This document shows, piece by piece, positions 1-64,000 of a DNA stretch of 64,000 bases. Source of the stretch: Marinococcus sp. PL1-022 (GTDB lineage Bacteria > Bacillota > Bacilli > Bacillales > Marinococcaceae); the NCBI RefSeq assembly GCF_033845285.1, contig NZ_JAWXCX010000001.1, positions 2,185,495 to 2,249,494 of the forward strand. The letters run 5' to 3'. How positions within the stretch are numbered: the stretch's first letter is position 1; every line of letters begins with the position of its first letter. The translations under genes and the position numbers were made by a program. Below the pieces are notes generated by a model. It ran no database searches and had not been told where the DNA came from. It saw only the letters and a program-made list of their open reading frames with translations.

Positions 1-1
1 T

Positions 2-202
2 ATGGAACAAGGTACAGTTAAGTGGTTTAACGCAGAAAAAGGTTTTGGCTTCATCGAACGCGAAGGTGCAGACGACGTTTTCGTTCACTTCTCCGCTATC
101 CAGGAAGAAGGCTTTAAAACCTTAGAAGAAGGACAAACGGTAGAATTCGAAATAGTAGAAGGCGACCGCGGCCCACAAGCTGCAAACGTCACTAAAAACT
201 AA
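2..202 (+). CDS. csp: Cold-shock protein, copy 1
   Basis: This is a complete 66-residue CspA/CspB-family protein: a single OB-fold that binds single-stranded RNA and DNA and acts as an RNA chaperone. The RNP1 motif (KGFGFI, residues 13-18) and RNP2 motif (VFVHF, residues 27-31) are both intact, and the length is normal for the family. Only one base precedes the ATG, so its promoter and leader lie outside the window. An intrinsic terminator follows directly. The coding sequence reads base for base the same as copy 2 at 447-647, including the stop codon and the next few bases; after that the flanks diverge. The family assignment is certain. Whether this copy is cold-induced cannot be judged without its leader. 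Confidence 0.97.
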
Positions 203-215
203 TTAAACCATATAA

Positions 216-248
216 AGCCGCTCTCATTTGAGAGAGTGGCTTTTTTCT
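216..248 (+). terminator. Terminator after csp copy 1
   Basis: A 10-bp stem (AGCCGCTCTC paired with GAGAGTGGCT, one G-T pair) with a short loop is followed by a run of T. It separates the two cold-shock genes into independent units. Confidence 0.9.
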
Positions 249-295
249 TTTCAAAAAAGATTACTCATTCTTTAATATTTAAATAATAAAGTCTG

Positions 296-446
296 TTGCT
301 ATAATTTGGTTAACATGATACAATTAGATTACTATTTTGATCCGTTAGTTTGAACAAGGTTAGGGTTTTAGCTTCTGAACTTGGAACTATGCGGTTTGCA
401 AGATAAGTATTATTTGTGCCACAGGGCACGCAGGAGGATTATTTTT
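296..446 (+). promoter_or_regulatory. csp copy 2 promoter and long cold-shock leader
   Basis: A SigA-type promoter reads TTGCTA (296-301), a 17-base spacer, then TACAAT (319-324). Transcription should begin near 331, leaving a leader of about 115 bases. Long leaders are typical of cold-shock genes, where the RNA fold controls translation by temperature. Directly before the AGGAGG ribosome binding site (432-437) a small hairpin, GTGCC (416-420) with GGCAC (425-429), could help set access to the ribosome. The promoter is visible; the thermo-regulation is inferred from the family. Confidence 0.65.
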
Positions 447-647
447 ATGGAACAAGGTACAGTTAAGTGGTTTAACGCAGAAAAAGGTTTTGGCTTCATC
501 GAACGCGAAGGTGCAGACGACGTTTTCGTTCACTTCTCCGCTATCCAGGAAGAAGGCTTTAAAACCTTAGAAGAAGGACAAACGGTAGAATTCGAAATAG
601 TAGAAGGCGACCGCGGCCCACAAGCTGCAAACGTCACTAAAAACTAA
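447..647 (+). CDS. csp: Cold-shock protein, copy 2
   Basis: This 66-residue single OB-fold cold-shock protein is identical in sequence to copy 1, with RNP1 and RNP2 motifs intact. The start is the ATG at 447, set by AGGAGG at 432-437. An in-frame ATG at 381 would add 22 residues without similarity to cold-shock proteins and has no ribosome binding site, so it is rejected. The gene has its own promoter, a leader of about 115 bases and its own terminator. It probably serves as an RNA chaperone and antiterminator at low temperature. Base-level identity with the neighbour implies a recent duplication or ongoing gene conversion. Confidence 0.97.
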
Positions 648-663
648 TTAAGCCATATATGAG

Positions 664-692
664 CCTCTCTCCTTGTTGGAGAGAGGTTTTTT
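664..692 (+). terminator. Terminator after csp copy 2
   Basis: A perfect 9-bp stem (CCTCTCTCC with GGAGAGAGG) has a 5-base loop and is followed by six T. Confidence 0.9.
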
Positions 693-714
693 CTTGCTGA
701 TTTCAACAGACGAA

Positions 715-769
715 TATACAAAAAAGAATACCCGGCAGCCAGGTATTTCTGCTGCATGGTATTCTTTTT
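715..769 (-). terminator. Terminator of the 44-residue gene
   Basis: AAAAAGAATACC (721-732) and GGTATTCTTTTT (758-769) form a 12-bp stem enclosing a smaller CAGC/GCTG stem. Read on the minus strand, it ends in a T run and sits at the stop codon of the small minus-strand gene. Confidence 0.75.
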
Positions 770-770
770 A

Positions 771-905
771 TTAGCGGCGTCTAAACGTTTCAAGAAACGC
801 GTGAACAATCTCTACCGACTGAAAAGCAAAAATGCTGAGTGCCGAAAGGGATAAGAGCCCCATTACAACAAAGCGCATATTCTGAACCAAATGCAAAGCC
901 CACAT
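771..905 (-). CDS. Small single-span membrane protein, 44 residues
   Basis: A short open frame runs from an ATG at 905-903 to a TAA at 771-773. It has a strong ribosome binding site (AGGAGG, 7 bases from the start) and a terminator immediately after the stop. That combination is what supports it as a real gene despite its size. The product begins MWALHLVQNMRFVV, has one hydrophobic stretch at about residues 11-29, and ends in a basic FRRR tail. It should sit in the membrane with the basic tail in the cytoplasm. I do not recognise the family. It is alone between the cold-shock genes and the channel-like gene, with no obvious operon partner. Function unknown. Confidence 0.6.
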   Translation of the reverse strand: MWALHLVQNMRFVVMGLLSLSALSIFAFQSVEIVHAFLETFRRR

Positions 906-1035
906 GTTTACCCCTCCTTTGATATATTTCTATCATACTCTCCTGTCACATGTTTGCAACAATTTTATGTTATTTTCTAACATATTTCCTGCTATACTGC
1001 GGTTCAACGAAGCTCCATTGAATGCAGACCTGATT

Positions 1036-1674
1036 TTAATTAAAAGGAAACCATTTTTTTACTTTATTTTTCCAATACCTTACGGAAATGTATTCAAACA
1101 CATAGGTTAAAATTAAACCATATAAAATAACCCCAAACAAACTAAGCACTACCATCGTCCCCTGGCCAAGTACTGTAACCGGCTCAATGTTGGAACGTCC
1201 AAACATCACGAGTGCCATAAGTACGCTTATAGCAGATGTCCACAGCGAATCCGCCGGAGGTTCGATGCCCCACACCCAAAGAACAAAACAAATATACAAT
1301 ATTGAAATACCGCCCCAAACGTAATATTGATGCTGGCGGCTTAAATAACGAATAAGCGGCATCGTATAAAATTTGGTGATTGTTTTAAGACGGAAAAGGT
1401 GAATGATTCTTGCCAGGCGTGCGAATTGAAAAATAGCATCTGCCGGTATAATAGCTATTAATAAAAACGGGTGGGATTTTACAAATTCCCATTTCTTCTC
1501 TGCACGAAAAAAACGGAAAGCATAATCAAGCGTAAATAACGCCCAGGTTGTCCAAATAATATAACCGGAAGCTTCTGTTTCATACCAAAGCGTTCCTACA
1601 GAGAGAATGGCAAGTATCACCATAATCGCTTCGTATAATCGCTGCCCGAATCCCTGGTCTCTCTTTTCACTCAT
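1036..1674 (-). CDS. Ion-channel-family membrane protein with degenerate pore
   Basis: This 212-residue protein has the layout of a prokaryotic voltage-gated-like potassium channel: four or so S1-S4-like helices (an arginine-spaced stretch, ARLARIIHLFRLK, lies near residue 90), then two helices around a pore loop. The pore loop is not normal. The paralogue at 56071-56796 reads TTVGYGDFIPVT; here the aligned stretch is MFGRSNIEPVT, so the GYG filter is GRS and the aspartate is asparagine. It is therefore unlikely to select potassium. It may be a voltage-sensing or assembly subunit, or a channel of other specificity. The start is ATG 1674, preceded by AGGAAAGTGAG. The gene appears monocistronic, with its end overlapping nothing. 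Confidence 0.75.
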   Translation of the reverse strand: MSEKRDQGFGQRLYEAIMVILAILSVGTLWYETEASGYIIWTTWALFTLDYAFRFFRAEKKWEFVKSHPFLLIAIIPADAIFQFARLARIIHLFRLKTITKFYTMPLIRYLSRQHQYYVWGGISILYICFVLWVWGIEPPADSLWTSAISVLMALVMFGRSNIEPVTVLGQGTMVVLSLFGVILYGLILTYVFEYISVRYWKNKVKKWFPFN

Positions 1675-1746
1675 TTTCGACGACTCACTTTCCTGTCCAT
1701 TTAGCTTTAATCGTACTATTCTAATAAAAAAACAGCAAATTTTCTA

Positions 1747-1775
1747 TTGCACAATTCGCTGCTACTGGTTATAAT
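1747..1775 (+). promoter_or_regulatory. tRNA-Leu promoter
   Basis: TTGCAC (1747-1752), a 17-base spacer and a consensus TATAAT (1770-1775) lie 12 bases before the mature tRNA 5' end. This is a strong SigA promoter. Confidence 0.85.
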
Positions 1776-1787
1776 AGAATTTGTCTT

Positions 1788-1874
1788 GCGGATGTGGCGG
1801 AACTGGCAGACGCGCACGGTTCAGGTCCGTGTGAGCTTACGCTCTTGGAGGTTCGAATCCTCTCATCCGCACCA
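1788..1874 (+). tRNA. tRNA-Leu (anticodon CAG)
   Basis: The 87-base gene folds as a class II tRNA. The acceptor stem pairs GCGGATG with CATCCGC. The anticodon stem CACGG/CCGTG encloses the loop TTCAGGT, giving anticodon CAG, which reads the leucine codon CUG. A long variable arm (GTGAGCTTACGCTC region) fits leucine tRNAs, and the T arm contains GGTTCGAATCC. The 3' CCA is encoded (1872-1874). It is transcribed alone from its own promoter. Confidence 0.95.
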
Positions 1875-1890
1875 TTCTTATACAACGAAC

Positions 1891-1920
1891 ACACTAGGCT
1901 TTCCAGGCTGGTGTTTTTTT
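1891..1920 (+). terminator. Terminator after tRNA-Leu
   Basis: ACACTAG pairs with CTGGTGT (7 bp, one G-T) and is followed by a run of seven T. Confidence 0.75.
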
Positions 1921-2054
1921 ATGCTTTTATCTTTTTATTTTAGCACGTTGCTCTCCTCAGGAGCATCTTTCTTTTATTATTAGTGTAAGTGGCAGACAAA
2001 GATGGGTATTAGGATTACAGCTTTAATCCATAACTATATGACAGGAGGATCAAG

Positions 2055-2774
2055 GTGAGCAGACAATTAGCGGAATGGCTTCAAGGCTCTAATTACAGTG
2101 TCGTCATGACCGGTGCCGGAATGTCCACGGATAGCGGACTCCCCGATTTCCGGTCATCCTCAGGGCTTTGGAGCAATCATGATCCGAAACAGCTGGCGAC
2201 AGTCGAAGCACTGGAACATCAAAATGAAGCTTTCACAAAGTTCTACCAATGGCGACTGCAGTCGCTGCTCGGTGCATCACCAAATAAAGGGCACGAAATT
2301 CTGGCTCAATGGGAACAACAAGATCTGCTGCAGCACGTAATCACCCAAAACGTTGATGGCTTTCATCAGGCGGCCGGCCAGCAGCATGTTTCTGCTTTGC
2401 ACGGCAGTCTGCGGGAGATTAACTGCCATATTTGCGGCCGGCAGGCATCACAGAAAGACTTTTTAAACGGATCTTCCCACTGTCCACACTGCGGAGGCAG
2501 GCTCCGGCCGGACATCGTTTTGTTTGGGGAAATGCTTCCGGAGCAGGCTATCCAGCAGGCACAGGAGGCCACCGCAGCCTGTGATTTATTTATTGTTCTC
2601 GGGTCAAGCCTCCAGGTAGCCCCTGCTTCCCTTTTTCCGATAGAAGCAAAAGAAAGCGGAGCCAGGCTCGTTATTGTAAATCAGGAAGAAACAGAACTCG
2701 ATTCCTGGGCGGATTTAACCTTCCCCGGGGCTTCTATTCAAAACGTGCTCACTGAAGCAAATAAGCATCTATAA
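2055..2774 (+). CDS. cobB: NAD-dependent protein deacylase, Sir2 family
   Basis: This 239-residue cytoplasmic enzyme removes acetyl or longer acyl groups from protein lysines using NAD+, releasing nicotinamide and O-acyl-ADP-ribose. Family motifs appear in order: GAGMSTDSGLPDFRS (NAD binding, about residues 21-35), TQNVDGFH (about 98), the catalytic histidine in LHGS (about 115), a zinc site of two Cys-X2-Cys pairs (CHIC and CPHC, about 123-145), and GSSLQVAP (about 183). The length is normal for bacterial sirtuins. The start is the GTG at 2055, with AGGAGG 7 bases upstream. It is a single-gene unit closed by a strong terminator. Confidence 0.95.
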   Translation: MSRQLAEWLQGSNYSVVMTGAGMSTDSGLPDFRSSSGLWSNHDPKQLATVEALEHQNEAFTKFYQWRLQSLLGASPNKGHEILAQWEQQDLLQHVITQNVDGFHQAAGQQHVSALHGSLREINCHICGRQASQKDFLNGSSHCPHCGGRLRPDIVLFGEMLPEQAIQQAQEATAACDLFIVLGSSLQVAPASLFPIEAKESGARLVIVNQEETELDSWADLTFPGASIQNVLTEANKHL

Positions 2775-2776
2775 CT

Positions 2777-2817
2777 AATAGAGCGTCCCGCTGTGGCACA
2801 GCGGGACGCTCTATTTT
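2777..2817 (+). terminator. Terminator after the sirtuin gene
   Basis: A 17-bp, nearly perfect stem (AATAGAGCGTCCCGCTG and its complement) is followed by TTTT. Confidence 0.9.
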
Positions 2818-2921
2818 ACAAACAGGTTTAGCTTTTATTTTAATATCCCGCATTACTATACCCATCTCAATTTAAATTACAGCTTTTCCTATTTCATTCG
2901 CCTATATGTTAAAATATTAAA

Positions 2922-2936
2922 TGATAATCATTTTCA
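2922..2936. promoter_or_regulatory. Fur box upstream of nitroreductase
   Basis: TGATAATCATTTTCA matches the 7-1-7 Fur core TGATAAT-N-ATTATCA at 14 of the 14 or 15 informative positions except one. It lies 19 bases before the start codon, so Fur with iron would block transcription or initiation. It resembles the boxes at 51561-51579 and 51639-51653 before the siderophore operon. Confidence 0.8.
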
Positions 2937-2954
2937 ATCTAGGAGGCACTTCTT

Positions 2955-3515
2955 ATGACTGATATAGCCGATACTCCCCTCGCCCAGACCATTCAATCCC
3001 GCCGGAGCATCAAAAAATTCACGGACCAGCCGGTGCATAAAGAAACCATCCTTGAACTGCTCGAAATATCCAAATGGGCACCTGATCATGGTGTGCGTGA
3101 GCCGTGGCGTTTTCTGCTGTTTCTTGGCAGCGGCACGGAAAAGCTTGCAGAAGCCCTCGCTGACTATCAGGAGCATGAAGGTTCAAAAAAGCCTGAAAAA
3201 GTACGGTCTCAAATTTCTGAGCTTCCCGGGGCCCTGCTTGTCGTTAATCAGGCAGAGCAAAAAACGGAAAAATGGGAAGAGGATTTTGGCGCAGCCTCTA
3301 CCCTTATCCAAAATTTTCAGCTGTTAAGCTGGGAGCAAAATATCGGTATGATTTGGAAAACCGGTGACTATATCTATTCAAACCGCTTCAAGCAGTCGCT
3401 TGGCATCGATCCGGAAGAAACAATTGTTGGCATGCTGCAGCTCGGCTATTTTGAGAAAATACCAAAAGCCAAGCCAAGAACGTCCATTGAGGAAAAAATT
3501 AATATTTTTGAGTAA
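2955..3515 (+). CDS. Nitroreductase-family FMN oxidoreductase, Fur-controlled
   Basis: This 186-residue protein belongs to the nitroreductase superfamily: FMN-binding, usually dimeric and NAD(P)H-dependent. The FMN phosphate-binding SRRSIKKFTD is at about residues 16-25 and APDHGVREPWRF at about 43-54. The sequence is closest in type to B. subtilis YfhC and E. coli YdjA rather than the larger NfrA type. The start ATG follows AGGAGG by 8 bases. A Fur box overlaps its promoter, so it should be expressed when iron is scarce. Reduction of ferric iron or of a siderophore, or redox maintenance under iron starvation, is an inference; the electron acceptor cannot be told from sequence. A bidirectional terminator follows. 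Confidence 0.88.
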   Translation: MTDIADTPLAQTIQSRRSIKKFTDQPVHKETILELLEISKWAPDHGVREPWRFLLFLGSGTEKLAEALADYQEHEGSKKPEKVRSQISELPGALLVVNQAEQKTEKWEEDFGAASTLIQNFQLLSWEQNIGMIWKTGDYIYSNRFKQSLGIDPEETIVGMLQLGYFEKIPKAKPRTSIEEKINIFE

Positions 3516-3531
3516 AATGCTCAATTTCCAT

Positions 3532-3567
3532 TAAAAAACCTTCCTGAACGCCAGGAAGGTTTTTTCG
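3532..3567. terminator. Bidirectional terminator
   Basis: AAAAAACCTTCCTG pairs with CAGGAAGGTTTTTT. It serves both the nitroreductase gene and the convergent yeeE-type gene. Confidence 0.9.
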
Positions 3568-3569
3568 TA

Positions 3570-4820
3570 TTAACAGAACGTATCTTTTGGCTTTGGTACA
3601 GACAGTCCGAATAACGGCCGCAGAAACAGAGCCAGAAATGTGCCTGCCAATGCAAATACTGCCCATACATAACCGTGTACACTAAACGAGGCAATGCCGC
3701 CAAAGTAAGCACCGATGTTACATCCAAAAGCGAGCCTCGCTCCGTATCCCATCAAAAGACCACCAATAATAGAAGCAGAAGCGTTGCCCACCGTTACTTT
3801 CGTAAACTTAAACAGGCCGCCCGCAGCTGAAGCAATAAAGGCGCCTAAAATAACACCAAAGTTCAGCACGGTAGTGGAGTCCGCAAAAATTGTCGTCTGC
3901 AGCGCCTGGGCGCTTTCTCCGCTCCAGTAATCCCAGCCCGAAGCATTGATACCTACAGCTTCAGCAGCTTTGGATCCCCAGAGTGCAAACGCCGAGGTAA
4001 TACCCCATGGCTGGCCGCGTGTAAGCAGGGTTAACGCATTTAATACAGCAAGCACTACTGCTGCAATCATCATTGGCCAGGAACCGCGGAAAATGCGTTT
4101 CCAGCCGCTTGCTGTCGGCAGAGTAGCCATTGCCGGAGGATTTTTCTTTTTATCAACAATTAATGTTATTGCAATTACAGCGGCAAAAATGAGTAAAGAT
4201 ACTATCCATGCCCCTGTATACCCGAGACCGGTCGACGTAGCAAGCGAAATCGAGCCAAAGGAAGGTGTTTCATCTGTCCAGAAGGAAAGGTGATACGCCC
4301 CAACGGTAGATCCAACGATGAAAAAGAGCAGTGTAATGAACATGTTTGTCCGGCCACCGCCTACCGCATATAATGTCCCGGAAGCGCAGCCCCCTCCGAG
4401 CTGCATGCCAAGCCCGAACATAAACGATCCAACGACTACACTCACACCGACTGGACTGACATATCCGGCCACGTCACCACCAAAAAAGGTCGAGCCAACA
4501 GCAAGAATAGGTGCAAACAAAGTCACCGCTGCTGCAAGCATTACCATGTGTGCCCGCAGCGCCTGACCGTTACCTACGGACATTAAGCGGCGAAATGCCG
4601 AAGTAAATCCAAACCTGGCATGAAAAAGTGTATATCCCAGAAGAAGGCCGATCGTAAGCAGGAGCGGCTGCACGATTGCCTGGGTTAAAGCCAAATATAA
4701 CGTTAAAATAGCAAATACAATTAAACCGCCGGTAACCAGCTTATTCTGCGGGGCCCCTAGTTTCTTGGAAGCCCTTTCGGCAGTTTCCTGCTGGGAAACG
4801 GGCTGTACTGTTACTGCCAT
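3570..4820 (-). CDS. YeeE/YedE-family sulfur-compound transporter
   Basis: The 416-residue integral membrane protein has about ten hydrophobic segments built from two homologous halves. Each half carries the family's cysteine motif: GGGCASGT near residue 145 and AFGCNIGA near residue 370. In the characterised relative TsuA, such cysteines relay thiosulfate across the membrane, so uptake of thiosulfate or another sulfur species is likely. A cysteine is also the last residue. No TusA/SirA-like partner gene sits next to it, although one is common in other genomes. The start ATG at 4820 follows GGGGGATT. The adjacent divergent TetR gene could regulate it, but the exporter downstream of that gene is an equally good target. 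Confidence 0.88.
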   Translation of the reverse strand: MAVTVQPVSQQETAERASKKLGAPQNKLVTGGLIVFAILTLYLALTQAIVQPLLLTIGLLLGYTLFHARFGFTSAFRRLMSVGNGQALRAHMVMLAAAVTLFAPILAVGSTFFGGDVAGYVSPVGVSVVVGSFMFGLGMQLGGGCASGTLYAVGGGRTNMFITLLFFIVGSTVGAYHLSFWTDETPSFGSISLATSTGLGYTGAWIVSLLIFAAVIAITLIVDKKKNPPAMATLPTASGWKRIFRGSWPMMIAAVVLAVLNALTLLTRGQPWGITSAFALWGSKAAEAVGINASGWDYWSGESAQALQTTIFADSTTVLNFGVILGAFIASAAGGLFKFTKVTVGNASASIIGGLLMGYGARLAFGCNIGAYFGGIASFSVHGYVWAVFALAGTFLALFLRPLFGLSVPKPKDTFC

Positions 4821-4864
4821 TATAATCCCCCATTCCTATCTTTTTAGTCAGTTTTACGTTCTTT

Positions 4865-4893
4865 ATCTTAAATATTTTTTTAAAGATAGTCAA
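4865..4893 (-). promoter_or_regulatory. Promoter of the YeeE/YedE gene
   Basis: On the minus strand TTGACT (4893-4888), a 17-base spacer and TAAGAT (4870-4865) form a good SigA promoter about 45 bases before the start codon. Confidence 0.7.
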
Positions 4894-4985
4894 AGATGTT
4901 GCTTTTATTGTGAAAATCTACTATTATTAAACAGTTGAAACTTAAAGGTACTCAAAAAACTTGATCGTTTTAAGGTGGTGTGTTC

Positions 4986-5861
4986 ATGGATGAAAAGAAA
5001 GTATACATTCAGCAGACCGCTATGCAGCTGTTCTCCAGCCAGGGCTTTTTTCACACCTCAGTTCAGGATATTGCTGAAGCATGCCGAATGTCTAAAGCTT
5101 CGATCTATAAAATCTTTCAGTCCAAGGAAGATATCCTTGCCCAAATTGTAAGAGACAATTTAAATCATATTATTCACCGTGCCAATTACGCCCGCAATGA
5201 GCAGTCTAAGCAGCCGAGGGATCAGCTTATTGCCAAGCTCTCAAGAGAAATCGAGGGGCTTGTTGAGCACCGGGAATACGTATGGATGCTTTATCAATCT
5301 GCCTCCATTAACAAGCAGTCTGATGATATCAAGGCTCTTTTAAAGCAAGGCCAGCTCATTATGGTGAACTGGCATAAGGATACACTTCTTGAGACATTTG
5401 GAGCCGATATAGAACCGTTCGTGTGGGATCTTGCGATATGCATGCAGGGAATGAGCAGAGAAATGATCGCCTTTGCTGAGAAAGTTGACCGTTACAACTT
5501 TGATTTCGATCAGCTCGCTGAAGTATTGGTTACTAATATAGAAAGTATTATCAAACACAAAACCTCCTTTACTTCTGTATTTTCGAGCGAAGATATGGAG
5601 CCATTTAATCTTCAGGGGCATTACGGAGAGATCGATCAGAACGAGCTCTGGGACCGGACCATTCAGCAGGTGCGGGCCTTTATTCATTACCGCTTCCCTT
5701 CCTATGAAAAAAAACAGTGGGTGGAGGCGGTAGACCGCCTAAACCAGGAATTCTACGAATCTGAGCCTGAAATGATTGTTATGGAGTCGCTGTTTTGTTT
5801 TCTCGAGAAAAAGGAAGATCTACAAATTAATATTAATATTCTGCGGGAGATTATTCAGTAA
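4986..5861 (+). CDS. TetR/AcrR-family transcriptional regulator
   Basis: This is a 291-residue one-component repressor. The N-terminal helix-turn-helix is clear: GFFHTSVQDIAEACRMSKASIYKIF, about residues 19-43, a textbook TetR DNA-binding signature. The C-terminal ligand-binding region is helical and, at about 240 residues, longer than in the usual 190-220 residue family member. The start is the ATG at 4986, with AAGGTGG ending 7 bases upstream; a GTG at 4980 overlaps that site and is rejected. The next gene on the same strand, 247 bases away, is a DHA2-type multidrug exporter, the usual target for regulators of this kind. The divergent sulfur transporter is an alternative target. Confidence 0.88.
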   Translation: MDEKKVYIQQTAMQLFSSQGFFHTSVQDIAEACRMSKASIYKIFQSKEDILAQIVRDNLNHIIHRANYARNEQSKQPRDQLIAKLSREIEGLVEHREYVWMLYQSASINKQSDDIKALLKQGQLIMVNWHKDTLLETFGADIEPFVWDLAICMQGMSREMIAFAEKVDRYNFDFDQLAEVLVTNIESIIKHKTSFTSVFSSEDMEPFNLQGHYGEIDQNELWDRTIQQVRAFIHYRFPSYEKKQWVEAVDRLNQEFYESEPEMIVMESLFCFLEKKEDLQININILREIIQ

Positions 5862-6108
5862 CTCCTGGATCCGGTATCGTTCATTTATTTCGGTTTTCTT
5901 GCTATACCGGTTCTTAAAATTGCACAGTCAAGCTTCAAACCGTCAGCACAAAAAGTCAGATGTTTGTTTTCTTCAAAACAGCTTTCTTGATTTTTCCTGT
6001 AGCTGGCGTTATTATATGCTGATGAAAACTAATAAGTACTTTAAAAACCATTTCGTTTTATAATTGATTTTTGAACGTGAAACGCATTATATCGAAGGAG
6101 GGCTTTTC
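5862..6108 (+). other. Intergenic region between tetR and the exporter
   Basis: There is no gene in this 247-base stretch. CCGGTAT (5871-5877) and ATACCGG (5904-5910) form a 7-bp inverted repeat with a 26-base gap, without a T run. It could be a regulator site, but support is weak. The rest is AT-rich and presumably holds the exporter promoter, which I could not place with confidence. Confidence 0.4.
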
Positions 6109-7584
6109 ATGCCTGAAGAAGAAGCAGCTACACAAATACCTGCGAAAACAAGAAATTTAATCATCGCAGTCTTTCTTACCGGAGCGTTTATCGCTATTTT
6201 GAACCAGACCCTGCTTGCTGTGGCCATCCCGAGCATTATGGCTGATTTGAACGTGAGCGCCAACACAGCCCAGTGGGTGACAACCGTTTTTATGCTCGTT
6301 AACGGGATTATGATTCCGATCACCGCCTTTCTTATTGAAAAATTCACCACCCGGGGACTATTTTTGTTTGCAATGTGTTCCTTTGCACTTGGGACACTGT
6401 TTGCCGCCCTTTCCCCAACCTTTGGACTGCTAATGGCCGGCCGGGTTATTCAGGGCGTTGGCGCCGGTATCATGATTCCGTTGATGCAGACGTCCATTAT
6501 GACCATGTTCCCTATTTCCAAGCGCGGCCAGGCTATGGGTCTCGCCGGGCTAGCCATTGCTTTTGCACCGGCATTCGGTCCTACCCTTTCCGGCTGGGTT
6601 GTGGATTCGTATTCCTGGAATACGCTCTTCTACATTATTCTTCCGATCGCCATTGTAGATATTATTCTGGCTTACTTTTTGCTGAAAAATGTAACAGAGC
6701 TTAAACATCCAAAGCTCGATTTGTTATCGATTATGCTGTCAACTGCCGGGTTCGGCGGCTTGCTGTACGGATTCAGTGCTGCCGGAAACAACGGCTGGGG
6801 AAGTACCACAGTGCTCACCACTCTTGCCGTAGGCGCTGTTGCCCTGTTCCTGTTTATATGGAGACAGCTTCATGTGGAACGCCCAATACTTGAGTTTCGT
6901 GTGCTGAAAAACCCTATCTTTACACTGACGGTTGTAGTGGCCATGGCCTGCTTTGTCTCCATGGTCGGATCCCAGACTCTTATCCCGCTGTATGTTCAGA
7001 ATGCACGTGGCTTTTCCGCACTGGACTCCGGGCTGATGCTTTTACCGGGCGCTCTATTAATGGGGCTGATGAGTCCTATTACCGGCCGGATTTTCGACAA
7101 AGTCGGCGGCCGGGGCCTTGCCATCACTGGTCTCTCCCTGTTAACGGTCGGCACCATTCCGTATATGTTTTTAACAGAGGACTCCTCCATCGCCTTTTTG
7201 ACCACTATGTTTGCTCTTCGTATGCTCGGTGTCGCAATGGTTATGATGCCGATGACTACCGCGGGACTTAATCAGCTTCCTAATTCTTTAATTGCCCACG
7301 GAACGGCAATGACGAATACGCTCCGCCAGGTAGCGGGCTCGATTGGTACGGCCGTACTGATTACCGTCATGTCCCAGAGCGCTTCCGGCGCAGCACAGGC
7401 AGGCGAAGTCTCGAGCCAGAGCGGCGCTTTGATTCACGGAATTAATGTAGCTTTCTTTGTAGCATTAATTGCTGCCGTAGTCGGTCTTGTGCTTTCCTTC
7501 TTTCTTAAAAACACTAGGCCGGATACAATGGAAAAACGCGAGGTTCGCGGAAGCAAAACCAGCACGAAAGAAAGCAAAGCGTAA
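6109..7584 (+). CDS. MFS multidrug exporter, DHA2 (14-helix) family
   Basis: The 491-residue protein has 14 predicted membrane helices and the features of EmrB/QacA-type drug:proton antiporters: NQTLLAVAIPSIMADL in helix 1, the motif A-like loop after helix 2, and motif C with GRVIQGVGAGIMIPLMQ and GPTLSGW in helix 5. It would expel lipophilic or cationic compounds in exchange for protons. The start is the ATG at 6109, with AAGGAGG 8 bases upstream. An in-frame ATG at 6064 adds 15 residues but lacks a binding site. The tetR gene upstream is its probable regulator. A terminator closes the unit. Confidence 0.93.
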   Translation: MPEEEAATQIPAKTRNLIIAVFLTGAFIAILNQTLLAVAIPSIMADLNVSANTAQWVTTVFMLVNGIMIPITAFLIEKFTTRGLFLFAMCSFALGTLFAALSPTFGLLMAGRVIQGVGAGIMIPLMQTSIMTMFPISKRGQAMGLAGLAIAFAPAFGPTLSGWVVDSYSWNTLFYIILPIAIVDIILAYFLLKNVTELKHPKLDLLSIMLSTAGFGGLLYGFSAAGNNGWGSTTVLTTLAVGAVALFLFIWRQLHVERPILEFRVLKNPIFTLTVVVAMACFVSMVGSQTLIPLYVQNARGFSALDSGLMLLPGALLMGLMSPITGRIFDKVGGRGLAITGLSLLTVGTIPYMFLTEDSSIAFLTTMFALRMLGVAMVMMPMTTAGLNQLPNSLIAHGTAMTNTLRQVAGSIGTAVLITVMSQSASGAAQAGEVSSQSGALIHGINVAFFVALIAAVVGLVLSFFLKNTRPDTMEKREVRGSKTSTKESKA

Positions 7585-7604
7585 GCATTATTATTTTCAG
7601 TATA

Positions 7605-7636
7605 AACACTCTCAGCAATGTCTGAGGGTGTTTTTT
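7605..7636 (+). terminator. Terminator after the MFS exporter
   Basis: AACACTCTCAG pairs with CTGAGGGTGTT and is followed by TTTTTT. Confidence 0.88.
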
Positions 7637-7671
7637 ACTGTACTAAACGTGAAAATATTCTGTGAAATACC

Positions 7672-7701
7672 TTGACACTTTAACACAGAAAAAGATATAG
7701 T
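7672..7701 (+). promoter_or_regulatory. metE promoter
   Basis: TTGACA (7672-7677), an 18-base spacer and TATAGT (7696-7701) form a strong SigA promoter. The predicted leader is only about 68 bases, too short for a SAM (S-box) riboswitch or a T-box, and no conserved parts of either are visible. Two Shine-Dalgarno sequences occur in the leader: AGGAGG at 7735-7740, not followed by a usable start, and AAAGGAG at 7758-7764, which serves metE. Confidence 0.75.
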
Positions 7702-7775
7702 TTGGCTACATGAATGCCTCTCACTTAAAGAACAGGAGGACACTCGAGTATTACTGGAAAGGAGCAAATAATTTA

Positions 7776-10052
7776 ATGACGACATGGACCAGCAGCAACC
7801 TGGGCTATCCACGCTTAGGAGAAAAACGTGAATGGAAAAAAGCATTGGAATCATACTGGAAAGGCAAGCTCGATGAGGACTCTTTTCAACAACAAATCCG
7901 AGAACTCCGATTGGATTTCTTGAAAAAGCAACAGGAGCGCGGGGTAGATTCAATTCCTGTTGGTGATTTTTCACTCTACGATCACGTACTCGATACGTCC
8001 GTGATGTTCGGGCTTGTACCGGAACGCTTTGACGCTTCCTCAGGCTACTCTTCCCTTTCTACATATTTCGCAATAGCCCGGGGCACGAAGGCATCGCCGG
8101 CGAGCGAGATGACAAAATGGTTTAATACCAACTATCACTACATCGTGCCGGAGCTTCAAAATGCAAAGCCCCGCCTGGTAGATAACTATCCGTTAAAAGC
8201 CTATCAGGAGGCGGTATCTGAGTTAGGCATTGAAGGGCGCCCATACTTAATCGGTCCCTACACTTTTCTGAAGCTTTCTAAAGGCTATGAAGACCATCAA
8301 TTTGAACAGCTGTTCAACGATCTTCTGCCGCTGTATCAAAAAGTACTGCAGCAGCTGCAGGATGCAGGAACGAAAAGTGTACAAATCGATGAGCCGGCTT
8401 TTGTTCAGTCTTTTCCTGAAACAGATATTCCGTTAATCCGGAAGGCGTATGAATTATTCAACCGCGAAGTACCTGAACTGGATCTGTTTGTGCAAACGTA
8501 TTTCGACAGCGTTTCTCATTATAAAGATATTATTGCTCTTCCGATCGCAGGACTTGGCCTTGACTTTGTTCACGGCAGGGATGGCAACTGGGCGAACGTG
8601 CAAAACCACGGCTTCCCTTCAGACAAAGTGCTGGGTGCAGGTGTTATTGACGGACGTAACATCTGGAAAGCAGATGTAAATGCCACTGTCGCTTTTGCCA
8701 GGGATATTCAGGCAGAAACAGGCAGTGAAAATATTGAAATTCAGCCATCCTGCAGTCTTCTGCATACACCGGTTACGACTAAACACGAAACGCAGCTTGA
8801 TCCGCTTTTACTGGATGCACTTTCTTTTGCTGACCAGAAGCTTGAAGAAATCAACCTCGTAACACGCACATTGAACGGGGAAGATACGAACACCGAACTC
8901 GAGCAGAATACTGCTCAGCTTGATCGCGTCAAAAGTGCTCCGTGGCGTCAGGAAGCAGTTGGCAGCACTGCTGCAGACATCCCTTCCTCCCGTCCGCTTT
9001 CGTTCGAAGAAAGAAGTCCGCTTCAGCAGGAGAAGTTTCAGCTGCCGAAGCTTCCAACCACTACAATCGGAAGCTTTCCGCAGACGCGTGAAGTCCGGGT
9101 CGAACGCCGCCGGGTAAGAAAGGGCGAAATTTCCGCAGAAGAATACGAAACGTACATTCAAAATAAAATGCAGGAATGGGTCGATATCCAGGAGGAAATT
9201 GGTCTCGACGTTCTTGTGCACGGAGAGTTTGAACGTACCGATATGGTAGAGTTCTTCGGAGAAAAACTGGGCGGTTTTGCATTCACCTCCAACGGCTGGG
9301 TGCAGTCCTACGGTTCCCGCTGCGTCAAACCACCGGTTATTTACGGAAATGTAGAGTTCAAGGAACCAATGACCGTGAAAGAAACCAAGTACGCACAGAC
9401 CCTGACCGACAAACCAATGAAAGGGATGCTTACCGGTCCGGTAACGATTTTGAACTGGAGCTTTGAACGTAATGACATTCCGAAAAAAGAAGTAGCGTTC
9501 CAGATTGCCCGGGCTCTTAATGATGAAGTGCTTGCGCTTGAAAACGAAGGCATTGAAATGATCCAGGTGGACGAGCCGGCAATTCGTGAAGGCCTGCCGC
9601 TTAAAAGAGCAGAATGGGACGAGTACCTCGAATGGACCGTGCATGCCTTCCGTCTCTCCACTTCTTCTGTCAAGGATACCACCCAGATTCATACGCATAT
9701 GTGCTACAGTGAATTTCAGGATATGATTGAGTCAATCCGTGCGCTCGACGCCGATGTTATTTCGATTGAGACGTCCCGGAGCCACGGGGAGCTCATTGAA
9801 ACGTTTGAAACGGCTGTTTATGATAAAGGCATCGGCCTTGGCGTTTATGATATTCACAGCCCGCGTGTACCAGACGTGGAAGAAATGACTCAAATGATCG
9901 ACCGGGCCCTGCGTGTGCTGCCGAGCAACCTGTTTTGGGTAAACCCGGACTGCGGACTCAAAACACGTGATGTACCCGAAACGATTGAAGCTCTTAAAAA
10001 TATGGTCCGTGCAGCAGAAGAAGCCAGAAAAAACTTAGAACAGCACGCATAA
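7776..10052 (+). CDS. metE: Cobalamin-independent methionine synthase
   Basis: MetE (758 residues, normal length) transfers the methyl group of 5-methyltetrahydropteroyltri-L-glutamate to homocysteine in the last step of methionine synthesis. The N-terminal barrel begins TSSNLGYPRLGEKREWKK. The C-terminal catalytic barrel holds the zinc ligands: His and Cys in THMCYSEF, Glu in SIETSRSHGE and Cys in NPDCGLKTR. The start is the ATG at 7776, 11 bases after AAAGGAG. An ATG at 7710 in the same frame would add 22 residues of the leader and is less likely. Expression appears to be from a strong promoter without the riboswitch common for methionine genes in Bacillaceae. Confidence 0.97.
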   Translation: MTTWTSSNLGYPRLGEKREWKKALESYWKGKLDEDSFQQQIRELRLDFLKKQQERGVDSIPVGDFSLYDHVLDTSVMFGLVPERFDASSGYSSLSTYFAIARGTKASPASEMTKWFNTNYHYIVPELQNAKPRLVDNYPLKAYQEAVSELGIEGRPYLIGPYTFLKLSKGYEDHQFEQLFNDLLPLYQKVLQQLQDAGTKSVQIDEPAFVQSFPETDIPLIRKAYELFNREVPELDLFVQTYFDSVSHYKDIIALPIAGLGLDFVHGRDGNWANVQNHGFPSDKVLGAGVIDGRNIWKADVNATVAFARDIQAETGSENIEIQPSCSLLHTPVTTKHETQLDPLLLDALSFADQKLEEINLVTRTLNGEDTNTELEQNTAQLDRVKSAPWRQEAVGSTAADIPSSRPLSFEERSPLQQEKFQLPKLPTTTIGSFPQTREVRVERRRVRKGEISAEEYETYIQNKMQEWVDIQEEIGLDVLVHGEFERTDMVEFFGEKLGGFAFTSNGWVQSYGSRCVKPPVIYGNVEFKEPMTVKETKYAQTLTDKPMKGMLTGPVTILNWSFERNDIPKKEVAFQIARALNDEVLALENEGIEMIQVDEPAIREGLPLKRAEWDEYLEWTVHAFRLSTSSVKDTTQIHTHMCYSEFQDMIESIRALDADVISIETSRSHGELIETFETAVYDKGIGLGVYDIHSPRVPDVEEMTQMIDRALRVLPSNLFWVNPDCGLKTRDVPETIEALKNMVRAAEEARKNLEQHA

Positions 10053-10064
10053 TTAACACTACGT

Positions 10065-10094
10065 AATAAGGCCCGGCCTTCCGGGCCTTATTTT
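10065..10094 (+). terminator. Terminator after metE
   Basis: AATAAGGCCCGG pairs with CCGGGCCTTATT, a 12-bp stem with a 4-base loop, then TT-rich sequence. Confidence 0.88.
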
Positions 10095-10117
10095 CGCATG
10101 GAAAGGATATCTCATTT

Positions 10118-10537
10118 ATGGCTGTTACCACTACATTTTTAAACAAACGATCCGATTACAAAAAAGCATATGAAGTTATTCAATCCCTGCGGCCTTCTCT
10201 CAGCTGGGAAGCCTTTAACGATTATCTCTCCCGTCACCCTTCCTATCAGCTGCTTGCTCTAAAAGAAGACGGTGCGGTAATCTCAGTAGCCGGGTTGGAG
10301 GTTCTGGAAAGCCTCGCCTGGGGCAGACACGCATGGGTTCATGAACTGGTGACGGCAGAAAGTGCCCGGTCGAGCGGCCACGGCGAGACTCTGCTCCGGG
10401 CTGTTCATCAGTACGCAGAAAAACACGGATGCACAGAAGTGATATTATCCTCCGGCCTGCAGCGCACTGACGCCCATCGCTTTTATGAACGACTCAATTA
10501 TCATGCGTCGAGCTACGTTTTCCGCCATACTTTATAA
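10118..10537 (+). CDS. GNAT-family acetyltransferase
   Basis: This 139-residue single-domain protein has the Gcn5-related N-acetyltransferase fold. The acetyl-CoA loop region is VHELVTAESARSSGHGETLL (about residues 83-102), a slightly divergent form of the Q/RxxGxG/A motif. The C-terminal RTDAHRFYERLNY is typical of the last helix and strand. The substrate is unknown. The start ATG follows GGAAAGGA. It lies between two terminators and is its own unit. Confidence 0.85.
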   Translation: MAVTTTFLNKRSDYKKAYEVIQSLRPSLSWEAFNDYLSRHPSYQLLALKEDGAVISVAGLEVLESLAWGRHAWVHELVTAESARSSGHGETLLRAVHQYAEKHGCTEVILSSGLQRTDAHRFYERLNYHASSYVFRHTL

Positions 10538-10540
10538 CGC

Positions 10541-10579
10541 AAAAAACTCTGCCCCGTTTAAGGGCAGAGCTTCTTTTTT
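10541..10579. terminator. Bidirectional terminator
   Basis: CTCTGCCC and GGGCAGAG form the stem, with T runs on both strands. It is shared by the GNAT gene and the convergent MMPL gene. Confidence 0.88.
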
Positions 10580-13241
10580 ATCGCTGCTGCTTTTGTTTTT
10601 TCTTAGGATTCTTTTCTTCCGAATTAAAGCTGATCAGCGCCGGTATTAACAACGGCAGTACAATCAGGCCAAACAGCAGCAGTCCGGTAATGACAACCGT
10701 CGCTACTTCGAGAAGCGTAAGCACTCCCGACGGAAGCATTGCCGCGAATGTTCCTGACAAAATGATCGCTGCTGTAATAATTACAGTGCCCATTTTAATC
10801 ATTGCCGTCTGCATGCCTGTACGCACGCCGGCTTTCGCTTCTTCATTGTATCTGCTTAACAGGAAGATGGAATAATCCACTCCCAGAGCTACAAGCATAA
10901 CAAATCCGAAGAACGGCACCGGCCAGGCAATACCCGGATAGCCAAATCCGTTCACAAAAATCAATTCTGTCACAGCCATTGCGGTGAAATACGCGAGTAC
11001 AAGCCCGCCGATAATATAAAGCGGCTGAATAATATTACGAAGCAGAATGATGAGTATCGCAAAAATGCCGATAAGCACGATTAGCACGGTCCGGTCAAAA
11101 TCACTGGAGCTGACCGACTGCAGATCGCTGTTCACACTCGGTACCCCTCCGTATTCGATCGTCGAATCTTCAAGCGGCGTGCCCTGCGTATTCATTTCTA
11201 CAACCTCTTTAACCTCTTCTGCGCTTTGGATTGCTTTTTTGGAATAAGGGTCTGCGTTCAATCCAACTTCAATAGTCATGCCATTTTCATTGTCGAATAC
11301 ATAATTGGAGGCGCCGTCCTGAAAGTCTTCATTCTCGATGGTATCCTCCGGAAGGTACACGCCGGTACCTTCAACGTAATTGGCTTCAGATACTTCTCCA
11401 GTAAAGGTTTCCGCGCTTTCAAGGCCGTCACTGATTTCCGTGAGCCCGTCGCGGGAATCAGAAACCCCGTTTTCGAGTTCCCCGAGCGTCTCAGTCAGCT
11501 GCTCCAGCTCTTCTGTCTGCTGGTCAAGCTCCTGCTGCCCTTCTTCAAGACCGCCTTGAATCTCTGTAATCTGCTGGCTGATTCCGGTCAGCTGCTCCGA
11601 AGCTGCTGCCGCCTCCTGAGGGGAAGAAGCATTCGCCAGCTGGGTGCTCACCTGCTCAAGTGCTGTATTTACCTCGCCAAGGCCGTCAGCTGCGTCCTGC
11701 AATGAGGAGTTTTCTGTATCGTTGCTTCCCAGCTGCTCCTGAATGGAGCCCAAACCTTCTTCGACATCCTGCAGTCCATTTGCAGTCTCTTCAATGCCGT
11801 CGCGGGCATCTCTGATACCAGTGCTCACATCCTCCAGCTGATTGTTTACATAAATATCGTCAATAACATCTCCTGCAGGCCTCGTGGCGCTGCGCACCGC
11901 CTCCACCTCTTCAAGATTGGAAATCGAGCGGCTTAAGTCCTCTACATATGCAAGTGTCTCCGGCTCCATTACCGACTCATCCGATTCAATCACGATCTGC
12001 ATTGGAAGCGCCTGCCCGGAGCCAAGCCCTTCTTCAATTAAGTTAAGTCCGGTAACTTCTTCAGTGTCCTGGTCAATTTCATCAATCGTATCGTAAGACC
12101 GCGAATTATCAAATGTTAATAACAGCGGCACCGTCACGACAGCCACAATAAGAATGGCAAGCAGCGGCCGGAACACGGACACGCGGCTCAGCCATTTCCA
12201 TATTTTACTGTCAGCATGGCCATTGTGAAGCTTCGAGGGCCAAAATAAAGCTTTTTTCAGGGTCAGCATAAAGAATGGCAGAACCGTCCAAAGAATGCCC
12301 GTTAACACGACAATACCGACCGCCACTCCGACGCCGGACTGAAAGACGGAGAAGTTGGCGAATCCGATCGCCGTAAAGCCGACAAGCACAGCGAGCGCGC
12401 TGTAGACCATCGTCTTGCCGGCTGTTTTGTACGTCTGTATGATGGCTTTTTTATAGTCAAGGCCGGCAGCCAGTTCCTCCCGGTACCTGCTTAAGAGAAG
12501 AATACAGTAATCGGTGCCGATCCCAAACAGCACAGCTACCAGAAAAATCTGCGTATAGTTGGAGACCGGAAAGTCAAACCAGTCTACCAAATACGCGATA
12601 ACCGACTGGCTGATCAGATACGTAAGACCGACTGCCACAAGCGGTACAAATGGAGTAATAACCGCACGGAAAACAACAAACAGCAGCGCTAAAATTAACA
12701 CTACGGTAATCACTTCCGTACGCTCCAGTCCTTCCTGGCTCGCTTCATTTACCTGCTGATTTAAAAGCGATTCCCCGGTGACGTACATTTCCATATCCGA
12801 AGCTTCATTGAGATCACGGATTTCTTCGGCAGCATTAACCGCTGTATCATTGTCTCCTTCTATAGAGATGGGAATAACAACGACATTTTCTTCTGAGGCC
12901 ACCAGCTGTTCTTCTGTTTCCTCACTGCCAAAGGGATCCGTAACCTCTGAGACCCCTTCAGTGTTTTCTTCTTCAATAGCAGTAATCAGCGATTGAATAT
13001 TTTCCTGTTCTTGTTCACCAGCCTGATTTTCTGTTTGGATCACAGCGCTGATGGTATTGCCGCCCTCACCATTTTCGTCCAATATTTCCTGAGCCTGGGA
13101 GGACGTTTCTTCCTCCGGTATTTGCAGTGTCTCTTTATCAGCGGCCAAATTGGATAAACTCGGGGAAACGACGGTAAGTACTACGGTGAAAATAACTATT
13201 AATGCAGCTATCCACCAGCGAAACTGTAGTATTGTTTTCAT
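10578..13241 (-). CDS. RND/MMPL-family exporter
   Basis: The 887-residue protein has the twelve-helix, two-repeat plan of the MMPL branch of the RND superfamily, with large loops after helices 1 and 7. Conserved helix 4-type segments include GIGTDYCILLLSRYREE and ALGVDYSIFLLSRYNEE. The second outside loop (about residues 480-600) is rich in Gln, Glu and Gly and predicted coiled coil. Length and context match B. subtilis YdgH, which lies next to the MarR gene ydgG. It would export lipids or lipophilic drugs using the proton gradient. Its ATG overlaps the TGA of the upstream marR gene by four bases, indicating translational coupling. Confidence 0.92.
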   Translation of the reverse strand: MKTILQFRWWIAALIVIFTVVLTVVSPSLSNLAADKETLQIPEEETSSQAQEILDENGEGGNTISAVIQTENQAGEQEQENIQSLITAIEEENTEGVSEVTDPFGSEETEEQLVASEENVVVIPISIEGDNDTAVNAAEEIRDLNEASDMEMYVTGESLLNQQVNEASQEGLERTEVITVVLILALLFVVFRAVITPFVPLVAVGLTYLISQSVIAYLVDWFDFPVSNYTQIFLVAVLFGIGTDYCILLLSRYREELAAGLDYKKAIIQTYKTAGKTMVYSALAVLVGFTAIGFANFSVFQSGVGVAVGIVVLTGILWTVLPFFMLTLKKALFWPSKLHNGHADSKIWKWLSRVSVFRPLLAILIVAVVTVPLLLTFDNSRSYDTIDEIDQDTEEVTGLNLIEEGLGSGQALPMQIVIESDESVMEPETLAYVEDLSRSISNLEEVEAVRSATRPAGDVIDDIYVNNQLEDVSTGIRDARDGIEETANGLQDVEEGLGSIQEQLGSNDTENSSLQDAADGLGEVNTALEQVSTQLANASSPQEAAAASEQLTGISQQITEIQGGLEEGQQELDQQTEELEQLTETLGELENGVSDSRDGLTEISDGLESAETFTGEVSEANYVEGTGVYLPEDTIENEDFQDGASNYVFDNENGMTIEVGLNADPYSKKAIQSAEEVKEVVEMNTQGTPLEDSTIEYGGVPSVNSDLQSVSSSDFDRTVLIVLIGIFAILIILLRNIIQPLYIIGGLVLAYFTAMAVTELIFVNGFGYPGIAWPVPFFGFVMLVALGVDYSIFLLSRYNEEAKAGVRTGMQTAMIKMGTVIITAAIILSGTFAAMLPSGVLTLLEVATVVITGLLLFGLIVLPLLIPALISFNSEEKNPKKKQKQQR

Positions 13242-13690
13242 CTTTGCTGTCCACCTTTTTGCAGTATGCTTCGTATTTTATGAAAGGTCTGGATAAACTG
13301 CTCTACTTCTTCCTCGTTTATGTCCTGAAGCAGCTCGGACACATACTCATTGACGAGACGGGTATGCCGCTCATGAGATGCTTTGCCTTCAGCGGTAATT
13401 TCCACGTATTTCACCCGCTGATCTTCACTGCTGGGCACAAATTTTACATAGCCGTTGTTTTCCATTTTTTTCAGACGATTGGACAAGGCGCTCTTTCCGA
13501 CGATCATCATGTTCTGGATTTCTGTCGATGTCATTGGTCCGTATTTCATTAAAAAATCCAAAAGCTCCACCTGTTCCGGAGAAATTTGATTTAATAAATT
13601 ATCCGGTATTTCGTTTGTTATACGATTCCTGCCGAGAATCATTACTTCTGCGAACAGTTCCACCGCTTCTTCCATTTTTTGATCCTTCAT
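13238..13690 (-). CDS. MarR-family regulator of the MMPL exporter
   Basis: The 150-residue protein has a winged helix-turn-helix: MTSTEIQNMMIVGKSALSNRLKKMENNGYVK (about residues 51-81), with the wing at SSEDQRVKYVEIT. MarR proteins bind as dimers and usually repress their own operon until a ligand binds. The start is the ATG at 13690, 4 bases after CAGGGGGTGT. An upstream in-frame start at 13744 would run through the promoter and is rejected. It forms an operon with the exporter gene, overlapping it by four bases. It resembles B. subtilis YdgG in position and type. Confidence 0.92.
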   Translation of the reverse strand: MKDQKMEEAVELFAEVMILGRNRITNEIPDNLLNQISPEQVELLDFLMKYGPMTSTEIQNMMIVGKSALSNRLKKMENNGYVKFVPSSEDQRVKYVEITAEGKASHERHTRLVNEYVSELLQDINEEEVEQFIQTFHKIRSILQKGGQQR

Positions 13691-13696
13691 TAGTAC

Positions 13697-13744
13697 ACCC
13701 CCTGAACTATATAGTAGTTTACCCCCTGAACTTCTATACGTCAA
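13697..13744 (-). promoter_or_regulatory. marR-MMPL promoter with direct repeats
   Basis: On the minus strand TTGACG (13744-13739), a 17-base spacer and TAAACT (13721-13716) form a promoter. The 12-base sequence AGTTCAGGGGGT occurs twice, at 13732-13721 and 13708-13697, 24 bases apart start to start. One copy is in the spacer and touches the -10; the other is in the leader and includes the ribosome binding site. The repeats are a candidate MarR operator pair. Confidence 0.6.
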
Positions 13745-13781
13745 GCATTTGCAGATAATGAACCAAAAATTAATTTTCTAC

Positions 13782-13806
13782 AAAAAAAACGCCCGAAGCC
13801 GGACGT
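13782..13806 (-). terminator. Terminator of the FadR-type regulator gene
   Basis: On the minus strand ACGTCCG pairs with CGGGCGT around a 4-base loop and is followed by eight T, immediately after the stop codon. Confidence 0.88.
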
Positions 13807-13807
13807 A

Positions 13808-14533
13808 TTAATCATTCATATGCTCAATACCTTTAGACAGCACCTTTTCCACGTTCGTTAAATGAGCACTCATTGCTTCTCCGGCTGCTTCCGGTTCCTG
13901 CTCATCGATAGCAGTATAAATCCGTTGGTGTTCGTCAAGAAGCCGGCGGAACGAACGTTTTTCTGAAAAGAGCCAGGCCCTTCTCGTTTCATACATTGTT
14001 TTCTGCATCGTGTCGGAGAGCCGGCCCATCATCTGTGTTAATAAGGTATTTCCGGAAGCCTCCACGATCGCAAGATGAAAGCGGACATCCGCCTGCTCCC
14101 CGAGATCATCGGTCCCGCCTGCTGCCTGCATCATCTGCTCCAGCGCAGTACGCATCTGCTCGAGATCTTCCTCCGAACGACGGACTGCTGCAAGCTCGGA
14201 AGCCCCTTTTTCAAGCACATGGCGGACTTCAAAAAGCTCTTTCATTTCCTGTTTTGAAATGAGGGTGCGGCTGTTCATCATTTCTGTAATAGTGGAAAAA
14301 TCATACTGATTCACAAATGTGCCTTCGCCCTGCTTTATGGTTACAATTCCCACGGCACGCAGGGCGCTTAATGCTTCCCGGACAGCTGAACGGCTGACGT
14401 CAAATTTTTCCGAGAGAGTGACTACAGAGTCCAGCTTTTCGCCGGGCTTCACTTCGCCCCGCTTGATCATGTCCTCAATCTTTTCCCGGATGACTTCAGC
14501 TATTTTTTTAGTTTCAATACGGTCCATGGTCAT
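13808..14533 (-). CDS. GntR regulator, FadR subfamily
   Basis: This 241-residue protein has a GntR winged helix (KPGEKLDSVVTLSEKFDVSRSAVREALSALRAVGIV, about residues 26-60) followed by the all-helical FCD domain. The FCD metal and ligand histidines are visible in DVRFHLAIVEASGN (about 148) and DEHQRIYTAI (about 198), with the last in MSAHLTNVEKV. Such proteins sense small carboxylates; LutR of B. subtilis, which responds to lactate, is of this type. The start is placed at the ATG at 14533; an ATG at 14527 is equally possible because no strong ribosome site decides. It is divergent from the CstA-family gene, so regulation of that transporter is the natural guess. Confidence 0.88.
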   Translation of the reverse strand: MTMDRIETKKIAEVIREKIEDMIKRGEVKPGEKLDSVVTLSEKFDVSRSAVREALSALRAVGIVTIKQGEGTFVNQYDFSTITEMMNSRTLISKQEMKELFEVRHVLEKGASELAAVRRSEEDLEQMRTALEQMMQAAGGTDDLGEQADVRFHLAIVEASGNTLLTQMMGRLSDTMQKTMYETRRAWLFSEKRSFRRLLDEHQRIYTAIDEQEPEAAGEAMSAHLTNVEKVLSKGIEHMND

Positions 14534-14792
14534 CACCCGCTCTTCCTTCCGTTCATTATTTACCGCTATTGTACCACCCACGGAACACTTATACTACGGT
14601 TTACCTCTATGATAGATAAGGTCATCACATGGGTAAGACTCGCTTCATTTGAGCGTGGTTAAAATCGCTTTTCATTGCTATGTGAAAAAAGTTTTGTTTT
14701 TTCCATGTAGACGATTGTCATTTTGGAAGGAACAAGTTAGAATTTATAACAATGGTTTTCTCCAGTACATTGCAGCAAAGGTGGAACGTTTT

Positions 14793-16229
14793 ATGTTATC
14801 TTTCTTTATCGCTATTATCCTGCTAATTGCCGGCTACATCGTTTACGGATCCTTCGTGGAGAAAACGTTCGGCATCAATGACCGTAACAAAACGCCTGCG
14901 TACCATAACGAAGGGCATATCGACTATTCTCCTCTCAGCTGGTGGCGCGGCAGCCTTATCCAGCTGTTAAATATTGCTGGCCTCGGGCCCATTTTCGGCG
15001 CGCTGCTTGGAGCACTGTATGGGCCGATCGTATTTTTCTGGATCGTACTGGGCACCATTTTCGCCGGGGCCGTACACGACTATTTTTCCGGCATGCTTTC
15101 TCTTCGCCATAACGGAGCCCAGTTTCCAGGACTCGTAGGAAAGTATCTCGGGCGTCCAATGCAGAGCTTCATCAATATCGTCAGCATTTGCTTAATGATC
15201 CTTGTGGCTGCTGCCTTTATTGCCGGACCGGCTGAATTGATTGCAAGCCTCACACCGCTAAGCTTTCTCACCGCCATTTTTGCTATTTTTGCATATTTTT
15301 TACTGGCTGCCCTGCTTCCAATTCAACGGGTCATCGGAAAGATTTATCCTCTTTTCGGCGCAGTGCTTATTTTTATGGCGGTCAGTATTGCCGGTGCCCT
15401 GGTGTTTTCAGACGTAACGATTCCAAACGTTACGCTCGCCAATCTTCATCCCGATGAACTGCCGGTATGGCCGATGGTGATGGTGACTATTTCCTGCGGG
15501 GCCATTTCCGGATTTCACAGCACCCAGAGTCCAATCATCGCGCGCACGCTGAAAAAAGAATCAGAAGGGCGCAAGGTGTTTTACGGAGCTATGATTGCCG
15601 AAGGCATCATTACCCTCATATGGGCCGCAGCCGGCATGGCCTTCTTCGGAGGCACTGGCGGGCTTCAGGCAGCCATAGCCGCCGGAGGCCCGGCCGGCGC
15701 TGTCAATGAAATTTCTACGAGCCTTCTTGGCACACTCGGCGGGGTGCTTGCCGTTCTTGGTGTTATTTTGCTTCCTATTACGACAGGCGACACTGCCCTT
15801 CGTTCTTCACGGATGATGCTTGCAGAGCTCGTGGCAAACGCTGTATCCCTAAAAGGAAGGCCGCTTTTAATTCTTACTATTATTCCGGTCGTTATTCCGG
15901 CTTTGTTTTTATCCATGATCGATTATTCGTTTTTGTGGAGATATGTAGGGTGGACCAACCAGCTCGTCGCTACCGTGATGCTTTGGACCGGCTGCATGTA
16001 CCTGCTTTATGCCGGCAAAAACCATTTCATCTGCGGCGTGCCGGCGATGTTTATGACAGCTGTCGTCTGCTCCTATATCTTTTACGCCCCTGAAGGATTA
16101 GGTCTTCCGTACGGCCTTTCCATGACGATTGGGGCCGTCCTGACTGTATTCGTGCTGGCCTGGTACGTCTTTAAAATAATCTCCGTCAAACGGCAGGCAG
16201 CCTACGAACAGGTCGAAAAATCTATATAA
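14793..16229 (+). CDS. cstA: CstA-family (carbon starvation) transporter
   Basis: The 478-residue membrane protein has the CstA signature, including GSFVEKTFGI near the N-terminus, RGSLIQLLNIAGLGPIFGALLG (about residues 50-71), GAVHDYFSGMLSLRH and ISCGAISGFHSTQSPI. E. coli CstA and BtsT (about 700 residues) take up pyruvate and possibly peptides. This copy is about 200 residues shorter and lacks their C-terminal part, as do other short Bacillaceae members. The start is the ATG at 14793, preceded by AAAGGTGG; earlier in-frame starts add residues with no family similarity. The divergent FadR-type gene probably controls it in response to a carboxylate such as pyruvate or lactate. Confidence 0.9.
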   Translation: MLSFFIAIILLIAGYIVYGSFVEKTFGINDRNKTPAYHNEGHIDYSPLSWWRGSLIQLLNIAGLGPIFGALLGALYGPIVFFWIVLGTIFAGAVHDYFSGMLSLRHNGAQFPGLVGKYLGRPMQSFINIVSICLMILVAAAFIAGPAELIASLTPLSFLTAIFAIFAYFLLAALLPIQRVIGKIYPLFGAVLIFMAVSIAGALVFSDVTIPNVTLANLHPDELPVWPMVMVTISCGAISGFHSTQSPIIARTLKKESEGRKVFYGAMIAEGIITLIWAAAGMAFFGGTGGLQAAIAAGGPAGAVNEISTSLLGTLGGVLAVLGVILLPITTGDTALRSSRMMLAELVANAVSLKGRPLLILTIIPVVIPALFLSMIDYSFLWRYVGWTNQLVATVMLWTGCMYLLYAGKNHFICGVPAMFMTAVVCSYIFYAPEGLGLPYGLSMTIGAVLTVFVLAWYVFKIISVKRQAAYEQVEKSI

Positions 16230-16237
16230 ATGGTTTT

Positions 16238-16267
16238 AGCTGCCTGCTGTTGTGGGCAGCTTTTTTT
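16238..16267 (+). terminator. Terminator after cstA
   Basis: AGCTGCC pairs with GGCAGCT and is followed by seven T. Confidence 0.88.
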
Positions 16268-16352
16268 AGTGCAGGAGAGGCTGATGAAAACGCTGCACGT
16301 TCATGCTACACTAAATACAGATATGAAATTTTTATAAAGAAGGCGGCTTATC

Positions 16353-17426
16353 ATGCACTACTGGAGAAAAATTAAGCGGCGGTTCATCGGAGGCAGATTG
16401 ATCAAAACTGGGATAGCTGTTCTGCTCACTGCCTTTATATGCGGTATTTTTGACCTCCCGCAGGCTTTCGCTGTTATTACAGCCATTGTAACCCTCGAAC
16501 CGACGGCAGCAGCTTCCATACGTAAAGGCGCCCAGCGTCTTCCTGCCACCGTCATTGGAGCAGCTCTCGCTATGATCACCGTTTATTTGTTCGGGCCAAC
16601 CCCGATAACGTATATGATAGCTTCTGTGTTAACACTTTATTTCTGTAACATGCTGCGTCTCCGGGACGGGATGCTCGTTGCAACGATTACGGCAGTGGCA
16701 ATGATCCCCACAGCGAGCGATCATTATTTTCTGACTTTCGTAGAACGAGTTGGCACGACGTTTATCGGCCTTGCGATCTCTACAGTTATTAATTTAACGA
16801 TTCTTCCTCCAAAATTTTCTTCTTTGCTTGCAGAACAGAATCGGAAAATGTTCGTGGAGACCGCTGAAATTTTTGAACTGCGTCTTGAGGAAGTAATGAA
16901 CGGCCGGCGTCCATCTGCACAGGTCATGGATAAATACCATCAGCTGGAGAGTGACCTGGAGCGGGCCATCCAACTCTCTTATTACCAGCAGGAAGAATGG
17001 AAATATCATAAAAAAAAGGATGTAGAAGCAAGAAGATTTACCCGGGAGCAGCGCCAGCTCCATTTTTTAGAACGCATAAGTTATCATATTAACCGTTTAT
17101 TCAATTTTGAGACAGATGACTGCACGTTTACGAAAGAAGAGGTGCAGTTGATTGGTGACATTATTCCTGCGATGTCACAAACAATTCATCACTTCGGGGA
17201 ACGCATCTCTGATGAGCAGTTCAGGTTGATTGAACGCCTTGACCGGTGCTTCTGGAAAAAACGCCAGCATGCATCGCGGCCGAACATAAAAAAATATCAT
17301 CATCATTTTTCTACAGACGTCATTATTATCTTTGCCCTCCTGTCCATTCACGATGTCCTCGAAGAGCTCGAAGAACTTCATTTCCCCGAACAGCCCGAAC
17401 AACAGCAAACGCCCCGGCCTTCCTAA
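16353..17426 (+). CDS. Aromatic acid exporter (ArAE) family protein
   Basis: This 357-residue protein has an N-terminal half of four to six membrane helices (about residues 18-150) with the ArAE/FUSC pattern, including AFAVITAIVTLEPTAAASIRKG and LRDGMLVATITAVAMIP. A cytoplasmic, charged, helical C-terminal half follows, as in B. subtilis YgaE (UPF0421). Relatives export aromatic carboxylic acids, but the substrate here is unknown. The start ATG follows AGAAGGCGG. It is a one-gene unit, and its 3' end runs into a GC-rich hairpin at 17411-17436 shared with the convergent TPP enzyme gene. Confidence 0.85.
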   Translation: MHYWRKIKRRFIGGRLIKTGIAVLLTAFICGIFDLPQAFAVITAIVTLEPTAAASIRKGAQRLPATVIGAALAMITVYLFGPTPITYMIASVLTLYFCNMLRLRDGMLVATITAVAMIPTASDHYFLTFVERVGTTFIGLAISTVINLTILPPKFSSLLAEQNRKMFVETAEIFELRLEEVMNGRRPSAQVMDKYHQLESDLERAIQLSYYQQEEWKYHKKKDVEARRFTREQRQLHFLERISYHINRLFNFETDDCTFTKEEVQLIGDIIPAMSQTIHHFGERISDEQFRLIERLDRCFWKKRQHASRPNIKKYHHHFSTDVIIIFALLSIHDVLEELEELHFPEQPEQQQTPRPS

Positions 17427-17436
17427 GGCACGGGGC
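17411..17436. terminator. GC-rich hairpin between convergent genes
   Basis: GCCCCG-GCCTT pairs with AAGGC-A-CGGGGC with one bulged A. The T tract is broken, so termination efficiency is uncertain. Confidence 0.6.
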
Positions 17437-17458
17437 ATTTATTTATCAGTTTTTCTTT

Positions 17459-19099
17459 TTAGGATTTACTGAAGGAGGATAAAAATTTCACTCTGTCTCC
17501 CATTGGAGGAGTCTGTTCATCAATAAGCTGAATTTCCAGCACAGCCGGAGAATTGTCTGAACAGAGGCTTTGATAAAGCTCAGGGGTAATATCATCCATG
17601 GAACGGACCGTGGCATACTTTACCCCCATCTGTTCTGCAATAGCTGCCACCGGTACCATCGACTGTTCAAAACGGTCATGCATTCTTCCGTATTGAAGCC
17701 GGTGCCCGTGATACACCATTCCGAGCCTGGCATTATTCATCACAATGAAAAGAATAGGCAGCTGATATTCTTTGGCTGTCAGTACTTCCATCCCATGCAT
17801 AAAAAAGCATCCATCTCCCGTAATACTTGTAACGAAACGATTCGGCTCGGCGAGTTTTGCTCCAAGCGCATTGGAAATGCCCGAACCCATAGCACCAAAA
17901 TGGACGTTGATGTCATACGTATCCGGTTTTTTCACGTCCATGTAATGGATCACATAGCTCATAAACTCTCCGATATCCACCGTAAAAAGCGTATCCTCCG
18001 GCATCTGGGACTGGAGCTGATGAAGCACGTTCTGGGTTTCAAATTTTTCGTTTACAGCTTTCGGAGGAACACCTGTCCACTGAGGCCCCGCATCGTTTTC
18101 TGCCGGAAGACGAAGCCGCCTGTTTATTTCTCCGATTGTCGTACGCACATCCCCAAGCAGGGAAATATCCACTTTATACTTGCGGTCAAATACCGTCGGG
18201 TCATGGTCAAGCTGAATCACAAAACGATCGGCAGTCAAAGCAGGATTCCAGTTGTTCGTAGCCGTTTCTCCGAGACTCGATCCTATGACAAATACAATGG
18301 AATGATCGCTGTTTTCCATTACTTCCGTAGCTGTTTCATGCCCGGCAAAGCCGTACACACCACACGCATTTGGGTGATCCGACGGTACAAGCCCTTTTGC
18401 CTGAGGCGTAGTAACAACCGGCCAGTCCAAATAATCCACCAGGTTCATAACTCCGGGTAAGGCGTCTCTGGCTCCCTGGCCCAGGAAAATGATTCCCTGA
18501 CGATTACTGGAGAGTATGCGGGTGGCTTCCGCCACATTGCTTTCAACCGGGGACAAACGGCGTTTCGCCGGATATTCGGGCAGCTCAGTGCTGCCTTCTA
18601 GCATAGATAATTGAATATTGATCGGGACCGCTACATGCACGGGGCCGGGTATGCCGGCGAATGCTTTACATACCGCCTCCTTGAACACTTCACGCACTTC
18701 ATGGATGCTTTCCACCCGACGGCTGTATTTGGTCACCGGAGTAAACATTGGAACAACATCAAGCTCCTGGGAAGCATTCAGGCCAACCGTCGATGTCGGC
18801 ACAGAGCCGGTAATAAAAAGCACAGGAGTCTGCTCCCGCATTGCATTAGCTGCTCCGGAAAGAAGGTTTGTCGCCCCGGGTCCGCTGCTTCCTATACATA
18901 CACCCAGATTACCCGAGCGCTTCGCGTAGGCGGAAGCCATATAACCGGCCGCGCCTTCATGCTTTGTAACAACAGGCGTAATTTCGTCATGCTCATACAT
19001 TTTATCAAAAAGAGCATTCACCGATCCCGCCGGTATACCGAAAACATAGTCCAGGCCACCCTGCCGCAAATAATCAATTATCCACTGAGCTGCTTTCAT
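17459..19099 (-). CDS. Thiamine pyrophosphate-dependent enzyme, acetolactate synthase-like
   Basis: This 546-residue enzyme has the three-domain plan of the acetolactate synthase/pyruvate oxidase family: PYR domain (about 1-165) with the catalytic glutamate in TKHEGAAGYMA, a central domain (about 185-320), and a PP domain (about 350-530) with the TPP-magnesium motif GDG...NN (GDGCFFMHG to VMNNARLGMVYHG). After NN, true acetolactate synthases usually carry a tryptophan-glutamine pair (VxQWQ); here the sequence is VYHGHR. The reaction, probably decarboxylation of a 2-oxo acid, is therefore not fixed. The start ATG follows GGGGGA. It lies 28 bases downstream of the GGDEF-EAL gene on the same strand and may be cotranscribed. 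Confidence 0.85.
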   Translation of the reverse strand: MKAAQWIIDYLRQGGLDYVFGIPAGSVNALFDKMYEHDEITPVVTKHEGAAGYMASAYAKRSGNLGVCIGSSGPGATNLLSGAANAMREQTPVLFITGSVPTSTVGLNASQELDVVPMFTPVTKYSRRVESIHEVREVFKEAVCKAFAGIPGPVHVAVPINIQLSMLEGSTELPEYPAKRRLSPVESNVAEATRILSSNRQGIIFLGQGARDALPGVMNLVDYLDWPVVTTPQAKGLVPSDHPNACGVYGFAGHETATEVMENSDHSIVFVIGSSLGETATNNWNPALTADRFVIQLDHDPTVFDRKYKVDISLLGDVRTTIGEINRRLRLPAENDAGPQWTGVPPKAVNEKFETQNVLHQLQSQMPEDTLFTVDIGEFMSYVIHYMDVKKPDTYDINVHFGAMGSGISNALGAKLAEPNRFVTSITGDGCFFMHGMEVLTAKEYQLPILFIVMNNARLGMVYHGHRLQYGRMHDRFEQSMVPVAAIAEQMGVKYATVRSMDDITPELYQSLCSDNSPAVLEIQLIDEQTPPMGDRVKFLSSFSKS

Positions 19100-19127
19100 T
19101 CTGTTTTATTCCCCCTACTAATTTTTA

Positions 19128-21932
19128 CTAGTTATTACAAAATCCAGGGATTTTACCCGCCTGTACTGGTTTACTATACAGGAAACCCTGAACTAAATCA
19201 CAATTGTTCGCCTGCAAAAACTTCTGTTGTTCAAGCGTTTCCACCCCTTCGGCGATCACATGAAGGTTCAGACTGTGAGCAAGAGCAATAATCGTAGTTG
19301 TAATAGGGGCGGAGCTGTTTTCTGATTTAATATCATCAATAAATACTTTATCAATCTTTAGTGTATCAATTGGAAATTCTCTGAGATACTGCAGGGAACA
19401 GTAGCCGGTGCCAAAATCGTCTATTGAAATACGGACTCCGATACTTTTTAGTCTTTTCATGGTCGTGACCGTTTCTTCAGTGTTTAACAGCAGCGTATTT
19501 TCCGTAATCTCAATTTCTAAAAATTCTGGTGCAAGTTCCGTCCGGGCAAGTACCTCTTTCACGGTATCAACCAGCCCCTCCCGCTGAAACTGCTGTGCGG
19601 AAATATTTACCGCTACACGCAGGCTGCAGTGGCCCTGCTCCTGCCAGTTTTTCGCCTGGGAGCAGGCCTCCTCTAAAATCCATTCGCCGATGGATGTAAT
19701 TAAGCCGGTGTCTTCAGCGATTGGAATGAACTCTGAAGGAGCTATTTTTCCGTGAAGCGGATGATTCCAGCGCACCAGTGCTTCCACGCCGATAACGATA
19801 TTTTTACTTAAACGCACCTGCGGCTGGTAGAACAATTCAAGTTCATTGTTTTCGAGCGCCCGGTATAAATCATTTTCAAGCCGGATTTTTTTCATGTCCG
19901 GCCCCATCTGTTCAGACGAAAACGCCCGGTACGTATTGCCGTTCATTTCCTTCGCTTTATGCATGGCCGAGTTGGCATTCTGGATTAAATCATCCGCCAA
20001 ATGACCGTCCAGCGGGAAAAAGCTGATACCGATACTCGGTTTTACATATACTTCTTCCCCCTCGAGATAAAACGGATTGCGGAACACACGCAGAATCTGT
20101 TCTGCAGTAGATGTAGCCTGCGCCATGCTATCAAGCCTTGGAAGAATTAAAATAAATTCGTCTCCTCCCTGGCGGGCCACAGTAGCTGCCCCGCTTACCA
20201 TTTCCTGAAGCCGGTAGGCAACTTCAGTTAATAATTCGTCTCCTCCGGCATGGCCGAAACGGTCATTGATTTGCTTAAAACGGTCCAGGTCGAGAAATAA
20301 TACAGCAATTTCCTGATCATGCTCCTTGGCTTCCCGAAGCGTCTGACTCAGCCGATCATGCACGAGCATCCGGTTCGGGAGACCGGTCGTTCCATCATAG
20401 TACGCGTAGTATTCAATACGCTGCTCCATTTCTTTTCGTACCGTAACGTCTCTGACCGTTAATACGTACCCGACCACTATACCTTCTTCAATCTGGCTTG
20501 AAAGAGTGTACTCAAGCGTTACAAGTCCTTTTTCAGGATGGCTCATATACGCTTCCCCGCTCACCGGCTGCACAGCATCCGATGCCAGATAAGACGCAAA
20601 TATATCAGAAAGTGCGCCCTCTTCATTTTCTACATGCTCAAGAATTTCATCATAGGACTGAATGCTGTGGAACAGCTGGGTGTCCGTTTCAAGCATATGC
20701 TCAGCTGCTTCGTTGGAAAACATGACGGTGCCCTCCAGCGAAAATCCGATAATACCTTCATCCACCGTGTTCATAATCAGCTCTTTTTCCGTATTGATTT
20801 TGCGCATCTCCAAAATCAGCCGCTGGAGCTCTTCATTCTTGCTTTGTATTTCCTCGGTCCGCCGCGCAATAATGCTTTCCTGGCTTTCAAGGTTGTATAA
20901 ATGAATCAGCACAGGCGCAGTGGCATTAACAATGGATTCCACCCGGCGCTGCTGGGCTTTGGTATATTCGGCCGGCTGTTCTCCGAGATGAGCGACTACG
21001 ATCACGCCAAGAACACGGCCAACAGAAATCATCGGCACCATAAAAATACTCTTGATATTAAACACATCGCAGATTTCCTGGAATATCCTGTTTTCTTTTG
21101 CAACATCCTCGACAAAAAGCGGTTGTTTTGTTTGAACGACCTGCTGAAAAAGCTTATCGTTCGTCTGGTCCATCTGCATTCGCTCGTGAATGTTTAACCA
21201 TTCATTCTGTTCAAAATCACTTCTTCGGCTGAGCTTTGAAGGCATGACTGTTTCTTTGGAAACAGGATCAATGATATGAAGACTAACATTATGATTGTTC
21301 AGCTCGTCCCCGACATGATTAAAGCAGACATCAATCGCCGAGTCGGATGTCTGTGAATGGGCAAGCTGTTCCATCACTTCGATAAGGGTCTGCTTTTCAT
21401 GCAGAAGCTCCTCAATGTTGTGCATCGCCTGGCTGTTACGAATGGCTACAGCAGCCATGTGTACATAAGCTTCCACTGTTTCAATTTCAGATTCGGTTAA
21501 ATTCATCGGCACTCCGTAATCAAACAAATATACGAGTCCGAATAATTCGTCCCCGTGGGAGATTGGAACTGTAAGCACCGACCGGATCTGGAAGAAATCA
21601 ATCGTTCTGGCATCCGGCCTGTTATCTTTAGATGTATCAGCAATATAGATGGACTGCCGGGAATCGATCACTTCCCTGGCCAGATGGTCCACCTGCGGGT
21701 CGACCACATGCTGGTCTATAGTCATACCGCTCAGCACTTCCGGCTTGCTGACGTAGCCTCTGTAAAACTCCCTGTCCTCCGGGAGGTAAATACCAACCGC
21801 ATCGCATTGGATAATTTCTTCTGATATAGCTGTTACGACGTGTTCAAGAAGTGTTTTAATGTCTAGATTGGCATTGATCAGTCGTGTAATCCTAGCAAGA
21901 CGCGTATAACGATTGTGTTGTCCGTTTGACAT
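19128..21932 (-). CDS. GAF-GAF-PAS-GGDEF-EAL cyclic di-GMP protein
   Basis: The 934-residue protein has, in order, two GAF sensor domains (about residues 10-165 and 190-345), a coiled-coil linker, a PAS domain (about 380-490), a GGDEF domain (about 505-665) and an EAL domain (about 685-930). The synthase motif is intact (RQGGDEF), but there is no RxxD inhibitory site just before it. The phosphodiesterase is intact too: GVEALVRW, DDFGTGY, LKIDKVFI and AEGVET. It could make or break cyclic di-GMP; with EAL complete, degradation tuned by GTP binding at GGDEF is likely. No membrane segment is present, so it is cytoplasmic. The start is placed at ATG 21932, after GGGGCGA; an upstream ATG at 21962 is possible. 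Confidence 0.92.
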   Translation of the reverse strand: MSNGQHNRYTRLARITRLINANLDIKTLLEHVVTAISEEIIQCDAVGIYLPEDREFYRGYVSKPEVLSGMTIDQHVVDPQVDHLAREVIDSRQSIYIADTSKDNRPDARTIDFFQIRSVLTVPISHGDELFGLVYLFDYGVPMNLTESEIETVEAYVHMAAVAIRNSQAMHNIEELLHEKQTLIEVMEQLAHSQTSDSAIDVCFNHVGDELNNHNVSLHIIDPVSKETVMPSKLSRRSDFEQNEWLNIHERMQMDQTNDKLFQQVVQTKQPLFVEDVAKENRIFQEICDVFNIKSIFMVPMISVGRVLGVIVVAHLGEQPAEYTKAQQRRVESIVNATAPVLIHLYNLESQESIIARRTEEIQSKNEELQRLILEMRKINTEKELIMNTVDEGIIGFSLEGTVMFSNEAAEHMLETDTQLFHSIQSYDEILEHVENEEGALSDIFASYLASDAVQPVSGEAYMSHPEKGLVTLEYTLSSQIEEGIVVGYVLTVRDVTVRKEMEQRIEYYAYYDGTTGLPNRMLVHDRLSQTLREAKEHDQEIAVLFLDLDRFKQINDRFGHAGGDELLTEVAYRLQEMVSGAATVARQGGDEFILILPRLDSMAQATSTAEQILRVFRNPFYLEGEEVYVKPSIGISFFPLDGHLADDLIQNANSAMHKAKEMNGNTYRAFSSEQMGPDMKKIRLENDLYRALENNELELFYQPQVRLSKNIVIGVEALVRWNHPLHGKIAPSEFIPIAEDTGLITSIGEWILEEACSQAKNWQEQGHCSLRVAVNISAQQFQREGLVDTVKEVLARTELAPEFLEIEITENTLLLNTEETVTTMKRLKSIGVRISIDDFGTGYCSLQYLREFPIDTLKIDKVFIDDIKSENSSAPITTTIIALAHSLNLHVIAEGVETLEQQKFLQANNCDLVQGFLYSKPVQAGKIPGFCNN

Positions 21933-21962
21933 CGAATCGCCCCTGTCTGTCGATGATTCCAA

Positions 21963-22102
21963 AGCTTTTATCTATATTATGCACTAATATTTCAATAGCA
22001 GGAAAATTTTTTCTTTATTAAAGTCCTATTTTTCTCTGCTATCCCCCTGTTATGTAGAGGACAATCCGTCTCCCTCCGGAAACAGAAAGCCCCATTATAT
22101 CT
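21963..22102 (-). other. Intergenic region with promoter of the cyclic di-GMP gene
   Basis: I see no gene here. The stretch must carry the end of the quinone oxidoreductase transcript and the promoter for the GGDEF-EAL gene. I could not assign a convincing terminator. Confidence 0.35.
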
Positions 22103-23038
22103 CTAGCGGACCTTAATGACTATTTTACCACGGGCACGTCCTTCTTCGCTTTCTCTATGTGCTGCCCGAAGACCTTTTTCTGAAAAATTATGCTTGCTGT
22201 TAATTTCCACACGCAAAGCACCCTTATTATACAGTGACGTTAAACGTTGAAGTTTTTCGCCTTCTTCCTGCAGCCATACAAACTGGGCAGTCACACCAGC
22301 TTCTTCTGCTTTTTCCTGGGAAGGCGGGCCAGCAACCGATGCAAATCTTCCACCGGTACGGAGCACGCGGAAGCTTTCCTCATGGACACTTTCTCCCACT
22401 GTATCTAATACCATATCATAGTCTGAAAGTATATCCACTACATTTTCTTCCTCGTAATTGATCGCCACATCAGCGCCCATCTGCTTCAAAAATTCCTGAT
22501 TTCTGCCGCTTGCTGTAGCCGCTACATAGGCGCCCATGTCTTTAGCTACCTGTATCGCAAAATGGCCGACACCGCCAGAACCGCCCTGAATAAGCACTTT
22601 ACTGCCTTCAGTGATTTCTCCAAATTCGAGCAGGCACTGCTGCGCGGTCATTCCAGCGAGTGGAATCCCGGCTGCCTCCTCGTAGGACATAGGCTCCGGA
22701 ATAGCTACTAATAGGTCTTCATCCACCAATGTCTGTTCTGCATAAGTACCGCGTCCCGTTAATTTTGGCCGCGCAAACACTCTGTCCCCCGGCCCGAAGG
22801 CAGTGACGTCTTTTCCGGCTGTGCGTACAACGCCTGCTACGTCCCATCCTAAAATAATAGGAAATTCGAAAGGGATGTCATCTTTCATGTTTCCTTCCCG
22901 CAGTTTCCAGTCGATCGGATTGATGGAAGTGGCATACACATCCACGAGCACCTGTCTGTCCCCGGGAGCTTCCGCTTCCATTTCTCTTTCCACCAGTTCA
23001 TCGGCGCTGCCGTACTGTTCGATTACAATTGCTTTCAT
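22103..23038 (-). CDS. NADP-dependent quinone oxidoreductase-like (zinc-free MDR)
   Basis: This 311-residue enzyme belongs to the medium-chain dehydrogenase/reductase superfamily, quinone oxidoreductase branch. The N-terminal GroES-like domain contains VYATSINPIDWKLREG and GWDVAGVV. The Rossmann nucleotide-binding motif is QGGSGGVGHFAIQVAK (about residues 149-164). The cysteine and histidine ligands of zinc alcohol dehydrogenases are missing, so it is zinc-free. It likely reduces quinones or alpha,beta-unsaturated carbonyls with NADPH. The start ATG follows GAGGAGG. It seems to be a single-gene unit behind the terminator of the excalibur gene. Confidence 0.88.
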   Translation of the reverse strand: MKAIVIEQYGSADELVEREMEAEAPGDRQVLVDVYATSINPIDWKLREGNMKDDIPFEFPIILGWDVAGVVRTAGKDVTAFGPGDRVFARPKLTGRGTYAEQTLVDEDLLVAIPEPMSYEEAAGIPLAGMTAQQCLLEFGEITEGSKVLIQGGSGGVGHFAIQVAKDMGAYVAATASGRNQEFLKQMGADVAINYEEENVVDILSDYDMVLDTVGESVHEESFRVLRTGGRFASVAGPPSQEKAEEAGVTAQFVWLQEEGEKLQRLTSLYNKGALRVEINSKHNFSEKGLRAAHRESEEGRARGKIVIKVR

Positions 23039-23093
23039 TATGAGCCTCCTCTCCTACATTCCTCATACCTTTTACCTCTTTAAATGAAACACG

Positions 23094-23128
23094 CAATAAA
23101 GAACCGCCGCACCTCGAGGCGCAGCGGT
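23094..23128 (-). terminator. Terminator of the excalibur protein gene
   Basis: On the minus strand ACCGCTGCGCC pairs with GGTGCGGCGGT (11 bp, loop TCGA), followed by TTCTTTATT. Confidence 0.8.
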
Positions 23129-23153
23129 CAGGGAACAGGATATGCGATAGTAA

Positions 23154-23648
23154 TTAGTGGGACGTTACCCGTCTGCGTACAAGCAAAAGAGCTCCCAGAC
23201 CGGCGACAGCTGTTCCCGCCAGAGCCCAGGCTGGTTGATTTGTAGCTGTTTCCGGCATTTCTCCGCCTTCTTCTGCAGATTCTTCAGTCATATTTTCATC
23301 GGAAGCTTCTTCTTCAGTAGTCGTTTCTTCTGTAGTGCCTTCGTTGGAGGAAGAGGTTTCTTCTTCAGTAGTAGAAGTCGTTTCTTCTGTAGTGTCATCA
23401 TTGCTGGTTGTAGCTGAAGTATCGTCGCCTTCTGGTAATGATTCACATGCTAGACCATCTTCATCGTAACCATCCAACCGCTCCGGATCATTCTCTGCAG
23501 TATAACCCTGATCCTCAAAATACTGCTGCGCTTCTTCATGTGTTTCAAAGTCTTCACAATCTTTGTCCGTATCCGCCGATACCGGCGCGGAAATCCCCAA
23601 TGAAATTACCCCTGCGCTGAATAGACTCACTAGCCATTTTTTTGACAC
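23154..23648 (-). CDS. Secreted excalibur-domain protein with sorting-like tail
   Basis: The 164-residue protein has a signal peptide (residues 1-25, cut after PVSA) and an excalibur calcium-binding domain (about 28-73; DKDCEDF at its start, GYDEDGLACE as the calcium loop with its conserved cysteine). A linker of about 60 residues consists almost only of Thr, Ser and Glu. The tail is MPET-ATNQ, a hydrophobic span (about 140-158) and RRR. The tail has the order of an LPxTG wall-sorting signal, with MPETA in place of LPxTG. It should end up on the cell surface, either wall-linked or membrane-held. The start is a GTG at 23648, 7 bases after GGAGG. No sortase gene is in the window. Confidence 0.82.
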   Translation of the reverse strand: MSKKWLVSLFSAGVISLGISAPVSADTDKDCEDFETHEEAQQYFEDQGYTAENDPERLDGYDEDGLACESLPEGDDTSATTSNDDTTEETTSTTEEETSSSNEGTTEETTTEEEASDENMTEESAEEGGEMPETATNQPAWALAGTAVAGLGALLLVRRRVTSH

Positions 23649-23727
23649 ACAAATTCCTCCTCATTTAAGTACATATACCTATCCCCCTACTATTATCTTA
23701 GGCAATTATTTGTGAAATAACAATATT

Positions 23728-23770
23728 TTTTTGTATTATATGTAAATTAAATTTACATATAATACAAAAA
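23728..23770. repeat. Perfect AT-rich palindrome, 20-bp arms
   Basis: Positions 23728-23747 and 23751-23770 are perfect reverse complements separated by only TAA. The core reads GTAAAT-TAA-ATTTAC, and the arms extend through TATTATAT to TTTTT/AAAAA at the ends. It is not followed by a T run on either strand, so it is not an intrinsic terminator. It lies 80 bases before the start of the excalibur gene, downstream of a separate terminator. Cruciform formation or binding of a dimeric regulator is possible. Confidence 0.85.
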
Positions 23771-23796
23771 TCCCCCTGTATGCTTTTTATACAGGA
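23763..23796 (-). terminator. Terminator of the alpha/beta hydrolase gene
   Basis: CCTGTAT (23775-23781) pairs with ATACAGG (23789-23795); read on the minus strand it is followed by GGGATTTTTG. Confidence 0.75.
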
Positions 23797-23818
23797 GGAA
23801 TTTCTTATTATTTTTCAA

Positions 23819-24754
23819 TTATTCCGCCAGCACGTCTTTCACAGGCTCTAACGCCGCGAGAAGCTCTTCATCCACCTCGGGGAATGCCCTTGTCCAGTGC
23901 AGGAAGCCGTGAATCATGCCTTCTGCCCGGCGAAGGCTGACCTGTCCGCCATTTTGATCAATAGCTTTGGCAAACGCCTCTCCTTCATCCCGCAGTACAT
24001 CATTTTCTGCAGTAACGATATGTGTGGGCGGCAATTCACCAAGGCGTGTAAAGGCAAGCGGGGCAAGATATGGATTATCCTCGTCTTCCCCATCAGCATA
24101 CTGTTCCATAAACCATTCCAGATCCCGCAACGACAAACCATACCCACCGGCAAACATATCGACCGAAGGAAAATCATGCTCTCCGCTGACGCTTGGGTAA
24201 AAGAGCAGCAGGGAGGCAATCTTCGGACCGTTTTCCTGCAGCGCACGTATAGCGGTCACGGCCGCCAGGTTGCCACCGGCACTGTCTCCGGCAAGAGCGA
24301 TTCTTTCTACATCCAGATTATGCGGATCAGCGTTTTCCACCAGCCATAATAATGCATTGTACGCATCATCCGGCGCTGCCGGAAACGGATGCTCCGGAGC
24401 CAGCCGGTAATCCACGCTCACCACTGCGCAGTCCGATTCTTTGGCGATAGCCCGGCAGATATGATCATGGGTACCGATATTTCCAATGACAAATCCGCCT
24501 CCGTGATAATAGACGATAGTCGGGTAGCGGTCCATCTCAGTATCCGGGTAATAAATACGAAGCGGTATTTCCCCGTATTCACCCGTAGTCATTACATCCC
24601 GAAGACCGCCTGCTTCATCGACGTTAACATGGGAGGTGATAACGTCAATACTGTCGTTGAACTGTCCCCGGGCTTCGACCGGTGTCAGCTCGTGCATCTG
24701 CATCATGCTTTCCTGCTCTTCTAAAATTGCCTGCAGTTCTTCGTGCACAGCCAT
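23819..24754 (-). CDS. Alpha/beta hydrolase, hormone-sensitive-lipase-like esterase
   Basis: This 311-residue esterase is of the HSL (family IV) type. The oxyanion-hole motif HGGGFVIG is at about residue 84, the nucleophile elbow GDSAGGNLA at about 157, the acid in ENDVLRDEG at about 253, and the catalytic histidine in MIHGFLH at about 283. There is no signal peptide, so it is cytoplasmic. It would cleave short-chain esters. The start ATG is 14 bases after the stop of the UPF0158-type gene, so the two belong to one operon with the acetyltransferase upstream. Confidence 0.9.
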   Translation of the reverse strand: MAVHEELQAILEEQESMMQMHELTPVEARGQFNDSIDVITSHVNVDEAGGLRDVMTTGEYGEIPLRIYYPDTEMDRYPTIVYYHGGGFVIGNIGTHDHICRAIAKESDCAVVSVDYRLAPEHPFPAAPDDAYNALLWLVENADPHNLDVERIALAGDSAGGNLAAVTAIRALQENGPKIASLLLFYPSVSGEHDFPSVDMFAGGYGLSLRDLEWFMEQYADGEDEDNPYLAPLAFTRLGELPPTHIVTAENDVLRDEGEAFAKAIDQNGGQVSLRRAEGMIHGFLHWTRAFPEVDEELLAALEPVKDVLAE

Positions 24755-24768
24755 ATTATCTGCCCCGC

Positions 24769-25200
24769 TTACTCATCTGCTGCATGGATCGCGTGCTTTT
24801 CATTCAGTTCATTGTAATCGAGCTGAAGCAGCTGCAGCCAATCCTGCACATATTTTTTGGCATTGTCCCGTTCGAACTGCTCCCATTCATTTTCGAGTCC
24901 GAATTCCTCCACCTGTTTTTCGAAGGATAAGAAACGATCCTCTTCTTCCAATGCTTTTTGAAGGGACTCCTCTTTATCCTCCGGCTGCTTCGAGGCGAAA
25001 TCCTGCATCAGCCGTGTACTTTCCGCTTTTGTAATCGTCGGGATAGCCACAAGATTCGCGCTTTCCTCCGAACTCCAGGAAAGCGGCGTATCCTCTGATA
25101 CTGTTTCGACAAATACCAGCCCGAGCTTTTTATCCAGAACGAACATAAACTCATCAAACTGCTGCAGGTATGCTTCTACTAAATCATCCATCAATGCCAT
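24769..25200 (-). CDS. UPF0158-like protein
   Basis: This 143-residue acidic protein resembles the UPF0158 family: a start like DDLVEAYLQQFDEFMFVLD, a central IPTITKAESTRLMQDFA segment and a C-terminal FERDNAKKYVQDWLQLL helix. No catalytic residues are known for the family, and I can assign no function. The start is placed at ATG 25200, two bases after the upstream stop codon (TAA-T-ATG), which implies translational coupling with the acetyltransferase gene. An earlier in-frame ATG at 25230 lies inside that gene and is less likely. The esterase gene follows 14 bases later. Confidence 0.75.
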   Translation of the reverse strand: MALMDDLVEAYLQQFDEFMFVLDKKLGLVFVETVSEDTPLSWSSEESANLVAIPTITKAESTRLMQDFASKQPEDKEESLQKALEEEDRFLSFEKQVEEFGLENEWEQFERDNAKKYVQDWLQLLQLDYNELNEKHAIHAADE

Positions 25201-25201
25201 A

Positions 25202-25789
25202 TTATTCGTGCCCCTTTTTCTTGATTTCAATTCTTTCCGTTAATTTCGCTTTTACCTCCGGCCATTCCTCTTTTATAATGCTGTAGACAGCCGCATTGCG
25301 TACACGTCCGTCCGGTAGTTTGCGCTCATTGCGCAGAATGCCTTCCTCAAAAGCGCCCAGTTTTTGAATAGCTTTTCTGGCGGCCTTGTTCTGTTCATCT
25401 GTTTTAAACTGTACACGAACAACCCCCAGTGTTTCAAACGCATATGTGAGAAGTAAATATTTGCACTCCGTATTTACGCCGGTAGAGCGCACGCTTTCGC
25501 TGTAGTACGTAGATCCAATCTCTGCCGTTTTCCGCTGCGGGGAAATATCATAGAGTCTGGTCGATCCAACGATCGCCCCGTCCTTCTTTCTTTTCACAAT
25601 AAACGGCATCGTATCTCCCTGCCGTTGCAGCTTTAGAGCTTCTTCGACAATCAGCCTCATATCATGTTTATTATGCATCTTTCTTGTCATATATGTCCAA
25701 TTGGACGGCTCTGAAGCGATTTCAAACAATGAATCTGTATGTTTTTCCTCCAGCAATTCCAAATCAAACTGCTCTCCTGTTAACCGCAA
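25202..25789 (-). CDS. GNAT acetyltransferase, RimJ/RimL type
   Basis: This 195-residue protein of the Gcn5-related acetyltransferase superfamily resembles the ribosomal-protein alanine acetyltransferase group. Features are GSTRLYDISPQRKTAEIGSTYYSESVRSTGVNTECKYLL in the core, split into the acceptor strand and a weak acetyl-CoA loop (SVRSTGVN), then VRVQFKTDEQNKAARKAIQKLGA. The start is a TTG at 25789, 8 bases after GGAG. It is the first gene of a three-gene operon with the UPF0158-like gene and the esterase gene. The substrate is unknown. Confidence 0.85.
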   Translation of the reverse strand: MRLTGEQFDLELLEEKHTDSLFEIASEPSNWTYMTRKMHNKHDMRLIVEEALKLQRQGDTMPFIVKRKKDGAIVGSTRLYDISPQRKTAEIGSTYYSESVRSTGVNTECKYLLLTYAFETLGVVRVQFKTDEQNKAARKAIQKLGAFEEGILRNERKLPDGRVRNAAVYSIIKEEWPEVKAKLTERIEIKKKGHE

Positions 25790-25849
25790 TGTATTAGCTC
25801 CATTCCTTTTAATCGGATGTATTTATCATATCATTCCAGACCCTGCGCC

Positions 25850-25882
25850 AAAAGTAAAAAGCAGCATCACCCGGATGCTGCT
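25850..25882 (-). terminator. Terminator of the teichoic acid export genes
   Basis: AGCAGCAT (25860-25867) pairs with ATGCTGCT (25875-25882), followed on the minus strand by TTTTTAC. It adjoins the tagH stop codon. Confidence 0.85.
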
Positions 25883-26688
25883 TACTGTGATACCGCCCGG
25901 ACAGCGCTCTGCTTTTCAAAGCCCCGGTTCCGGAATGCTTTTTTCTCTTTCGGGGTAAAAGCATTATATTCTTTCAGGAAAGCTTCATATTGTTTTAATA
26001 TTTCGGAGGCTTCTCCTTCAGCTCTTACTTCGCCAAATTCCAGCCAGAGTATTTTATTGCAGAATTCTTTCATCTGCGTCAATGAATGGCTGACAAAAAA
26101 CATCGTTTTCCCGCGCTGCTTAAATTCGTGCATTTTATCCAGACATTTTTGCGCAAAGGCTTTGTCCCCCACTGATAAAGCTTCGTCTACGATAAAAATA
26201 TCCGGATTGACTGTGATCGAAATAGCGAAGCCGAGCCTTGACTTCATCCCGCTCGAATACGATTTTACCGGCTGGTCAATGAACTGCTCAAGCTCGGAAA
26301 ACTCGATAATGTCCGGCTCCATCTCCCGGATTTTCCGCTTGGAAAAACCGAGCATCAGGCATTTCAGCTCGATGTTTTCCCGGCCGGAGAGCTTTGCGTT
26401 GAGTCCGGTGGAAACGGAAATCATCGCAGCCTCCCCATTTGTCTTTACGGAGCCCTTCGTTGGCGGGATGGTCCCGGCAATAATATTGGAAAGAGTTGAT
26501 TTTCCGGAGCCGTTGACTCCTACGAGCCCAATGATATCCCCTTTGTCTGCTTTAAACGAAACATTGTGCAGCGCGTAAAACTCTTCCCCATAGCTTTTTG
26601 GCAGAAGCAGATCCTTCAGCCGCTCGGCATGCGTATCATACAGCTTATATTTTTTTGAAACGTTTTTGACTACGACGGATTTTTTCAT
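25882..26688 (-). CDS. tagH: Teichoic acid export ATP-binding protein TagH/TarH
   Basis: This 268-residue ABC ATPase has Walker A GVNGSGKST (about residues 57-65), the signature YSSGMKSRLGFAIS (about 143-156), Walker B FIVDEALS and the switch histidine in FVSHS. With TagG it flips undecaprenyl-linked wall teichoic acid across the membrane. B. subtilis TagH has about 260 extra C-terminal residues; this copy lacks them and is like the short TarH of staphylococci. The start ATG follows GGGGGAGAAC. It is the last gene of the tag cluster, 59 bases after tagG. Confidence 0.92.
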   Translation of the reverse strand: MKKSVVVKNVSKKYKLYDTHAERLKDLLLPKSYGEEFYALHNVSFKADKGDIIGLVGVNGSGKSTLSNIIAGTIPPTKGSVKTNGEAAMISVSTGLNAKLSGRENIELKCLMLGFSKRKIREMEPDIIEFSELEQFIDQPVKSYSSGMKSRLGFAISITVNPDIFIVDEALSVGDKAFAQKCLDKMHEFKQRGKTMFFVSHSLTQMKEFCNKILWLEFGEVRAEGEASEILKQYEAFLKEYNAFTPKEKKAFRNRGFEKQSAVRAVSQ

Positions 26689-26747
26689 TTGTTCTCCCCC
26701 GTCTCTATCCTCATTGTGTGATTTATAAAACTATCCGTACTGCTGGT

Positions 26748-27557
26748 CTACAGAAAATCCACAAAGTGCCGGCGGAAGCGCACGTGCAGTACAGCTCCAA
26801 TACTGAAAAGCACAAAAACCAAGGCCCAGAAATAAAGGGTGTAGCTGGCGTTTGTGATGAAGTACCATTCCCCGTAAAAGAAGCTTGCCCGGTACCCCTC
26901 CACCAGGTAGTACATCGGGTTGATCTTCATCACAGGAATCAGCCAGTCAGGCAGCCGGTTATCCATCGGCCACAGTATCGGGGTTAAATATAAAAACACC
27001 CGGATTGAAGATTGTATAAATACTTGAAAATCCCGGACGATCACTGTGAGCGTGGAGGTGATCATTACCACGCTGATCACAAGCAGAATGGCCGCCAGAA
27101 GAAAATACGGAATTTGAATATAATACACGCTGATCGGATGCCCGGCAAACTGCATGTAAACAATTGTGATCGCAAGCAGCGCCAAATGCGGGAAAAGTCT
27201 TGAGATCACCACATAGGCCGGAATGATGCTTGTTGGAAAATTCATTTTGGAAATCATTTTTATCTTTGAAAAAATAGCTTTTGAGCCATTGGTTACTCCC
27301 GGCTGGATAAAAAACCACAGAATAATGCCTGCAAGCATCCAGGTAAGAAAAGGAATACCATCCACGTCGCTCCGCTGGCGGATGCCATATCCAAAAGCAA
27401 ACCAATAGATGGCGATAAACAGAAGCGGACTGATAATTTCCCAGAAGGAACCAAGGTAATTGCTTTTGTTTTTTATTTTTGTTTCATATACCGCCAGCCG
27501 GTTGATCAGCGGAATGCTCGTCCATAATTCTTTCGCTACGGTTCGTACTGCATTCAT
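26748..27557 (-). CDS. tagG: Teichoic acid export permease TagG/TarG
   Basis: This 269-residue ABC-2 type permease has about six membrane helices; the N-terminal amphipathic segment ends in SNYLGSFWEIISPLLFIAIYW, typical of polysaccharide exporters. It pairs with TagH encoded just downstream to move wall teichoic acid from the inner to the outer face of the membrane. Length and sequence fit TagG/TarG. The start ATG follows AGAGGGAAAC. It is 33 bases after the glycerophosphotransferase gene, in the same orientation. Confidence 0.93.
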   Translation of the reverse strand: MNAVRTVAKELWTSIPLINRLAVYETKIKNKSNYLGSFWEIISPLLFIAIYWFAFGYGIRQRSDVDGIPFLTWMLAGIILWFFIQPGVTNGSKAIFSKIKMISKMNFPTSIIPAYVVISRLFPHLALLAITIVYMQFAGHPISVYYIQIPYFLLAAILLVISVVMITSTLTVIVRDFQVFIQSSIRVFLYLTPILWPMDNRLPDWLIPVMKINPMYYLVEGYRASFFYGEWYFITNASYTLYFWALVFVLFSIGAVLHVRFRRHFVDFL

Positions 27558-27590
27558 ATTGTTTCCCTCTTTTATCCTCTGCCCAACTAA

Positions 27591-28853
27591 TTAATTTGCG
27601 TTGAACACTTTTTCAACCACACGCTTGGCCGCATAGCCATCTTCCCACTGATTGAACTGCTCTTCAAAATCGGCTACTTCTTTATGGTAGCGTTCACGGA
27701 TAGTTCCGCTGTTTTCTACTTCTTCGATGATTTCTTCAGTATTCATGACCAGCGGCCCCGGAGCTTCCTGCTCAAAGTCAAAATAGAAGCCGCGCAGCTT
27801 GTCCCGGTAGCTGTCGATGTCATACGTATAAAATATCATCGGGCGTTTTAAAATGCCATAATCAAACATCACAGAGGAATAATCTGTAATCAGCACATCG
27901 CTGACCACGTAAAGATCCCGGATGTCCTCATACGCAGAAGCATCAATCGCAAAATCTTCATACCCTGTAACGTCCAGATGATCAGACACGAGATAATGCA
28001 GACGCAGAAGCAGGACATACTCGTCTCCGAGGCGACGGCGCATTTCTTCAAGATCCATTGAAAGGGTGAATTTGTATTTTCCAATAAAATAATATTCGTT
28101 GTCCCGCCATGTCGGAGCATACAGGATCACTTTTTTATCTTCCGGAATGCCGAGGTTTTCCTTGATCTGCTCTACATCCGACCCTGAATAATGATGCAGG
28201 TAGTCGTTTCTTGGATACCCGGTTTCAAGCAGATTATGCCTGAACTCAAACGCCCTCCGGAAAATCTGGGCGGAATAAGGGTTCGGGGCTACAAGATAGT
28301 CCCAGCGTCCGGCTTCAAACAGGAAGTTTCTTTTGTATTTTTCCGTCGTCGTGCCCGGCATCGTTACTTCATTCATGTCTTTGGCAAGTTTTTTGAGTGG
28401 TGTGCCGTGCCATGTTTGAATATAAACCGTTTTGTCCGGCTTTGGAATCCATTTTGGCAGCCGGCTGTTAAACACCCAGTACCGGGCACGCATCAACACA
28501 ATAAACCATCGGAAGGAAAAGCGTTTGATTGTTTTCAGGCCCCGTTCATCAAAAAGCTCTTTGTACCGGTGGTCAATGCTCCAGTAAAAACGGAGCTTCG
28601 GATAATCCTGCTGCATTTGTTCATAAATCGCACGCGGATTACAGCTGTACTGCTTGCCGAAAAAGCTTTCAAACACGATAATGTTTTCATTTTTAGGAAG
28701 CTTTCCAAGTACGGAAAGAACCGCTTTATAAAAGTTTTTGCCGTTACGCAGTCTTTTAATTTTTTTCCATCGTTTCGTTATTCGTTTTTTCGCATTTTTC
28801 CATGAGCGTTTGAATTTCTTTTTGTATTTTTTCGTCCATTTCTTTTTTGCCAT
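27591..28853 (-). CDS. CDP-glycerol glycerophosphotransferase, TagB/TarB-like
   Basis: This 420-residue cytoplasmic, membrane-bound enzyme transfers glycerol phosphate from CDP-glycerol to a lipid-linked acceptor in wall teichoic acid synthesis. Family motifs are IQTWHGTPLKKLAKDM (about residue 145), LYAPTWRDNEY (about 235) and LITDYSSVMFDYGILKRPMIFY (about 320). The N-terminus is unusual: about half of the first 36 residues are Lys or Arg, which should hold it to the acidic membrane face. It is about 380 residues apart from that leader, the size of TagB, which adds the priming unit; TagF-type polymerase activity is not excluded. It is followed by tagG and tagH. Confidence 0.9.
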   Translation of the reverse strand: MAKKKWTKKYKKKFKRSWKNAKKRITKRWKKIKRLRNGKNFYKAVLSVLGKLPKNENIIVFESFFGKQYSCNPRAIYEQMQQDYPKLRFYWSIDHRYKELFDERGLKTIKRFSFRWFIVLMRARYWVFNSRLPKWIPKPDKTVYIQTWHGTPLKKLAKDMNEVTMPGTTTEKYKRNFLFEAGRWDYLVAPNPYSAQIFRRAFEFRHNLLETGYPRNDYLHHYSGSDVEQIKENLGIPEDKKVILYAPTWRDNEYYFIGKYKFTLSMDLEEMRRRLGDEYVLLLRLHYLVSDHLDVTGYEDFAIDASAYEDIRDLYVVSDVLITDYSSVMFDYGILKRPMIFYTYDIDSYRDKLRGFYFDFEQEAPGPLVMNTEEIIEEVENSGTIRERYHKEVADFEEQFNQWEDGYAAKRVVEKVFNAN

Positions 28854-29081
28854 TATCGTCCCTCAATTTTTTTAAAAGTTCGTATTTTGGGTGCTTTGCT
28901 GCGCACCTTGTTCCATTCTATCAAAAAAGAGCTTAACAAAAACGACAAACTTACAAAACAGGTTTAAGTTTTTGTAAATCGTTGTTACTTTTGATGGCAA
29001 CAAAAAAAGGGAGAGAACATTTCTCCCTCCCCGTCTGCTCAGGTTCTCCGCTTAGGCAGGCGAAGCCTCTTTGAGTGAAGA
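28854..29081 (-). other. Intergenic region between tagD and the tagB-like gene
   Basis: There is no gene here. The tagD terminator lies at 29002-29028. Between it and the next start the sequence is AT-rich and contains a -10-like TAGAAT on the minus strand, about 60 bases before the start, so the tagB-like gene probably has its own promoter. Confidence 0.5.
29002..29028 (-). terminator. Terminator of tagD
   Basis: GGGAGA and TCTCCC form a short stem; on the minus strand it is followed by CCCTTTTTTTG. Confidence 0.75.
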
Positions 29082-29477
29082 TTAATAGTTTACGAGCAGT
29101 AATTCTTTTTTGATTTTCGTTGTCGAGATGTCAGCCGTACGCGGCAGATACACTACTTCACAATACGGGCGGAGGAAATCGAATTTCCCGTGCCAGTCGT
29201 CACCCATTACAAAGGTAGTAATGTCGTGATCGAGTACGTCATCGATTTTCTGCTCCCAGTTTTCTTCCGGGATGACTTCATCTACATAGCGAACCGCTTC
29301 CAAAATCAGCTTACGCTGTTCATACGTGTAGTATGCTTTTTTGGATTTCAAGTCATTGAATTCGTCTGTCGATATTGCTACCACCAAATAATCTCCAAGC
29401 TCTTTAGCTCTGCGAAGAAGATTAATATGCCCCCAATGCAGCAAATCGAACGTGCCGTAAGTCAATACTTTTTTCAT
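29082..29477 (-). CDS. tagD: Glycerol-3-phosphate cytidylyltransferase
   Basis: TagD/TarD (131 residues, normal length) makes CDP-glycerol from CTP and glycerol 3-phosphate, the donor used by the TagB/TagF enzymes encoded on both sides. Motifs: GTFDLLHWGHINLL (nucleotide-binding HxGH, about residues 8-21), WEQKI, VMGDDW (about 91) and RTADISTTKIK (about 113), where the usual RTxGISTT has Asp in place of Gly. The start ATG follows GGGGGGCAC. It is flanked by terminators on both sides, so it is probably transcribed alone. Confidence 0.95.
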   Translation of the reverse strand: MKKVLTYGTFDLLHWGHINLLRRAKELGDYLVVAISTDEFNDLKSKKAYYTYEQRKLILEAVRYVDEVIPEENWEQKIDDVLDHDITTFVMGDDWHGKFDFLRPYCEVVYLPRTADISTTKIKKELLLVNY

Positions 29478-29742
29478 AGTAGTGCCCCCCTATATTCCGT
29501 TAATTTTTACTCTGTATTTTACTCTTCTACACAAATAATTTTCTCAACAAATTCTTCATTAAAAATTTACATTTATCAACTTGACGCGTTAATTGTAACA
29601 CATATATCCTTCCAAATATGTCGTCTAATCATGGGAAGTGGAAGGAACTTTCTATAAAACTATGTGACAACCGTGATATCGTTCACATTTTTTCACATAT
29701 TTAATGGTATTTCAATATAGTTTATGGGCTGTTTTGCTCCAC
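29478..29742 (-). other. tagD upstream region
   Basis: This 265-base AT-rich stretch has no gene. It holds the tagD promoter (not firmly placed; a TAAAAT occurs on the minus strand about 45 bases before the start). A TTCACA-TTTT-TTCACA repeat at 29682-29697 is described separately. Confidence 0.5.
29682..29697 (+). promoter_or_regulatory. Possible PhoP-type direct repeat
   Basis: TTCACA-TTTT-TTCACA fits the B. subtilis PhoP box TT(A/C/T)A(C/T)A repeated with 4-6 bases between. In B. subtilis, PhoP controls tag genes under phosphate shortage. Here the repeat is about 205 bases before tagD, so the match is suggestive only. Confidence 0.35.
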
Positions 29743-29768
29743 AAAAAAGAAGCAGAATGGCTCTGCTC
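29743..29768 (-). terminator. Terminator of the tagF-like gene
   Basis: AGCAGA pairs with TCTGCT; on the minus strand it is followed by TCTTTTTTG, directly after the stop codon. Confidence 0.8.
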
Positions 29769-29770
29769 CT

Positions 29771-32725
29771 TCAGCTGTTTTCTTTTTCAAGCTCTTCTGC
29801 AGCCTGAAATATGCGCGCTGCATTCTGCTTATCTGAGTAACTGAAAATCATTTTTCTGTTTTCGCTTACCGCTTTTTTTTCGGTCCACCCACGCTTCAAA
29901 TGACGCCGCAGACTTTTCAGAAGCTCTTCCTCCGAATGAACAACATCTCCAAGAAAAGTCTCTTCAAGCGGCCGCAGACTTCCACCCTGGAAAAATCGTT
30001 TCGTATCGAAATGATAATAGATGACCGGCTTCTGCATATACGTAAAATCAAAGGATACGCTCGAGTAGTCGGTGATCATCAGCATGCTTTCCTTTAACAG
30101 CTGCTGGACTGTTTTTGCGCCCAGTTTGACTACTTCGATTTTATCACTGTTAATTTTATCAAAGGCGTTCGTGTACTGCTGCATCCGGTAGTGCGGGTAA
30201 AACTGCAGCACTACGTCATTTTTCTCTAAAAACCGGTGCAGCTTCGGATTTTCCAGAAAGCTTTTGTACCGGCGGTAATATTCCGACTCCAGAAAGGTCT
30301 CTTTGGAATGCAGCCATTCCCGCCAGGTCGGAATAAAAATAATTTTCCGCTCCGCCGGCACGCCCTCAAGAAGATTATCAAACCTTGAAAGACCTGTTAC
30401 CTGTACGGTCTCTTCGTCGTAATGCATCTTTTTCATTACCATTTTCTTTTCACTTTTCGAGCTGACACAAAACAGATGAAACGGGTATTTATAGTATTCC
30501 CGGTTATATTCCACACGCTTTCGTCCAAGCACGCCGTGCTGCAGGAAAACCCGCAGGCCGTTCCGGTAGGATTCCATTAGCGGCCCTTTAAACGGCAAAA
30601 AATATTCAATATCATGTGAGCCGAAAAAGGCAGTGGCCTTAAGGCAGACGTCCACGTGATCATCGCTTCCGATAATCAGAACATTCCCAAGCTTTTCCAC
30701 AGCTTCCCGGTCCATGGAATCTTCCTCGATCGCATAAAACACTGCCATTTCGGGGTGGGCAGTCCGGCAGTATTTGAAAAAATGATACCCTGTATCCTGT
30801 GCAGTATCCGGCCGTTCCCCGATAACCCACACCGCAGGCTTTTTCCCGGCCTTTTGCATTCTGGCGTTTTCTTCCCGCAGCTTTAGGAAATGCTTACGGG
30901 GATACGTGGTCGTTTCTATTTTCACATTTCCCCGCGGCGTATAGGTCACATACCAGGAAACCGCCCGATCTCCTTCTTCAAGCACCCATGAATGCAGGAT
31001 TTCATCTTTATAATAAATAAAATCTTTTTTCCCAAGCTTTCGCTCGTGTACAAATTCCCCGGCATGCAGGCGGATATGCATGTCCAGCACAGCCTTATCG
31101 CCGTGAAGCGGGCGGAAATCCTCGAAAGCCGCTTCCGCTTCAAAATGCACCCAGTTATCCTTCAGGTACTGGTTTTTGACCGAAAAGTGATGCTCCTCTT
31201 CCGTTTCCCGGTTTTTCACTACTACAGCTACCCGCTGCCTCGGCCGCAGATTACGTGTCAAAGTTGTAAAACGGGCCTGCCCTTCAATAATGAATTTCCC
31301 GTTCTTTACCTTCATCGACGTAATGTCCTTGGCGATGTCGATTTCATCTATGGAGAAGGCGACACGTTTACTTGTCGTCCGGTAAAACTGGTGGCGGTAG
31401 ATTTTGTCCTGATGATACCATTCAAGCTTTGTATTTTTCACCAGGCTCCTGCTGTTGGAACGAAGCCGGTAGTCAATCTTCTCCCCATGCCTGGTCACAC
31501 GAAGATAGAGATCCGACCGCCCAAGCCTGTAGGGATGTTTTCCTCTCCCGGCTTCATTTTTAAATAAATCCGTCACTTCCCCGTGAAAAACGTATTGCGC
31601 CTGCCTGGAATGCAGTTTATATACATGCACTGGCACGGAAGCTTCTTCATTGGTGTCTCTGTTTTTCCATACGAGTTCCCATGCGTCCGGAGTGTAGCGG
31701 TTCCAGTAAAGCGTACCCCGGAAATGGATCGTGCCCTGTTCGTAGCTTGCACGAACCGTATATAGTTTGACGTTTTCTGTCTGAATCATAACCGAAGCCG
31801 AATAGTTCTGGGTCCGGTACAGCCGGAAGCTGACCGCCCCTTTTTCATAATGGGGAGCATACCACTTGGACGCTTTCGCCATATCCCTGGCCGGCATATG
31901 AAGGCGATGCCGCCATAATGGCTTCTCGCTGGCATCTGCGATATAAAAATCCCATACACCAGTGAAATGGCTTGAAGCATCAAGATCTACATTCGATGAC
32001 CACCATTTATCGTTTTTCCATTCAACGGGGTAGTAATATTTCTTTGACTCTCCACGCTTTTTAAGAATCAATTGAAGCTTTGAGGGCCAGCCGTTGGCTT
32101 CAAGCAGCTGCTTTGAAGCCGTGCCGAGCAATAACCAGCCCTGGTCCACGGCTTCTATATCCATCAGATATGCAGGAAAGAGCTTCACTTTTTTTCCGGA
32201 GGGCCTGGTAACTCTCAGTTCCAGATTGTTAAATTTATTAACCACCGGCCTGAACAAACAACCCTTTTCGTTTACGCTGATTGTTCCCTTCTGCAGCCAG
32301 GTCGTCCCGCTCCTTCCGGTTTTCAGGCGAAAACGAATTCCTTCCCGCCGGTTCGAAAGCACCGCCCAGCCAATCGCTTTAAAAGGAATAGCAGTCGTCA
32401 GCTTTTCAAGCAGCACATAAGGCACATAGCCTTCAAACGTTGAAAAGCTCCGTCCGTTTCTCACATCGGCCGCGAAAAAACGAAGCGGTACCCTAATCCG
32501 GTTTTCCCATTCCGGCCCCGCTGCCCATTCGATAAAAGAGTACTCTTCTTCGATACGCTTTGGCAGCCGGTCATCTCCAATTTCAATACGGATGGTTATA
32601 CCATGGTCATCTCCAAGCCATTCCTTCGTCCGGCAGCTGTACTGCTTTTCCTTCCACGGCGACTGTCTTTTCTTCAGCTGCTGCACTGGTGTCCGGTAAT
32701 GCGTTTTTATCGCTGGTGCCTTCAT
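29771..32725 (-). CDS. Large CDP-glycerol glycerophosphotransferase, TagF-like
   Basis: This 984-residue protein has two parts. The C-terminal third (about residues 600-980) is a Glyphos_transf domain with FLQHGVLGRKRVEYN, IIFIPTWREWL and MITDYSSVSFDFTYMQKPVIYY, as in TagF and related wall teichoic acid polymerases. The N-terminal two thirds has no motif I can name; it is rich in beta-strand-like, aromatic and basic segments, and may bind the growing polymer. It would polymerise glycerol phosphate from CDP-glycerol. The start is the ATG at 32725, 6 bases after GAGGAGAGC. A start at 32794 would include the upstream terminator and is rejected. It precedes tagD on the same strand. Confidence 0.87.
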   Translation of the reverse strand: MKAPAIKTHYRTPVQQLKKRQSPWKEKQYSCRTKEWLGDDHGITIRIEIGDDRLPKRIEEEYSFIEWAAGPEWENRIRVPLRFFAADVRNGRSFSTFEGYVPYVLLEKLTTAIPFKAIGWAVLSNRREGIRFRLKTGRSGTTWLQKGTISVNEKGCLFRPVVNKFNNLELRVTRPSGKKVKLFPAYLMDIEAVDQGWLLLGTASKQLLEANGWPSKLQLILKKRGESKKYYYPVEWKNDKWWSSNVDLDASSHFTGVWDFYIADASEKPLWRHRLHMPARDMAKASKWYAPHYEKGAVSFRLYRTQNYSASVMIQTENVKLYTVRASYEQGTIHFRGTLYWNRYTPDAWELVWKNRDTNEEASVPVHVYKLHSRQAQYVFHGEVTDLFKNEAGRGKHPYRLGRSDLYLRVTRHGEKIDYRLRSNSRSLVKNTKLEWYHQDKIYRHQFYRTTSKRVAFSIDEIDIAKDITSMKVKNGKFIIEGQARFTTLTRNLRPRQRVAVVVKNRETEEEHHFSVKNQYLKDNWVHFEAEAAFEDFRPLHGDKAVLDMHIRLHAGEFVHERKLGKKDFIYYKDEILHSWVLEEGDRAVSWYVTYTPRGNVKIETTTYPRKHFLKLREENARMQKAGKKPAVWVIGERPDTAQDTGYHFFKYCRTAHPEMAVFYAIEEDSMDREAVEKLGNVLIIGSDDHVDVCLKATAFFGSHDIEYFLPFKGPLMESYRNGLRVFLQHGVLGRKRVEYNREYYKYPFHLFCVSSKSEKKMVMKKMHYDEETVQVTGLSRFDNLLEGVPAERKIIFIPTWREWLHSKETFLESEYYRRYKSFLENPKLHRFLEKNDVVLQFYPHYRMQQYTNAFDKINSDKIEVVKLGAKTVQQLLKESMLMITDYSSVSFDFTYMQKPVIYYHFDTKRFFQGGSLRPLEETFLGDVVHSEEELLKSLRRHLKRGWTEKKAVSENRKMIFSYSDKQNAARIFQAAEELEKENS

Positions 32726-32762
32726 CTCGACGCTCTCCTCTGTGGTCAAACTCTTTTCACTA

Positions 32763-32795
32763 TGTAAAATGCGGACACTCTGAAGGGTCCGCATT
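32763..32795 (-). terminator. Terminator of the carboxylesterase gene
   Basis: AATGCGGAC pairs with GTCCGCATT; on the minus strand TTTTAC follows. Confidence 0.75.
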
Positions 32796-32824
32796 ACGTT
32801 TCATATTAGTATAGCATATGCGCA

Positions 32825-34372
32825 TTAGTAGCTTCTATACGCAGACGGACGAGTGTACGTTTCGGCAAGCCGGGCTCTCCAGGCAAAATCATCCTCCGCA
32901 TGGTCATGACGTCTTGGCACCCATTTTTTCCCGATAATCATCGTCTCCGGCCGTTCCTTGGTATACTGTTTCCATTCCGGAATGTCTTCGTGCCCGGGGT
33001 CCCCTTCCCTCGCGAACCGAACCCAGGCGTCCTGCATCCGTCGGGTGAGCCCAGGGCTTTCATTTATGCCTAAAAGCGTCCGGTTCCGGAGGGAAAAAGC
33101 TGTTTTAACCGTATTAAACAAATATCCGAGCTCCAGCCCGTGGCAGGCTTTCAGCCAGCGGGCTTCCACATTGAAACGGTATTGATACACCCTCCCTCCA
33201 GCCCGGGAATACAGCTCGCTAAGCTCTGTGTGATACAAACGAAATGCCCGGTCTGTAAACATCTTCATAAAAATCTGCGAGCGGCTCCTTCTGGGATATC
33301 TCTTCTTATAGTCCTGGTAAACTGCCATCGTTGTCTCTTCTGACATATGCTCATATTTTCGAAGATAAAATAATACATACGTGTCCACTGATTTTTTCTT
33401 GCGCAGCTCTGGAATGAGCAGCTTGAAAAAATGCATCTCGTCTGCGTTGGAGCCGTGAAGGAGCTGTACCTTTCCCGCGCTTTCCTGAATCGCCCGCTCT
33501 ACGTCAAACGGAATAATTTCTCCATCCGGGGTAGGGGCAAACATTCTGGAGCCGTTATACGGACCGTTGGAGGTAAAATTTTTGTCCACGAACGACACCG
33601 TCGTTTTTACCAGATTTTCTGCCGGAGTGGTACAGATGTCATTCATGGAATGCAGGCCGAGCTTGTAAATAAGCTGATCAGAAATGTTCACCGCATCCTC
33701 CACCGAACGCGCAAGCCCGGTGATTACTCCGCTTTGAGCGATGACCTTCTGGAAAAGCCCGCGGGCGGCTGGCGCAGCGAGCAGGGCTGTTACGCTGATG
33801 CTGCCGGCTGACTCTCCAAAGATGGTGACATTTCCTGGATCGCCGCCAAAGCTTTCAATATTTTCCTGTACCCAGTGGAGTGCTTCCATTTGGTCCAGCA
33901 GGCCGAGGTTTTTCATGTAGGCCCGTTCCGATCCGCAAATGTTTTCTGCATCCAAAAAACCAAACATCCCCAGCCGGTAATTAATACTCACCATTACTAC
34001 TTCTCCCCGGGCAGCCAACGATTTTCCGTCATACAGCGCCTCCCGGTTCGAGCCGCTGTTAAAGCCGCCGCCATGAATAAATACCATCACCGGCCGGCGG
34101 TGCACCGGCTCTTCGTCCGGTCTCCAGATATTTACATACAGGCAGTCCTCCGATTCCGTACCTTTTCTGAGGCCTTCCACGGACTGCGGACAGGCGGGAC
34201 CGTAATCCAAAGCGCTGTATAATTCCTTGGATTTACCTAAACGCTGTGGTTTTTTAAACCGCTCCGCTTCTGCGTATTTTATACCAAGATACTCTTGAAC
34301 ATGTTTATATAAACGGCCTTCATATATTCCTGCAGGCGCATGCAGCCGGACAGTTCCTTTTGATTTTTTCAT
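32825..34372 (-). CDS. Type-B carboxylesterase
   Basis: This 515-residue serine esterase is of the PnbA/cholinesterase type. The glycine-rich oxyanion loop HGGGFNSGS is at about residue 106, the nucleophile elbow FGESAGS at about 187, the family signature SEDCLYVNIWRP at about 75, and the catalytic histidine in ACHGLELGYLF at about 405. There is no signal peptide. It hydrolyses carboxylic esters of broad type. The start ATG is preceded by GGAGGATAAAA. It has no functional link to the teichoic acid genes that follow, and a terminator separates them. Confidence 0.92.
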   Translation of the reverse strand: MKKSKGTVRLHAPAGIYEGRLYKHVQEYLGIKYAEAERFKKPQRLGKSKELYSALDYGPACPQSVEGLRKGTESEDCLYVNIWRPDEEPVHRRPVMVFIHGGGFNSGSNREALYDGKSLAARGEVVMVSINYRLGMFGFLDAENICGSERAYMKNLGLLDQMEALHWVQENIESFGGDPGNVTIFGESAGSISVTALLAAPAARGLFQKVIAQSGVITGLARSVEDAVNISDQLIYKLGLHSMNDICTTPAENLVKTTVSFVDKNFTSNGPYNGSRMFAPTPDGEIIPFDVERAIQESAGKVQLLHGSNADEMHFFKLLIPELRKKKSVDTYVLFYLRKYEHMSEETTMAVYQDYKKRYPRRSRSQIFMKMFTDRAFRLYHTELSELYSRAGGRVYQYRFNVEARWLKACHGLELGYLFNTVKTAFSLRNRTLLGINESPGLTRRMQDAWVRFAREGDPGHEDIPEWKQYTKERPETMIIGKKWVPRRHDHAEDDFAWRARLAETYTRPSAYRSY

Positions 34373-34562
34373 TTTTATCCTCCATAAATACTAAGTTATG
34401 TTTATTTTATCAGTAAGAAAATATGTATATTTTAATTCTTCCTCATATTAGTCGACGGAACAAATGGCGGGTTACGTATAAACAGCTACATATTCTTACA
34501 AATTTTTACTTATAATTATGACATTTATATTATCAGCAGGCAGCTGGTCTGTTTACTGTAAA

Positions 34563-34605
34563 TAAAAAAGCTGCAATCCCCGGTTACCGGGGGTTGCAGC
34601 TTTTA
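34563..34605. terminator. Terminator after glpF
   Basis: A stem of about 17 bp (AAAAGCTGCAA-CCCCGG and its complement, one T bulge) is flanked by A and T runs and can work on either strand. Confidence 0.9.
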
Positions 34606-34609
34606 GTTA

Positions 34610-35431
34610 TCAGTTCTTAACGTCAGGATTGCTGACTTCTGTATCCCGTTTATTCATTACGTAAAGAACCCCAAGGACGATGAGTACAAAAACACTGAAT
34701 ACCGCAAGCACACCATAGCCTTCTCCTAAAAATCCGGACCGGTAAACGAGAGAGCCAAAAATGCCTCCCAGCGCCGGTGCCGCCACCGGAATCCAGGCAT
34801 ACGACCAGTTAGAATCCCTTTTACCCGCAATAGGCAGGAGAGCGTGGGCAATACGCGGACCCAAATCCCTGGCCGGGTTGATCGCATAGCCGGTTGTGCC
34901 ACCGAGCGAAAGTCCGATAGCACCAACAAGAAAACCGACAATAAGCGGGTTCAGGCCTTCCGTGAACTCGTTTGCACCTATACTGTTTAATACGAGTAAA
35001 AATACAGCCGTTGCGATAAACTCACTTAAAAAGTTTGCAAACCGGTTCGGAATCGCCGGATCTGTTGAAAACGCCGCCAGCTTTACATCCGCATTCTCTG
35101 TTTCCTTCCAGTGGCCGAGAAAATGAAAATATACAACGGCTCCGCCGATTCCCGCACCTATAATTTGAGAAACGATATAGCCAGGCACGTCCGCCCACGG
35201 GAACTCCCCAATAGACGCAAAGCCAAGAGTAACAGCTGGATTTAAATGCGCCCCGGAAAACTGGCCAACAGCATATACCCCCATTGCTACGGCAAACGCC
35301 CAGCCGAGCGCAACAACAATCCACCCTCCTCCTTCTGCTTTCGATTTGTTTAAGTTAACGTTTGCAACAACGCCACCGCCAAAAATAATAAGTATCATCG
35401 TACCAATGACTTCCGCTAAGTATATCGACAT
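34610..35431 (-). CDS. glpF: Glycerol uptake facilitator
   Basis: This 273-residue MIP-family channel has six membrane helices and the two pore motifs: SGAHLNPAVTLGF (about residue 64) and GYAINPARDLGPR (about 195). The aspartate after the second NPAR marks the glycerol-facilitator rather than the water-only branch. It lets glycerol diffuse into the cell for phosphorylation and use; glycerol phosphate also feeds teichoic acid synthesis nearby. The start ATG follows AAGGGAGC. A strong promoter with a cre site and a terminator in the leader precede it, the arrangement known for B. subtilis glpF. No glpK, glpD or glpP is in the window. Confidence 0.93.
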   Translation of the reverse strand: MSIYLAEVIGTMILIIFGGGVVANVNLNKSKAEGGGWIVVALGWAFAVAMGVYAVGQFSGAHLNPAVTLGFASIGEFPWADVPGYIVSQIIGAGIGGAVVYFHFLGHWKETENADVKLAAFSTDPAIPNRFANFLSEFIATAVFLLVLNSIGANEFTEGLNPLIVGFLVGAIGLSLGGTTGYAINPARDLGPRIAHALLPIAGKRDSNWSYAWIPVAAPALGGIFGSLVYRSGFLGEGYGVLAVFSVFVLIVLGVLYVMNKRDTEVSNPDVKN

Positions 35432-35506
35432 TTTCCCAGCTCCCTTGTAAGCGTTTTTAATTTACAGACATAAGTATTGACAGCCGTTTCGCTTCCTCAA
35501 ACGACT

Positions 35507-35552
35507 AAAAAACCACACACCTCACTCCCTGTAGAGCATTTTAGTGTGCGGC
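35507..35552 (-). promoter_or_regulatory. Leader terminator (attenuator) of glpF
   Basis: On the minus strand CCGCACAC pairs with GTGTGTGG (8 bp, one G-T) and is followed by TTTTTTAG, about 75 bases before the glpF start. It lies inside the transcript made from the promoter at 35590-35618, so it would stop transcription unless overridden. In B. subtilis, GlpP with glycerol 3-phosphate does this; the same is inferred here. Confidence 0.75.
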
Positions 35553-35589
35553 TTTCATTCGACTCAGCCCGATTTATTAACTTAAAAAA

Positions 35590-35618
35590 ACTTTAGCACG
35601 AAAAGAAAACGCTGTCAA
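35590..35618 (-). promoter_or_regulatory. glpF promoter with overlapping cre site
   Basis: On the minus strand TTGACA (35618-35613), a 17-base spacer and TAAAGT (35595-35590) form a near-consensus promoter. The 16 bases from 35618 to 35603, TTGACAGCGTTTTCTT, match the CcpA cre consensus WTGNNARCGNWWWCAW at all but one position. Glucose repression by promoter occlusion is expected. Confidence 0.8.
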
Positions 35619-35669
35619 TTCGATTTAGAGCTTAGAGATTTATTCTGTCTTTCTAACCGGTATTATAAA

Positions 35670-35705
35670 AACGGCCGCCCGCATAATTAACGGACGACCA
35701 CCGTT
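35670..35705 (-). terminator. Terminator of the yteA-like gene
   Basis: On the minus strand AACGG and GTCGTCCG pair with CGGGCGGC and CCGTT (two-base bulge), followed by TTTTATAA. It overlaps the region just after the stop codon. Confidence 0.75.
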
Positions 35706-35709
35706 ATAT

Positions 35710-36420
35710 TTATTTTTTATCTTTCGAATTCTTTTCCCTTTCCTTTCCCTGCTCGGCAGAATTTCTGCTTCCCTGCCACTGCTCCTTCTGATCGGCTGTA
35801 TTTCCGGTATCTTCCCCTTCCAAATCAGCGACGGAGGCATCTTCCACTTTCTCTACCCGTCCTTGCTGCTCTTCCTCTTCCTCCTGTTCACTCGTGTATC
35901 CCGTCATTTCCGGATCATCGGAAGGCGTCTCGGAAGTACTGTGTTCGCTCACTGCTTCCCACGTATCTTCTTTATCAAAAGCTACATTTTCTTCCCTTTT
36001 TTCACGCTCCGGTCCTGGGTTGACTACGTCTTCTTCCACCGGGTGATCCTGGGCAGGCTTATCGCTGCCGGCATGGTCTACACAGCGCGTGGTTTCCGGC
36101 ACAATTTCCAGGCGTTCATATGGAATTTCTCTGCCGCAAACTTCACACTTGCCGTAATTTCCATTTTCCATCGCCTCAAGGGCATGGTCAATATTTTCAA
36201 GCTGCTCCCGGGCCTGATTATTGAGTGCTGCGTCTTTTTCCATTTCATGCAGCTCCGTGCCCTGGTCCCCCGGGTGATTGCTGTACTCGGAAAGCTCACC
36301 GATCGTCTCCGTATTGTTATTAGCATTCCCTGTTTCTTCTACTTCAATTTTTTCTTCGTTTTCTTCTTTCATTTCCAAAAGCCGGTTTTTTAATGTTTTT
36401 TCCTGTTCTGCCGTAATCAT
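35710..36420 (-). CDS. yteA: YteA-family (TraR/DksA zinc-finger) protein
   Basis: The 236-residue protein matches the YteA sporulation-associated family of Bacillaceae in length and layout. An N-terminal helical hairpin (residues about 1-90, with HEMEKDAALNNQAREQLENIDHALEAMENG split over two helices) leads to a DksA-type finger, GKCEVCGREIPYERLE...TRCVDHA, about 93-120. The finger is Cys-Cys-Cys-His rather than four cysteines. The C-terminal 100 residues are acidic and low in complexity. By analogy with DksA it may act on RNA polymerase, but that is not shown for YteA. The start is ATG 36420, 6 bases after GGAGGG. Confidence 0.85.
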   Translation of the reverse strand: MITAEQEKTLKNRLLEMKEENEEKIEVEETGNANNNTETIGELSEYSNHPGDQGTELHEMEKDAALNNQAREQLENIDHALEAMENGNYGKCEVCGREIPYERLEIVPETTRCVDHAGSDKPAQDHPVEEDVVNPGPEREKREENVAFDKEDTWEAVSEHSTSETPSDDPEMTGYTSEQEEEEEQQGRVEKVEDASVADLEGEDTGNTADQKEQWQGSRNSAEQGKEREKNSKDKK

Positions 36421-36504
36421 TTGTATCCCTCCAGTTTTGTCTACTCTCTCTTTACCCAATTAACACGTATATTGAAAATGCTTTTTTCTTCAAAAGCGTT
36501 CACA

Positions 36505-36545
36505 CAAAATAAACCGGAAAGAGTAAAAGCTTTCCCTCCGGCTTT
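36505..36545 (-). terminator. Terminator of the VOC-acetyltransferase operon
   Basis: On the minus strand CCGGA-GGGAAAG pairs imperfectly with CTCTTTCCGG, followed by TTTATTTT. Confidence 0.65.
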
Positions 36546-36619
36546 ACTACAAACTGTGATTGCCTAACATCATTTCCCCCGGTTTACTGATGTGTAAACA
36601 CCTAGATTTCTCTTAAAAT

Positions 36620-37168
36620 TTATCTGCCACCCGCCTCGTCTGTTTTTATCCTCCCATAGACTACCTGATTTACATAACCACCTGCGAGGCGCTCTGATTC
36701 CTTCAGCGTCCCTTCCAGCTGAAATCCCAGCTTTTCCGGAACCGCCCTGCTTTTTTTATTTTCTTCAGCGCAGCGGATTTCCACCCGGTGCAGAGCCATT
36801 CCATCAAAGGCGTAATGTGTAAAGGCTTCTACTGCCTGTGTCATGATGCCTTTTCCTTCGTATTCTTTTCCAAGCCAATAGCCGAGGCTTGTTTTTTTAT
36901 TCCCCCAGTCCACTTCATGGTAGTTAATGACACCGGCAAGATCGCCTTTAAATCTTATGCCTGCCCGAAAACCGCCTCCAGCTGCCGCCTGCTGGAGCGT
37001 CCTTTCAATGCTTGCAGCAGTATCCTGGACCGACTGGACGTTGTCCACCCAGTTCATCCATTCTTTTAGATGCCCACGATTTTTATCAATCAGTGCAAAC
37101 AGCTCCCCCGCGTGCTCTTTTTGAAGCAGCAGCAGCTCCAGGCACTCGTTAATTTTATATACAAACAC
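36620..37168 (-). CDS. GNAT acetyltransferase, RimL/YdaF type
   Basis: This 182-residue protein of the ribosomal-protein-serine acetyltransferase type is similar in layout to B. subtilis YdaF. It has LKEWMNWVDNVQS (about residues 34-46), GYWLGKEYEGKGIMTQAV (acetyl-CoA loop, about 97-114) and LHRVEIRCAEENKKSRAVPEKLGF (about 127-150). The usual Asn-x-x-Ser of the last motif is present as NKKSRAV. The start is a GTG at 37168 after GGAG. The gene lies 13 bases after the VOC-domain gene and is probably cotranscribed. The substrate is unknown. Confidence 0.88.
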   Translation of the reverse strand: MFVYKINECLELLLLQKEHAGELFALIDKNRGHLKEWMNWVDNVQSVQDTAASIERTLQQAAAGGGFRAGIRFKGDLAGVINYHEVDWGNKKTSLGYWLGKEYEGKGIMTQAVEAFTHYAFDGMALHRVEIRCAEENKKSRAVPEKLGFQLEGTLKESERLAGGYVNQVVYGRIKTDEAGGR

Positions 37169-37181
37169 AAAACCTCTCCTT

Positions 37182-37613
37182 TTACTCCATAATCAGCATG
37201 TCCTGCTCGTCAAATTTCCAGAAATCTGCGTACGCCGCTTCCCAAAGGTGGCCGTCCGGGTCTTTAAAATATCCGCTGTACCCTCCCCAAAAAACCCATT
37301 CCGGCTCTTTTACAATCCTGCCGCCAGCCTCTGCGGCCTGTCTCATGACGCTATCCACCTCTTCAGCAGATTTGGCATTGTACGCAAGCGTGATCCCTGA
37401 AAAACTATGGCCCGCTTCCTCCATTTTTTCACCAGTTTCTTCCGCCAGCTCCTTTAACGAGTAAAGAGCCAGCCTGGTGCCTTTGTTATTAAAAAATACA
37501 ATTCCCGGGCCGTCTTCAGCTGCGGCAGGCTCAAAGCCGAGCCCTTCCCGGTAAAAATTCCCCGAAACAGAAATATCTCTGACGCCAAGTGTAATAAGGT
37601 TGATTCTATTCAT
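37182..37613 (-). CDS. VOC-family (glyoxalase-like) protein
   Basis: This 143-residue protein has two beta-alpha-beta-beta-beta modules of the vicinal oxygen chelate superfamily: INLITLGVRDISVSGNFYREGLGF at the N-terminus and GYSGYFKDPDGHLWEAAYA near the C-terminus. The conserved glutamate (LWEAAY) is kept, while the first metal histidine position is threonine (LITLGV), so metal binding is uncertain. Enzymes of this fold include glyoxalases, dioxygenases and fosfomycin-type resistance proteins; the role here cannot be named. The start ATG follows AGGAGG. It is cotranscribed with the acetyltransferase downstream. Confidence 0.85.
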   Translation of the reverse strand: MNRINLITLGVRDISVSGNFYREGLGFEPAAAEDGPGIVFFNNKGTRLALYSLKELAEETGEKMEEAGHSFSGITLAYNAKSAEEVDSVMRQAAEAGGRIVKEPEWVFWGGYSGYFKDPDGHLWEAAYADFWKFDEQDMLIME

Positions 37614-37797
37614 TGCTTCAGCCTCCTTTTTTGACGTCCTTCGTGCAAAAGAAACGTTAATTGTTATTTCGCCGGGATGTCCCTTTTTCCTTCTTCTTTT
37701 GAACGGCTGATCTTATCAGTGCCATTGAGCGTTTCGCCCTTCATTCAAACGGGAACCGTTTTTAACAATCATAATTTCATAAGGAGGACGACGATTC

Positions 37798-38583
37798 ATG
37801 AGTAAAACAATATTTATCACCGGTGCCGGCACCGGTCTTGGGAAAGGCACAGCAATCGGCCTGGCGAAAAAAGGCCACCGCGTGATCGCTGCGGTCGAAA
37901 TAATGGCACAGATTACAAGTCTCCGGGAAGAAGCAGAAGCTGCGGGGGCTGACCTCGAGGTGATTAAGCTTGATATCACCAATAAACGGGACCAGCAGCT
38001 GATTGCCGACTACGACTATGACATTTTCGTCGCAAACGCAGCCATCGGCGAAGGAGGCCCTATCGCTGAAGTACCGGTTGACCGCGTCCGCGAAATTTAT
38101 GAAACTAACGTATTCAGCACTCTTGAGAATGCACAGATTGCTGCTAAAAAATTCGTAGAAAAAGGCGGGGGCAAAATAATCTTTCTCAGTTCTATCGTCG
38201 GTGTGGTAGCGATGCCTTATTTGGCCCCATATGGCTCCACGAAGCACGCGATCGAATCCATTGCGAAATCGATGAAAGCAGAGCTTGAAGAATTCAATGT
38301 CCAGGTGGCCACCATTAACCCCGGCCCATACGAAACGGGCTTTAACGACCGGATGTTTGAAGAAAAATGGAAATGGTACGACCCGGAAAAAAACTTTACC
38401 CCGGAAAAATCAATCAGCAGCATGGAGCAAATGCTCGACAGCCAGTTTGACCCTGACGACATGATTAACAAGATGGTTGAAGTGATCGAAGCAGACCATC
38501 ACGCCTTCCGTACGGCGCATCCACAGGATACGGAGGATCAGATGAAGCAGGAGGAACAGCAGAACTGGGACGCCCGCATATAA
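37798..38583 (+). CDS. Short-chain dehydrogenase/reductase
   Basis: This 261-residue classical SDR oxidoreductase has a nucleotide-binding motif TGAGTGLGKG (residues 8-17), the structural NAA in FVANAAIGEG (about 80-89), the catalytic serine in IFLSSIVG (about 129) and tyrosine-lysine in YGSTK (about 142-146). VIAAVEI, in place of a basic residue after the second strand, leaves NAD or NADP preference open. The substrate is unknown. The start ATG follows AAGGAGG. It is a single unit between convergent genes and ends at a bidirectional terminator. Confidence 0.9.
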   Translation: MSKTIFITGAGTGLGKGTAIGLAKKGHRVIAAVEIMAQITSLREEAEAAGADLEVIKLDITNKRDQQLIADYDYDIFVANAAIGEGGPIAEVPVDRVREIYETNVFSTLENAQIAAKKFVEKGGGKIIFLSSIVGVVAMPYLAPYGSTKHAIESIAKSMKAELEEFNVQVATINPGPYETGFNDRMFEEKWKWYDPEKNFTPEKSISSMEQMLDSQFDPDDMINKMVEVIEADHHAFRTAHPQDTEDQMKQEEQQNWDARI

Positions 38584-38585
38584 AA

Positions 38586-38614
38586 AATAAACCGGCCGCG
38601 TGCCGGTTTATTTT
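38586..38614. terminator. Bidirectional terminator
   Basis: AAACCGGC pairs with GCCGGTTT, with A and T runs outside. It is shared by the SDR and peptidase C45-like genes. Confidence 0.85.
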
Positions 38615-39660
38615 ACGTTATGGTCCATGTGAAGAAACTTCATATCGGTATCTACCTGACCATACAAATACTGCTCGGGGATGTCCTCCCCGTTCAGCCA
38701 GCGGGAAAAGTCAATTTCATACGGCTTTTGGTCTCCACCAATGGCGAACCATGCCTTTTGTTCCTGCAGCAGGTAGCCGGAGGTATGAATCGTGCCTGCC
38801 CAGCTGTGATAATTATCCGAAAACACCCCGCCTTCAGTATTATTCAGCAGCCGGTACGCTTCTTCTGCGGAAGGAAGTACCTGCTTTTTCTTTTCCATAA
38901 CCGCCTGCCGGGCTTTCGAATCCACTAAATAATGACGGTTTTCCTCCGGCATTTTTTCAAAGTGATTCGTACATGTCTGATCGTCTCTGCCGATAACCCC
39001 GCGCGGTGATGCCTCTACTACTTTAGAGGAGCCCTTCCTGTCCTGGATCACATAGCTGAATGAGTGTCGGTGCGGGATTTCTTTCAGCATATCAACCGCC
39101 TCCTCCACCGATGCGCATACCTCCAGGATTAAGCGGCCAATCATGGAGCAGATAAATCCGTCTCCCGGCTTTTTACGGTGCATAAAATTGTAGCCCATCG
39201 CAAGCTGTTTTTCGTTCATGCCATCCATCCGGCCGGTTACCCGCTGCGAGGGACCAATCATCGCATAGCCCTGATCCGCGGGTTGAAACAATGTGTACCT
39301 GCCCTCGTAGGTTTTCGGATGATAGTCGTAATTACGCACCAGATAATTGTCTCCGGCCATAATAGAGCAGCCCGACTTAGGTATTTCAAGACGATAGCCG
39401 GAAAAATGCATGATGATCTTTTCCATACTCCATTTCAAACCGTCCTGCAGTCCTTCAAGCTCCTCCCAGATACCCGGGGCCACCTTCATAAGCGCTTCCT
39501 TCGTTTCCCCTATGTCCACCTGAAACCGCGGTTTTCTTATTTTCCATTGCTTGTCCCGGTTTTCGACGGACAACGACCCCGCGAGACGTTCCCCCTGGTG
39601 TTTGCCAAATTCGTAATGGGTGCCGCGAAACTGCACCACGCTGCTGTATATCTCTTTCAC
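38608..39660 (-). CDS. C45-family acyltransferase/peptidase (NTN hydrolase)
   Basis: This 350-residue protein is related to isopenicillin N acyltransferase-type NTN hydrolases. The family self-cleaves before a cysteine that becomes the nucleophile; here it is the Cys of KSGCSIMAGD (about residue 97), followed by the conserved RNYDYHP. The N-terminal YEFGKHQGERL also fits. It would hydrolyse or transfer an acyl-amide, but the natural substrate in Bacillaceae is not known. There is no signal peptide. The start ATG follows GAAGGTGACAATG. It is a single-gene unit. Confidence 0.87.
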   Translation of the reverse strand: MKEIYSSVVQFRGTHYEFGKHQGERLAGSLSVENRDKQWKIRKPRFQVDIGETKEALMKVAPGIWEELEGLQDGLKWSMEKIIMHFSGYRLEIPKSGCSIMAGDNYLVRNYDYHPKTYEGRYTLFQPADQGYAMIGPSQRVTGRMDGMNEKQLAMGYNFMHRKKPGDGFICSMIGRLILEVCASVEEAVDMLKEIPHRHSFSYVIQDRKGSSKVVEASPRGVIGRDDQTCTNHFEKMPEENRHYLVDSKARQAVMEKKKQVLPSAEEAYRLLNNTEGGVFSDNYHSWAGTIHTSGYLLQEQKAWFAIGGDQKPYEIDFSRWLNGEDIPEQYLYGQVDTDMKFLHMDHNVK

Positions 39661-39722
39661 ATTGTCACCTTCATTAAATGGTTATTTTTCCCGTCGATAC
39701 GTGAAAATCAGTTTCGCAAAGT

Positions 39723-39747
39723 GAAAAACCGCCTGCTGCCAGGCGGT
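39723..39747 (-). terminator. Terminator of the cse60-GNAT operon
   Basis: ACCGCCTG pairs with CAGGCGGT; on the minus strand it is followed by TTTTTCAC. Confidence 0.82.
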
Positions 39748-40299
39748 TCAGCGATGCTTTTCCCGGTATTCCTGTTCGAGTATGCTCATCATTACGGCGT
39801 GATAGTACTGGTGATCGTAGTAACGGCACTCGCGCTTCATTCCCTCGTGTACAAATCCAAGCTTTTCATATACGTGAATCGCCCGGGTGTTAAACGAAAA
39901 CACCTCGAGTTCAATCCGGTGGAAATTCAATTTCCCAAACCCGTATTCAAGCATCAGCTTTGTCGCTTCAGTGCCAAAGCGCTGACCGATATAGTCGTCA
40001 AACACGACCATTTGAAACCTTGCCTGCCGGCTCGCCGGCGTGTCGATATCACTAAACGAAGTATCACCGATTAATTGATCATTTCCCTGCATGAAAATAC
40101 CTAGGCGAACATCTGCATGGGCGTCGGTGCCTTCAATATAGCGCTCCACATCCTCCAGGGTGTAAATACGGCTTGTGCCGGTAAACTGACGGGCAATCTG
40201 ATTATTGTTAAACGCTTCATACAGCGCCGGTATTTCTTCCTTCGTGTATGGACGCAGATACAGCTGCTCTCCTTCAATAGCTTTTACTAATGGCTGCAT
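39748..40299 (-). CDS. GNAT acetyltransferase, RimJ type
   Basis: This 183-residue Gcn5-related acetyltransferase has the RimJ/RimL plan: LYLRPYTKEEIPALYEAFNNN at the start, VVFDDYIGQRFGTEATKLML (acetyl-CoA loop, about residues 112-131) and FHRIELEVFSFNTRAIHVYEKLGF (about 139-162). The substrate is unknown. Its ATG shares one base with the stop codon of the upstream cse60-like gene (TAATG), so the two are translationally coupled. Confidence 0.88.
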   Translation of the reverse strand: MQPLVKAIEGEQLYLRPYTKEEIPALYEAFNNNQIARQFTGTSRIYTLEDVERYIEGTDAHADVRLGIFMQGNDQLIGDTSFSDIDTPASRQARFQMVVFDDYIGQRFGTEATKLMLEYGFGKLNFHRIELEVFSFNTRAIHVYEKLGFVHEGMKRECRYYDHQYYHAVMMSILEQEYREKHR

Positions 40300-40475
40300 T
40301 ATTTATCCCCCATTTGTTCCCTATTATTCTGATATACAATCATCGCACTGAAATAAAAGAAGTTCATCCCAAACTGAATATCCGTTACTTCGATGCCTGC
40401 ATCGTCCAGGAAGGCATTCACCTTCTTGTCGAGTCCTCCTTTATCGCTTATGGCATAAAACGTTTTTATCCTCAC
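40299..40475 (-). CDS. Cse60-like small sporulation protein
   Basis: This 58-residue protein reads as a Cse60-type protein: an N-terminal strand (MRIKTFYA), a helix (LDKKVNAFLDDAG), then IEVTDIQFGMNFFYFSAMIVYQNN, which matches the family's DIK/DIQ...FSAMIVY core. Cse60 of B. subtilis is made in the forespore under SigE-type control and has no known function. The start is the GTG at 40475, 6 bases after AGGAGG. Upstream ATGs would extend through that site. It is the first gene of a two-gene unit with the acetyltransferase, overlapping by one base. Confidence 0.75.
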   Translation of the reverse strand: MRIKTFYAISDKGGLDKKVNAFLDDAGIEVTDIQFGMNFFYFSAMIVYQNNREQMGDK

Positions 40476-40553
40476 GTCTCTCCTCCTCAGCATTTTCCTA
40501 TTATCTATTGTACCAAAAGCAGGTATGATAAAAGGAGAACAGGAGGGAAAATT

Positions 40554-41351
40554 ATGGAACGAATTTATTACGGGGATCACCCGGAGCAGTTTGGAGAACT
40601 TCGCCTGCCCGAAGGAGAAGGCCCTTTTCCTTTAGCAATTGTTATTCACGGAGGTTTTTGGAGAATGCCCTTCGGTCTCGATATTATTCAGGACGCAGCG
40701 GAGGATTTAACCCGGGAGGGCATTGCCACATGGAACATCGAATACCGGCGCGTCGGCCACGAAGGCGGTGGATGGCCGGGAACATTTAATGATGTCAGCA
40801 GGGCCGCTGACTATGTCAGGGAGCTCGCAGCCATTCATCCCATCGACGTTCGGCGGGTATTTACCATTGGCCATTCCGCTGGGGGACAGCTAGCCTTATG
40901 GCTCGCTGCCAGGCCATTCCTGCCGGCTACCAGCGAGCTGTCCCATTTCGCTGAGCCATTATCCATGTACGGGGCAGTGAGCCTCGCCGGTGTGCTCGAT
41001 ATGCATCTGATGCACGAGATACACGATTACCGCAACAAAGCCACGAACGCAAAAGAACCTATGGACCCCGTCGCAGATCTACTCGGCGGTTCCCCGGATG
41101 AATTTCCTGAGCGCTATACTGAAACGTCACCGTTTGATCTGATTCCTATTGATGTGCCCCAGATACTCGTGCACGGAGCGCTCGATGTGAACGTACCGGT
41201 TGGCATCAGCGCGCAGTACCACCAGGCAGCAAAAATCGGCTACCGGTCCATACGGTATCTCGAACTCCCGGACGCGGAGCATTTTATGCTTACCGATATA
41301 CAAACCGATGCCTGGAGCCTGATTAAAGAAGAAATCCATGAGATGCTTTAA
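40554..41351 (+). CDS. Alpha/beta hydrolase, carboxylesterase/peptidase S9 type
   Basis: This 265-residue cytoplasmic hydrolase has HGGFWRMP as the oxyanion loop (about residue 33), GHSAGGQLALWLA as the nucleophile elbow (about 105), an aspartate in HGALDVNVPV (about 210) and a histidine in DAEHFML (about 242). This is the layout of BD-FAE and kynurenine formamidase-like esterases. The start is the ATG at 40554, 7 bases after AGGAGGG; earlier in-frame starts overlap the divergent cse60 gene and are rejected. The substrate is unknown. A terminator follows. Confidence 0.88.
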   Translation: MERIYYGDHPEQFGELRLPEGEGPFPLAIVIHGGFWRMPFGLDIIQDAAEDLTREGIATWNIEYRRVGHEGGGWPGTFNDVSRAADYVRELAAIHPIDVRRVFTIGHSAGGQLALWLAARPFLPATSELSHFAEPLSMYGAVSLAGVLDMHLMHEIHDYRNKATNAKEPMDPVADLLGGSPDEFPERYTETSPFDLIPIDVPQILVHGALDVNVPVGISAQYHQAAKIGYRSIRYLELPDAEHFMLTDIQTDAWSLIKEEIHEML

Positions 41352-41383
41352 AAAGACAAGAGCCTACGCCCTTGTCTTTTTAA
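41350..41383. terminator. Bidirectional terminator
   Basis: AAAAAGACAAG pairs with CTTGTCTTTTT. It is shared by the hydrolase gene and the convergent three-gene module. Confidence 0.88.
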
Positions 41384-41697
41384 TTATTTGTTGGTACTAA
41401 TATATGATTTTCTTGTAATACTCTCATTGAATTCTCATTTGCCGGCCGATAGCCTTTTTCTATTAATTCTTTTATGTAAATTTTATTATACATAAAAGCA
41501 AATATTACTCCTATAATCCATCCACCTATACCACTAGTAATAAGACCTACTACAGCTCCACCAATAAGCATAATTAAAAACCATTTCATGTCGCCCCGGA
41601 ACAACGGAACGAAAAAACCGAAGAAAAATGTAGTCCAGCTAAATCCGATCTTTGTTTCTTTCATAATTCCCATTTCATTGCGAAGACCTATTTTCAT
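41380..41697 (-). CDS. HrgC/DUF2628-like small membrane protein
   Basis: The 105-residue protein starts with a polar segment (MKETKIGFSWTTFFFG), then FVPLFRGDMKWF and two hydrophobic spans (about residues 40-72). It ends in a polar tail, IKELIEKGYRPANEN. The core KIGFSWTTFFFGFFVPLFRGD fits proteins annotated as HrgC or DUF2628. The biochemical role is unknown. The start ATG follows GAAGGAC. It is the last gene of an AT-rich, same-strand group with the EF-hand-like gene and the 295-residue gene upstream; the gaps are 26 and 16 bases. Confidence 0.7.
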   Translation of the reverse strand: MKIGLRNEMGIMKETKIGFSWTTFFFGFFVPLFRGDMKWFLIMLIGGAVVGLITSGIGGWIIGVIFAFMYNKIYIKELIEKGYRPANENSMRVLQENHILVPTNN

Positions 41698-41723
41698 ATT
41701 ATTGTCCTTCTTTATGTTGTATT

Positions 41724-42050
41724 TTAGAGTTCATAAATTTCTTTCAAAAGTGTCTGATCTATATGATCAATATTTCCGTCTCCATTGATATCGTAATTAA
41801 CTTCAGTCATTCCAAAATCCTGTTCCATGCTGTCGATCAATCCGTTATGGTCAATATCCGATTGATAACTGTCAAACTCACCATCGTTGTTAAGGTCAGT
41901 ATCTATTTTATCCATAATATTATCATTGTCTAAATCATTAATAGAAAATGAACCATTATTTTGAAATTCATAAGACTGTAAATCAGTTTCGTCAATTTCA
42001 AAATCGTTATTCATGTCTAAGGTGCTCATAGGGTCAAAATCAAAGACCAC
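41724..42050 (-). CDS. EF-hand-like calcium-binding repeat protein
   Basis: This 108-residue acidic protein is made of repeated Asp-rich loops: DLDNDNIMDKID, DLNNDGEFD, DIDHNGLID and DINGDGNID, plus a weaker DMNNDFEID at the start. These fit the DxDxDG calcium loop of EF-hands and dockerin-type repeats. There is no signal peptide, so it is either cytoplasmic or exported by an unrecognised route. Calcium binding is likely, but a partner is not evident. The start is a GTG at 42050, 9 bases after AGGAG. It sits 16 bases after the 295-residue gene. Confidence 0.75.
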   Translation of the reverse strand: MVFDFDPMSTLDMNNDFEIDETDLQSYEFQNNGSFSINDLDNDNIMDKIDTDLNNDGEFDSYQSDIDHNGLIDSMEQDFGMTEVNYDINGDGNIDHIDQTLLKEIYEL

Positions 42051-42066
42051 TTGCTTTCACTCCTTT

Positions 42067-42954
42067 TTATAAATTATTAAAGAATTTATTTAATCTTTTT
42101 CCAGTATTAGATAATTTTTGGCCTTGAACTTCTACTACATGCTTATAGGTATTCTCCACTCTTGTGTCTAAATCCGGCTTATGAGTATAAATAAAATCTT
42201 TATAAGGAGTTACCAAAAACGTACTATCGATTTTTTCCTTTGTCTGAGAATCCAGGGTTTGCTTTTTAAGAATATCCTTCATTAAATCATCCGCCGGTTT
42301 AAAACCCATTTTTCTGGACATATTTAAAGTTCTTAATTTCATACGATTTTTACCAGCATATTCATAAAATTGTGCTAAATAAAATAAGTATTCTGCTTTT
42401 TTACCTTTATTCGCTTCAAACTGCAATGCTCTAGTAGTGTAATCGATAGATCTGTCCAGTGTTTTCAATCTAGCGGGCATATCCGACATAGCCATTGATG
42501 AATAAGCCAGTGCTTTGCTTAATATGATGTAGTCCTCACTACGCGATACATACTCAGCATTTTTTATTCGCTTCATCGTCAGTGCAATACTCATGCCAAT
42601 ACATTTCGAAGGATTGAACGCTTCATATTCATCATCCAGTGAATTCAACCCTGCACTTACACCTTTACCCGCTACAAAACCGACTGGGTTTATTATTCCT
42701 CTTCCTACGCTGACTCCACTATTTAATTTTTTATAAAAGACTAGGGCTTCATAGTAAAACAACCAATGAATTGGTTCGTTAGGCTCGTCTTGAATTTTCT
42801 TTTTCAATTCTCCTAAGCCTGATGCACCTTGAACCCCGTCCCCAATTGCGGAGACTAGAGGCAGTTCAGATAATTCTTTTTTTATTTTCCTTGAATATGT
42901 AGCCAAATTTTCCTGATCACTTTTCGATAACCATTTATCTAAAAAACTTCCCAT
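42067..42954 (-). CDS. Unknown 295-residue helical protein
   Basis: I do not recognise this family. The sequence is predicted almost wholly helical. Residues about 60-110 contain a glycine-rich stretch (GVSVGRGIINPVGFVAGKGVSAGL) that could be a membrane-interacting loop. Residues about 140-225 look like TPR-type helical pairs (YIILSKALAYSSMAM, DYTTRALQFEANKGKKAEYLF). It has no signal peptide and no catalytic motif that I can name. The start ATG follows AAGGAGG. It is the first gene of a three-gene, low-GC group with the EF-hand-like and DUF2628-like genes, whose base composition differs from the surroundings. Confidence 0.75.
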   Translation of the reverse strand: MGSFLDKWLSKSDQENLATYSRKIKKELSELPLVSAIGDGVQGASGLGELKKKIQDEPNEPIHWLFYYEALVFYKKLNSGVSVGRGIINPVGFVAGKGVSAGLNSLDDEYEAFNPSKCIGMSIALTMKRIKNAEYVSRSEDYIILSKALAYSSMAMSDMPARLKTLDRSIDYTTRALQFEANKGKKAEYLFYLAQFYEYAGKNRMKLRTLNMSRKMGFKPADDLMKDILKKQTLDSQTKEKIDSTFLVTPYKDFIYTHKPDLDTRVENTYKHVVEVQGQKLSNTGKRLNKFFNNL

Positions 42955-43017
42955 TAATAACCTCCTTAACTAAGCCTTAAGGACTAATAAAATTATACTA
43001 TTATCCATATTTAATAA

Positions 43018-43482
43018 TCAACTGGAAATTTTGTATATCATAAAAAATGCAGTGAAGTTTTTATGCTTCACTGCATGTTTCAACTTTTTCAGTATATCTT
43101 TAGCAAGCTTATTCGTGAGTGGACGTGCGAGTGTGCCAATCAATCGTCCGAAACGATTTTTTTGATAAGATTCGTACGTTTGCGTGACTGCTGTCCAGGC
43201 CGATTTTTCTTTCAATTCATAGGTTATAACAATATGCATCTGCTTCAGAGTCAATTCGTAGCTGAAAATCGATGGTTCCTTCACGACCAGATTTTTTCCT
43301 TTAAACACATAAGTAGAGCGACCTGCTTTTTGGCTTTGAGTAAACAACGCTTCTTCTTTTTTCGGATCATGTTCATATGTAATATCGCTAATTTCCGGGC
43401 TCCATGCTGCCCGCTTCCTTGGATCCGTTAAACAATCATATACTGTCTGCCTGGACGTCTTTATCAGGATCTCATGTTTCAT
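43018..43482 (-). CDS. SRPBCC-family protein
   Basis: This 154-residue protein has the START/polyketide cyclase-type helix-grip fold: an opening strand MKHEILIKTSRQTVYDCLTDPRKRAAWSPEI, the usual turn in FSYELTLKQMHIVITYELKE, and a long C-terminal helix (RFGRLIGTLARPLTNKLAKDILKKLKH). Such proteins bind hydrophobic ligands in a cavity. The C-terminus extends beyond the helix with NFTAFFMIYKISS. The ligand is unknown. The start ATG is 4 bases after GGAGGAAT. It appears to be a unit of its own, between the AT-rich module and the GAF-STAS gene. Confidence 0.82.
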   Translation of the reverse strand: MKHEILIKTSRQTVYDCLTDPRKRAAWSPEISDITYEHDPKKEEALFTQSQKAGRSTYVFKGKNLVVKEPSIFSYELTLKQMHIVITYELKEKSAWTAVTQTYESYQKNRFGRLIGTLARPLTNKLAKDILKKLKHAVKHKNFTAFFMIYKISS

Positions 43483-43510
43483 TTTATTCCTCCTTTATCC
43501 TTTTGATAGT

Positions 43511-43539
43511 AAAAAAACCGGCGTCTCTGCCGGTTTTTT
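43511..43539 (-). terminator. Terminator of the GAF-STAS gene
   Basis: AAAAAACCGGC pairs with GCCGGTTTTTT around a 6-base loop. Confidence 0.88.
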
Positions 43540-44410
43540 ATTGAGACTGCAGGTGAAAACCAATGTGTTCGAGTGCAGCTTCAAGATTTCTTGAAATATG
43601 GATTTTCATTTTTAAAATTTCATTGTTGCTCAACTCGTGCTGGGCGATTGCCGGGGAGATTCCTGTCAGTAAAATGTTAACTCCCATGAGCTTCAGGGCA
43701 TGAATGACGTTGATAAACACGTGCGGAAATTCACCATCCACGATCACAAGTCCGGACAAATCAATCACGAGGTGCTCAATTTTTTGGGCCGCGGCGTACT
43801 CGAGAACAGTCCGGGTAATAATTTCAGCCCGTTTTTCATCAATAATTCCCTGAACCGGAAGAATCGAAATACCTTTTCTGACCGGTATGATCGGCACATT
43901 TAAAAATCCAAGGTTGTACTGGGTATGGTCAAGCTCAATAATATGGGCAAGCACCTCTCCCATGGCTTTTAAGTAATCCACATCCTCCTGGCTGAATACT
44001 TTTTCCTCCGGATCCATGACGCACAGCGTTCCGAATACGTTACCGTTCAGATCGGTCAGCGTGACGCCAAGGAATCCCTTCATTTGCAGCTGGGAGGTCA
44101 CCTCTAGTTCCCTTGTCATCACGTCTTTGGTCAGGTCCTCGGTACAGAGTGCGTCTTCCTCGTTCATGATAATTTTTCTGCAGTATGTGTCGCTGTATTC
44201 TACTGAAAAGCCCTCAGGAATAATTTCTTCTTTTTTATTGAACGTGCTGATGACAGTCATTTCATTGCTGCCGCGCTTTGTAATATACGCTGTATTCACA
44301 TCAAGCTGATCGGCGATTAAATCAAACATTTTTTGCGAAACAGATTTCAACGATGGGAATTCGGTCGAATCCAGGCTGTATTCTTTTTGCAATTTTTGTT
44401 CCTCCAACAT
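43538..44410 (-). CDS. GAF-STAS protein, RsbR-like
   Basis: The 290-residue protein joins an N-terminal GAF domain (about residues 20-160) to a C-terminal STAS domain (about 170-285) by a helix, the plan of RsbR co-antagonists in the SigB stressosome. In RsbR two threonines of the STAS domain are phosphorylated. At the places where they are expected (after DLSGLVIVD and in GISPAIAQ), this protein has Gly and His. It is therefore either a non-phosphorylated stressosome member, as described for YtvA-type proteins, or an unrelated STAS sensor. The start ATG follows GGAGGAAC. It is unlinked to rsbS/rsbT here. The GAF ligand is unknown. Confidence 0.85.
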   Translation of the reverse strand: MLEEQKLQKEYSLDSTEFPSLKSVSQKMFDLIADQLDVNTAYITKRGSNEMTVISTFNKKEEIIPEGFSVEYSDTYCRKIIMNEEDALCTEDLTKDVMTRELEVTSQLQMKGFLGVTLTDLNGNVFGTLCVMDPEEKVFSQEDVDYLKAMGEVLAHIIELDHTQYNLGFLNVPIIPVRKGISILPVQGIIDEKRAEIITRTVLEYAAAQKIEHLVIDLSGLVIVDGEFPHVFINVIHALKLMGVNILLTGISPAIAQHELSNNEILKMKIHISRNLEAALEHIGFHLQSQ

Positions 44411-44528
44411 TTAGTTTAATTGCGGGGGCAGTTTGCACATTAGAATTATTATAATACTTTTCCTTTTCCCAAACAATACATGTGTCTTTAGTATGGTATA
44501 AATGTTTATTTAGTATGTATTTTCATAC
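44411..44528 (-). promoter_or_regulatory. GAF-STAS upstream region
   Basis: This short AT-rich region lies between the siderophore operon terminator and the GAF-STAS gene. It contains TAGTATGG and a TTATAATAC near the start of the gene on the minus strand; no SigB-type sequence is obvious. Confidence 0.35.
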
Positions 44529-44554
44529 AAAAAAGCCAGGGTAATCCCCTGACT
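44529..44554 (-). terminator. Terminator of the siderophore operon
   Basis: AGTCAGGG pairs with CCCTGGCT (8 bp, one G-T) on the minus strand, followed by six T. Confidence 0.87.
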
Positions 44555-46353
44555 CAAGTGTAAAGCGTATGGACTGTAAAGAGCGCGTTTTCAACGAATC
44601 CATGCTCTGAAGCGTGCGGGCGGTCATCTCCGTCTCCGTATCCATAATCAAGCATGCGGTTTCGATTCAGGCAAAGCTTTACCATGGCTGGCTGAAAAAG
44701 ATTAAAGAGCTCAAAGCGTCCGGCGAGCTCCGGGAAACGTTTTTGATACGCTTCAATTGTTTCCACTGTCATTTTCCAGAATGTATGCTCTGCAAGTAAG
44801 CTTTTACGGTCAAGCAGATCCGACAGGTAGCGGAAATGGCAGATGAACAATCCCGTAAAGATAAACTGCACGAGCCCCTCCGGCGGTTCACATCGCAGAA
44901 CCTGCTTTAAGTCCTCCGGAAGGTCTTCAAGCTCCGGCAGCTGCTGATCACTCACATTTACGTCATCTACGAAGTCTTTCATAATAAGCCGGTGCGGCTC
45001 GTAGTTCTTTAATACCACGATCGTATTCTGGCCGTGCGGTGAAAAAACGGTGCCGTATTTATACATGTAATGCAGCAGCGGAGGAAGCACTGAATCAAAC
45101 AGCTGTTTGATCCACGCTTCTGTACTTAATCCCGACCGTTCCACGTATTCCAGCACCAAAGGCTTTCCATTTGCATCTTCGTGCAGAAGGGCCGCCAGCG
45201 TTACTGGTTTTTCCTCCTCTTCCACAGCCGTATAAATACTTTCTCTCCAGACAGCCCCCAGCATTTCTGTATACTGGTACGGCACTCCCTGCAGATGATG
45301 AAACGCAGGGTGCGGCACATCGATTGTTTCAGTTTCCCCGAGCAGCCCCACCCTGCACGTATTCTTCAGGAATGGGTCTTCGTCCTTGACCGTCTGAATC
45401 CACTTCGTCACTTCCGGAGCCGCCATTGTCCGCTCACTGGGCAGCCCCCGGTACACCAACGTATTTAAAATACTTACCGGGAGCTTCACATGTTTTTTTG
45501 TTTTATGCTCTGTATTTACGAACGTACGAATCGATTGCTGCGGAAGGTATGTGTCTTCTGAATACTGCAATGGAATAATCCATCCTTTGGCAATGTACTC
45601 AGCGTAAAGCGTCACAATGTGATTGTCCCACTGCCAGGCATGCACCGGCATGTAATAATAGTTCTCCGGAGCTCTCCCGGCCCGGTTTATAAGATCGCGA
45701 AAATGTTTTCGTTCACTCTCATTCAGTTCCTCTTCTATTAAACGATGGTAACCGTCAGCGTGTACCGTTTGAAACGAAGCTGCTTTCTTGTGGACCGCTA
45801 TCCAGAACAAACGAACCTTCTGCTTGTGTTCAGGAGCATAAGAAAGATAATCCTGAAAGCTGAAGCCAATGCGGCCTTTATTGTAAGTAATCCATGGATG
45901 CCCTCCCATTTCTCCTTCAAGCTGCAAATAATCCATTTCCGCAAGCTCGGCAGCTGTCGTTTGTTTGTCCAGCAAATGGCAGTCCGCGGTCAGGGTATGA
46001 TAATATTCTTTCAGTAAATGGCCGGCGGTCTCACTCGAGATCGGTGCCATTTGCTGAAGTTCAAGCAGAAAAGCATCTGCCCGCACAGGTACTTCTACAT
46101 CATGTTCTTTTTTTACGATGCTTTCCGGGTACACATGGGCACTGTCAAAAAGCCGCTTGCGTGCAGAAAATGTATAAACTGCTCCAGAGGCTTCTACTTG
46201 AAGCGTTTGGGGGTCGCCTTCTTTTACAATATCTGCTTCTATAATAGCTTCATACAAAAATTCCTGGAGCATCTTCGCCGTTAACCGCTGATTCGCTTCC
46301 TCCCAGTGCCGCTGTTGGACGGCCCCAAAGGATTCAGCCGTATATGGATTCAT
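44554..46353 (-). CDS. NIS siderophore synthetase, IucC/RhbF-like
   Basis: This 599-residue IucA/IucC-family synthetase joins a carboxylate to an amine or alcohol through an acyl-adenylate, without a peptide synthetase. The ATP-binding motif GHPWITYNKGRIGF is at about residue 157, SPHGQNTIVVL at about 445 and KDFVDD at about 467. By position in the operon it is the RhbF equivalent, which would attach the second hydroxamate arm to citrate. The C-terminal 80 residues are the FhuF-like domain without the C-C-x10-C-x2-C cluster. The start ATG follows AAGGGAAG. It is the last gene of the operon, 39 bases after the monooxygenase gene. Confidence 0.92.
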   Translation of the reverse strand: MNPYTAESFGAVQQRHWEEANQRLTAKMLQEFLYEAIIEADIVKEGDPQTLQVEASGAVYTFSARKRLFDSAHVYPESIVKKEHDVEVPVRADAFLLELQQMAPISSETAGHLLKEYYHTLTADCHLLDKQTTAAELAEMDYLQLEGEMGGHPWITYNKGRIGFSFQDYLSYAPEHKQKVRLFWIAVHKKAASFQTVHADGYHRLIEEELNESERKHFRDLINRAGRAPENYYYMPVHAWQWDNHIVTLYAEYIAKGWIIPLQYSEDTYLPQQSIRTFVNTEHKTKKHVKLPVSILNTLVYRGLPSERTMAAPEVTKWIQTVKDEDPFLKNTCRVGLLGETETIDVPHPAFHHLQGVPYQYTEMLGAVWRESIYTAVEEEEKPVTLAALLHEDANGKPLVLEYVERSGLSTEAWIKQLFDSVLPPLLHYMYKYGTVFSPHGQNTIVVLKNYEPHRLIMKDFVDDVNVSDQQLPELEDLPEDLKQVLRCEPPEGLVQFIFTGLFICHFRYLSDLLDRKSLLAEHTFWKMTVETIEAYQKRFPELAGRFELFNLFQPAMVKLCLNRNRMLDYGYGDGDDRPHASEHGFVENALFTVHTLYT

Positions 46354-46392
46354 CTGTTTTCTTCCCTTCTTTTTAGGATTAGGATCACAGGT

Positions 46393-47727
46393 TTACGCAA
46401 AAACCCCGGTCTTTTTTCTCTCAAATTGCTGGAAAACATTTTTGGTCCGGACACGGTAAACCTCCCGGCCGGCGATTTGATTAATAATGACCGCGTTCCG
46501 ATGCGCTCCAAGCCCGAGATCCGGCGCCCCAACGCCGTGTGTGTGCATTTCACCGTTTTGAATAAACACATGACGGTTCCTTTCAGCCTGTACAGCGCGG
46601 TACTTTTCATCAATCTGCAGACGCCCGTGTTTATCACGCTGCAGCCTTGCTTCGATACCTTTTAAAAACGGCTGTGGAGACGGCTGATAGCCTGTCGCAG
46701 CGATTAACGCTTCCGTTTCTTCTGTGTATTCCGTACCGTAGTTAATCTCCCTCAAAAACAGCTTCATTTTGTCGGCGGGCATTCTCTCTATGTTCATCAC
46801 TTCCGTATTTGCCTGCAGAGTGATGTCTTCGCTCTCCCCTCCGATCGTCTGCTCATAAAGCTCATCGTACACCGCAGCTATGGTGTCAGCGCTGATCCCT
46901 TTATACAGAAGATCCTGCTTCTGGAGCAGCTGTTCCTTTGTGTAAGAATCAAGGTGGTAGAAATAACTAATATATTCCGGCGAAAAATGCTCCAGCCCGA
47001 GCTTGGAATACTCCATCGGAAAAAATCCTGAAGACCTTGTATACCAACGCAGACTGTAGCCATATTCAGGCCGGTTCTTTAACAGATCGAGAAAAACTTC
47101 AGCGGCGCTCTGTCCGGATCCTGCCACCGTAATGCTCTCCTTTTGAAGAAGCTCCTTCCGGCGGTACCGGTAATCAGCAGAATGGCAGACATCTCCTCCC
47201 TTTTCTGCCCAGAAGGGAAGCGACGGTTTCGTGCCCGTACCTGTCACGATGTGCCTGGTATAGTAGTATTCGGTTGTTTTCCCATTCGAACGTACCGCTT
47301 CCACTTTATACAGGCTGCTTTCTTCCAGAAAGGACACATTGGCCACATACCGGCCAAACCGGCAGGAGGAAAGCTTGTCCGCTGCCCACTGGCAGTAGTC
47401 ATTGTATTCGCGACGAGGAATATGAAATTTTTCATAGAAATAAAAAGCATACAGCCGATTCTTTTCCTGTAAATACTGCAAAAAGGAGCAGGGACTCTTT
47501 GGGTCTGCCATTGTGACCAGATCAGCAAGAAAAGGAACCTGCAGACTGGTGCCATCGAGCAGCATACCACCGTGCCATTCAAACGCTTCATTTTCATCCA
47601 GGAATACGCCTTGTATTTCCGGTACGTTTTCCACAAGCGCTGCCATCCCAAGGTTGAATGGCCCAATGCCTATGCCAAGTACGTCATATACTTCTGTTTC
47701 AGCTGCCACCGGCTGTCCCTCCTTCAA
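46393..47727 (-). CDS. Lysine/ornithine/diamine N-monooxygenase, IucD-like
   Basis: This 444-residue flavin N-hydroxylating monooxygenase oxidises a terminal amine to a hydroxylamine, the first step toward a hydroxamate. It has the FAD motif GIGIGPFNLGMA (about residue 16), the NADPH motif VAGSGQSAAEVFLDL (about 203), and the substrate-specific ATGYQPSP (about 358). By context its substrate would be diaminopropane or another diamine made by the decarboxylase at the start of the operon. The start ATG overlaps the end of the acetyltransferase gene by 29 bases. Confidence 0.92.
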   Translation of the reverse strand: MKEGQPVAAETEVYDVLGIGIGPFNLGMAALVENVPEIQGVFLDENEAFEWHGGMLLDGTSLQVPFLADLVTMADPKSPCSFLQYLQEKNRLYAFYFYEKFHIPRREYNDYCQWAADKLSSCRFGRYVANVSFLEESSLYKVEAVRSNGKTTEYYYTRHIVTGTGTKPSLPFWAEKGGDVCHSADYRYRRKELLQKESITVAGSGQSAAEVFLDLLKNRPEYGYSLRWYTRSSGFFPMEYSKLGLEHFSPEYISYFYHLDSYTKEQLLQKQDLLYKGISADTIAAVYDELYEQTIGGESEDITLQANTEVMNIERMPADKMKLFLREINYGTEYTEETEALIAATGYQPSPQPFLKGIEARLQRDKHGRLQIDEKYRAVQAERNRHVFIQNGEMHTHGVGAPDLGLGAHRNAVIINQIAGREVYRVRTKNVFQQFERKKTGVFA

Positions 47728-48289
47728 ATGTCTCCCGTCTGCAAACCATTAGAAGCCCCCGTTTATCCGGCAGATCCACCGGCTTTACAGGCTCAAACCC
47801 CGCTTTTTTAAACACATGAATCATTTTGCCGTTGGTGATATCGGGCTCTGCAATGATCCGGGCTGTCCGGGCGTGTTGAAACTGCATCGAAAGCATAGCC
47901 TTTAAAAGCGGCAGGGCGCAGCCTCTGCCTGTTTCTTCCGGAGGCCCAATCAAAAGGTGTACACCCTGATCTCCCGGTTCCGCCCTGTAATAGGAACCAA
48001 TGACGTCATCCGCTGCCCAATACACCTCCCAGTAGCTGACCGGACGTTCGTCGATCTCTCCGATGTAAAGGGTCTGATGGGTATCATTAAGCGCCTTATG
48101 CAGATGGGTTTGATATTTACTTTCACTTATATTCAACTGCCAAAATGGAACCACGTGAGCCTGGTGCATCCAGCCGTGCAGCAGGTAAAAGTCGGCTGTT
48201 TCATCAACTGCGCGGAATTGAATGCGTTCACCTGCCTGCCCGCCCGGCTCCCGGGTAAACGTATGAGAATTAGATTGCTGGGCTTTCAT
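47699..48289 (-). CDS. Siderophore N-acetyltransferase, IucB/RhbD-like
   Basis: This 196-residue GNAT protein matches the siderophore acetyltransferase group. VPFWQLNISESKYQTHL, WAADDVIGSYYRAEPGDQGVHLLIGPPEETGRGCALPLL (acetyl-CoA loop PPEETGRG) and the C-terminal AEPDITNGKMIHVFKKAGF are typical of IucB. It should acetylate the hydroxylamine made by the monooxygenase to give the hydroxamate. The start ATG overlaps the end of the IucA-like gene by 20 bases, and its own 3' end overlaps the monooxygenase gene by 29 bases. The compact overlaps indicate translational coupling. Confidence 0.9.
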   Translation of the reverse strand: MKAQQSNSHTFTREPGGQAGERIQFRAVDETADFYLLHGWMHQAHVVPFWQLNISESKYQTHLHKALNDTHQTLYIGEIDERPVSYWEVYWAADDVIGSYYRAEPGDQGVHLLIGPPEETGRGCALPLLKAMLSMQFQHARTARIIAEPDITNGKMIHVFKKAGFEPVKPVDLPDKRGLLMVCRRETFEGGTAGGS

Positions 48290-50027
48290 GCTGCAAGCAC
48301 TCCTTTGCGGTCAACGGGTTTGAAATATGAATATAAACGGACTGTTCAGCAAGGGAGCCGACCAATTCATCCATATCAAAAAAACGGGTCAGCAGATTAC
48401 CCTTGGAAGGGATTGTTTCGTGTTCAAGAAGGCTTTCAGTTAAGGCAGAACGGCCGAATGATTTTTCTGCATCTTCAAGCTCTTCGCGCAGTATTCGCAG
48501 CAGCTCCGCCTCTTCAATCAATTCTGAAGCTCCGAAGCCGTTAATCAGTCCAAACAAATGGTTGATAAAAAAGTAGTAACGAAAGCGTTCGTCTGCAATA
48601 TCATCTGCGCATACCGTATCGCTTGAAGCATTCAGCTCCGGTACGTACTCCTTTAAGTGGGCTTCCTTCGAGCGTGCAAAATAGTAGCCCTGGTTGTCCC
48701 GGTAATAAAACACCTGCGGATAGCCGCCGGTAAAACGCACGACGGAATTCTGCTGATGGGCTTCAAGCGCAATGCCGTGGGTCATATACAGCCAAAGCAT
48801 CGGATGCAGGGAGATTGATAAATACTTCCTGAACCAGTCCCGGCTTACCTCGGCAGTGCTCCGGTTTTCTGCCTGAGCAAGGCTTCGGATCAGATTGCCT
48901 AGCATACTGCCTTCTCCGTAAGCATCGTGCACCAGCCCTGCGGCCAATGATACCTGGTCGTCCATAGTTTCCTGAAAAGGGTTTTGCCGGATAATCGTTT
49001 CAAAGCCTGTTTCTTCTTCACCTTTAAGGGCGATGTATGCTGGGTCACGAACAATTTCAAATTCCGGAAAAAACCGTGCTGCCTCTTTCCCAATCCGGCT
49101 CTGCATCAGCTGTTCCACTTCTACGCCGCGCACGAGTTCCTTTTTTTGATTCACACGCAGGGAATTGGTAACCTTCACCGGAATAGAGACTTTGAACATA
49201 TAAGGTGAATGCTCATGGTAAAGTGTCCGGATCGAGGAGGTCGCTGTAAAGCTCCGGCCAGCCGGGCCAAGGTACGCTAATTCTCCCTGGTCTAACTTCT
49301 GCTGAAGGGGTTCCTGCCGGAGCATGGCCTCTGCCTGAAGCGGATGCACCGGCAGCAGAGCATATCCATCATCCAAGCGACAATAGTTTTCTTTAAATAG
49401 TTCCTCTGTCTCTGGCGCATTTTGGAGCTCGTTTTTCACGATAGCTGACGCACTTTCTTTTTCCATCGATGCTTCCTCTACATGTGCTGACGGGGCCCGG
49501 AAAAAATGCAGCTGAAAACGACCGCCGGTTTCCGGGGAATACAGGTCTCTTTCCTCTTCGCGTTCCATTCCCTGACGGCTTTTAGGGGTCGGGTGCAGCA
49601 GATGCCCGAGCAGAAGGGCCTGTTCTGAATCAATGTAGCGGGAGACGATTTCTTCCTTCTGCTCCTTGCGTGCTTCCAAAAACAGCTCTGTGAGCTCAAA
49701 GCTCTGCAGCACCCGCTGCATCATCTCTTCTTTCCCTCCGTTATCGCCGTATTCAAGCGCAAGCTCCTTCAAAAGCAGAGCCCCGGTGGTCAGCACATCA
49801 AGCTCAAGCAGGGAGCCGCTTTCCAGGGTTTTATAATAAAGCGGAAAACGAAAGATATGCCGGTGGGTCAACGAACGGTATTTTACTGGAAGGATCAGCT
49901 CGATGTTCTGACGGGAGAGCTCCACGCGGCACTCCTCCTCGCCCCAGACACCGCTTCCGGTTTCACGCAAATAACAATTGATAAAGCTCTGCATTGAAGC
50001 TTCTGCTGCTTTCTGTTTAAAATCCAA
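48270..50027 (-). CDS. NIS siderophore synthetase, IucA/RhbC-like
   Basis: This 585-residue IucA/IucC-family synthetase is the first of two in the operon. Motifs are LLPVHPLQAEAM (about residue 245), SSIRTLYHEHSPYMFKVSIPVKVTNSLR (about 290, split over the ATP-binding region), and EAHQQNSVVRF (about 420). It would activate citrate and couple it to the first N-acetyl-N-hydroxy-diamine. The start is placed at the TTG at 50027, 7 bases after AAGGAGG; an upstream ATG at 50096 lies inside the preceding gene. It overlaps the decarboxylase gene by 11 bases. Confidence 0.9.
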   Translation of the reverse strand: MDFKQKAAEASMQSFINCYLRETGSGVWGEEECRVELSRQNIELILPVKYRSLTHRHIFRFPLYYKTLESGSLLELDVLTTGALLLKELALEYGDNGGKEEMMQRVLQSFELTELFLEARKEQKEEIVSRYIDSEQALLLGHLLHPTPKSRQGMEREEERDLYSPETGGRFQLHFFRAPSAHVEEASMEKESASAIVKNELQNAPETEELFKENYCRLDDGYALLPVHPLQAEAMLRQEPLQQKLDQGELAYLGPAGRSFTATSSIRTLYHEHSPYMFKVSIPVKVTNSLRVNQKKELVRGVEVEQLMQSRIGKEAARFFPEFEIVRDPAYIALKGEEETGFETIIRQNPFQETMDDQVSLAAGLVHDAYGEGSMLGNLIRSLAQAENRSTAEVSRDWFRKYLSISLHPMLWLYMTHGIALEAHQQNSVVRFTGGYPQVFYYRDNQGYYFARSKEAHLKEYVPELNASSDTVCADDIADERFRYYFFINHLFGLINGFGASELIEEAELLRILREELEDAEKSFGRSALTESLLEHETIPSKGNLLTRFFDMDELVGSLAEQSVYIHISNPLTAKECLQHESPAI

Positions 50028-51531
50028 GACTTTTCCTCCTTCGTAAAATTTCAATTTTCCGTCCTGCTTTAATGACCAACTGGATGACATGATCAATATC
50101 TTTTTCTGTCGTTAAAGGGTTCAGCAGCGTGCATTTTAAAAACTGTCTTTCGTCTATTTTCGTCTTGGCAATTACTGCTTCGCCTGAGGCATATAGCTGC
50201 TGCTGAATTTCTCTATTGATCTCATCCTCCTCCACTTTTTCAAAGGAATGCTCTGGGCAGTATTTAAACACCACTGCATTCATTTCCGGCTTCATTAACA
50301 GGTAAAGCGCCGGCTCGTCGTTAATTTTTTCCGCGAGACGTTCGGCCTGTTTTAACCCACGGCCTATCATTTCCGCCCATTTTTCCGTTCCGAGGGTACG
50401 GAGCGTCATCAATATTTTAAGTGCATCGAATCGGCGGGTCGTCTGCGTCGAATAGTCCACAAGGTTCGTAAAGCCCTCATCCCTGTCCTCCTCCGGATTC
50501 AAATACTCCGCCCCATGTCTGATAAAACGAAAACTATCCTGGTTCCTGACTAAAAAAGCCCCGCAGCTGACCGGCTGATAAAATAATTTGTGAAAATCCA
50601 CCGCCAAAGAATCTGCGTTCTGCATCCCTTCAAGCTTGTCCGTATAATCACTGCAGAGCGCTAATGCCCCGCCAAATGCTGCGTCCACATGCATCCACAG
50701 ATTCTCTTTCTTGGCCGTATAATGAATATCGCCGAGCGGGTCAATGCTTCCAAAATCAGTTGTGCCGGCAGTAGCCACTACGGCAATCGGATGATCACCG
50801 GCTTCCCTTGCCTCCTGTATGAAGGCTTCAAGCTTTCCCGTGCTCATCTTTTTATGCTCATCTGTTGGCACGCCTACTACTGCCCGCTCTCCCAGTCCAA
50901 GCTGAACTGCCGATTTTTTGACTGTAAAGTGCGCTTCCTCTGAACAGAAAATTTTAAATCGGGCTGCTTCCGGAGGAAGACCGCCGGCTTTTACATCATG
51001 TGACAATTTCTGTGCGCAGTACTGGTCTCTTGCAAGCAGCAGCCCCATAAAATTCGACTGAGTGCCTCCGGTGGTAAATGTTCCCGCAGCAGCTTGAGGC
51101 AGCTGGTACAATTCACACAGCCAATTCACTACTTCTGTCTCCACTGCTGTTGCTGCCGGACTCTGATCCCAGGAATCCATTGATTGATTTAATGCACTCA
51201 CAATTACATCCGCGCACACCCCGGACAAAAGCGGCGGACAATGCAGATGCGCCATTGCATGAGGATGGCTGATGTTTAAAGAGGGTTTCATAATATGCTC
51301 CATTACTTCCTCAAGCACACTATCAAAAGCATGTTCATTCTCTGTGCCCTGAAAGAATTGCTTTACCTGCGGCTCTGCTGCTTCGGGCACAGGCCTTTCA
51401 CTTTCATTGAAAAATTCCGCTATATAAGCAGACGTCTGTGTTAACATTTCAAGCATTCTGCCCTTATCACCAACGCTGGTTAAAAATTCATTATCAAATG
51501 CGGTGTGCGACTCTTCCTTTACAACCGGCAT
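50017..51531 (-). CDS. PLP-dependent diamine-forming decarboxylase, RhbB/Ddc-like
   Basis: This 504-residue group II amino acid decarboxylase is of the 2,4-diaminobutyrate decarboxylase type. It has GTFTTGGTQSNFMGLL (about residue 150), HVDAAFGGALAL (about 277) and the PLP-lysine motif SLAVDFHKLFYQP (about 305). In the rhizobactin/schizokinen pathways this enzyme makes 1,3-diaminopropane; group II enzymes of related type act on lysine or ornithine, so the diamine is not fixed. No diaminobutyrate aminotransferase gene is next to it. The start ATG follows GGAGGAG. It is the first gene of the siderophore operon, controlled by the Fur boxes just upstream. Confidence 0.88.
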   Translation of the reverse strand: MPVVKEESHTAFDNEFLTSVGDKGRMLEMLTQTSAYIAEFFNESERPVPEAAEPQVKQFFQGTENEHAFDSVLEEVMEHIMKPSLNISHPHAMAHLHCPPLLSGVCADVIVSALNQSMDSWDQSPAATAVETEVVNWLCELYQLPQAAAGTFTTGGTQSNFMGLLLARDQYCAQKLSHDVKAGGLPPEAARFKIFCSEEAHFTVKKSAVQLGLGERAVVGVPTDEHKKMSTGKLEAFIQEAREAGDHPIAVVATAGTTDFGSIDPLGDIHYTAKKENLWMHVDAAFGGALALCSDYTDKLEGMQNADSLAVDFHKLFYQPVSCGAFLVRNQDSFRFIRHGAEYLNPEEDRDEGFTNLVDYSTQTTRRFDALKILMTLRTLGTEKWAEMIGRGLKQAERLAEKINDEPALYLLMKPEMNAVVFKYCPEHSFEKVEEDEINREIQQQLYASGEAVIAKTKIDERQFLKCTLLNPLTTEKDIDHVIQLVIKAGRKIEILRRRKSLGF

Positions 51532-51560
51532 ATCGTCTCCTCCATTATCTGTTATTTATA

Positions 51561-51579
51561 GATAATGAAAATCATTATC
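51561..51579. promoter_or_regulatory. Fur box 1 and proximal promoter of the siderophore operon
   Basis: GATAATGAAAATCATTATC matches the 19-base Fur consensus GATAATGATAATCATTATC at 18 positions. On the minus strand it overlaps a promoter candidate, TTGATA, 17 bases, TAAATA, so that Fur would cover the spacer. Repression in iron-rich conditions is expected. Confidence 0.9.
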
Positions 51580-51638
51580 AATTATCCCGAAAAAATAAAA
51601 GCTTCTTTCGAGCTCTTAGTTACAATGTACACACTAAT

Positions 51639-51653
51639 TGAAAATGATTATCA
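51639..51653. promoter_or_regulatory. Fur box 2 of the siderophore operon
   Basis: TGAAAATGATTATCA fits the 7-1-7 core TGATAAT-N-ATTATCA with one mismatch. It is 60 bases upstream of box 1 and may cover a second, more distal promoter. Confidence 0.8.
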
Positions 51654-51778
51654 AAGTCAATAATTGCTGTGGAATTGATTCAAAGGTTGGTGCCGGCCGA
51701 TTAAACAGTTTAGGTCTATTACCCTTTCATTCGTCCCCATCGTGACTTAATATCCACCTGCGAGCTTTCGTGTCGTTA

Positions 51779-51803
51779 GTTTAAAAACACCCCTCTCGGG
51801 TAA
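51779..51803 (+). promoter_or_regulatory. SigB-like promoter of the PRC-barrel gene
   Basis: GTTTAA (51779-51784), a 13-base spacer and GGGTAA (51798-51803) match the general-stress SigB consensus GTTTaa-N12-15-GGGTAT with one mismatch. It lies 41 bases before the start codon. Confidence 0.6.
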
Positions 51804-51843
51804 TAAGCCGGGTATCAATAACTATTATCAGGAGGTGCAGCAA

Positions 51844-52656
51844 TTGCTCGTACGTACAAAGGATTTTCAGGCATTTTGGATTTCAGCCACCGATGAAGAA
51901 GCGATAGGCGCCATTTCTGACGTCTATTTCGACTCCAGAGGCGAATGGAAGGTACGGTTTCTCGTCGCTGACACCCGTACGTGGTTTGTCGGCGGAAAGG
52001 TTCTGCTCAGTCCCCAGCTGATTAACCGCCTTGACCTGGCCGGCCAGGCCATTCAGATGAATGCTTCGAAAGACCAGATTAAAGACAGCCCGAAGCCGGA
52101 CGAACACGAACCTATTTCCCGTTCCTATGAAGCCTCGGTGCTAAATTATTACAGCCTGGAGCCTTATTGGATCCCGACAGCTGGAAGTACTGACACAGAA
52201 ACGGTCATGCCTGTAGGCGGCCCGTTCGCCCCAATGGATGACGACGATAATAATGCACGTCCTGCCCATGACACAGCTGTCACCGGCGCAGAAGAAAATG
52301 AAATGGAAGCTGCCCAAAACAAAGAAGACTACTATCTGCAGAGTACGAAGGATCTTCGCGGCTATGATATTTATACGAACGGCGAAAGCATTGGCACCAT
52401 TTCTGACGTTGTTTTTGACACAAACGACTGGAGCGTCCAGTTTATCGAAGTCGATACCGCTGGTGCACTATCAAGTGACCACTCCCTTGTTCCGGTGGAA
52501 TGGTTTAATCAGTTCAGCGCCATGGATGAAAGTGCCACCGCCAGTCTGAGCCGTGAAGCTGTGGAAAATTCGCCTGATTACGAAGCCTCCATGACACTGA
52601 CCGATGATTACGGCGAAGAAATCCGTCGTCACTTCGGCAGCCCATCAAACAGGTAA
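51844..52656 (+). CDS. Protein with two PRC-barrel domains
   Basis: The 270-residue protein has two similar PRC-barrel domains, about residues 1-75 (AIGAISDVYFDSRGEWKVRFLVAD) and 170-245 (SIGTISDVVFDTNDWSVQFIEVD), separated by an acidic linker. PRC barrels are small beta-barrels found in RimM and photosynthetic reaction centres that act in protein contacts. Two-domain proteins of this type occur in salt-tolerant bacteria, often in stress regulons, with no known activity. The start is a TTG at 51844, 8 bases after AGGAGG; the upstream GTG at 51835 overlaps that site. A SigB-like promoter lies upstream, and a terminator follows. Confidence 0.85.
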   Translation: MLVRTKDFQAFWISATDEEAIGAISDVYFDSRGEWKVRFLVADTRTWFVGGKVLLSPQLINRLDLAGQAIQMNASKDQIKDSPKPDEHEPISRSYEASVLNYYSLEPYWIPTAGSTDTETVMPVGGPFAPMDDDDNNARPAHDTAVTGAEENEMEAAQNKEDYYLQSTKDLRGYDIYTNGESIGTISDVVFDTNDWSVQFIEVDTAGALSSDHSLVPVEWFNQFSAMDESATASLSREAVENSPDYEASMTLTDDYGEEIRRHFGSPSNR

Positions 52657-52664
52657 ACGCCGGA

Positions 52665-52696
52665 CTCCCGCTGCTTAAATGCAGCGGGCTTTTTTA
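52665..52696 (+). terminator. Terminator after the PRC-barrel gene
   Basis: CCCGCTGC pairs with GCAGCGGG and is followed by CTTTTTT. Confidence 0.88.
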
Positions 52697-52778
52697 TGTG
52701 TGCTGGAACCAGAACCTCTGTGATATGTTAAAATAAATAAGCTAATAATCCTTCAAACAGCTCAGGAGTGGACTACCA

Positions 52779-53954
52779 ATGGATAAAAAAGATATTTCCG
52801 ACCTTCGCAGGCAGTTAAAAACAGACAACGATCTGCTCACAATCTCCGACATTTTTAACGTTTACATAATGAAAGAAACCACCGATATTTATCACCACCA
52901 GAGCCAGCCGTTCGAAATGCTCGACAGTGACCAGCAGGAGCTGTTTATGGCCAATTTCAAAAAGGTTCTCACCGGGCAGCTGGATGAAAAGCTATTCGAA
53001 CTGAAATTTCAGCAGGACGCTGAAGACTCCAGCCAGCTCATTCTTCATAAAGGCCTCTTAAGCCGCAATGTTGAAGACTGGAAGGAACAAATGCTTCGCA
53101 TGACCGAAAAAATGATTGAAGACCATCCGTATGAAAAGGACACTGTTATTACCTTTATCCGTGCCGACTATTTAAAGCCGGCCAAACAGCGGAACGAAGT
53201 GGAAGAAACGAGCGGCCGCGATGCAGTTTATACCAATTCTTTCATTCTCTGCAGCATTAATAAGACAGAAGAGCCGAAAAAAGAAATGCAGTTCGACTAC
53301 ATTGAGAAGGAATTTAAATACAAGGTCGAGGCCGATCCGGTTATTGATCTCAAGCATCCGCTGGCAGGCTTCCTGTTTCCGGCTATGACCGAAGGGACCG
53401 CTGACGTCAATCATGTGCTTTATGCGGCGTCGAAGCCCAATGAGCCGGACTACCGGTTTATCGAAGACGTGCTGAACGGCGAAGAGATCGTTACGGCCAA
53501 AGAAAACAAGACCGTGTTCGAGGATATTGTAAGAGACGTGGTCGGCGATCAGATGAATCCCTCCAAGCTTGCGAACGTCTACGGGGAAATTCACCGGGTC
53601 GTCGAAGAAAACGAAGAGGATACGCCGCCGATGCTTGACTATAAAGATGTCGAACGGGTACTACAGCAGAGCGGCGAGCAGGTGGATACCGACAAAGTAA
53701 AAACGGCCTTTCAGCGGGTGACCGATAACGAAACATATGAACTGAAAGCAAACAGCATCGTGCCGAAATACAACTCCAAATCCATTAAAATCAACACGAA
53801 AATCGCCAATATTTCGATCAGCCCGCAGGATCTCGAATACGTGAGACAGGTCAACTACCAGGGAAAACGCTGCATTATGATTGAAATTGAAGAGGACGCA
53901 GAGATCGAGGGCTTCAAAATGCTGCCCGAGGCCTTTGGCGAAGATACTCAGTAA
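52779..53954 (+). CDS. DUF4317-family protein
   Basis: This 391-residue protein fits the DUF4317 family of Gram-positive bacteria in length and in its opening segment (KKDISDLRRQLKTDNDLLTISDIFNVYI), the region with TKIANISISPQDLEYV, and the C-terminal EIEEDAEIEGFKMLPEAF. It has no signal peptide or membrane span, is acidic, and has no catalytic motif I can recognise. The family has no assigned function. The start ATG follows CAGGAGTGG. It is a single unit ended by a strong terminator. No neighbour suggests a role. Confidence 0.85.
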   Translation: MDKKDISDLRRQLKTDNDLLTISDIFNVYIMKETTDIYHHQSQPFEMLDSDQQELFMANFKKVLTGQLDEKLFELKFQQDAEDSSQLILHKGLLSRNVEDWKEQMLRMTEKMIEDHPYEKDTVITFIRADYLKPAKQRNEVEETSGRDAVYTNSFILCSINKTEEPKKEMQFDYIEKEFKYKVEADPVIDLKHPLAGFLFPAMTEGTADVNHVLYAASKPNEPDYRFIEDVLNGEEIVTAKENKTVFEDIVRDVVGDQMNPSKLANVYGEIHRVVEENEEDTPPMLDYKDVERVLQQSGEQVDTDKVKTAFQRVTDNETYELKANSIVPKYNSKSIKINTKIANISISPQDLEYVRQVNYQGKRCIMIEIEEDAEIEGFKMLPEAFGEDTQ

Positions 53955-53957
53955 TAA

Positions 53958-53998
53958 AACAAGGAAGGTCCCGCGCCCGGGGCCTTCCTTGTTTTTTA
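53958..53998. terminator. Bidirectional terminator
   Basis: ACAAGGAAGG-CCCG pairs with CGGG-CCTTCCTTGT, then TTTTTTAAT. It is shared by the DUF4317 gene and the convergent rlmCD gene. Confidence 0.85.
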
Positions 53999-54040
53999 AT
54001 ATACAGTTGTGCTCCTGTCATTCCTTTTGCAGGTGCCCTC

Positions 54041-55429
54041 TTATTTCCGCACCAACTTTGTGGCTACTTCCACATGCGTTGTCTGCGGGAACATGTCCAC
54101 CGGCTGGGCTTCTACAACCTCGTATCCGCCCTCCACGAGGTGCTTTAAATCCCGGGCGAGTGTCGCCGGGTTACAGGAGACGTATACGATACGTTCGGGT
54201 GCTACCTCGAGCATTGTATCAAGCAGCTGTTCGTCGCAGCCCTTCCGCGGCGGATCCACGACCACGACATCCGGACGCAGCCCGTTTGCCTTCACCCACC
54301 ACGGCATCACTTCCTCTGCTTTTCCTGTCGCAAAGGTTACATTATCAAAATGATTCAGCTGCGCGTTTCGCTTTGCATCACTCACGGCCTGTGGCACTAC
54401 CTCCACGCCGTAGACTTCCCGGGCTTTTTCTGCGAGAAACAGCGAGATGGTACCGATGCCGCAGTAAGCATCAATAACCGTTTCATGACCGCGCAGGTCC
54501 GCGTACTCCAGCGCTTTATCGTACAGCGTTTTTGTCTGGACCGGGTTCACCTGGTAAAAGGACCGCGCAGAGATCGCAAACTTCACGTCACCAATGTGGT
54601 CGTAAATGTAGTCTTCGCCCCACAGCGTCTTCGTGCGTTCACCAAAGATGACATTCGTTCGTTTCGTATTCACGTTTTGAACGATGCTTGCGGTATCCTT
54701 TACTTCATCTCGAACAGCTTCGATAAACCTTTGCTCATCCGGGATTTTTTTGCCGTTTGTAATAAGAACAATCATCAGCTGGCCGGTGGTCGGTGCGTAA
54801 CGCGTTACGACGTGTCGCAGAAAGCCGCTTCCGCTTTCTTCATCATAGGCGCTCATGCCAAACCGGCCGGCAATATCCTTTACCTGCTGGACGGCAGCGT
54901 CGTTTTCCTTCTGCTGAATAATGCACTCATCCATATCAATAATGTTATGCGTACGCTTCTGGTAAAAGCCTGCCTTCAGCTGTCCGTCCTCTTTTACCCC
55001 GATCGGCACCTGGGCTTTGTTGCGGTAGCGCCACGGGGCCTCCATGCCGATCGTATCACGGACCACTGCTTCATCGAGGCCGCCGATCCGTTCGAACGCA
55101 TCCTTCACCTGTTTATGCTTGTAGCGGAGCTGGGCATCGTAGGTCATATGCTGCAGCTGGCAGCCGCCGCATTTTACATAAATCGGGCACGGCGCTTCGG
55201 TTCGTTCGCTGCTTTCTTCAAGAACAGTAATAAGCTTTCCAAAGCCGTAGCCTTTTTTTGTTTTAATAACCTTGGCCTCTACACGCTCGCCGGGCAGGGC
55301 GTACGGAATAAACATCGCATATCCGTCGATTCTTCCAACTCCGTGTCCTTCATGGGTTAAATCCTCAATTGTCGTCTCTATTAATTCATTTTTTTCTACC
55401 GGGGCTTCCGGCTTATTTTGCTTACTCAT
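54041..55429 (-). CDS. rlmCD: 23S rRNA (uracil-C5)-methyltransferase
   Basis: This 462-residue enzyme has an N-terminal TRAM RNA-binding domain (about residues 18-75), an iron-sulfur cysteine set (CPIYVKCGGCQLQH, about 82), and a SAM-dependent methyltransferase domain with DAYCGIGTISLFLA (about 320), DPPRKGCD (about 385) and the nucleophile cysteine in VSCNPATLARDL (about 413). Bacillus RlmCD methylates both U747 and U1939 of 23S rRNA; RlmD of Gram-negatives only U1939. The former is the closer relative for a Bacillaceae genome. The start is placed at ATG 55429 after GGAAGGAACG; an ATG at 55450 is also in frame. It is a single-gene unit. Confidence 0.93.
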   Translation of the reverse strand: MSKQNKPEAPVEKNELIETTIEDLTHEGHGVGRIDGYAMFIPYALPGERVEAKVIKTKKGYGFGKLITVLEESSERTEAPCPIYVKCGGCQLQHMTYDAQLRYKHKQVKDAFERIGGLDEAVVRDTIGMEAPWRYRNKAQVPIGVKEDGQLKAGFYQKRTHNIIDMDECIIQQKENDAAVQQVKDIAGRFGMSAYDEESGSGFLRHVVTRYAPTTGQLMIVLITNGKKIPDEQRFIEAVRDEVKDTASIVQNVNTKRTNVIFGERTKTLWGEDYIYDHIGDVKFAISARSFYQVNPVQTKTLYDKALEYADLRGHETVIDAYCGIGTISLFLAEKAREVYGVEVVPQAVSDAKRNAQLNHFDNVTFATGKAEEVMPWWVKANGLRPDVVVVDPPRKGCDEQLLDTMLEVAPERIVYVSCNPATLARDLKHLVEGGYEVVEAQPVDMFPQTTHVEVATKLVRK

Positions 55430-55558
55430 TATTTCGTTCCTTCCGTTCATTCTAGTCTGTCAGCAAAATTGTAACACAGGAGCAGTTTGGCGTCCGTCTG
55501 TTCGCACGCTATAATGTAGGAACACTAGAAGCAAATGGTTAGAAATGGAGAGATTTGT

Positions 55559-56056
55559 ATGAACATCCGTCTCATTGAGACGACCGATGCCAGCGATCAC
55601 CTGGCGTTCAGCCAGCAGCTCGACAATAAAACGTCCTATATGCTTTTGGAGCCGGGAGAGCGAAGGCCAACGGCCGAACAGCATCAGCATATGGTCAACG
55701 AGTTTATTATGAAGGATCATCTTGTGCTTTTTGTTGTGGAGGATGCGGGTGCGGTCGTGGGGCACGCGATGGGGGTCGGAGGCAGTACCATTCGTAATTA
55801 CCGAACCGCCTCTGTCGTTATAGGCATCCTGCCGGCCTACCACCGTCTGGGCATTGGCAGCCGGCTGCTCGGACGTATCGAAGCATGGGCGATAGAACGA
55901 AGTCTTCACCGCCTGGAGCTGACCGTAATAGAAGAAAATACGGGAGCACGTGCTCTCTACGAACGCTTCGGCTTTCGGGAGGAGGGCGTCAAAAGAAACT
56001 CGCTTTTTGCCCACGGAGCGTATGTTAACGAAATAATGATGGCTAAGCTGCTGTAG
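55559..56056 (+). CDS. GNAT acetyltransferase
   Basis: This 165-residue Gcn5-related acetyltransferase has VVIGILPAYHRLGIGSRLLGRIEAWA (acetyl-CoA motif RLGIGS, about residues 90-110) and a C-terminal HRLELTVIEENTGARALYERFGFREEG, typical of RimI/PaiA-like members. The start is the ATG at 55559, 5 bases after GGAGAGA; an ATG at 55535 lacks a binding site. The substrate is unknown. The gap to the potassium channel gene downstream is 14 bases, so the two probably form an operon. Confidence 0.87.
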   Translation: MNIRLIETTDASDHLAFSQQLDNKTSYMLLEPGERRPTAEQHQHMVNEFIMKDHLVLFVVEDAGAVVGHAMGVGGSTIRNYRTASVVIGILPAYHRLGIGSRLLGRIEAWAIERSLHRLELTVIEENTGARALYERFGFREEGVKRNSLFAHGAYVNEIMMAKLL

Positions 56057-56070
56057 AAAGGAGCAACACT

Positions 56071-56796
56071 GTGCGTATTTCATTTGAAGCGATTTATGAG
56101 TTGATTCTTGCTGCTCTCTTAATATTTTCATTGACGGTAGATTTGCCGCCGGACCAGTCACGGGCACTTGATGTATTTATTTACGTGTTGTTTGTGATTG
56201 ATTTTGCTGTCCGCTTTTTTGCGAGCGACAACAAGTGGCAGTACGTTAAAAGTAATCCACTCGAGCTGATCGCCATTCTGCCGCTCGGGGAAATTTTCCG
56301 GGCTGCCCGACTCGTTCGTCTCTTAAAAGTCCTGCGTTTGATTGTACTTTTCAGCCGGAAGCACTCTCCATTCGACGTATTTTTTTCTAAATACCATATA
56401 GACAGAGCTGTCATTATTGTCGGCGTGCTCCTGTTTGCGGCCAGTCTTTCCATGCGATGGATTGAACCAGATTTTCACACTTATGAGGAGGCGCTGTGGT
56501 GGGCAATCGTCACGACGACCACAGTCGGATACGGAGATTTCATTCCAGTAACAACTGCCGGCCGGATTATTGCAAGCATTCTGATGATCGTCGGCATCGG
56601 CCTGATAGGCGTGATCACCGGGACTGTAGCAGCCTTTTTCTCTCAGAACCAACGCGCGCTGCCTCCCGAAGCCCGGCACGTGCAGGAAACGCTGAACCGC
56701 TACCCGAAAATTACCACCAAAGAAATGGATGACATGATTGCTTCACTCGAAAGGTGGAAGGAGCGCTACAAGAAAGAGGAAGATCAATCATCGTAG
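56071..56796 (+). CDS. Potassium channel, voltage-gated type
   Basis: This 241-residue protein has six predicted helices: S1-S4-like (about residues 5-95, with EIFRAARLVRLLKVLRLI carrying the positive charges) and a pore with the intact filter TTTTVGYGDFIPVT (about 147-160). A cytoplasmic tail without a RCK domain ends the protein. It should conduct K+ under control of membrane potential. The start is a GTG at 56071 after AAAGGAG. It is 14 bases downstream of a GNAT gene. Its last 13 bases overlap the convergent acetyltransferase gene on the other strand. It is a paralogue of the degenerate protein at 1036-1674. Confidence 0.92.
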   Translation: MRISFEAIYELILAALLIFSLTVDLPPDQSRALDVFIYVLFVIDFAVRFFASDNKWQYVKSNPLELIAILPLGEIFRAARLVRLLKVLRLIVLFSRKHSPFDVFFSKYHIDRAVIIVGVLLFAASLSMRWIEPDFHTYEEALWWAIVTTTTVGYGDFIPVTTAGRIIASILMIVGIGLIGVITGTVAAFFSQNQRALPPEARHVQETLNRYPKITTKEMDDMIASLERWKERYKKEEDQSS

Positions 56797-57314
56797 CTGT
56801 CTTCCTCTTCCACACCGATCACCTGGCTGCGGCGTTCAAGCAGGACCACGTCCCGCCAGCGCCCCTGCATTTTGCCAATACGCTCCCGTACACCTACTTC
56901 ACGGAACCCTTTGCGCCGGTGAATGCGCAGACTGTAATCATTTTCCGGAAAAATACCGGCCTGCAGCATCCAATAGCCTTCTGCTTCTGCTTTTTCAATT
57001 AATGCCTCCAGAAGCGTTCCGCCTACGCCCCGCCCGCGTTCATCCTGATGAATATAGACATTTGTTTCGCCTACACCTTCATATACTTCCCGGCCGGAAA
57101 CCGGTGCGAGCGCTGCCCAGCCGATTACTTTTTCAGTTGTAGTGTCGATAGCAACGAGACGGCAGGCCAGGTCGTGCGTCGCTGACCACAGCTCCCATGA
57201 CGGCGCCTCCGTTTCAAATGTCGCATGCTCGCTCATAATTCCCATTTCGTATATGTCCCGGACTTCAGGCCAATGCTCCTTTTGCATTCTAGTTATGTAG
57301 TAGTCCACGTGCAT
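56784..57314 (-). CDS. GNAT acetyltransferase, phosphinothricin/methionine sulfoximine type
   Basis: This 176-residue enzyme of the PAT/MddA/YwnH type has the acceptor segment FETEAPSWELW, VYIHQDERGRGVGGTLLEALI (acetyl-CoA motif RGRGVG, about residues 91-104) and YSLRIHRRKGFREVGVRERIG. Such enzymes acetylate glutamine-synthetase inhibitors or methionine derivatives, but specificity varies. The C-terminus has an acidic tail (GVEEEDSYDD). The start ATG is preceded by AAGGGGTAG. The gene converges on the potassium channel gene with a 13-base overlap. Confidence 0.87.
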   Translation of the reverse strand: MHVDYYITRMQKEHWPEVRDIYEMGIMSEHATFETEAPSWELWSATHDLACRLVAIDTTTEKVIGWAALAPVSGREVYEGVGETNVYIHQDERGRGVGGTLLEALIEKAEAEGYWMLQAGIFPENDYSLRIHRRKGFREVGVRERIGKMQGRWRDVVLLERRSQVIGVEEEDSYDD

Positions 57315-57389
57315 CTACCCCTTATCCTGTTTTTTTCCTAGAATAACATACCTGTTTTTCTTTTGTTTATTTCAGCATCCACCCTCAGG

Positions 57390-57411
57390 TTGTTTATAAT
57401 TCAATAAACAA
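57390..57411. repeat. Inverted repeat before the aldo/keto reductase gene
   Basis: TTGTTTAT (57390-57397) and ATAAACAA (57404-57411) are perfect reverse complements separated by 6 bases, about 70 bases before the gene. It may be an operator. It lacks the G+C content of a terminator. Confidence 0.5.
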
Positions 57412-57479
57412 AGGAATACTTTTCACGTACCCCGTCTCTTTGCCACAGTGAATTATACTTATGAAAAGGACGTGTTTGC

Positions 57480-58460
57480 ATGAAGTATCGTCGATTAGGG
57501 AACTCCGGCGTAAAAGTAAGTGAAATCGGCCTTGGCAGCTGGCTTACCTACGGCTCTTCTGTGGAGGACCAGACTGCAGGCAACATCATTCACCATGCAT
57601 ATGAAAACGGCATTAATTTCTTTGACACCGCGAACGCCTATAACCGGGGCGAAGCGGAAAAGGTCGTAGGCAAAGCGTTAAGCTCCTATAACCGGGACAG
57701 CTACGTGCTTGCTTCGAAGGTATATTTCCCAATGGGAGACGGACCGAATGACCGTGGACTTTCCCGCAAGCACATTATGGAGCAGTGCGATGCCAGCCTG
57801 CAGCGCCTCGGAACGGATTATATGGATTTGTATCAATGCCACCGCTATGATCCAGATACTCCGCTCGAAGAGACGCTGATGGCACTTGACGACCTTGTTC
57901 GCCAGGGTAAAATATTGTACTACGGCTTCAGCGAATGGTCCGGAGCCCAGATCAGTGATGCGGCGCATATTGCCGATAAACGAAACCTTCACCGGCCGGT
58001 GTCGAACCAGCCAATCTACAACATGCTCGTACGCTACATTGAGAAAGAAGTACTTCCGATCAGCGAACGCGAAGGACTCGGGCAGGTCGTCTTTTCCCCG
58101 CTTGCCCAGGGCATTTTAACCGGTAAATACCGTCCGGGCGAGCAGCCTCCAGCTGACAGCCGCGCTGCCAATTCAGATATTAATTTTGCGATGGACCGTT
58201 TCATGGACGACCGCATTCTCGAAAATGTTGTCAAGCTGGAGAATTTAGCCCGTAACGAGCTCGGTGTTAAGCTTTCCCAGCTTGCCCTTGCCTGGATTCT
58301 CCGAAAGCCTGGCGTAAGCTCTACTATCGTCGGAGCGAGCCGTCCCGAACAGCTTGAAGAAAATTTAAAAGCTGCCGAGCTGGAGCTCCCGCACAATCTG
58401 CTCGATGAAATCGACAGTACCCTCCAGGAAATCGAAGGTGTTACCTCCAGGCTTCATTAA
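57480..58460 (+). CDS. Aldo/keto reductase, Kv-beta-like family
   Basis: This 326-residue TIM-barrel oxidoreductase is of the AKR6/AKR14 type. The catalytic set is Asp in FFDTANAYNRGEAE (about residue 45), Tyr in the same segment, Lys in LASKVYFPM (about 77) and His in YQCHRYDPDT (about 115). The NADP-binding end is GASRPEQLEENLKA (about 295). Relatives include YghZ, which reduces glyceraldehyde 3-phosphate, and the beta subunits of eukaryotic K+ channels. The start ATG follows AAGGACGTG. The substrate is not known. It is a single gene upstream of the aldehyde dehydrogenase. Confidence 0.9.
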   Translation: MKYRRLGNSGVKVSEIGLGSWLTYGSSVEDQTAGNIIHHAYENGINFFDTANAYNRGEAEKVVGKALSSYNRDSYVLASKVYFPMGDGPNDRGLSRKHIMEQCDASLQRLGTDYMDLYQCHRYDPDTPLEETLMALDDLVRQGKILYYGFSEWSGAQISDAAHIADKRNLHRPVSNQPIYNMLVRYIEKEVLPISEREGLGQVVFSPLAQGILTGKYRPGEQPPADSRAANSDINFAMDRFMDDRILENVVKLENLARNELGVKLSQLALAWILRKPGVSSTIVGASRPEQLEENLKAAELELPHNLLDEIDSTLQEIEGVTSRLH

Positions 58461-58512
58461 ATACTTTCCCTCCGACCACGGCGGGATTATTTTTATATAC
58501 AGAACTTCTATA

Positions 58513-58562
58513 TTTTCATTATTTTTAAATGGTGCTATAATGAACTTGTGTAAGCGTTTCCA
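58513..58562 (+). promoter_or_regulatory. Promoter and cre site of the aldehyde dehydrogenase operon
   Basis: TTTTCA (58513-58518), a 17-base spacer and consensus TATAAT (58536-58541) form the promoter. TGTAAGCGTTTCCA (58549-58562) fully matches the cre core TGNNANCGNNNNCA and covers the start of transcription, so CcpA should repress the operon when glucose is present. Confidence 0.82.
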
Positions 58563-58592
58563 ATTTTTCTCTAATACGAAGGAGGATTTTGC

Positions 58593-60116
58593 ATGAGATA
58601 CGATGCACCAAACACCCCTGAAAGCCTGGTACATTTTAAAAACAAATACGACAACTTTATTGGAGGCGAATACAGGCCGCCGGCCCAGGGCGAATATTTC
58701 GATAACGTCAGCCCGGTTACCGGTACCGTTTTCTGCCAGATTGCCCGTTCAACGAAAGAGGACGTTGATGCGGCAGTAGCAGCAGCAAATAAAGCGAAGG
58801 AAGCCTGGGGCAAAACATCCACCACCGAACGATCCAATATTTTAAATAAAATGGCGAACCGGATGGAAGAAAACCTTGAAATGCTGGCCGTTGCCGAAAC
58901 ATGGGAAAACGGCAAAGCTGTCCGGGAAACGCTGAACGCTGATATACCGCTTGCTATCGATCACCTGCGCTACTTTGCAGGCGTTATCCGTGCCCAGGAA
59001 GGAACAATTGGCCAAATTGACGATGATACTGTAGCTTATCATTTCCACGAGCCGCTCGGCGTTGTCGGCCAGATTATTCCGTGGAACTTCCCGATCCTTA
59101 TGGGCATCTGGAAGATCGCTCCTGCGCTTGCTGCCGGCAATTGCATCGTGCTCAAACCGGCCGAACAGACCCCGGCGTCGATTTACAAGGTGCTTGAGCT
59201 TGTCGAAGACCTTCTTCCGCCAGGCGTTCTGAACGTAGTGAGCGGATTTGGTGTCGAAGCCGGCAAGCCGCTGGCCCAGCACGAAGGCATTGATAAAGTG
59301 GCGTTCACCGGGGAAACCACGACTGGCCGCCTGATTATGCAGTACGCTTCGGAAAACATTATTCCGGTAACGCTCGAGCTTGGCGGCAAATCACCGAATA
59401 TTTTCTTTGAGGACGTGATGGCCGAGGATGATTCGTATCTCGATAAAGCGATCGAGGGCTTCGTTATGTTTGCCTTGAACCAGGGGGAAGTGTGCACGTG
59501 TCCATCCCGTGCTCTTATTCAGGAATCCATTTATGACAAATTTATCGAACGGGCCATTGAACGCGTCAAAGCCATCAACATCGGCCATCCGCTCGACACC
59601 GACACTATGATGGGCGCCCAGGCCTCCAAGGAACAGCTCGATAAAATTCTTTCGTATCTCGATATTGGAAAACAGGAGGGCGCAGAGGTTCTAGTCGGTG
59701 GTGAAGCAGCCCAGGTCGACGATGAAGACCGTTCGCAGGGGTATTATGTACAGCCGACCGTATTTAAAGGCCACAACAAAATGCGTGTGTTCCAGGAAGA
59801 AATCTTCGGGCCAGTGCTGAGTGTGACTACCTTTAAAACGAAAGAAGAAGCGATGGAAATCGCCAACGATACGCTGTACGGCCTCGGCGCCGGTGTATGG
59901 TCCCGTGATATGAACACCGCCTACCGATTCGGGCGCGCGATCCAGGCCGGCCGTGTATGGACCAACTGCTTCCATGACTACCCGGCGCATGCAGCATTCG
60001 GCGGGTATAAAAAATCGGGTATTGGCCGGGAGAACCACAAAATGATGCTTGATCATTACCAGCAGACGAAAAACCTTCTGGTCAGCTACAGCGAACAGCC
60101 GAAGGGATTCTTTTAA
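58593..60116 (+). CDS. NAD(P)-dependent aldehyde dehydrogenase
   Basis: This 507-residue ALDH-superfamily enzyme oxidises an aldehyde, probably acetaldehyde or a short-chain relative, to the acid. It has [21 protein letters not shown] (about residue 158), the general base in [14 protein letters not shown] (about 261), the nucleophile in [11 protein letters not shown] (about 300) and the C-terminal [18 protein letters not shown]. These details match the ExaC/AldB/AcoD group. The start ATG follows AAGGAGG by 7 bases. It is 39 bases upstream of the DUF779 gene, and the pair is one operon repressed by CcpA. Confidence 0.94.
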
Positions 60117-60155
60117 GAATCTGCCGGCCGGAAGCATATAAAAAGGAGGATTATC

Positions 60156-60527
60156 ATGGCAGTAGAGCGTGTAACCGCTACTGACGCTGCCCTTGAACTG
60201 ATTAACCGACTGACAAAGCGACATGGCCCGTTAATGTTTCACCAGTCCGGCGGCTGCTGCGACGGCAGCGCCCCGATGTGTTATCCGGAGGGCGACTTTA
60301 AAACCGGCAACAGTGACATGTATATGGGTGACATCGGCGGAGCCCCGTTTTATATGTCCAAGGATCAATTTGAATACTGGAAGCATACGCAGCTGATTAT
60401 TGATGTTGTCGATGGCCGGGGCGGAATGTTTTCTCTCGAAGGGCCAGAGGGTAAACGGTTTTTAACCCGCTCACGGGTGTTTTCCGAAGAAGAACGCACC
60501 GAGCTCGAACAAAATTCTGCTGTTTAA
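60156..60527 (+). CDS. DUF779-family protein
   Basis: This 123-residue protein of the DUF779 family is commonly encoded next to aldehyde dehydrogenases. It has a conserved segment FHQSGGCCDGSAPMCYPEGDF (about residues 28-48), here given in parts: QSGGCCDGS and PMCYPEGDF, in which three cysteines are close together, and a C-terminal GGMFSLEGPEGKRFLTRSR. The cysteine cluster suggests metal or redox chemistry, but this is inference. Its job probably concerns activity or maturation of the aldehyde dehydrogenase. The start ATG follows AAGGAGG. A terminator follows the gene. Confidence 0.9.
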   Translation: MAVERVTATDAALELINRLTKRHGPLMFHQSGGCCDGSAPMCYPEGDFKTGNSDMYMGDIGGAPFYMSKDQFEYWKHTQLIIDVVDGRGGMFSLEGPEGKRFLTRSRVFSEEERTELEQNSAV

Positions 60528-60533
60528 ACGTCC

Positions 60534-60567
60534 AGGCATTCTGCATTTACGCAGAATGCCTTTTTTT
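60534..60567 (+). terminator. Terminator after the DUF779 gene
   Basis: AGGCATTCTGC pairs with GCAGAATGCCT around a 6-base loop and is followed by seven T. Confidence 0.93.
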
Positions 60568-60671
60568 CTGCCTGGTGTGCCTATTGTCATTTCGGGTATT
60601 TCTTATTATTCTATAATTAACAAAGAAATAAGCACCGTTTGAGGGCGCGCTACAGTAAAGGATGAAGGCCT

Positions 60672-61244
60672 ATGCATCATTCATCAGCATCACCATTCAG
60701 ACCCTTCCCCACCCTGGAGACGTCAAGGCTCCGGCTCCGGGCTCTGCGGTATTCAGATCTTGAAGATATTTACGAATACGCCTCCAACCCGCTTGTCTCC
60801 CGCAACGTTTTGTGGGACACTCACAGAAGCCGCGGAGAAACAAAAGATTTTCTGGATATCACGATGAACTCCTATAAATACGGCGACCGGGCACCGTTTG
60901 GCATCGAACGCAAGGATTCCGGCAAAGTAATCGGCACTATCGATTTTGTGCATTGGGACCGTGGCCACGCCAATGGGGAAATTGGATACACGCTCGCCCC
61001 GGATCATTGGAACCAGGGGTTCGGCTCGGAAGCAGCGTGGGAAATCATCCGCTTCGGCTTTGAAGATATGGGCCTGCACCGGATTGAAGCCCGGTGTTTT
61101 ATCGAAAATACAGCCTCAGCCAAGGTGATGGAAAAGGTCGGCATGGTGCATGAAGGCACACTGCGCCGTTCCCTGTTGATCCAGGGGGCGCGGCGGGATG
61201 TAATGATTTACGCAATTTTAAAAACAGAATGGAAAAATAATTAA
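60672..61244 (+). CDS. GNAT acetyltransferase, RimJ/RimL type
   Basis: This 190-residue protein of the ribosomal-protein alanine acetyltransferase-like group begins LETSRLRLRALRYSDLEDIYEYASNP, has GEIGYTLAPDHWNQGFGSEAAWEIIRF (acetyl-CoA motif NQGFGSEA, about residues 115-125), and ends with LHRIEARCFIENTASAKVMEKVGMVHEG. The substrate is unknown. The start ATG is 7 bases after AAAGGATG. It is a unit of its own between two terminators. Confidence 0.9.
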   Translation: MHHSSASPFRPFPTLETSRLRLRALRYSDLEDIYEYASNPLVSRNVLWDTHRSRGETKDFLDITMNSYKYGDRAPFGIERKDSGKVIGTIDFVHWDRGHANGEIGYTLAPDHWNQGFGSEAAWEIIRFGFEDMGLHRIEARCFIENTASAKVMEKVGMVHEGTLRRSLLIQGARRDVMIYAILKTEWKNN

Positions 61245-61271
61245 AACAGCCGGCGATGCGGCTGTTTTTTT
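61243..61271. terminator. Bidirectional terminator
   Basis: AAACAGCCG pairs with CGGCTGTTT, with T and A runs. It is shared by the acetyltransferase gene and the convergent dgkB gene. Confidence 0.88.
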
Positions 61272-62157
61272 ACGGACAGAACAATTCAATATGCTGGTAT
61301 AAATTTTCAAACGTCGTCGGCAGATGACCTCCGTATTCCCCGTCGAGATTCAGCTGCATGTCTTCTTCTGCTTCTATACGAAGCTGTTTCGCTTTAAAAT
61401 ACTTTATTTTAGGATTCTCCAGATGCCTGCCGCGTAAGGCCTGGCGCAGCAGCTGGCTGAATTCAAACATTGTCATCTTCTGTACGATCATCACATCAAA
61501 ATAGCCGTCATTATACTCTGCCTGCGGAAGAAGCTTTTCAAAACCGCCGACAGAATTGGTGTTGGATACGAGAAACATTGTAATTTCTTCCTCGAGAAAC
61601 TTTCCATCATATTCAACAGTCGTCATCTGCGGCTGCAGGGACCAGAATTTCTCAAACCCCTTAATGAAATAGGCAGCCTGTCCCAGGGCCGTTTTCAGTC
61701 CCTTTGGGGTGTCATAGGTGAGTTCTGTCAGCTTCCCGCCCGCGGCAATATTAATAAAGTATGAGCCATTCGCCTTTCCTATATCAATCTTCTGGGTGCG
61801 CCCGCGTACAAATACGTCACAGACTTCTCCAATTTCTTTTCCCTGCAGGCCAAGAGCACGCGCAAAATCATTCGTCGTTCCAGCAGGAATAAGCCCTACT
61901 TTGGGACGCCACTCCTGTTCAGCAATTCCGTTGATAACCTCAAAAATAGTTCCGTCCCCGCCTACGGCAATCACGGCTTCGAACCTGTCCTCTGAGGCGC
62001 GGCGTGCCTCGTCCCGGGCATCCCCTTCCCCGCGGGTCATAAATGCCGATGTTTCGTACCCCGCCTGCTCCATCCGGTCCAATATATAGGGCACCTGCCG
62101 CTCCATCTGTTCTCTTCCAGACGTTGGATTGTAAATTATTCTTGCTCGTTTTCGCAT
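61270..62157 (-). CDS. dgkB: Diacylglycerol kinase
   Basis: DgkB (295 residues, normal length) phosphorylates diacylglycerol, a by-product of lipoteichoic acid synthesis, to phosphatidic acid and recycles it to phospholipid. The catalytic-domain motifs are IIYNPTSGRE (residues 8-17), AVGGDGTIFEVINGI (about 64-78) and IPAGTTNDFARALG (about 90-103), with the metal-site aspartate in NDGYFDVMIV (about 217). The start ATG is at 62157. In B. subtilis dgkB is next to rlmCD (yefA); here about 6 kb of other genes lie between. Confidence 0.95.
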   Translation of the reverse strand: MRKRARIIYNPTSGREQMERQVPYILDRMEQAGYETSAFMTRGEGDARDEARRASEDRFEAVIAVGGDGTIFEVINGIAEQEWRPKVGLIPAGTTNDFARALGLQGKEIGEVCDVFVRGRTQKIDIGKANGSYFINIAAGGKLTELTYDTPKGLKTALGQAAYFIKGFEKFWSLQPQMTTVEYDGKFLEEEITMFLVSNTNSVGGFEKLLPQAEYNDGYFDVMIVQKMTMFEFSQLLRQALRGRHLENPKIKYFKAKQLRIEAEEDMQLNLDGEYGGHLPTTFENLYQHIELFCP

Positions 62158-62284
62158 ATTTTAACCCCTATTACATCGAAGATTTCAATTCGTTTGAACA
62201 ATGTTTGAACAATATATAAAAGAACTATCTTTTTCCACCATTGTTACATGCGTTACTAATTAATTGTATACTATTGTTAATTCA
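62158..62284 (-). other. AT-rich intergenic region
   Basis: It holds no gene. AGAACTATCTTTT at 62221-62233 resembles one half of the palindrome AGAACTATAGTTCT found upstream of the PlcR-like gene. Confidence 0.35.
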
Positions 62285-63220
62285 TTAAACAGTAGCAGCT
62301 GTAGGGTCGATACTATTTGGCTTAAACTTGGAATATTGTGCAAAAGTAGCCCTTTGAAATCTTAGATAATTTTCTTCTATAAAATCATAAAACATTTTTT
62401 GCCCTTTATCCTTTAGGATAAACATGGACTTCTCCATACAACGCAAAGCATTTTTATATTCACCTATATAAAATAAAGCTACGCCCTTTTGGTAATATAG
62501 TTCACCCAATAGGTATACTGATTCTATGTCATATATATAAGTTAATCCTTCATTTGCGATTTCAAGGCTTTTTTCAAACTGCATGGCTTTAGAATATACA
62601 ATACACAAATTCATATAAATTTTTGTTTTGGAAGTATCCCATTGCGCTACAGGAAGTTTTGTATAAAGAATAAGGGCCTTATTAAAATAATAAATGGCGT
62701 CTTCGTATTCGTTCATATCCATATACACTGTGCCAATATTTATATAAATACCAATGTCTTCTTCTGTGATGCTTAAAGAACCAGTATCTACATCCAAGGC
62801 TAATTGTAATAATTCCAGAGATTCTTCTTTTTCAAACGTTAATTTAGAATGACAGGCTGCTCTTTTCCATAACAAATATTTAAGGTGCACTGGCTTTCGA
62901 AACAGCGGGTTTTTTAATTCCTGTCTAATGATTTTCATTGCTTCTTCTAATTCATAAATACGCACTAATTTATCAATTTTATCCTTAGTTTCCTGTATAT
63001 AGTTAAACCGGGGAGCTTCATGGTCTTCAAAAAAATAGCTGATTTTCACGCCTAGTTTTATTGCCATTTGATGGAGAATTTCTGCGGTCGGCTGCATTTC
63101 TCCTCGTTCAATTTTGGACACGGCTCTTTGAGAACAAATATTTTCAGCCAGTTCTCTTTGGCTCACCTCGTAGTACTGTCTTAAGTCCTTTAATTTTTTT
63201 CCTATATTGGCTTCTTCCAT
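62285..63220 (-). CDS. RRNPP-family quorum-sensing regulator, PlcR-like
   Basis: This 311-residue regulator has an N-terminal XRE helix-turn-helix (SQRELAENICSQRAVSKIERGE, about residues 19-40, given here as SQRELAENICSQ and AVSKIERGE) and a C-terminal array of about five TPR-like helical repeats (about 75-300). Examples are GIYINIGTVYMDMNEYEDAI, KTKIYMNLCIVYSKAM and LGELYYQKGVALFYIGEY. This is the plan of PlcR, NprR and related receptors that bind a re-imported peptide in the TPR groove. PlcR itself is 285 residues. The start ATG follows AGAGGTGGTT. A 14-bp palindrome lies 15 bases upstream, and a peptide gene faces it 176 bases away. Its likely targets are unknown. Confidence 0.88.
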   Translation of the reverse strand: MEEANIGKKLKDLRQYYEVSQRELAENICSQRAVSKIERGEMQPTAEILHQMAIKLGVKISYFFEDHEAPRFNYIQETKDKIDKLVRIYELEEAMKIIRQELKNPLFRKPVHLKYLLWKRAACHSKLTFEKEESLELLQLALDVDTGSLSITEEDIGIYINIGTVYMDMNEYEDAIYYFNKALILYTKLPVAQWDTSKTKIYMNLCIVYSKAMQFEKSLEIANEGLTYIYDIESVYLLGELYYQKGVALFYIGEYKNALRCMEKSMFILKDKGQKMFYDFIEENYLRFQRATFAQYSKFKPNSIDPTAATV

Positions 63221-63234
63221 ATAACCACCTCTTA

Positions 63235-63248
63235 AGAACTATAGTTCT
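63235..63248. promoter_or_regulatory. Palindromic operator-like site upstream of the PlcR-like gene
   Basis: AGAACTATAGTTCT is a perfect 14-bp palindrome just upstream of the ribosome binding site of the regulator gene, in its leader. It is a candidate autoregulatory site for a dimeric HTH protein. Confidence 0.6.
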
Positions 63249-63334
63249 CATCACTCTAGATTTTACCATAATTTCAGAGCTTTCTCCTAATTATTGCGCA
63301 ATGATCGCTTTAGAAGCCCAAAGATATTTATATT

Positions 63335-63356
63335 TATATGTGTCATAATGCATATA
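63335..63356. promoter_or_regulatory. PlcR-box-like site upstream of the peptide gene
   Basis: TATATG and CATATA are perfect reverse complements separated by 10 bases. The known PlcR box is TATG-N8-CATA; here the inner spacing is TATG-N10-CATA. It is 41 bases before the peptide gene's start codon, and no good -35 sequence lies at the usual place, as expected for an activator-dependent promoter. Confidence 0.55.
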
Positions 63357-63396
63357 GAAAATAATTACAAAGTTTCTTGTAGGAGGGTTGTTTTCA

Positions 63397-63501
63397 GTGA
63401 AAGCTAATTTGATTAAATTGACTGTAGCGGTAGGATTATTAACGACGGCTGGCGCTGCTGGCGATTTCCAGTTACTAGTTAACTTACCAGGAATAATGTA
63501 A
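63397..63501 (+). CDS. Candidate secreted signalling peptide, PapR-like
   Basis: This 34-residue open frame starts with a GTG at 63397, 9 bases after AGGAGGG, and ends with a TAA at 63499-63501. The N-terminus is Met-Lys-Ala-Asn-Leu-Ile-Lys then a hydrophobic stretch to about residue 22, like a Sec signal peptide. The C-terminal 12 residues are DFQLLVNLPGIM. The last seven, VNLPGIM, follow the pattern of PapR heptapeptides (for example SDLPFEY and ADLPFEF), with Leu-Pro at positions 3-4. It is divergent from a PlcR-like regulator. I infer a pheromone precursor secreted, trimmed and re-imported. It is too short for usual gene calling. Confidence 0.72.
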   Translation: MKANLIKLTVAVGLLTTAGAAGDFQLLVNLPGIM

Positions 63502-63579
63502 TTATTTTTAAATAAGCGTAAACCGTCACTCTCGACACTTTTCACACCATTAACCAAGCTTACCCCTGTTATATTTTGT

Positions 63580-63616
63580 ATCCCTTGCAGTTTAGCTGGC
63601 AGGGGATTCTTTTTTA
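63580..63616 (+). terminator. Terminator after the peptide gene
   Basis: ATCCCTTGC pairs with GCAGGGGAT (9 bp, one G-T) and is followed by TCTTTTTT. The position, 78 bases after the peptide stop codon, supports a short transcript. Confidence 0.8.
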
Positions 63617-63658
63617 TTACTTATTGCCTGACCATTTATTGGCATTGGAGGAGCGGCC

Positions 63659-63970
63659 ATGCATCCGGACCAACATATTGCTTATTTTGTAGATCAATTT
63701 TTGTACCAGCTGGATCGTGCGGATGACCCGGCGGAGCTCTGCCAGCTCCGCGACCGCGTATTTGAACAGGGTGCCCTGATTGATACACGCATCCCTTATA
63801 TTGAAATGATGGGAACGATCTGGCATAAACACCCCGCCACTATTCAGAAGGCACTTGAGGAAGAGCCTGTCTGCTACGGGCTTTTGGTTGACATGTTTGA
63901 GCATATTTCTTCGAACCAGTTTGTCTATATGCGCTGGCGCCTCCAGGAATGGGCCAGGCTTTCTGCGTGA
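63659..63970 (+). CDS. Unknown 103-residue protein
   Basis: I do not recognise this small helical, acidic protein. It begins MHPDQHIAYFVDQFLYQLD and ends FVYMRWRLQEWARLSA. It has no signal peptide, membrane span or known motif. The start ATG follows GGAGGAG by 5 bases, which supports translation. Its base composition is like that of the main genome, unlike the AT-rich quorum-sensing cassette before it. It may be under control of the PlcR-like regulator, but a terminator lies between them. Confidence 0.65.
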   Translation: MHPDQHIAYFVDQFLYQLDRADDPAELCQLRDRVFEQGALIDTRIPYIEMMGTIWHKHPATIQKALEEEPVCYGLLVDMFEHISSNQFVYMRWRLQEWARLSA

Positions 63971-64000
63971 TTCGAAAAAGGGTTATATTCGGCAAAATAT

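What the first reader, a model, noticed from the sequence alone, without database searches (positions are those of the whole stretch)
62285..63501. Complete PlcR/PapR-like quorum-sensing cassette with a new 34-residue peptide gene
An HTH-TPR regulator with the PlcR plan faces, 176 bases away, a 34-codon frame with a strong ribosome binding site. The frame encodes a signal-peptide-like N-terminus and a C-terminus of VNLPGIM. That heptamer has the Leu-Pro core at the same places as known PapR peptides (ADLPFEF, SDLPFEY). In B. cereus papR lies downstream of plcR in the same direction; here the pair is divergent, as in Rgg/SHP systems. The whole cassette is AT-rich and lies at a junction, which fits acquisition. 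What is seen: both genes, the sequence of the peptide, and the spacing. What is known: PlcR/PapR. What is inferred: that they work together, and the mature peptide.
Basis: partly seen in the sequence, partly recalled or inferred. Interest (0 to 1): 0.88.

Follow-up and report, generated by a model that had tools for sequence, protein, structure and literature searches.

The report
Swappable pheromone-receptor pair in Marinococcus
A salt-loving bacterium carries a receptor gene back to back with a tiny gene for a likely secreted signal peptide, and close relatives carry strongly different versions of the pair inside otherwise near-identical DNA, as if strains had swapped their chemical language as one unit.

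Summary
A 311-aa HTH-TPR regulator (62285-63220, minus) lies 176 bp from a divergent 34-codon GTG-start ORF (63397-63501, plus) with AGGAGG, ending VNLPGIM. The regulator's best solved-structure match is PlcR. The peptide is no chance ORF: 8 of 8 orthologues keep it, and 44 of 55 homologous loci have an RBS-bearing, secretion-like ORF with [LIMV]P near its C-terminus (28 divergent, 15 convergent, 1 same-strand; shuffles expect 0.4 in all). New here: (1) a palindrome, AGAACTATAGTTCT or a one-base variant, at the regulator promoter in 8 of 8 genomes with the orthologue and 0 of 21 without. (2) Regulator, intergenic region and peptide behave as one exchangeable allele: against a same-species genome the flanks are 98-99% identical, the regulator 70.5%, the peptide 55%, and tree tests reject a shared history. 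Divergence peaks at residues 190-230, around invariant K200. Most likely this is a PlcR/PapR-type pheromone switch with pherotype-like alleles. The locus is old; only the allele looks newly acquired. Binding, specificity and regulon are untested.

The parts
62285..63220 (-). PlcR-like HTH + TPR (RNPP) regulator, 311 aa, proposed intracellular receptor for the peptide
   Evidence: ORF; Pfam HTH_3 and RNPP_C above cut-off; best PDB match PlcR, E 4.5e-12 alone and 8.8e-20 with an 8-member profile
63397..63501 (+). 34-codon propeptide gene (GTG start): basic and hydrophobic N-terminus, conserved GD[F/V], C-terminus VNLPGIM
   Evidence: conserved divergent ORF in 8 of 8 orthologous loci; shuffle control
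63459..63498 (+). codons of the conserved C-terminal part GDFQLLVNLPGIM, the proposed secreted form; the last seven codons (63478-63498, VNLPGIM) are the proposed core
   Evidence: GD[F/V] in 8 of 8 peptides, 13-14 residues from the end; cleavage and trimming are inferred
63381..63387 (+). ribosome binding site AGGAGGG of the peptide gene
63235..63248 (.). perfect palindrome AGAACTATAGTTCT, proposed operator, 15-28 bp upstream of the regulator start codon
   Evidence: conserved in 8 of 8 orthologous intergenic regions; present at this place in 8 of 29 family genomes, exactly those with the orthologue
63339..63349 (+). proposed extended -10 element (TGTGTCATAAT) of the peptide promoter
   Evidence: conserved in the 8-sequence alignment (position), picked by eye; the generic promoter scan gave no enrichment
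63580..63617 (+). hairpin plus T-run, proposed terminator of the peptide transcript
   Evidence: fold z-score -3.42, 0 of 200 shuffles as stable; aligned in all 8 sequences; not flagged by the simple scan
62310..63512 (.). exchangeable allele block: regulator except its last few codons, intergenic region and peptide gene
   Evidence: 40-column identity profile of G000 against G015; tree tests

Best explanation
This is a self-contained peptide pheromone and receptor pair of the PlcR/PapR kind. The 34-aa propeptide is exported, cut near the conserved GD (leaving about GDFQLLVNLPGIM) and trimmed towards a C-terminal peptide around VNLPGIM. It re-enters the cell through an oligopeptide permease and binds the TPR pocket of the regulator, which then changes its binding to the palindrome AGAACTATAGTTCT between the two genes, resetting regulator expression and probably peptide expression. 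In Marinococcus the pair occurs as at least three divergent alleles that move as one unit by homologous recombination in the conserved flanks, so that near relatives probably answer to different peptides. Shown here: the genes, their linkage, the conserved palindrome, the co-divergence and the allele replacement. Inferred: export, cleavage, import, binding, direction of regulation and specificity.
For: PlcR is the best solved match by sequence, by profile and by predicted fold. A divergent, RBS-bearing, secretion-like ORF with an LP C-terminus is in 8 of 8 orthologues, and an LP ORF is in 44 of 55 loci against about 0.4 expected. The palindrome is at the regulator promoter in 8 of 8 genomes with the orthologue and in 0 of 21 without. 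G000 against G015: flanks 98.8 and 97.9% identical, regulator 70.5, intergenic 54.0, peptide 55.2. AU tests: flanks reject G000+G014 (p 7.6e-8 and 6.9e-14), the cassette rejects G000+G015 (p 4.7e-62). The densest receptor divergence is at residues 190-229 and 192-231 in two allele comparisons (p 0.0034 and 0.0016), while K200, aligned to the PlcR lysine 197 said to contact the peptide C-terminus, is invariant in 8 of 8. The positions of the two PlcR lysines that select the PapR glutamate (K87, K89) are R/Y or S/W, and these peptides have no such glutamate. One SBP_bac_5 peptide-binding protein gene is in the genome.
Against: No transcript, peptide or binding data. No trained signal-peptide predictor was run. 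The predicted structure is weak (mean pLDDT 64.6, HTH under 50; Foldseek TM 0.48-0.52 to PlcR). No second clear operator in the genome: with 2 mismatches 18 sites against 49 for the backward-read control, so no regulon is supported. 11 of 55 loci lack the peptide by my criteria. Only five Marinococcus genomes were compared, the clades tested were named after seeing the identity profile, and specificity of the alleles was not measured. At the paralogue locus the same-species pair is only 94% and 89% identical, so exchange in this genus is not confined to this locus.
Confidence: 0.8

Rival explanations
1. The pair signals as described, but the allele differences do not change specificity: an AT-rich block was exchanged neutrally among related species.
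For: Exchange is visible elsewhere too (paralogue locus 94% and 89% between the same-species genomes). The predicted cores VNLPGIM and VNLPGVA differ only in their last two residues. Between-class dS of the regulator is near saturation (1.3-2.4 for the G000 or G014 against G013 or G015 pairs), so old neutral divergence is possible.
Against: The divergent block fits the receptor-peptide unit closely. Receptor divergence is clustered at residues 190-230 in two comparisons. [quoted passage not shown]
Confidence: 0.25
2. The peptide is not the regulator's ligand but a small membrane peptide or toxin-like product that the regulator controls.
For: A short hydrophobic protein opposite a regulator also fits a toxin-like gene; some homologous loci in another genus have a Hol_Tox-like 31-aa ORF beside the regulator.
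Against: The hydrophobic stretch is followed by a polar 13-14 residue tail with an LP core kept across distant homologues. The peptide itself has no Pfam or NCBIfam match. In the genus with Hol_Tox-like ORFs the LP peptide is a separate ORF.
Confidence: 0.08
3. The peptide acts on the producing cell as a timer or self-sensing loop, or as a trans-envelope signal of export and import capacity, rather than as a population signal.
For: Only the local operator was found, and the pair is a closed loop; nothing here measures cell density.
Against: Allelic diversification as a linked unit is the pattern known for shared pheromones (B. cereus group PlcR/PapR classes, passages).
Confidence: 0.2
4. The 34-codon ORF is a chance reading frame.
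For: GTG start, 34 codons, no database family.
Against: Kept in 8 of 8 orthologues with RBS; 28 divergent LP ORFs observed against 0.03 in shuffles; G000 against G014 has 6 synonymous and 3 non-synonymous changes, none of the 3 in the C-terminal part.
Confidence: 0.01

Closest known systems
PlcR/PapR of the Bacillus cereus group
   Same: HTH plus TPR receptor (best PDB match); short propeptide gene next to it; L-P core at places 3-4 of the heptamer; allele classes in which receptor and peptide differ together (four classes in B. cereus, passages)
   Different: Genes divergent, not co-directional (PlcR/PapR order as given in the finding and recalled); core PGIM, PGVA or PGAA instead of PFEF-like; Lys87 and Lys89 not kept; a 14-bp palindrome instead of a PlcR box between the genes; no regulon found
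PlcRa/PapRa of B. cereus / B. thuringiensis
   Same: PlcR paralogue with the peptide gene upstream of the regulator; peptide with an I-P core (CSIPYEY) (PMC4147580 section 7; PMC3519770 passages), much like the paralogue here (RDIPHQY)
   Different: PapRa7 is internal in its propeptide, and only one PapRa pherotype was reported; here the core is C-terminal and at least three alleles exist
RRNPP quorum-sensing systems as defined by RRNPP_detector (PMC10075063)
   Same: Meets the criteria that could be checked: receptor of 250-500 aa with TPRs, propeptide of 10-100 aa, adjacency within 400 bp, strong RBS (passages)
   Different: SignalP was not available here; whether this cluster is among the 34 of that paper could not be checked (supplements not held); Marinococcus does not occur in its main text
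Rgg/SHP systems of streptococci
   Same: Divergent arrangement of regulator and short hydrophobic peptide gene (recalled; the review PMC13361665 appeared only in a search listing)
   Different: The regulator matches RNPP_C and PlcR, with Rgg_C not listed for it; SHPs are exported by PptAB (passages), whereas this propeptide has a longer Sec-like N-terminus

Membership tests
RRNPP (cytoplasmic peptide-receptor) systems | Receptor of 250-500 aa with a peptide-binding TPR domain | tested here: met
   311 aa; TPR_1, TPR_2, TPR_12 and RNPP_C above Pfam cut-offs
RRNPP (cytoplasmic peptide-receptor) systems | Adjacent small propeptide gene with RBS | tested here: met
   34 codons, AGGAGG, 176 bp away, conserved in 8 of 8 orthologues
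RRNPP (cytoplasmic peptide-receptor) systems | Propeptide exported by Sec and matured outside | tested here: inconclusive
   Basic plus hydrophobic N-terminus and small residues before the conserved GD, read by eye; no trained predictor and no export data
RRNPP (cytoplasmic peptide-receptor) systems | Peptide re-imported by an oligopeptide permease | not testable with these tools
   One SBP_bac_5 gene exists in the genome; import itself cannot be tested
PlcR/PapR subfamily | Receptor closest to PlcR among solved structures | tested here: met
PlcR/PapR subfamily | papR downstream of plcR in the same direction | tested here: not met
   Divergent in 8 of 8 orthologues
PlcR/PapR subfamily | Peptide with LPFEF-like core and glutamate read by Lys87/Lys89 | tested here: not met
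   Core LPGIM; aligned positions R87 and Y89
PlcR/PapR subfamily | Proline core and lysine contacting the peptide C-terminus (PlcR K197) | tested here: met
   L-P in 8 of 8 peptides; K200 invariant in 8 of 8. The contact itself is not tested
PlcR/PapR subfamily | PlcR box in the promoters of the pair | tested here: not met
   Neither spelling of the box occurs with up to one mismatch in the intergenic region; the matches in the 19.9-kb locus lie elsewhere
PlcR/PapR subfamily | Peptide-dependent DNA binding | not testable with these tools
   needs purified protein
Rgg/SHP | Rgg C-terminal domain in the receptor | tested here: not met
   Rgg_C not listed for the window protein at E up to 1; weak, below cut-off, in two orthologues

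The most novel reading that the evidence does not exclude
Pheromone gene, receptor gene and their shared operator form a compact language cassette of about 1.2 kb at a fixed chromosomal address. Halophilic Marinococcus species exchange it whole by homologous recombination in the conserved flanks, so that strains of one species differ in the peptide they obey while sharing nearly everything else around it. The hypervariable receptor block (residues 190-230) would then hold the specificity code, read against the last two residues of the peptide.
Probability: 0.55. Interest if true: 0.68.

Novelty: new variant of a known kind. Interest (0 to 1): 0.57.

Why it matters
PlcR/PapR is studied almost wholly in the B. 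cereus group. Here a related system in non-pathogenic halophiles shows receptor and pheromone replaced together between near relatives with sharp boundaries, which gives a small natural set (three allele classes, short peptides, one hypervariable receptor block) for learning how peptide specificity evolves. The wider scan suggests that many Bacillales regulators of this kind carry unannotated LP-type peptide genes, divergent or convergent.

Tried and rejected
Recent acquisition of the whole cassette from elsewhere: rejected as the main account, because the gene order is shared by three genera. Allele replacement is kept.

A PlcR box between the genes: not found with either spelling.

A regulon found by operator search: with up to 2 mismatches the backward-read control had more sites (49) than the pattern (18). 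The only other close match, AGTACTGTAGTTCT in G000 and G015, lies inside a 336-aa ORF that looks LacI-like by eye, so it is probably chance.

Standard sigma-70 promoter scan: 8 sites against 7.5 expected, uninformative. Rfam: no match in 61000-64000.

Structure prediction from two near-identical sequences gave a weak model that still ranks PlcR first. It was not used for pocket geometry.

Literature: Marinococcus with quorum sensing and peptide gave 4 papers, Marinococcus with genome and transcriptional regulator 23 (10 listed), and PlcR-like with PapR-like or Bacillaceae 0. None of the titles listed concerns such a system; this is a weak absence, since subscription papers and supplements are not held.

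Full report
Observation. The regulator frame is 62285-63220 on the minus strand (311 aa). The peptide frame is 63397-63501 on the plus strand, 34 codons from a GTG with AGGAGGG ten bases upstream, and the gap between them is 176 bp. The heptamer VNLPGIM occurs once in the genome as a back-translated pattern.

Organism. The window lies in a 3.2-Mb genome (G000).

The regulator. Pfam finds HTH_3, several TPR models and RNPP_C above cut-off. PlcR is the best solved match: E 4.5e-12 with the single sequence and 8.8e-20 with a profile of 8 orthologues. A two-sequence AlphaFold model is weak (mean pLDDT 64.6, HTH under 50), but Foldseek still puts PlcR first (3u3w, E 5.2e-6).

The peptide in relatives. 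In the family search 19 of 29 genomes have a homologue (38 matches, 30 of which became loci). The eight closest loci (55-100% identity: G000, G014, G012, G013, G015, G002, G004, G027) all have a divergent 34-36 codon ORF with a good RBS at 168-184 bp, ending VNLPGIM (2), VNLPGVA (2), VHLPGAA (1), VSLPHAY (2) or VTLPHAY (1). GD[F/V] stands 13-14 residues from the end in 8 of 8, a likely signal-peptidase boundary by eye. The genome's own paralogue (28% identity) has a divergent ORF ending TRDIPHQY.

Control. I scanned 55 loci (30 and 25 from the order-level search, L070-L094; that search found a homologue at E up to 1e-30 in 171 of 397 genomes) with one rule: 25-60 codons, RBS at least 5 of 6, hydrophobic N-terminus, [LIMV]P near the C-terminus, within 400 bp. 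Found: divergent 28, convergent 15, same-strand 1 and 0. Thirty dinucleotide-preserving shuffles per flank expect 0.03, 0.17, 0.07 and 0.13. The loci are not independent; eleven come from one family (f21). Eleven loci (L011, L020, L031, L071, L072, L073, L076, L082, L084, L087, L091) have none by this rule; L020, L076, L082 and L084 show looser candidates. The single same-strand case (L026) may be chance.

Operator. Aligning the eight intergenic regions shows AGWACTATAGTTCT conserved next to the regulator start, a perfect palindrome (AGAACTATAGTTCT) in G000 and G014. AGWACTRTAGTWCT is found on both strands at this place in 8 of 29 family genomes, exactly those with the orthologue, and not on both strands in the other 21; the pattern read backwards gave 5 forward hits in 29 genomes. 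A second, one-strand hit in G000 and G015 lies inside a coding frame. Allowing 2 mismatches gives no enrichment in G000 (18 sites against 49 in the control), so this supports local autoregulation and says nothing about a regulon. A hairpin with a T-run after the peptide gene is stable (z -3.42) and conserved, so the peptide is probably transcribed alone.

Allele replacement. G015 is labelled the same species as G000. In an alignment of 11.7 kb from five Marinococcus genomes, G000 against G015 is 98.8% identical left of the cassette and 97.9% right of it, but 70.5% in the regulator, 54.0% in the intergenic region and 55.2% in the peptide. G000 against G014 (M. luteus) is 92.2 and 91.7% in the flanks, 90.1% in the regulator and 91.4% in the peptide. 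G015 against G013 is 93.9 and 91.7% in the flanks, 95.7% in the regulator and 96.2% in the peptide. G012 is a third class (69-77% in the regulator against the other four). In 40-column steps the break lies at about 62310 (last codons of the regulator) and about 63512 (just after the peptide stop). Trees agree: both flanks group G000 with G015 (100/100) and reject G000+G014 (p-AU 7.6e-8 and 6.9e-14); the cassette groups G000+G014 and G013+G015 and rejects G000+G015 (p 4.7e-62); peptide plus intergenic alone also rejects it (p 4.4e-119). These groups were named after seeing the identity profile, and five taxa are few. A control stretch of the window (10001-18000) is 98% identical in G015. At the paralogue locus, though, the two genomes are 94% and 89% identical over two long pieces, so other regions have mixed histories too.

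What changes in the receptor. Regulator dS between G000 and G015 is 1.38 and dN 0.24, against 0.45 and 0.02 for the paralogue. Amino-acid changes cluster: the densest 40-residue block is 190-229 for G000 against G015 (25 changes, p 0.0034) and 192-231 for G013 against G012 (18 changes, p 0.0016); the two comparisons share one allele class. Within that block K200 and N204 are invariant in 8 of 8. K200 aligns with PlcR K197, said to contact the PapR C-terminus (PMC5007282, passages); N204 aligns with PlcR N201, whose role I only recall. Lys87 and Lys89, which select the PapR glutamate, are R/Y in Marinococcus and S/W in the other two genera, matching peptides that lack a glutamate there. [quoted passage not shown] the three classes here differ at its end (GIM, GVA, GAA) and in N or H before the leucine.

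Age of the locus. In genera g3 and g11 the order GNAT gene, lipid kinase, regulator, 103-120 aa protein is the same as in the window (G004's flanks were fetched but not annotated). The cassette is 30-35% G+C in all eight genomes although flanks range from 37 to 53%. I cannot explain this constancy.

Interpretation. The best account is a pheromone-receptor switch that works like PlcR/PapR, is divergent, uses another operator and another peptide core, and exists as exchangeable alleles. It fails three features of the PlcR/PapR subfamily (gene order, LPFEF-like core with Lys87/89, PlcR box), so I file it as a variant within the RRNPP kind, not as PlcR/PapR proper. PlcRa/PapRa, with its peptide gene upstream and an IP core, is the closest described precedent (section 7 of PMC4147580; passages of PMC3519770). 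Papers seen: passages, abstract and section 7 of PMC10075063; passages of PMC9765709, PMC6568020, PMC5007282 and PMC3519770; passages and section 7 of PMC4147580; all others as search listings only.

Noticed in passing
L003:2482-2607 (G000:C1 about 581 kb), with the regulator at L003:1408-2304: A second pair of the same kind in this genome: a PlcR-like paralogue (28% identity) with a divergent 41-aa ORF ending TRDIPHQY; conserved in all five Marinococcus genomes compared (TRDLPHQY in G012).
   Followed up: partly
L096 (NC_013792.1, plasmid pBpOF4-01 of Alkalihalophilus pseudofirmus OF4), 1151-1264 minus: Unannotated divergent 37-aa ORF ending LDLPYIHT beside a 35.6%-identical regulator; the neighbouring genes include a TOMM leader-binding protein and a 46-aa hypothetical protein with a CCCGGG stretch: a possible pheromone-controlled modified bacteriocin.
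   Followed up: partly
L075, L077-L080, L082, L083, L085, L090, L093, L094: In 11 loci of family f21 the regulator faces, convergently, a 30-31 aa ORF (a 31-aa one matches Hol_Tox PF16935 below cut-off, E 0.0024) and beyond it a 43-46 aa ORF ending DEDLPYCH or DEDLPWCH.
   Followed up: partly
L016-L021: Convergent peptide ORFs with the core repeated two or three times in one propeptide (such as SLPYQHDLPYQHSLPYQH), in three genera of the family.
   Followed up: no
L002, L004-L010: The cassette keeps 30-35% G+C in all eight genomes whatever the flanking G+C (37-53%); unexplained.
   Followed up: no
window 63529-63580: Just after the cassette G000 matches G013 and G015 matches G014, the reverse of the cassette pairing; this may mark recombination ends.
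   Followed up: no
window 62300-62500: The C-terminal third of the regulator is more alike between G012 and G013 (85-92%) than the middle (62-68%), suggesting a mosaic inside the gene.
   Followed up: no
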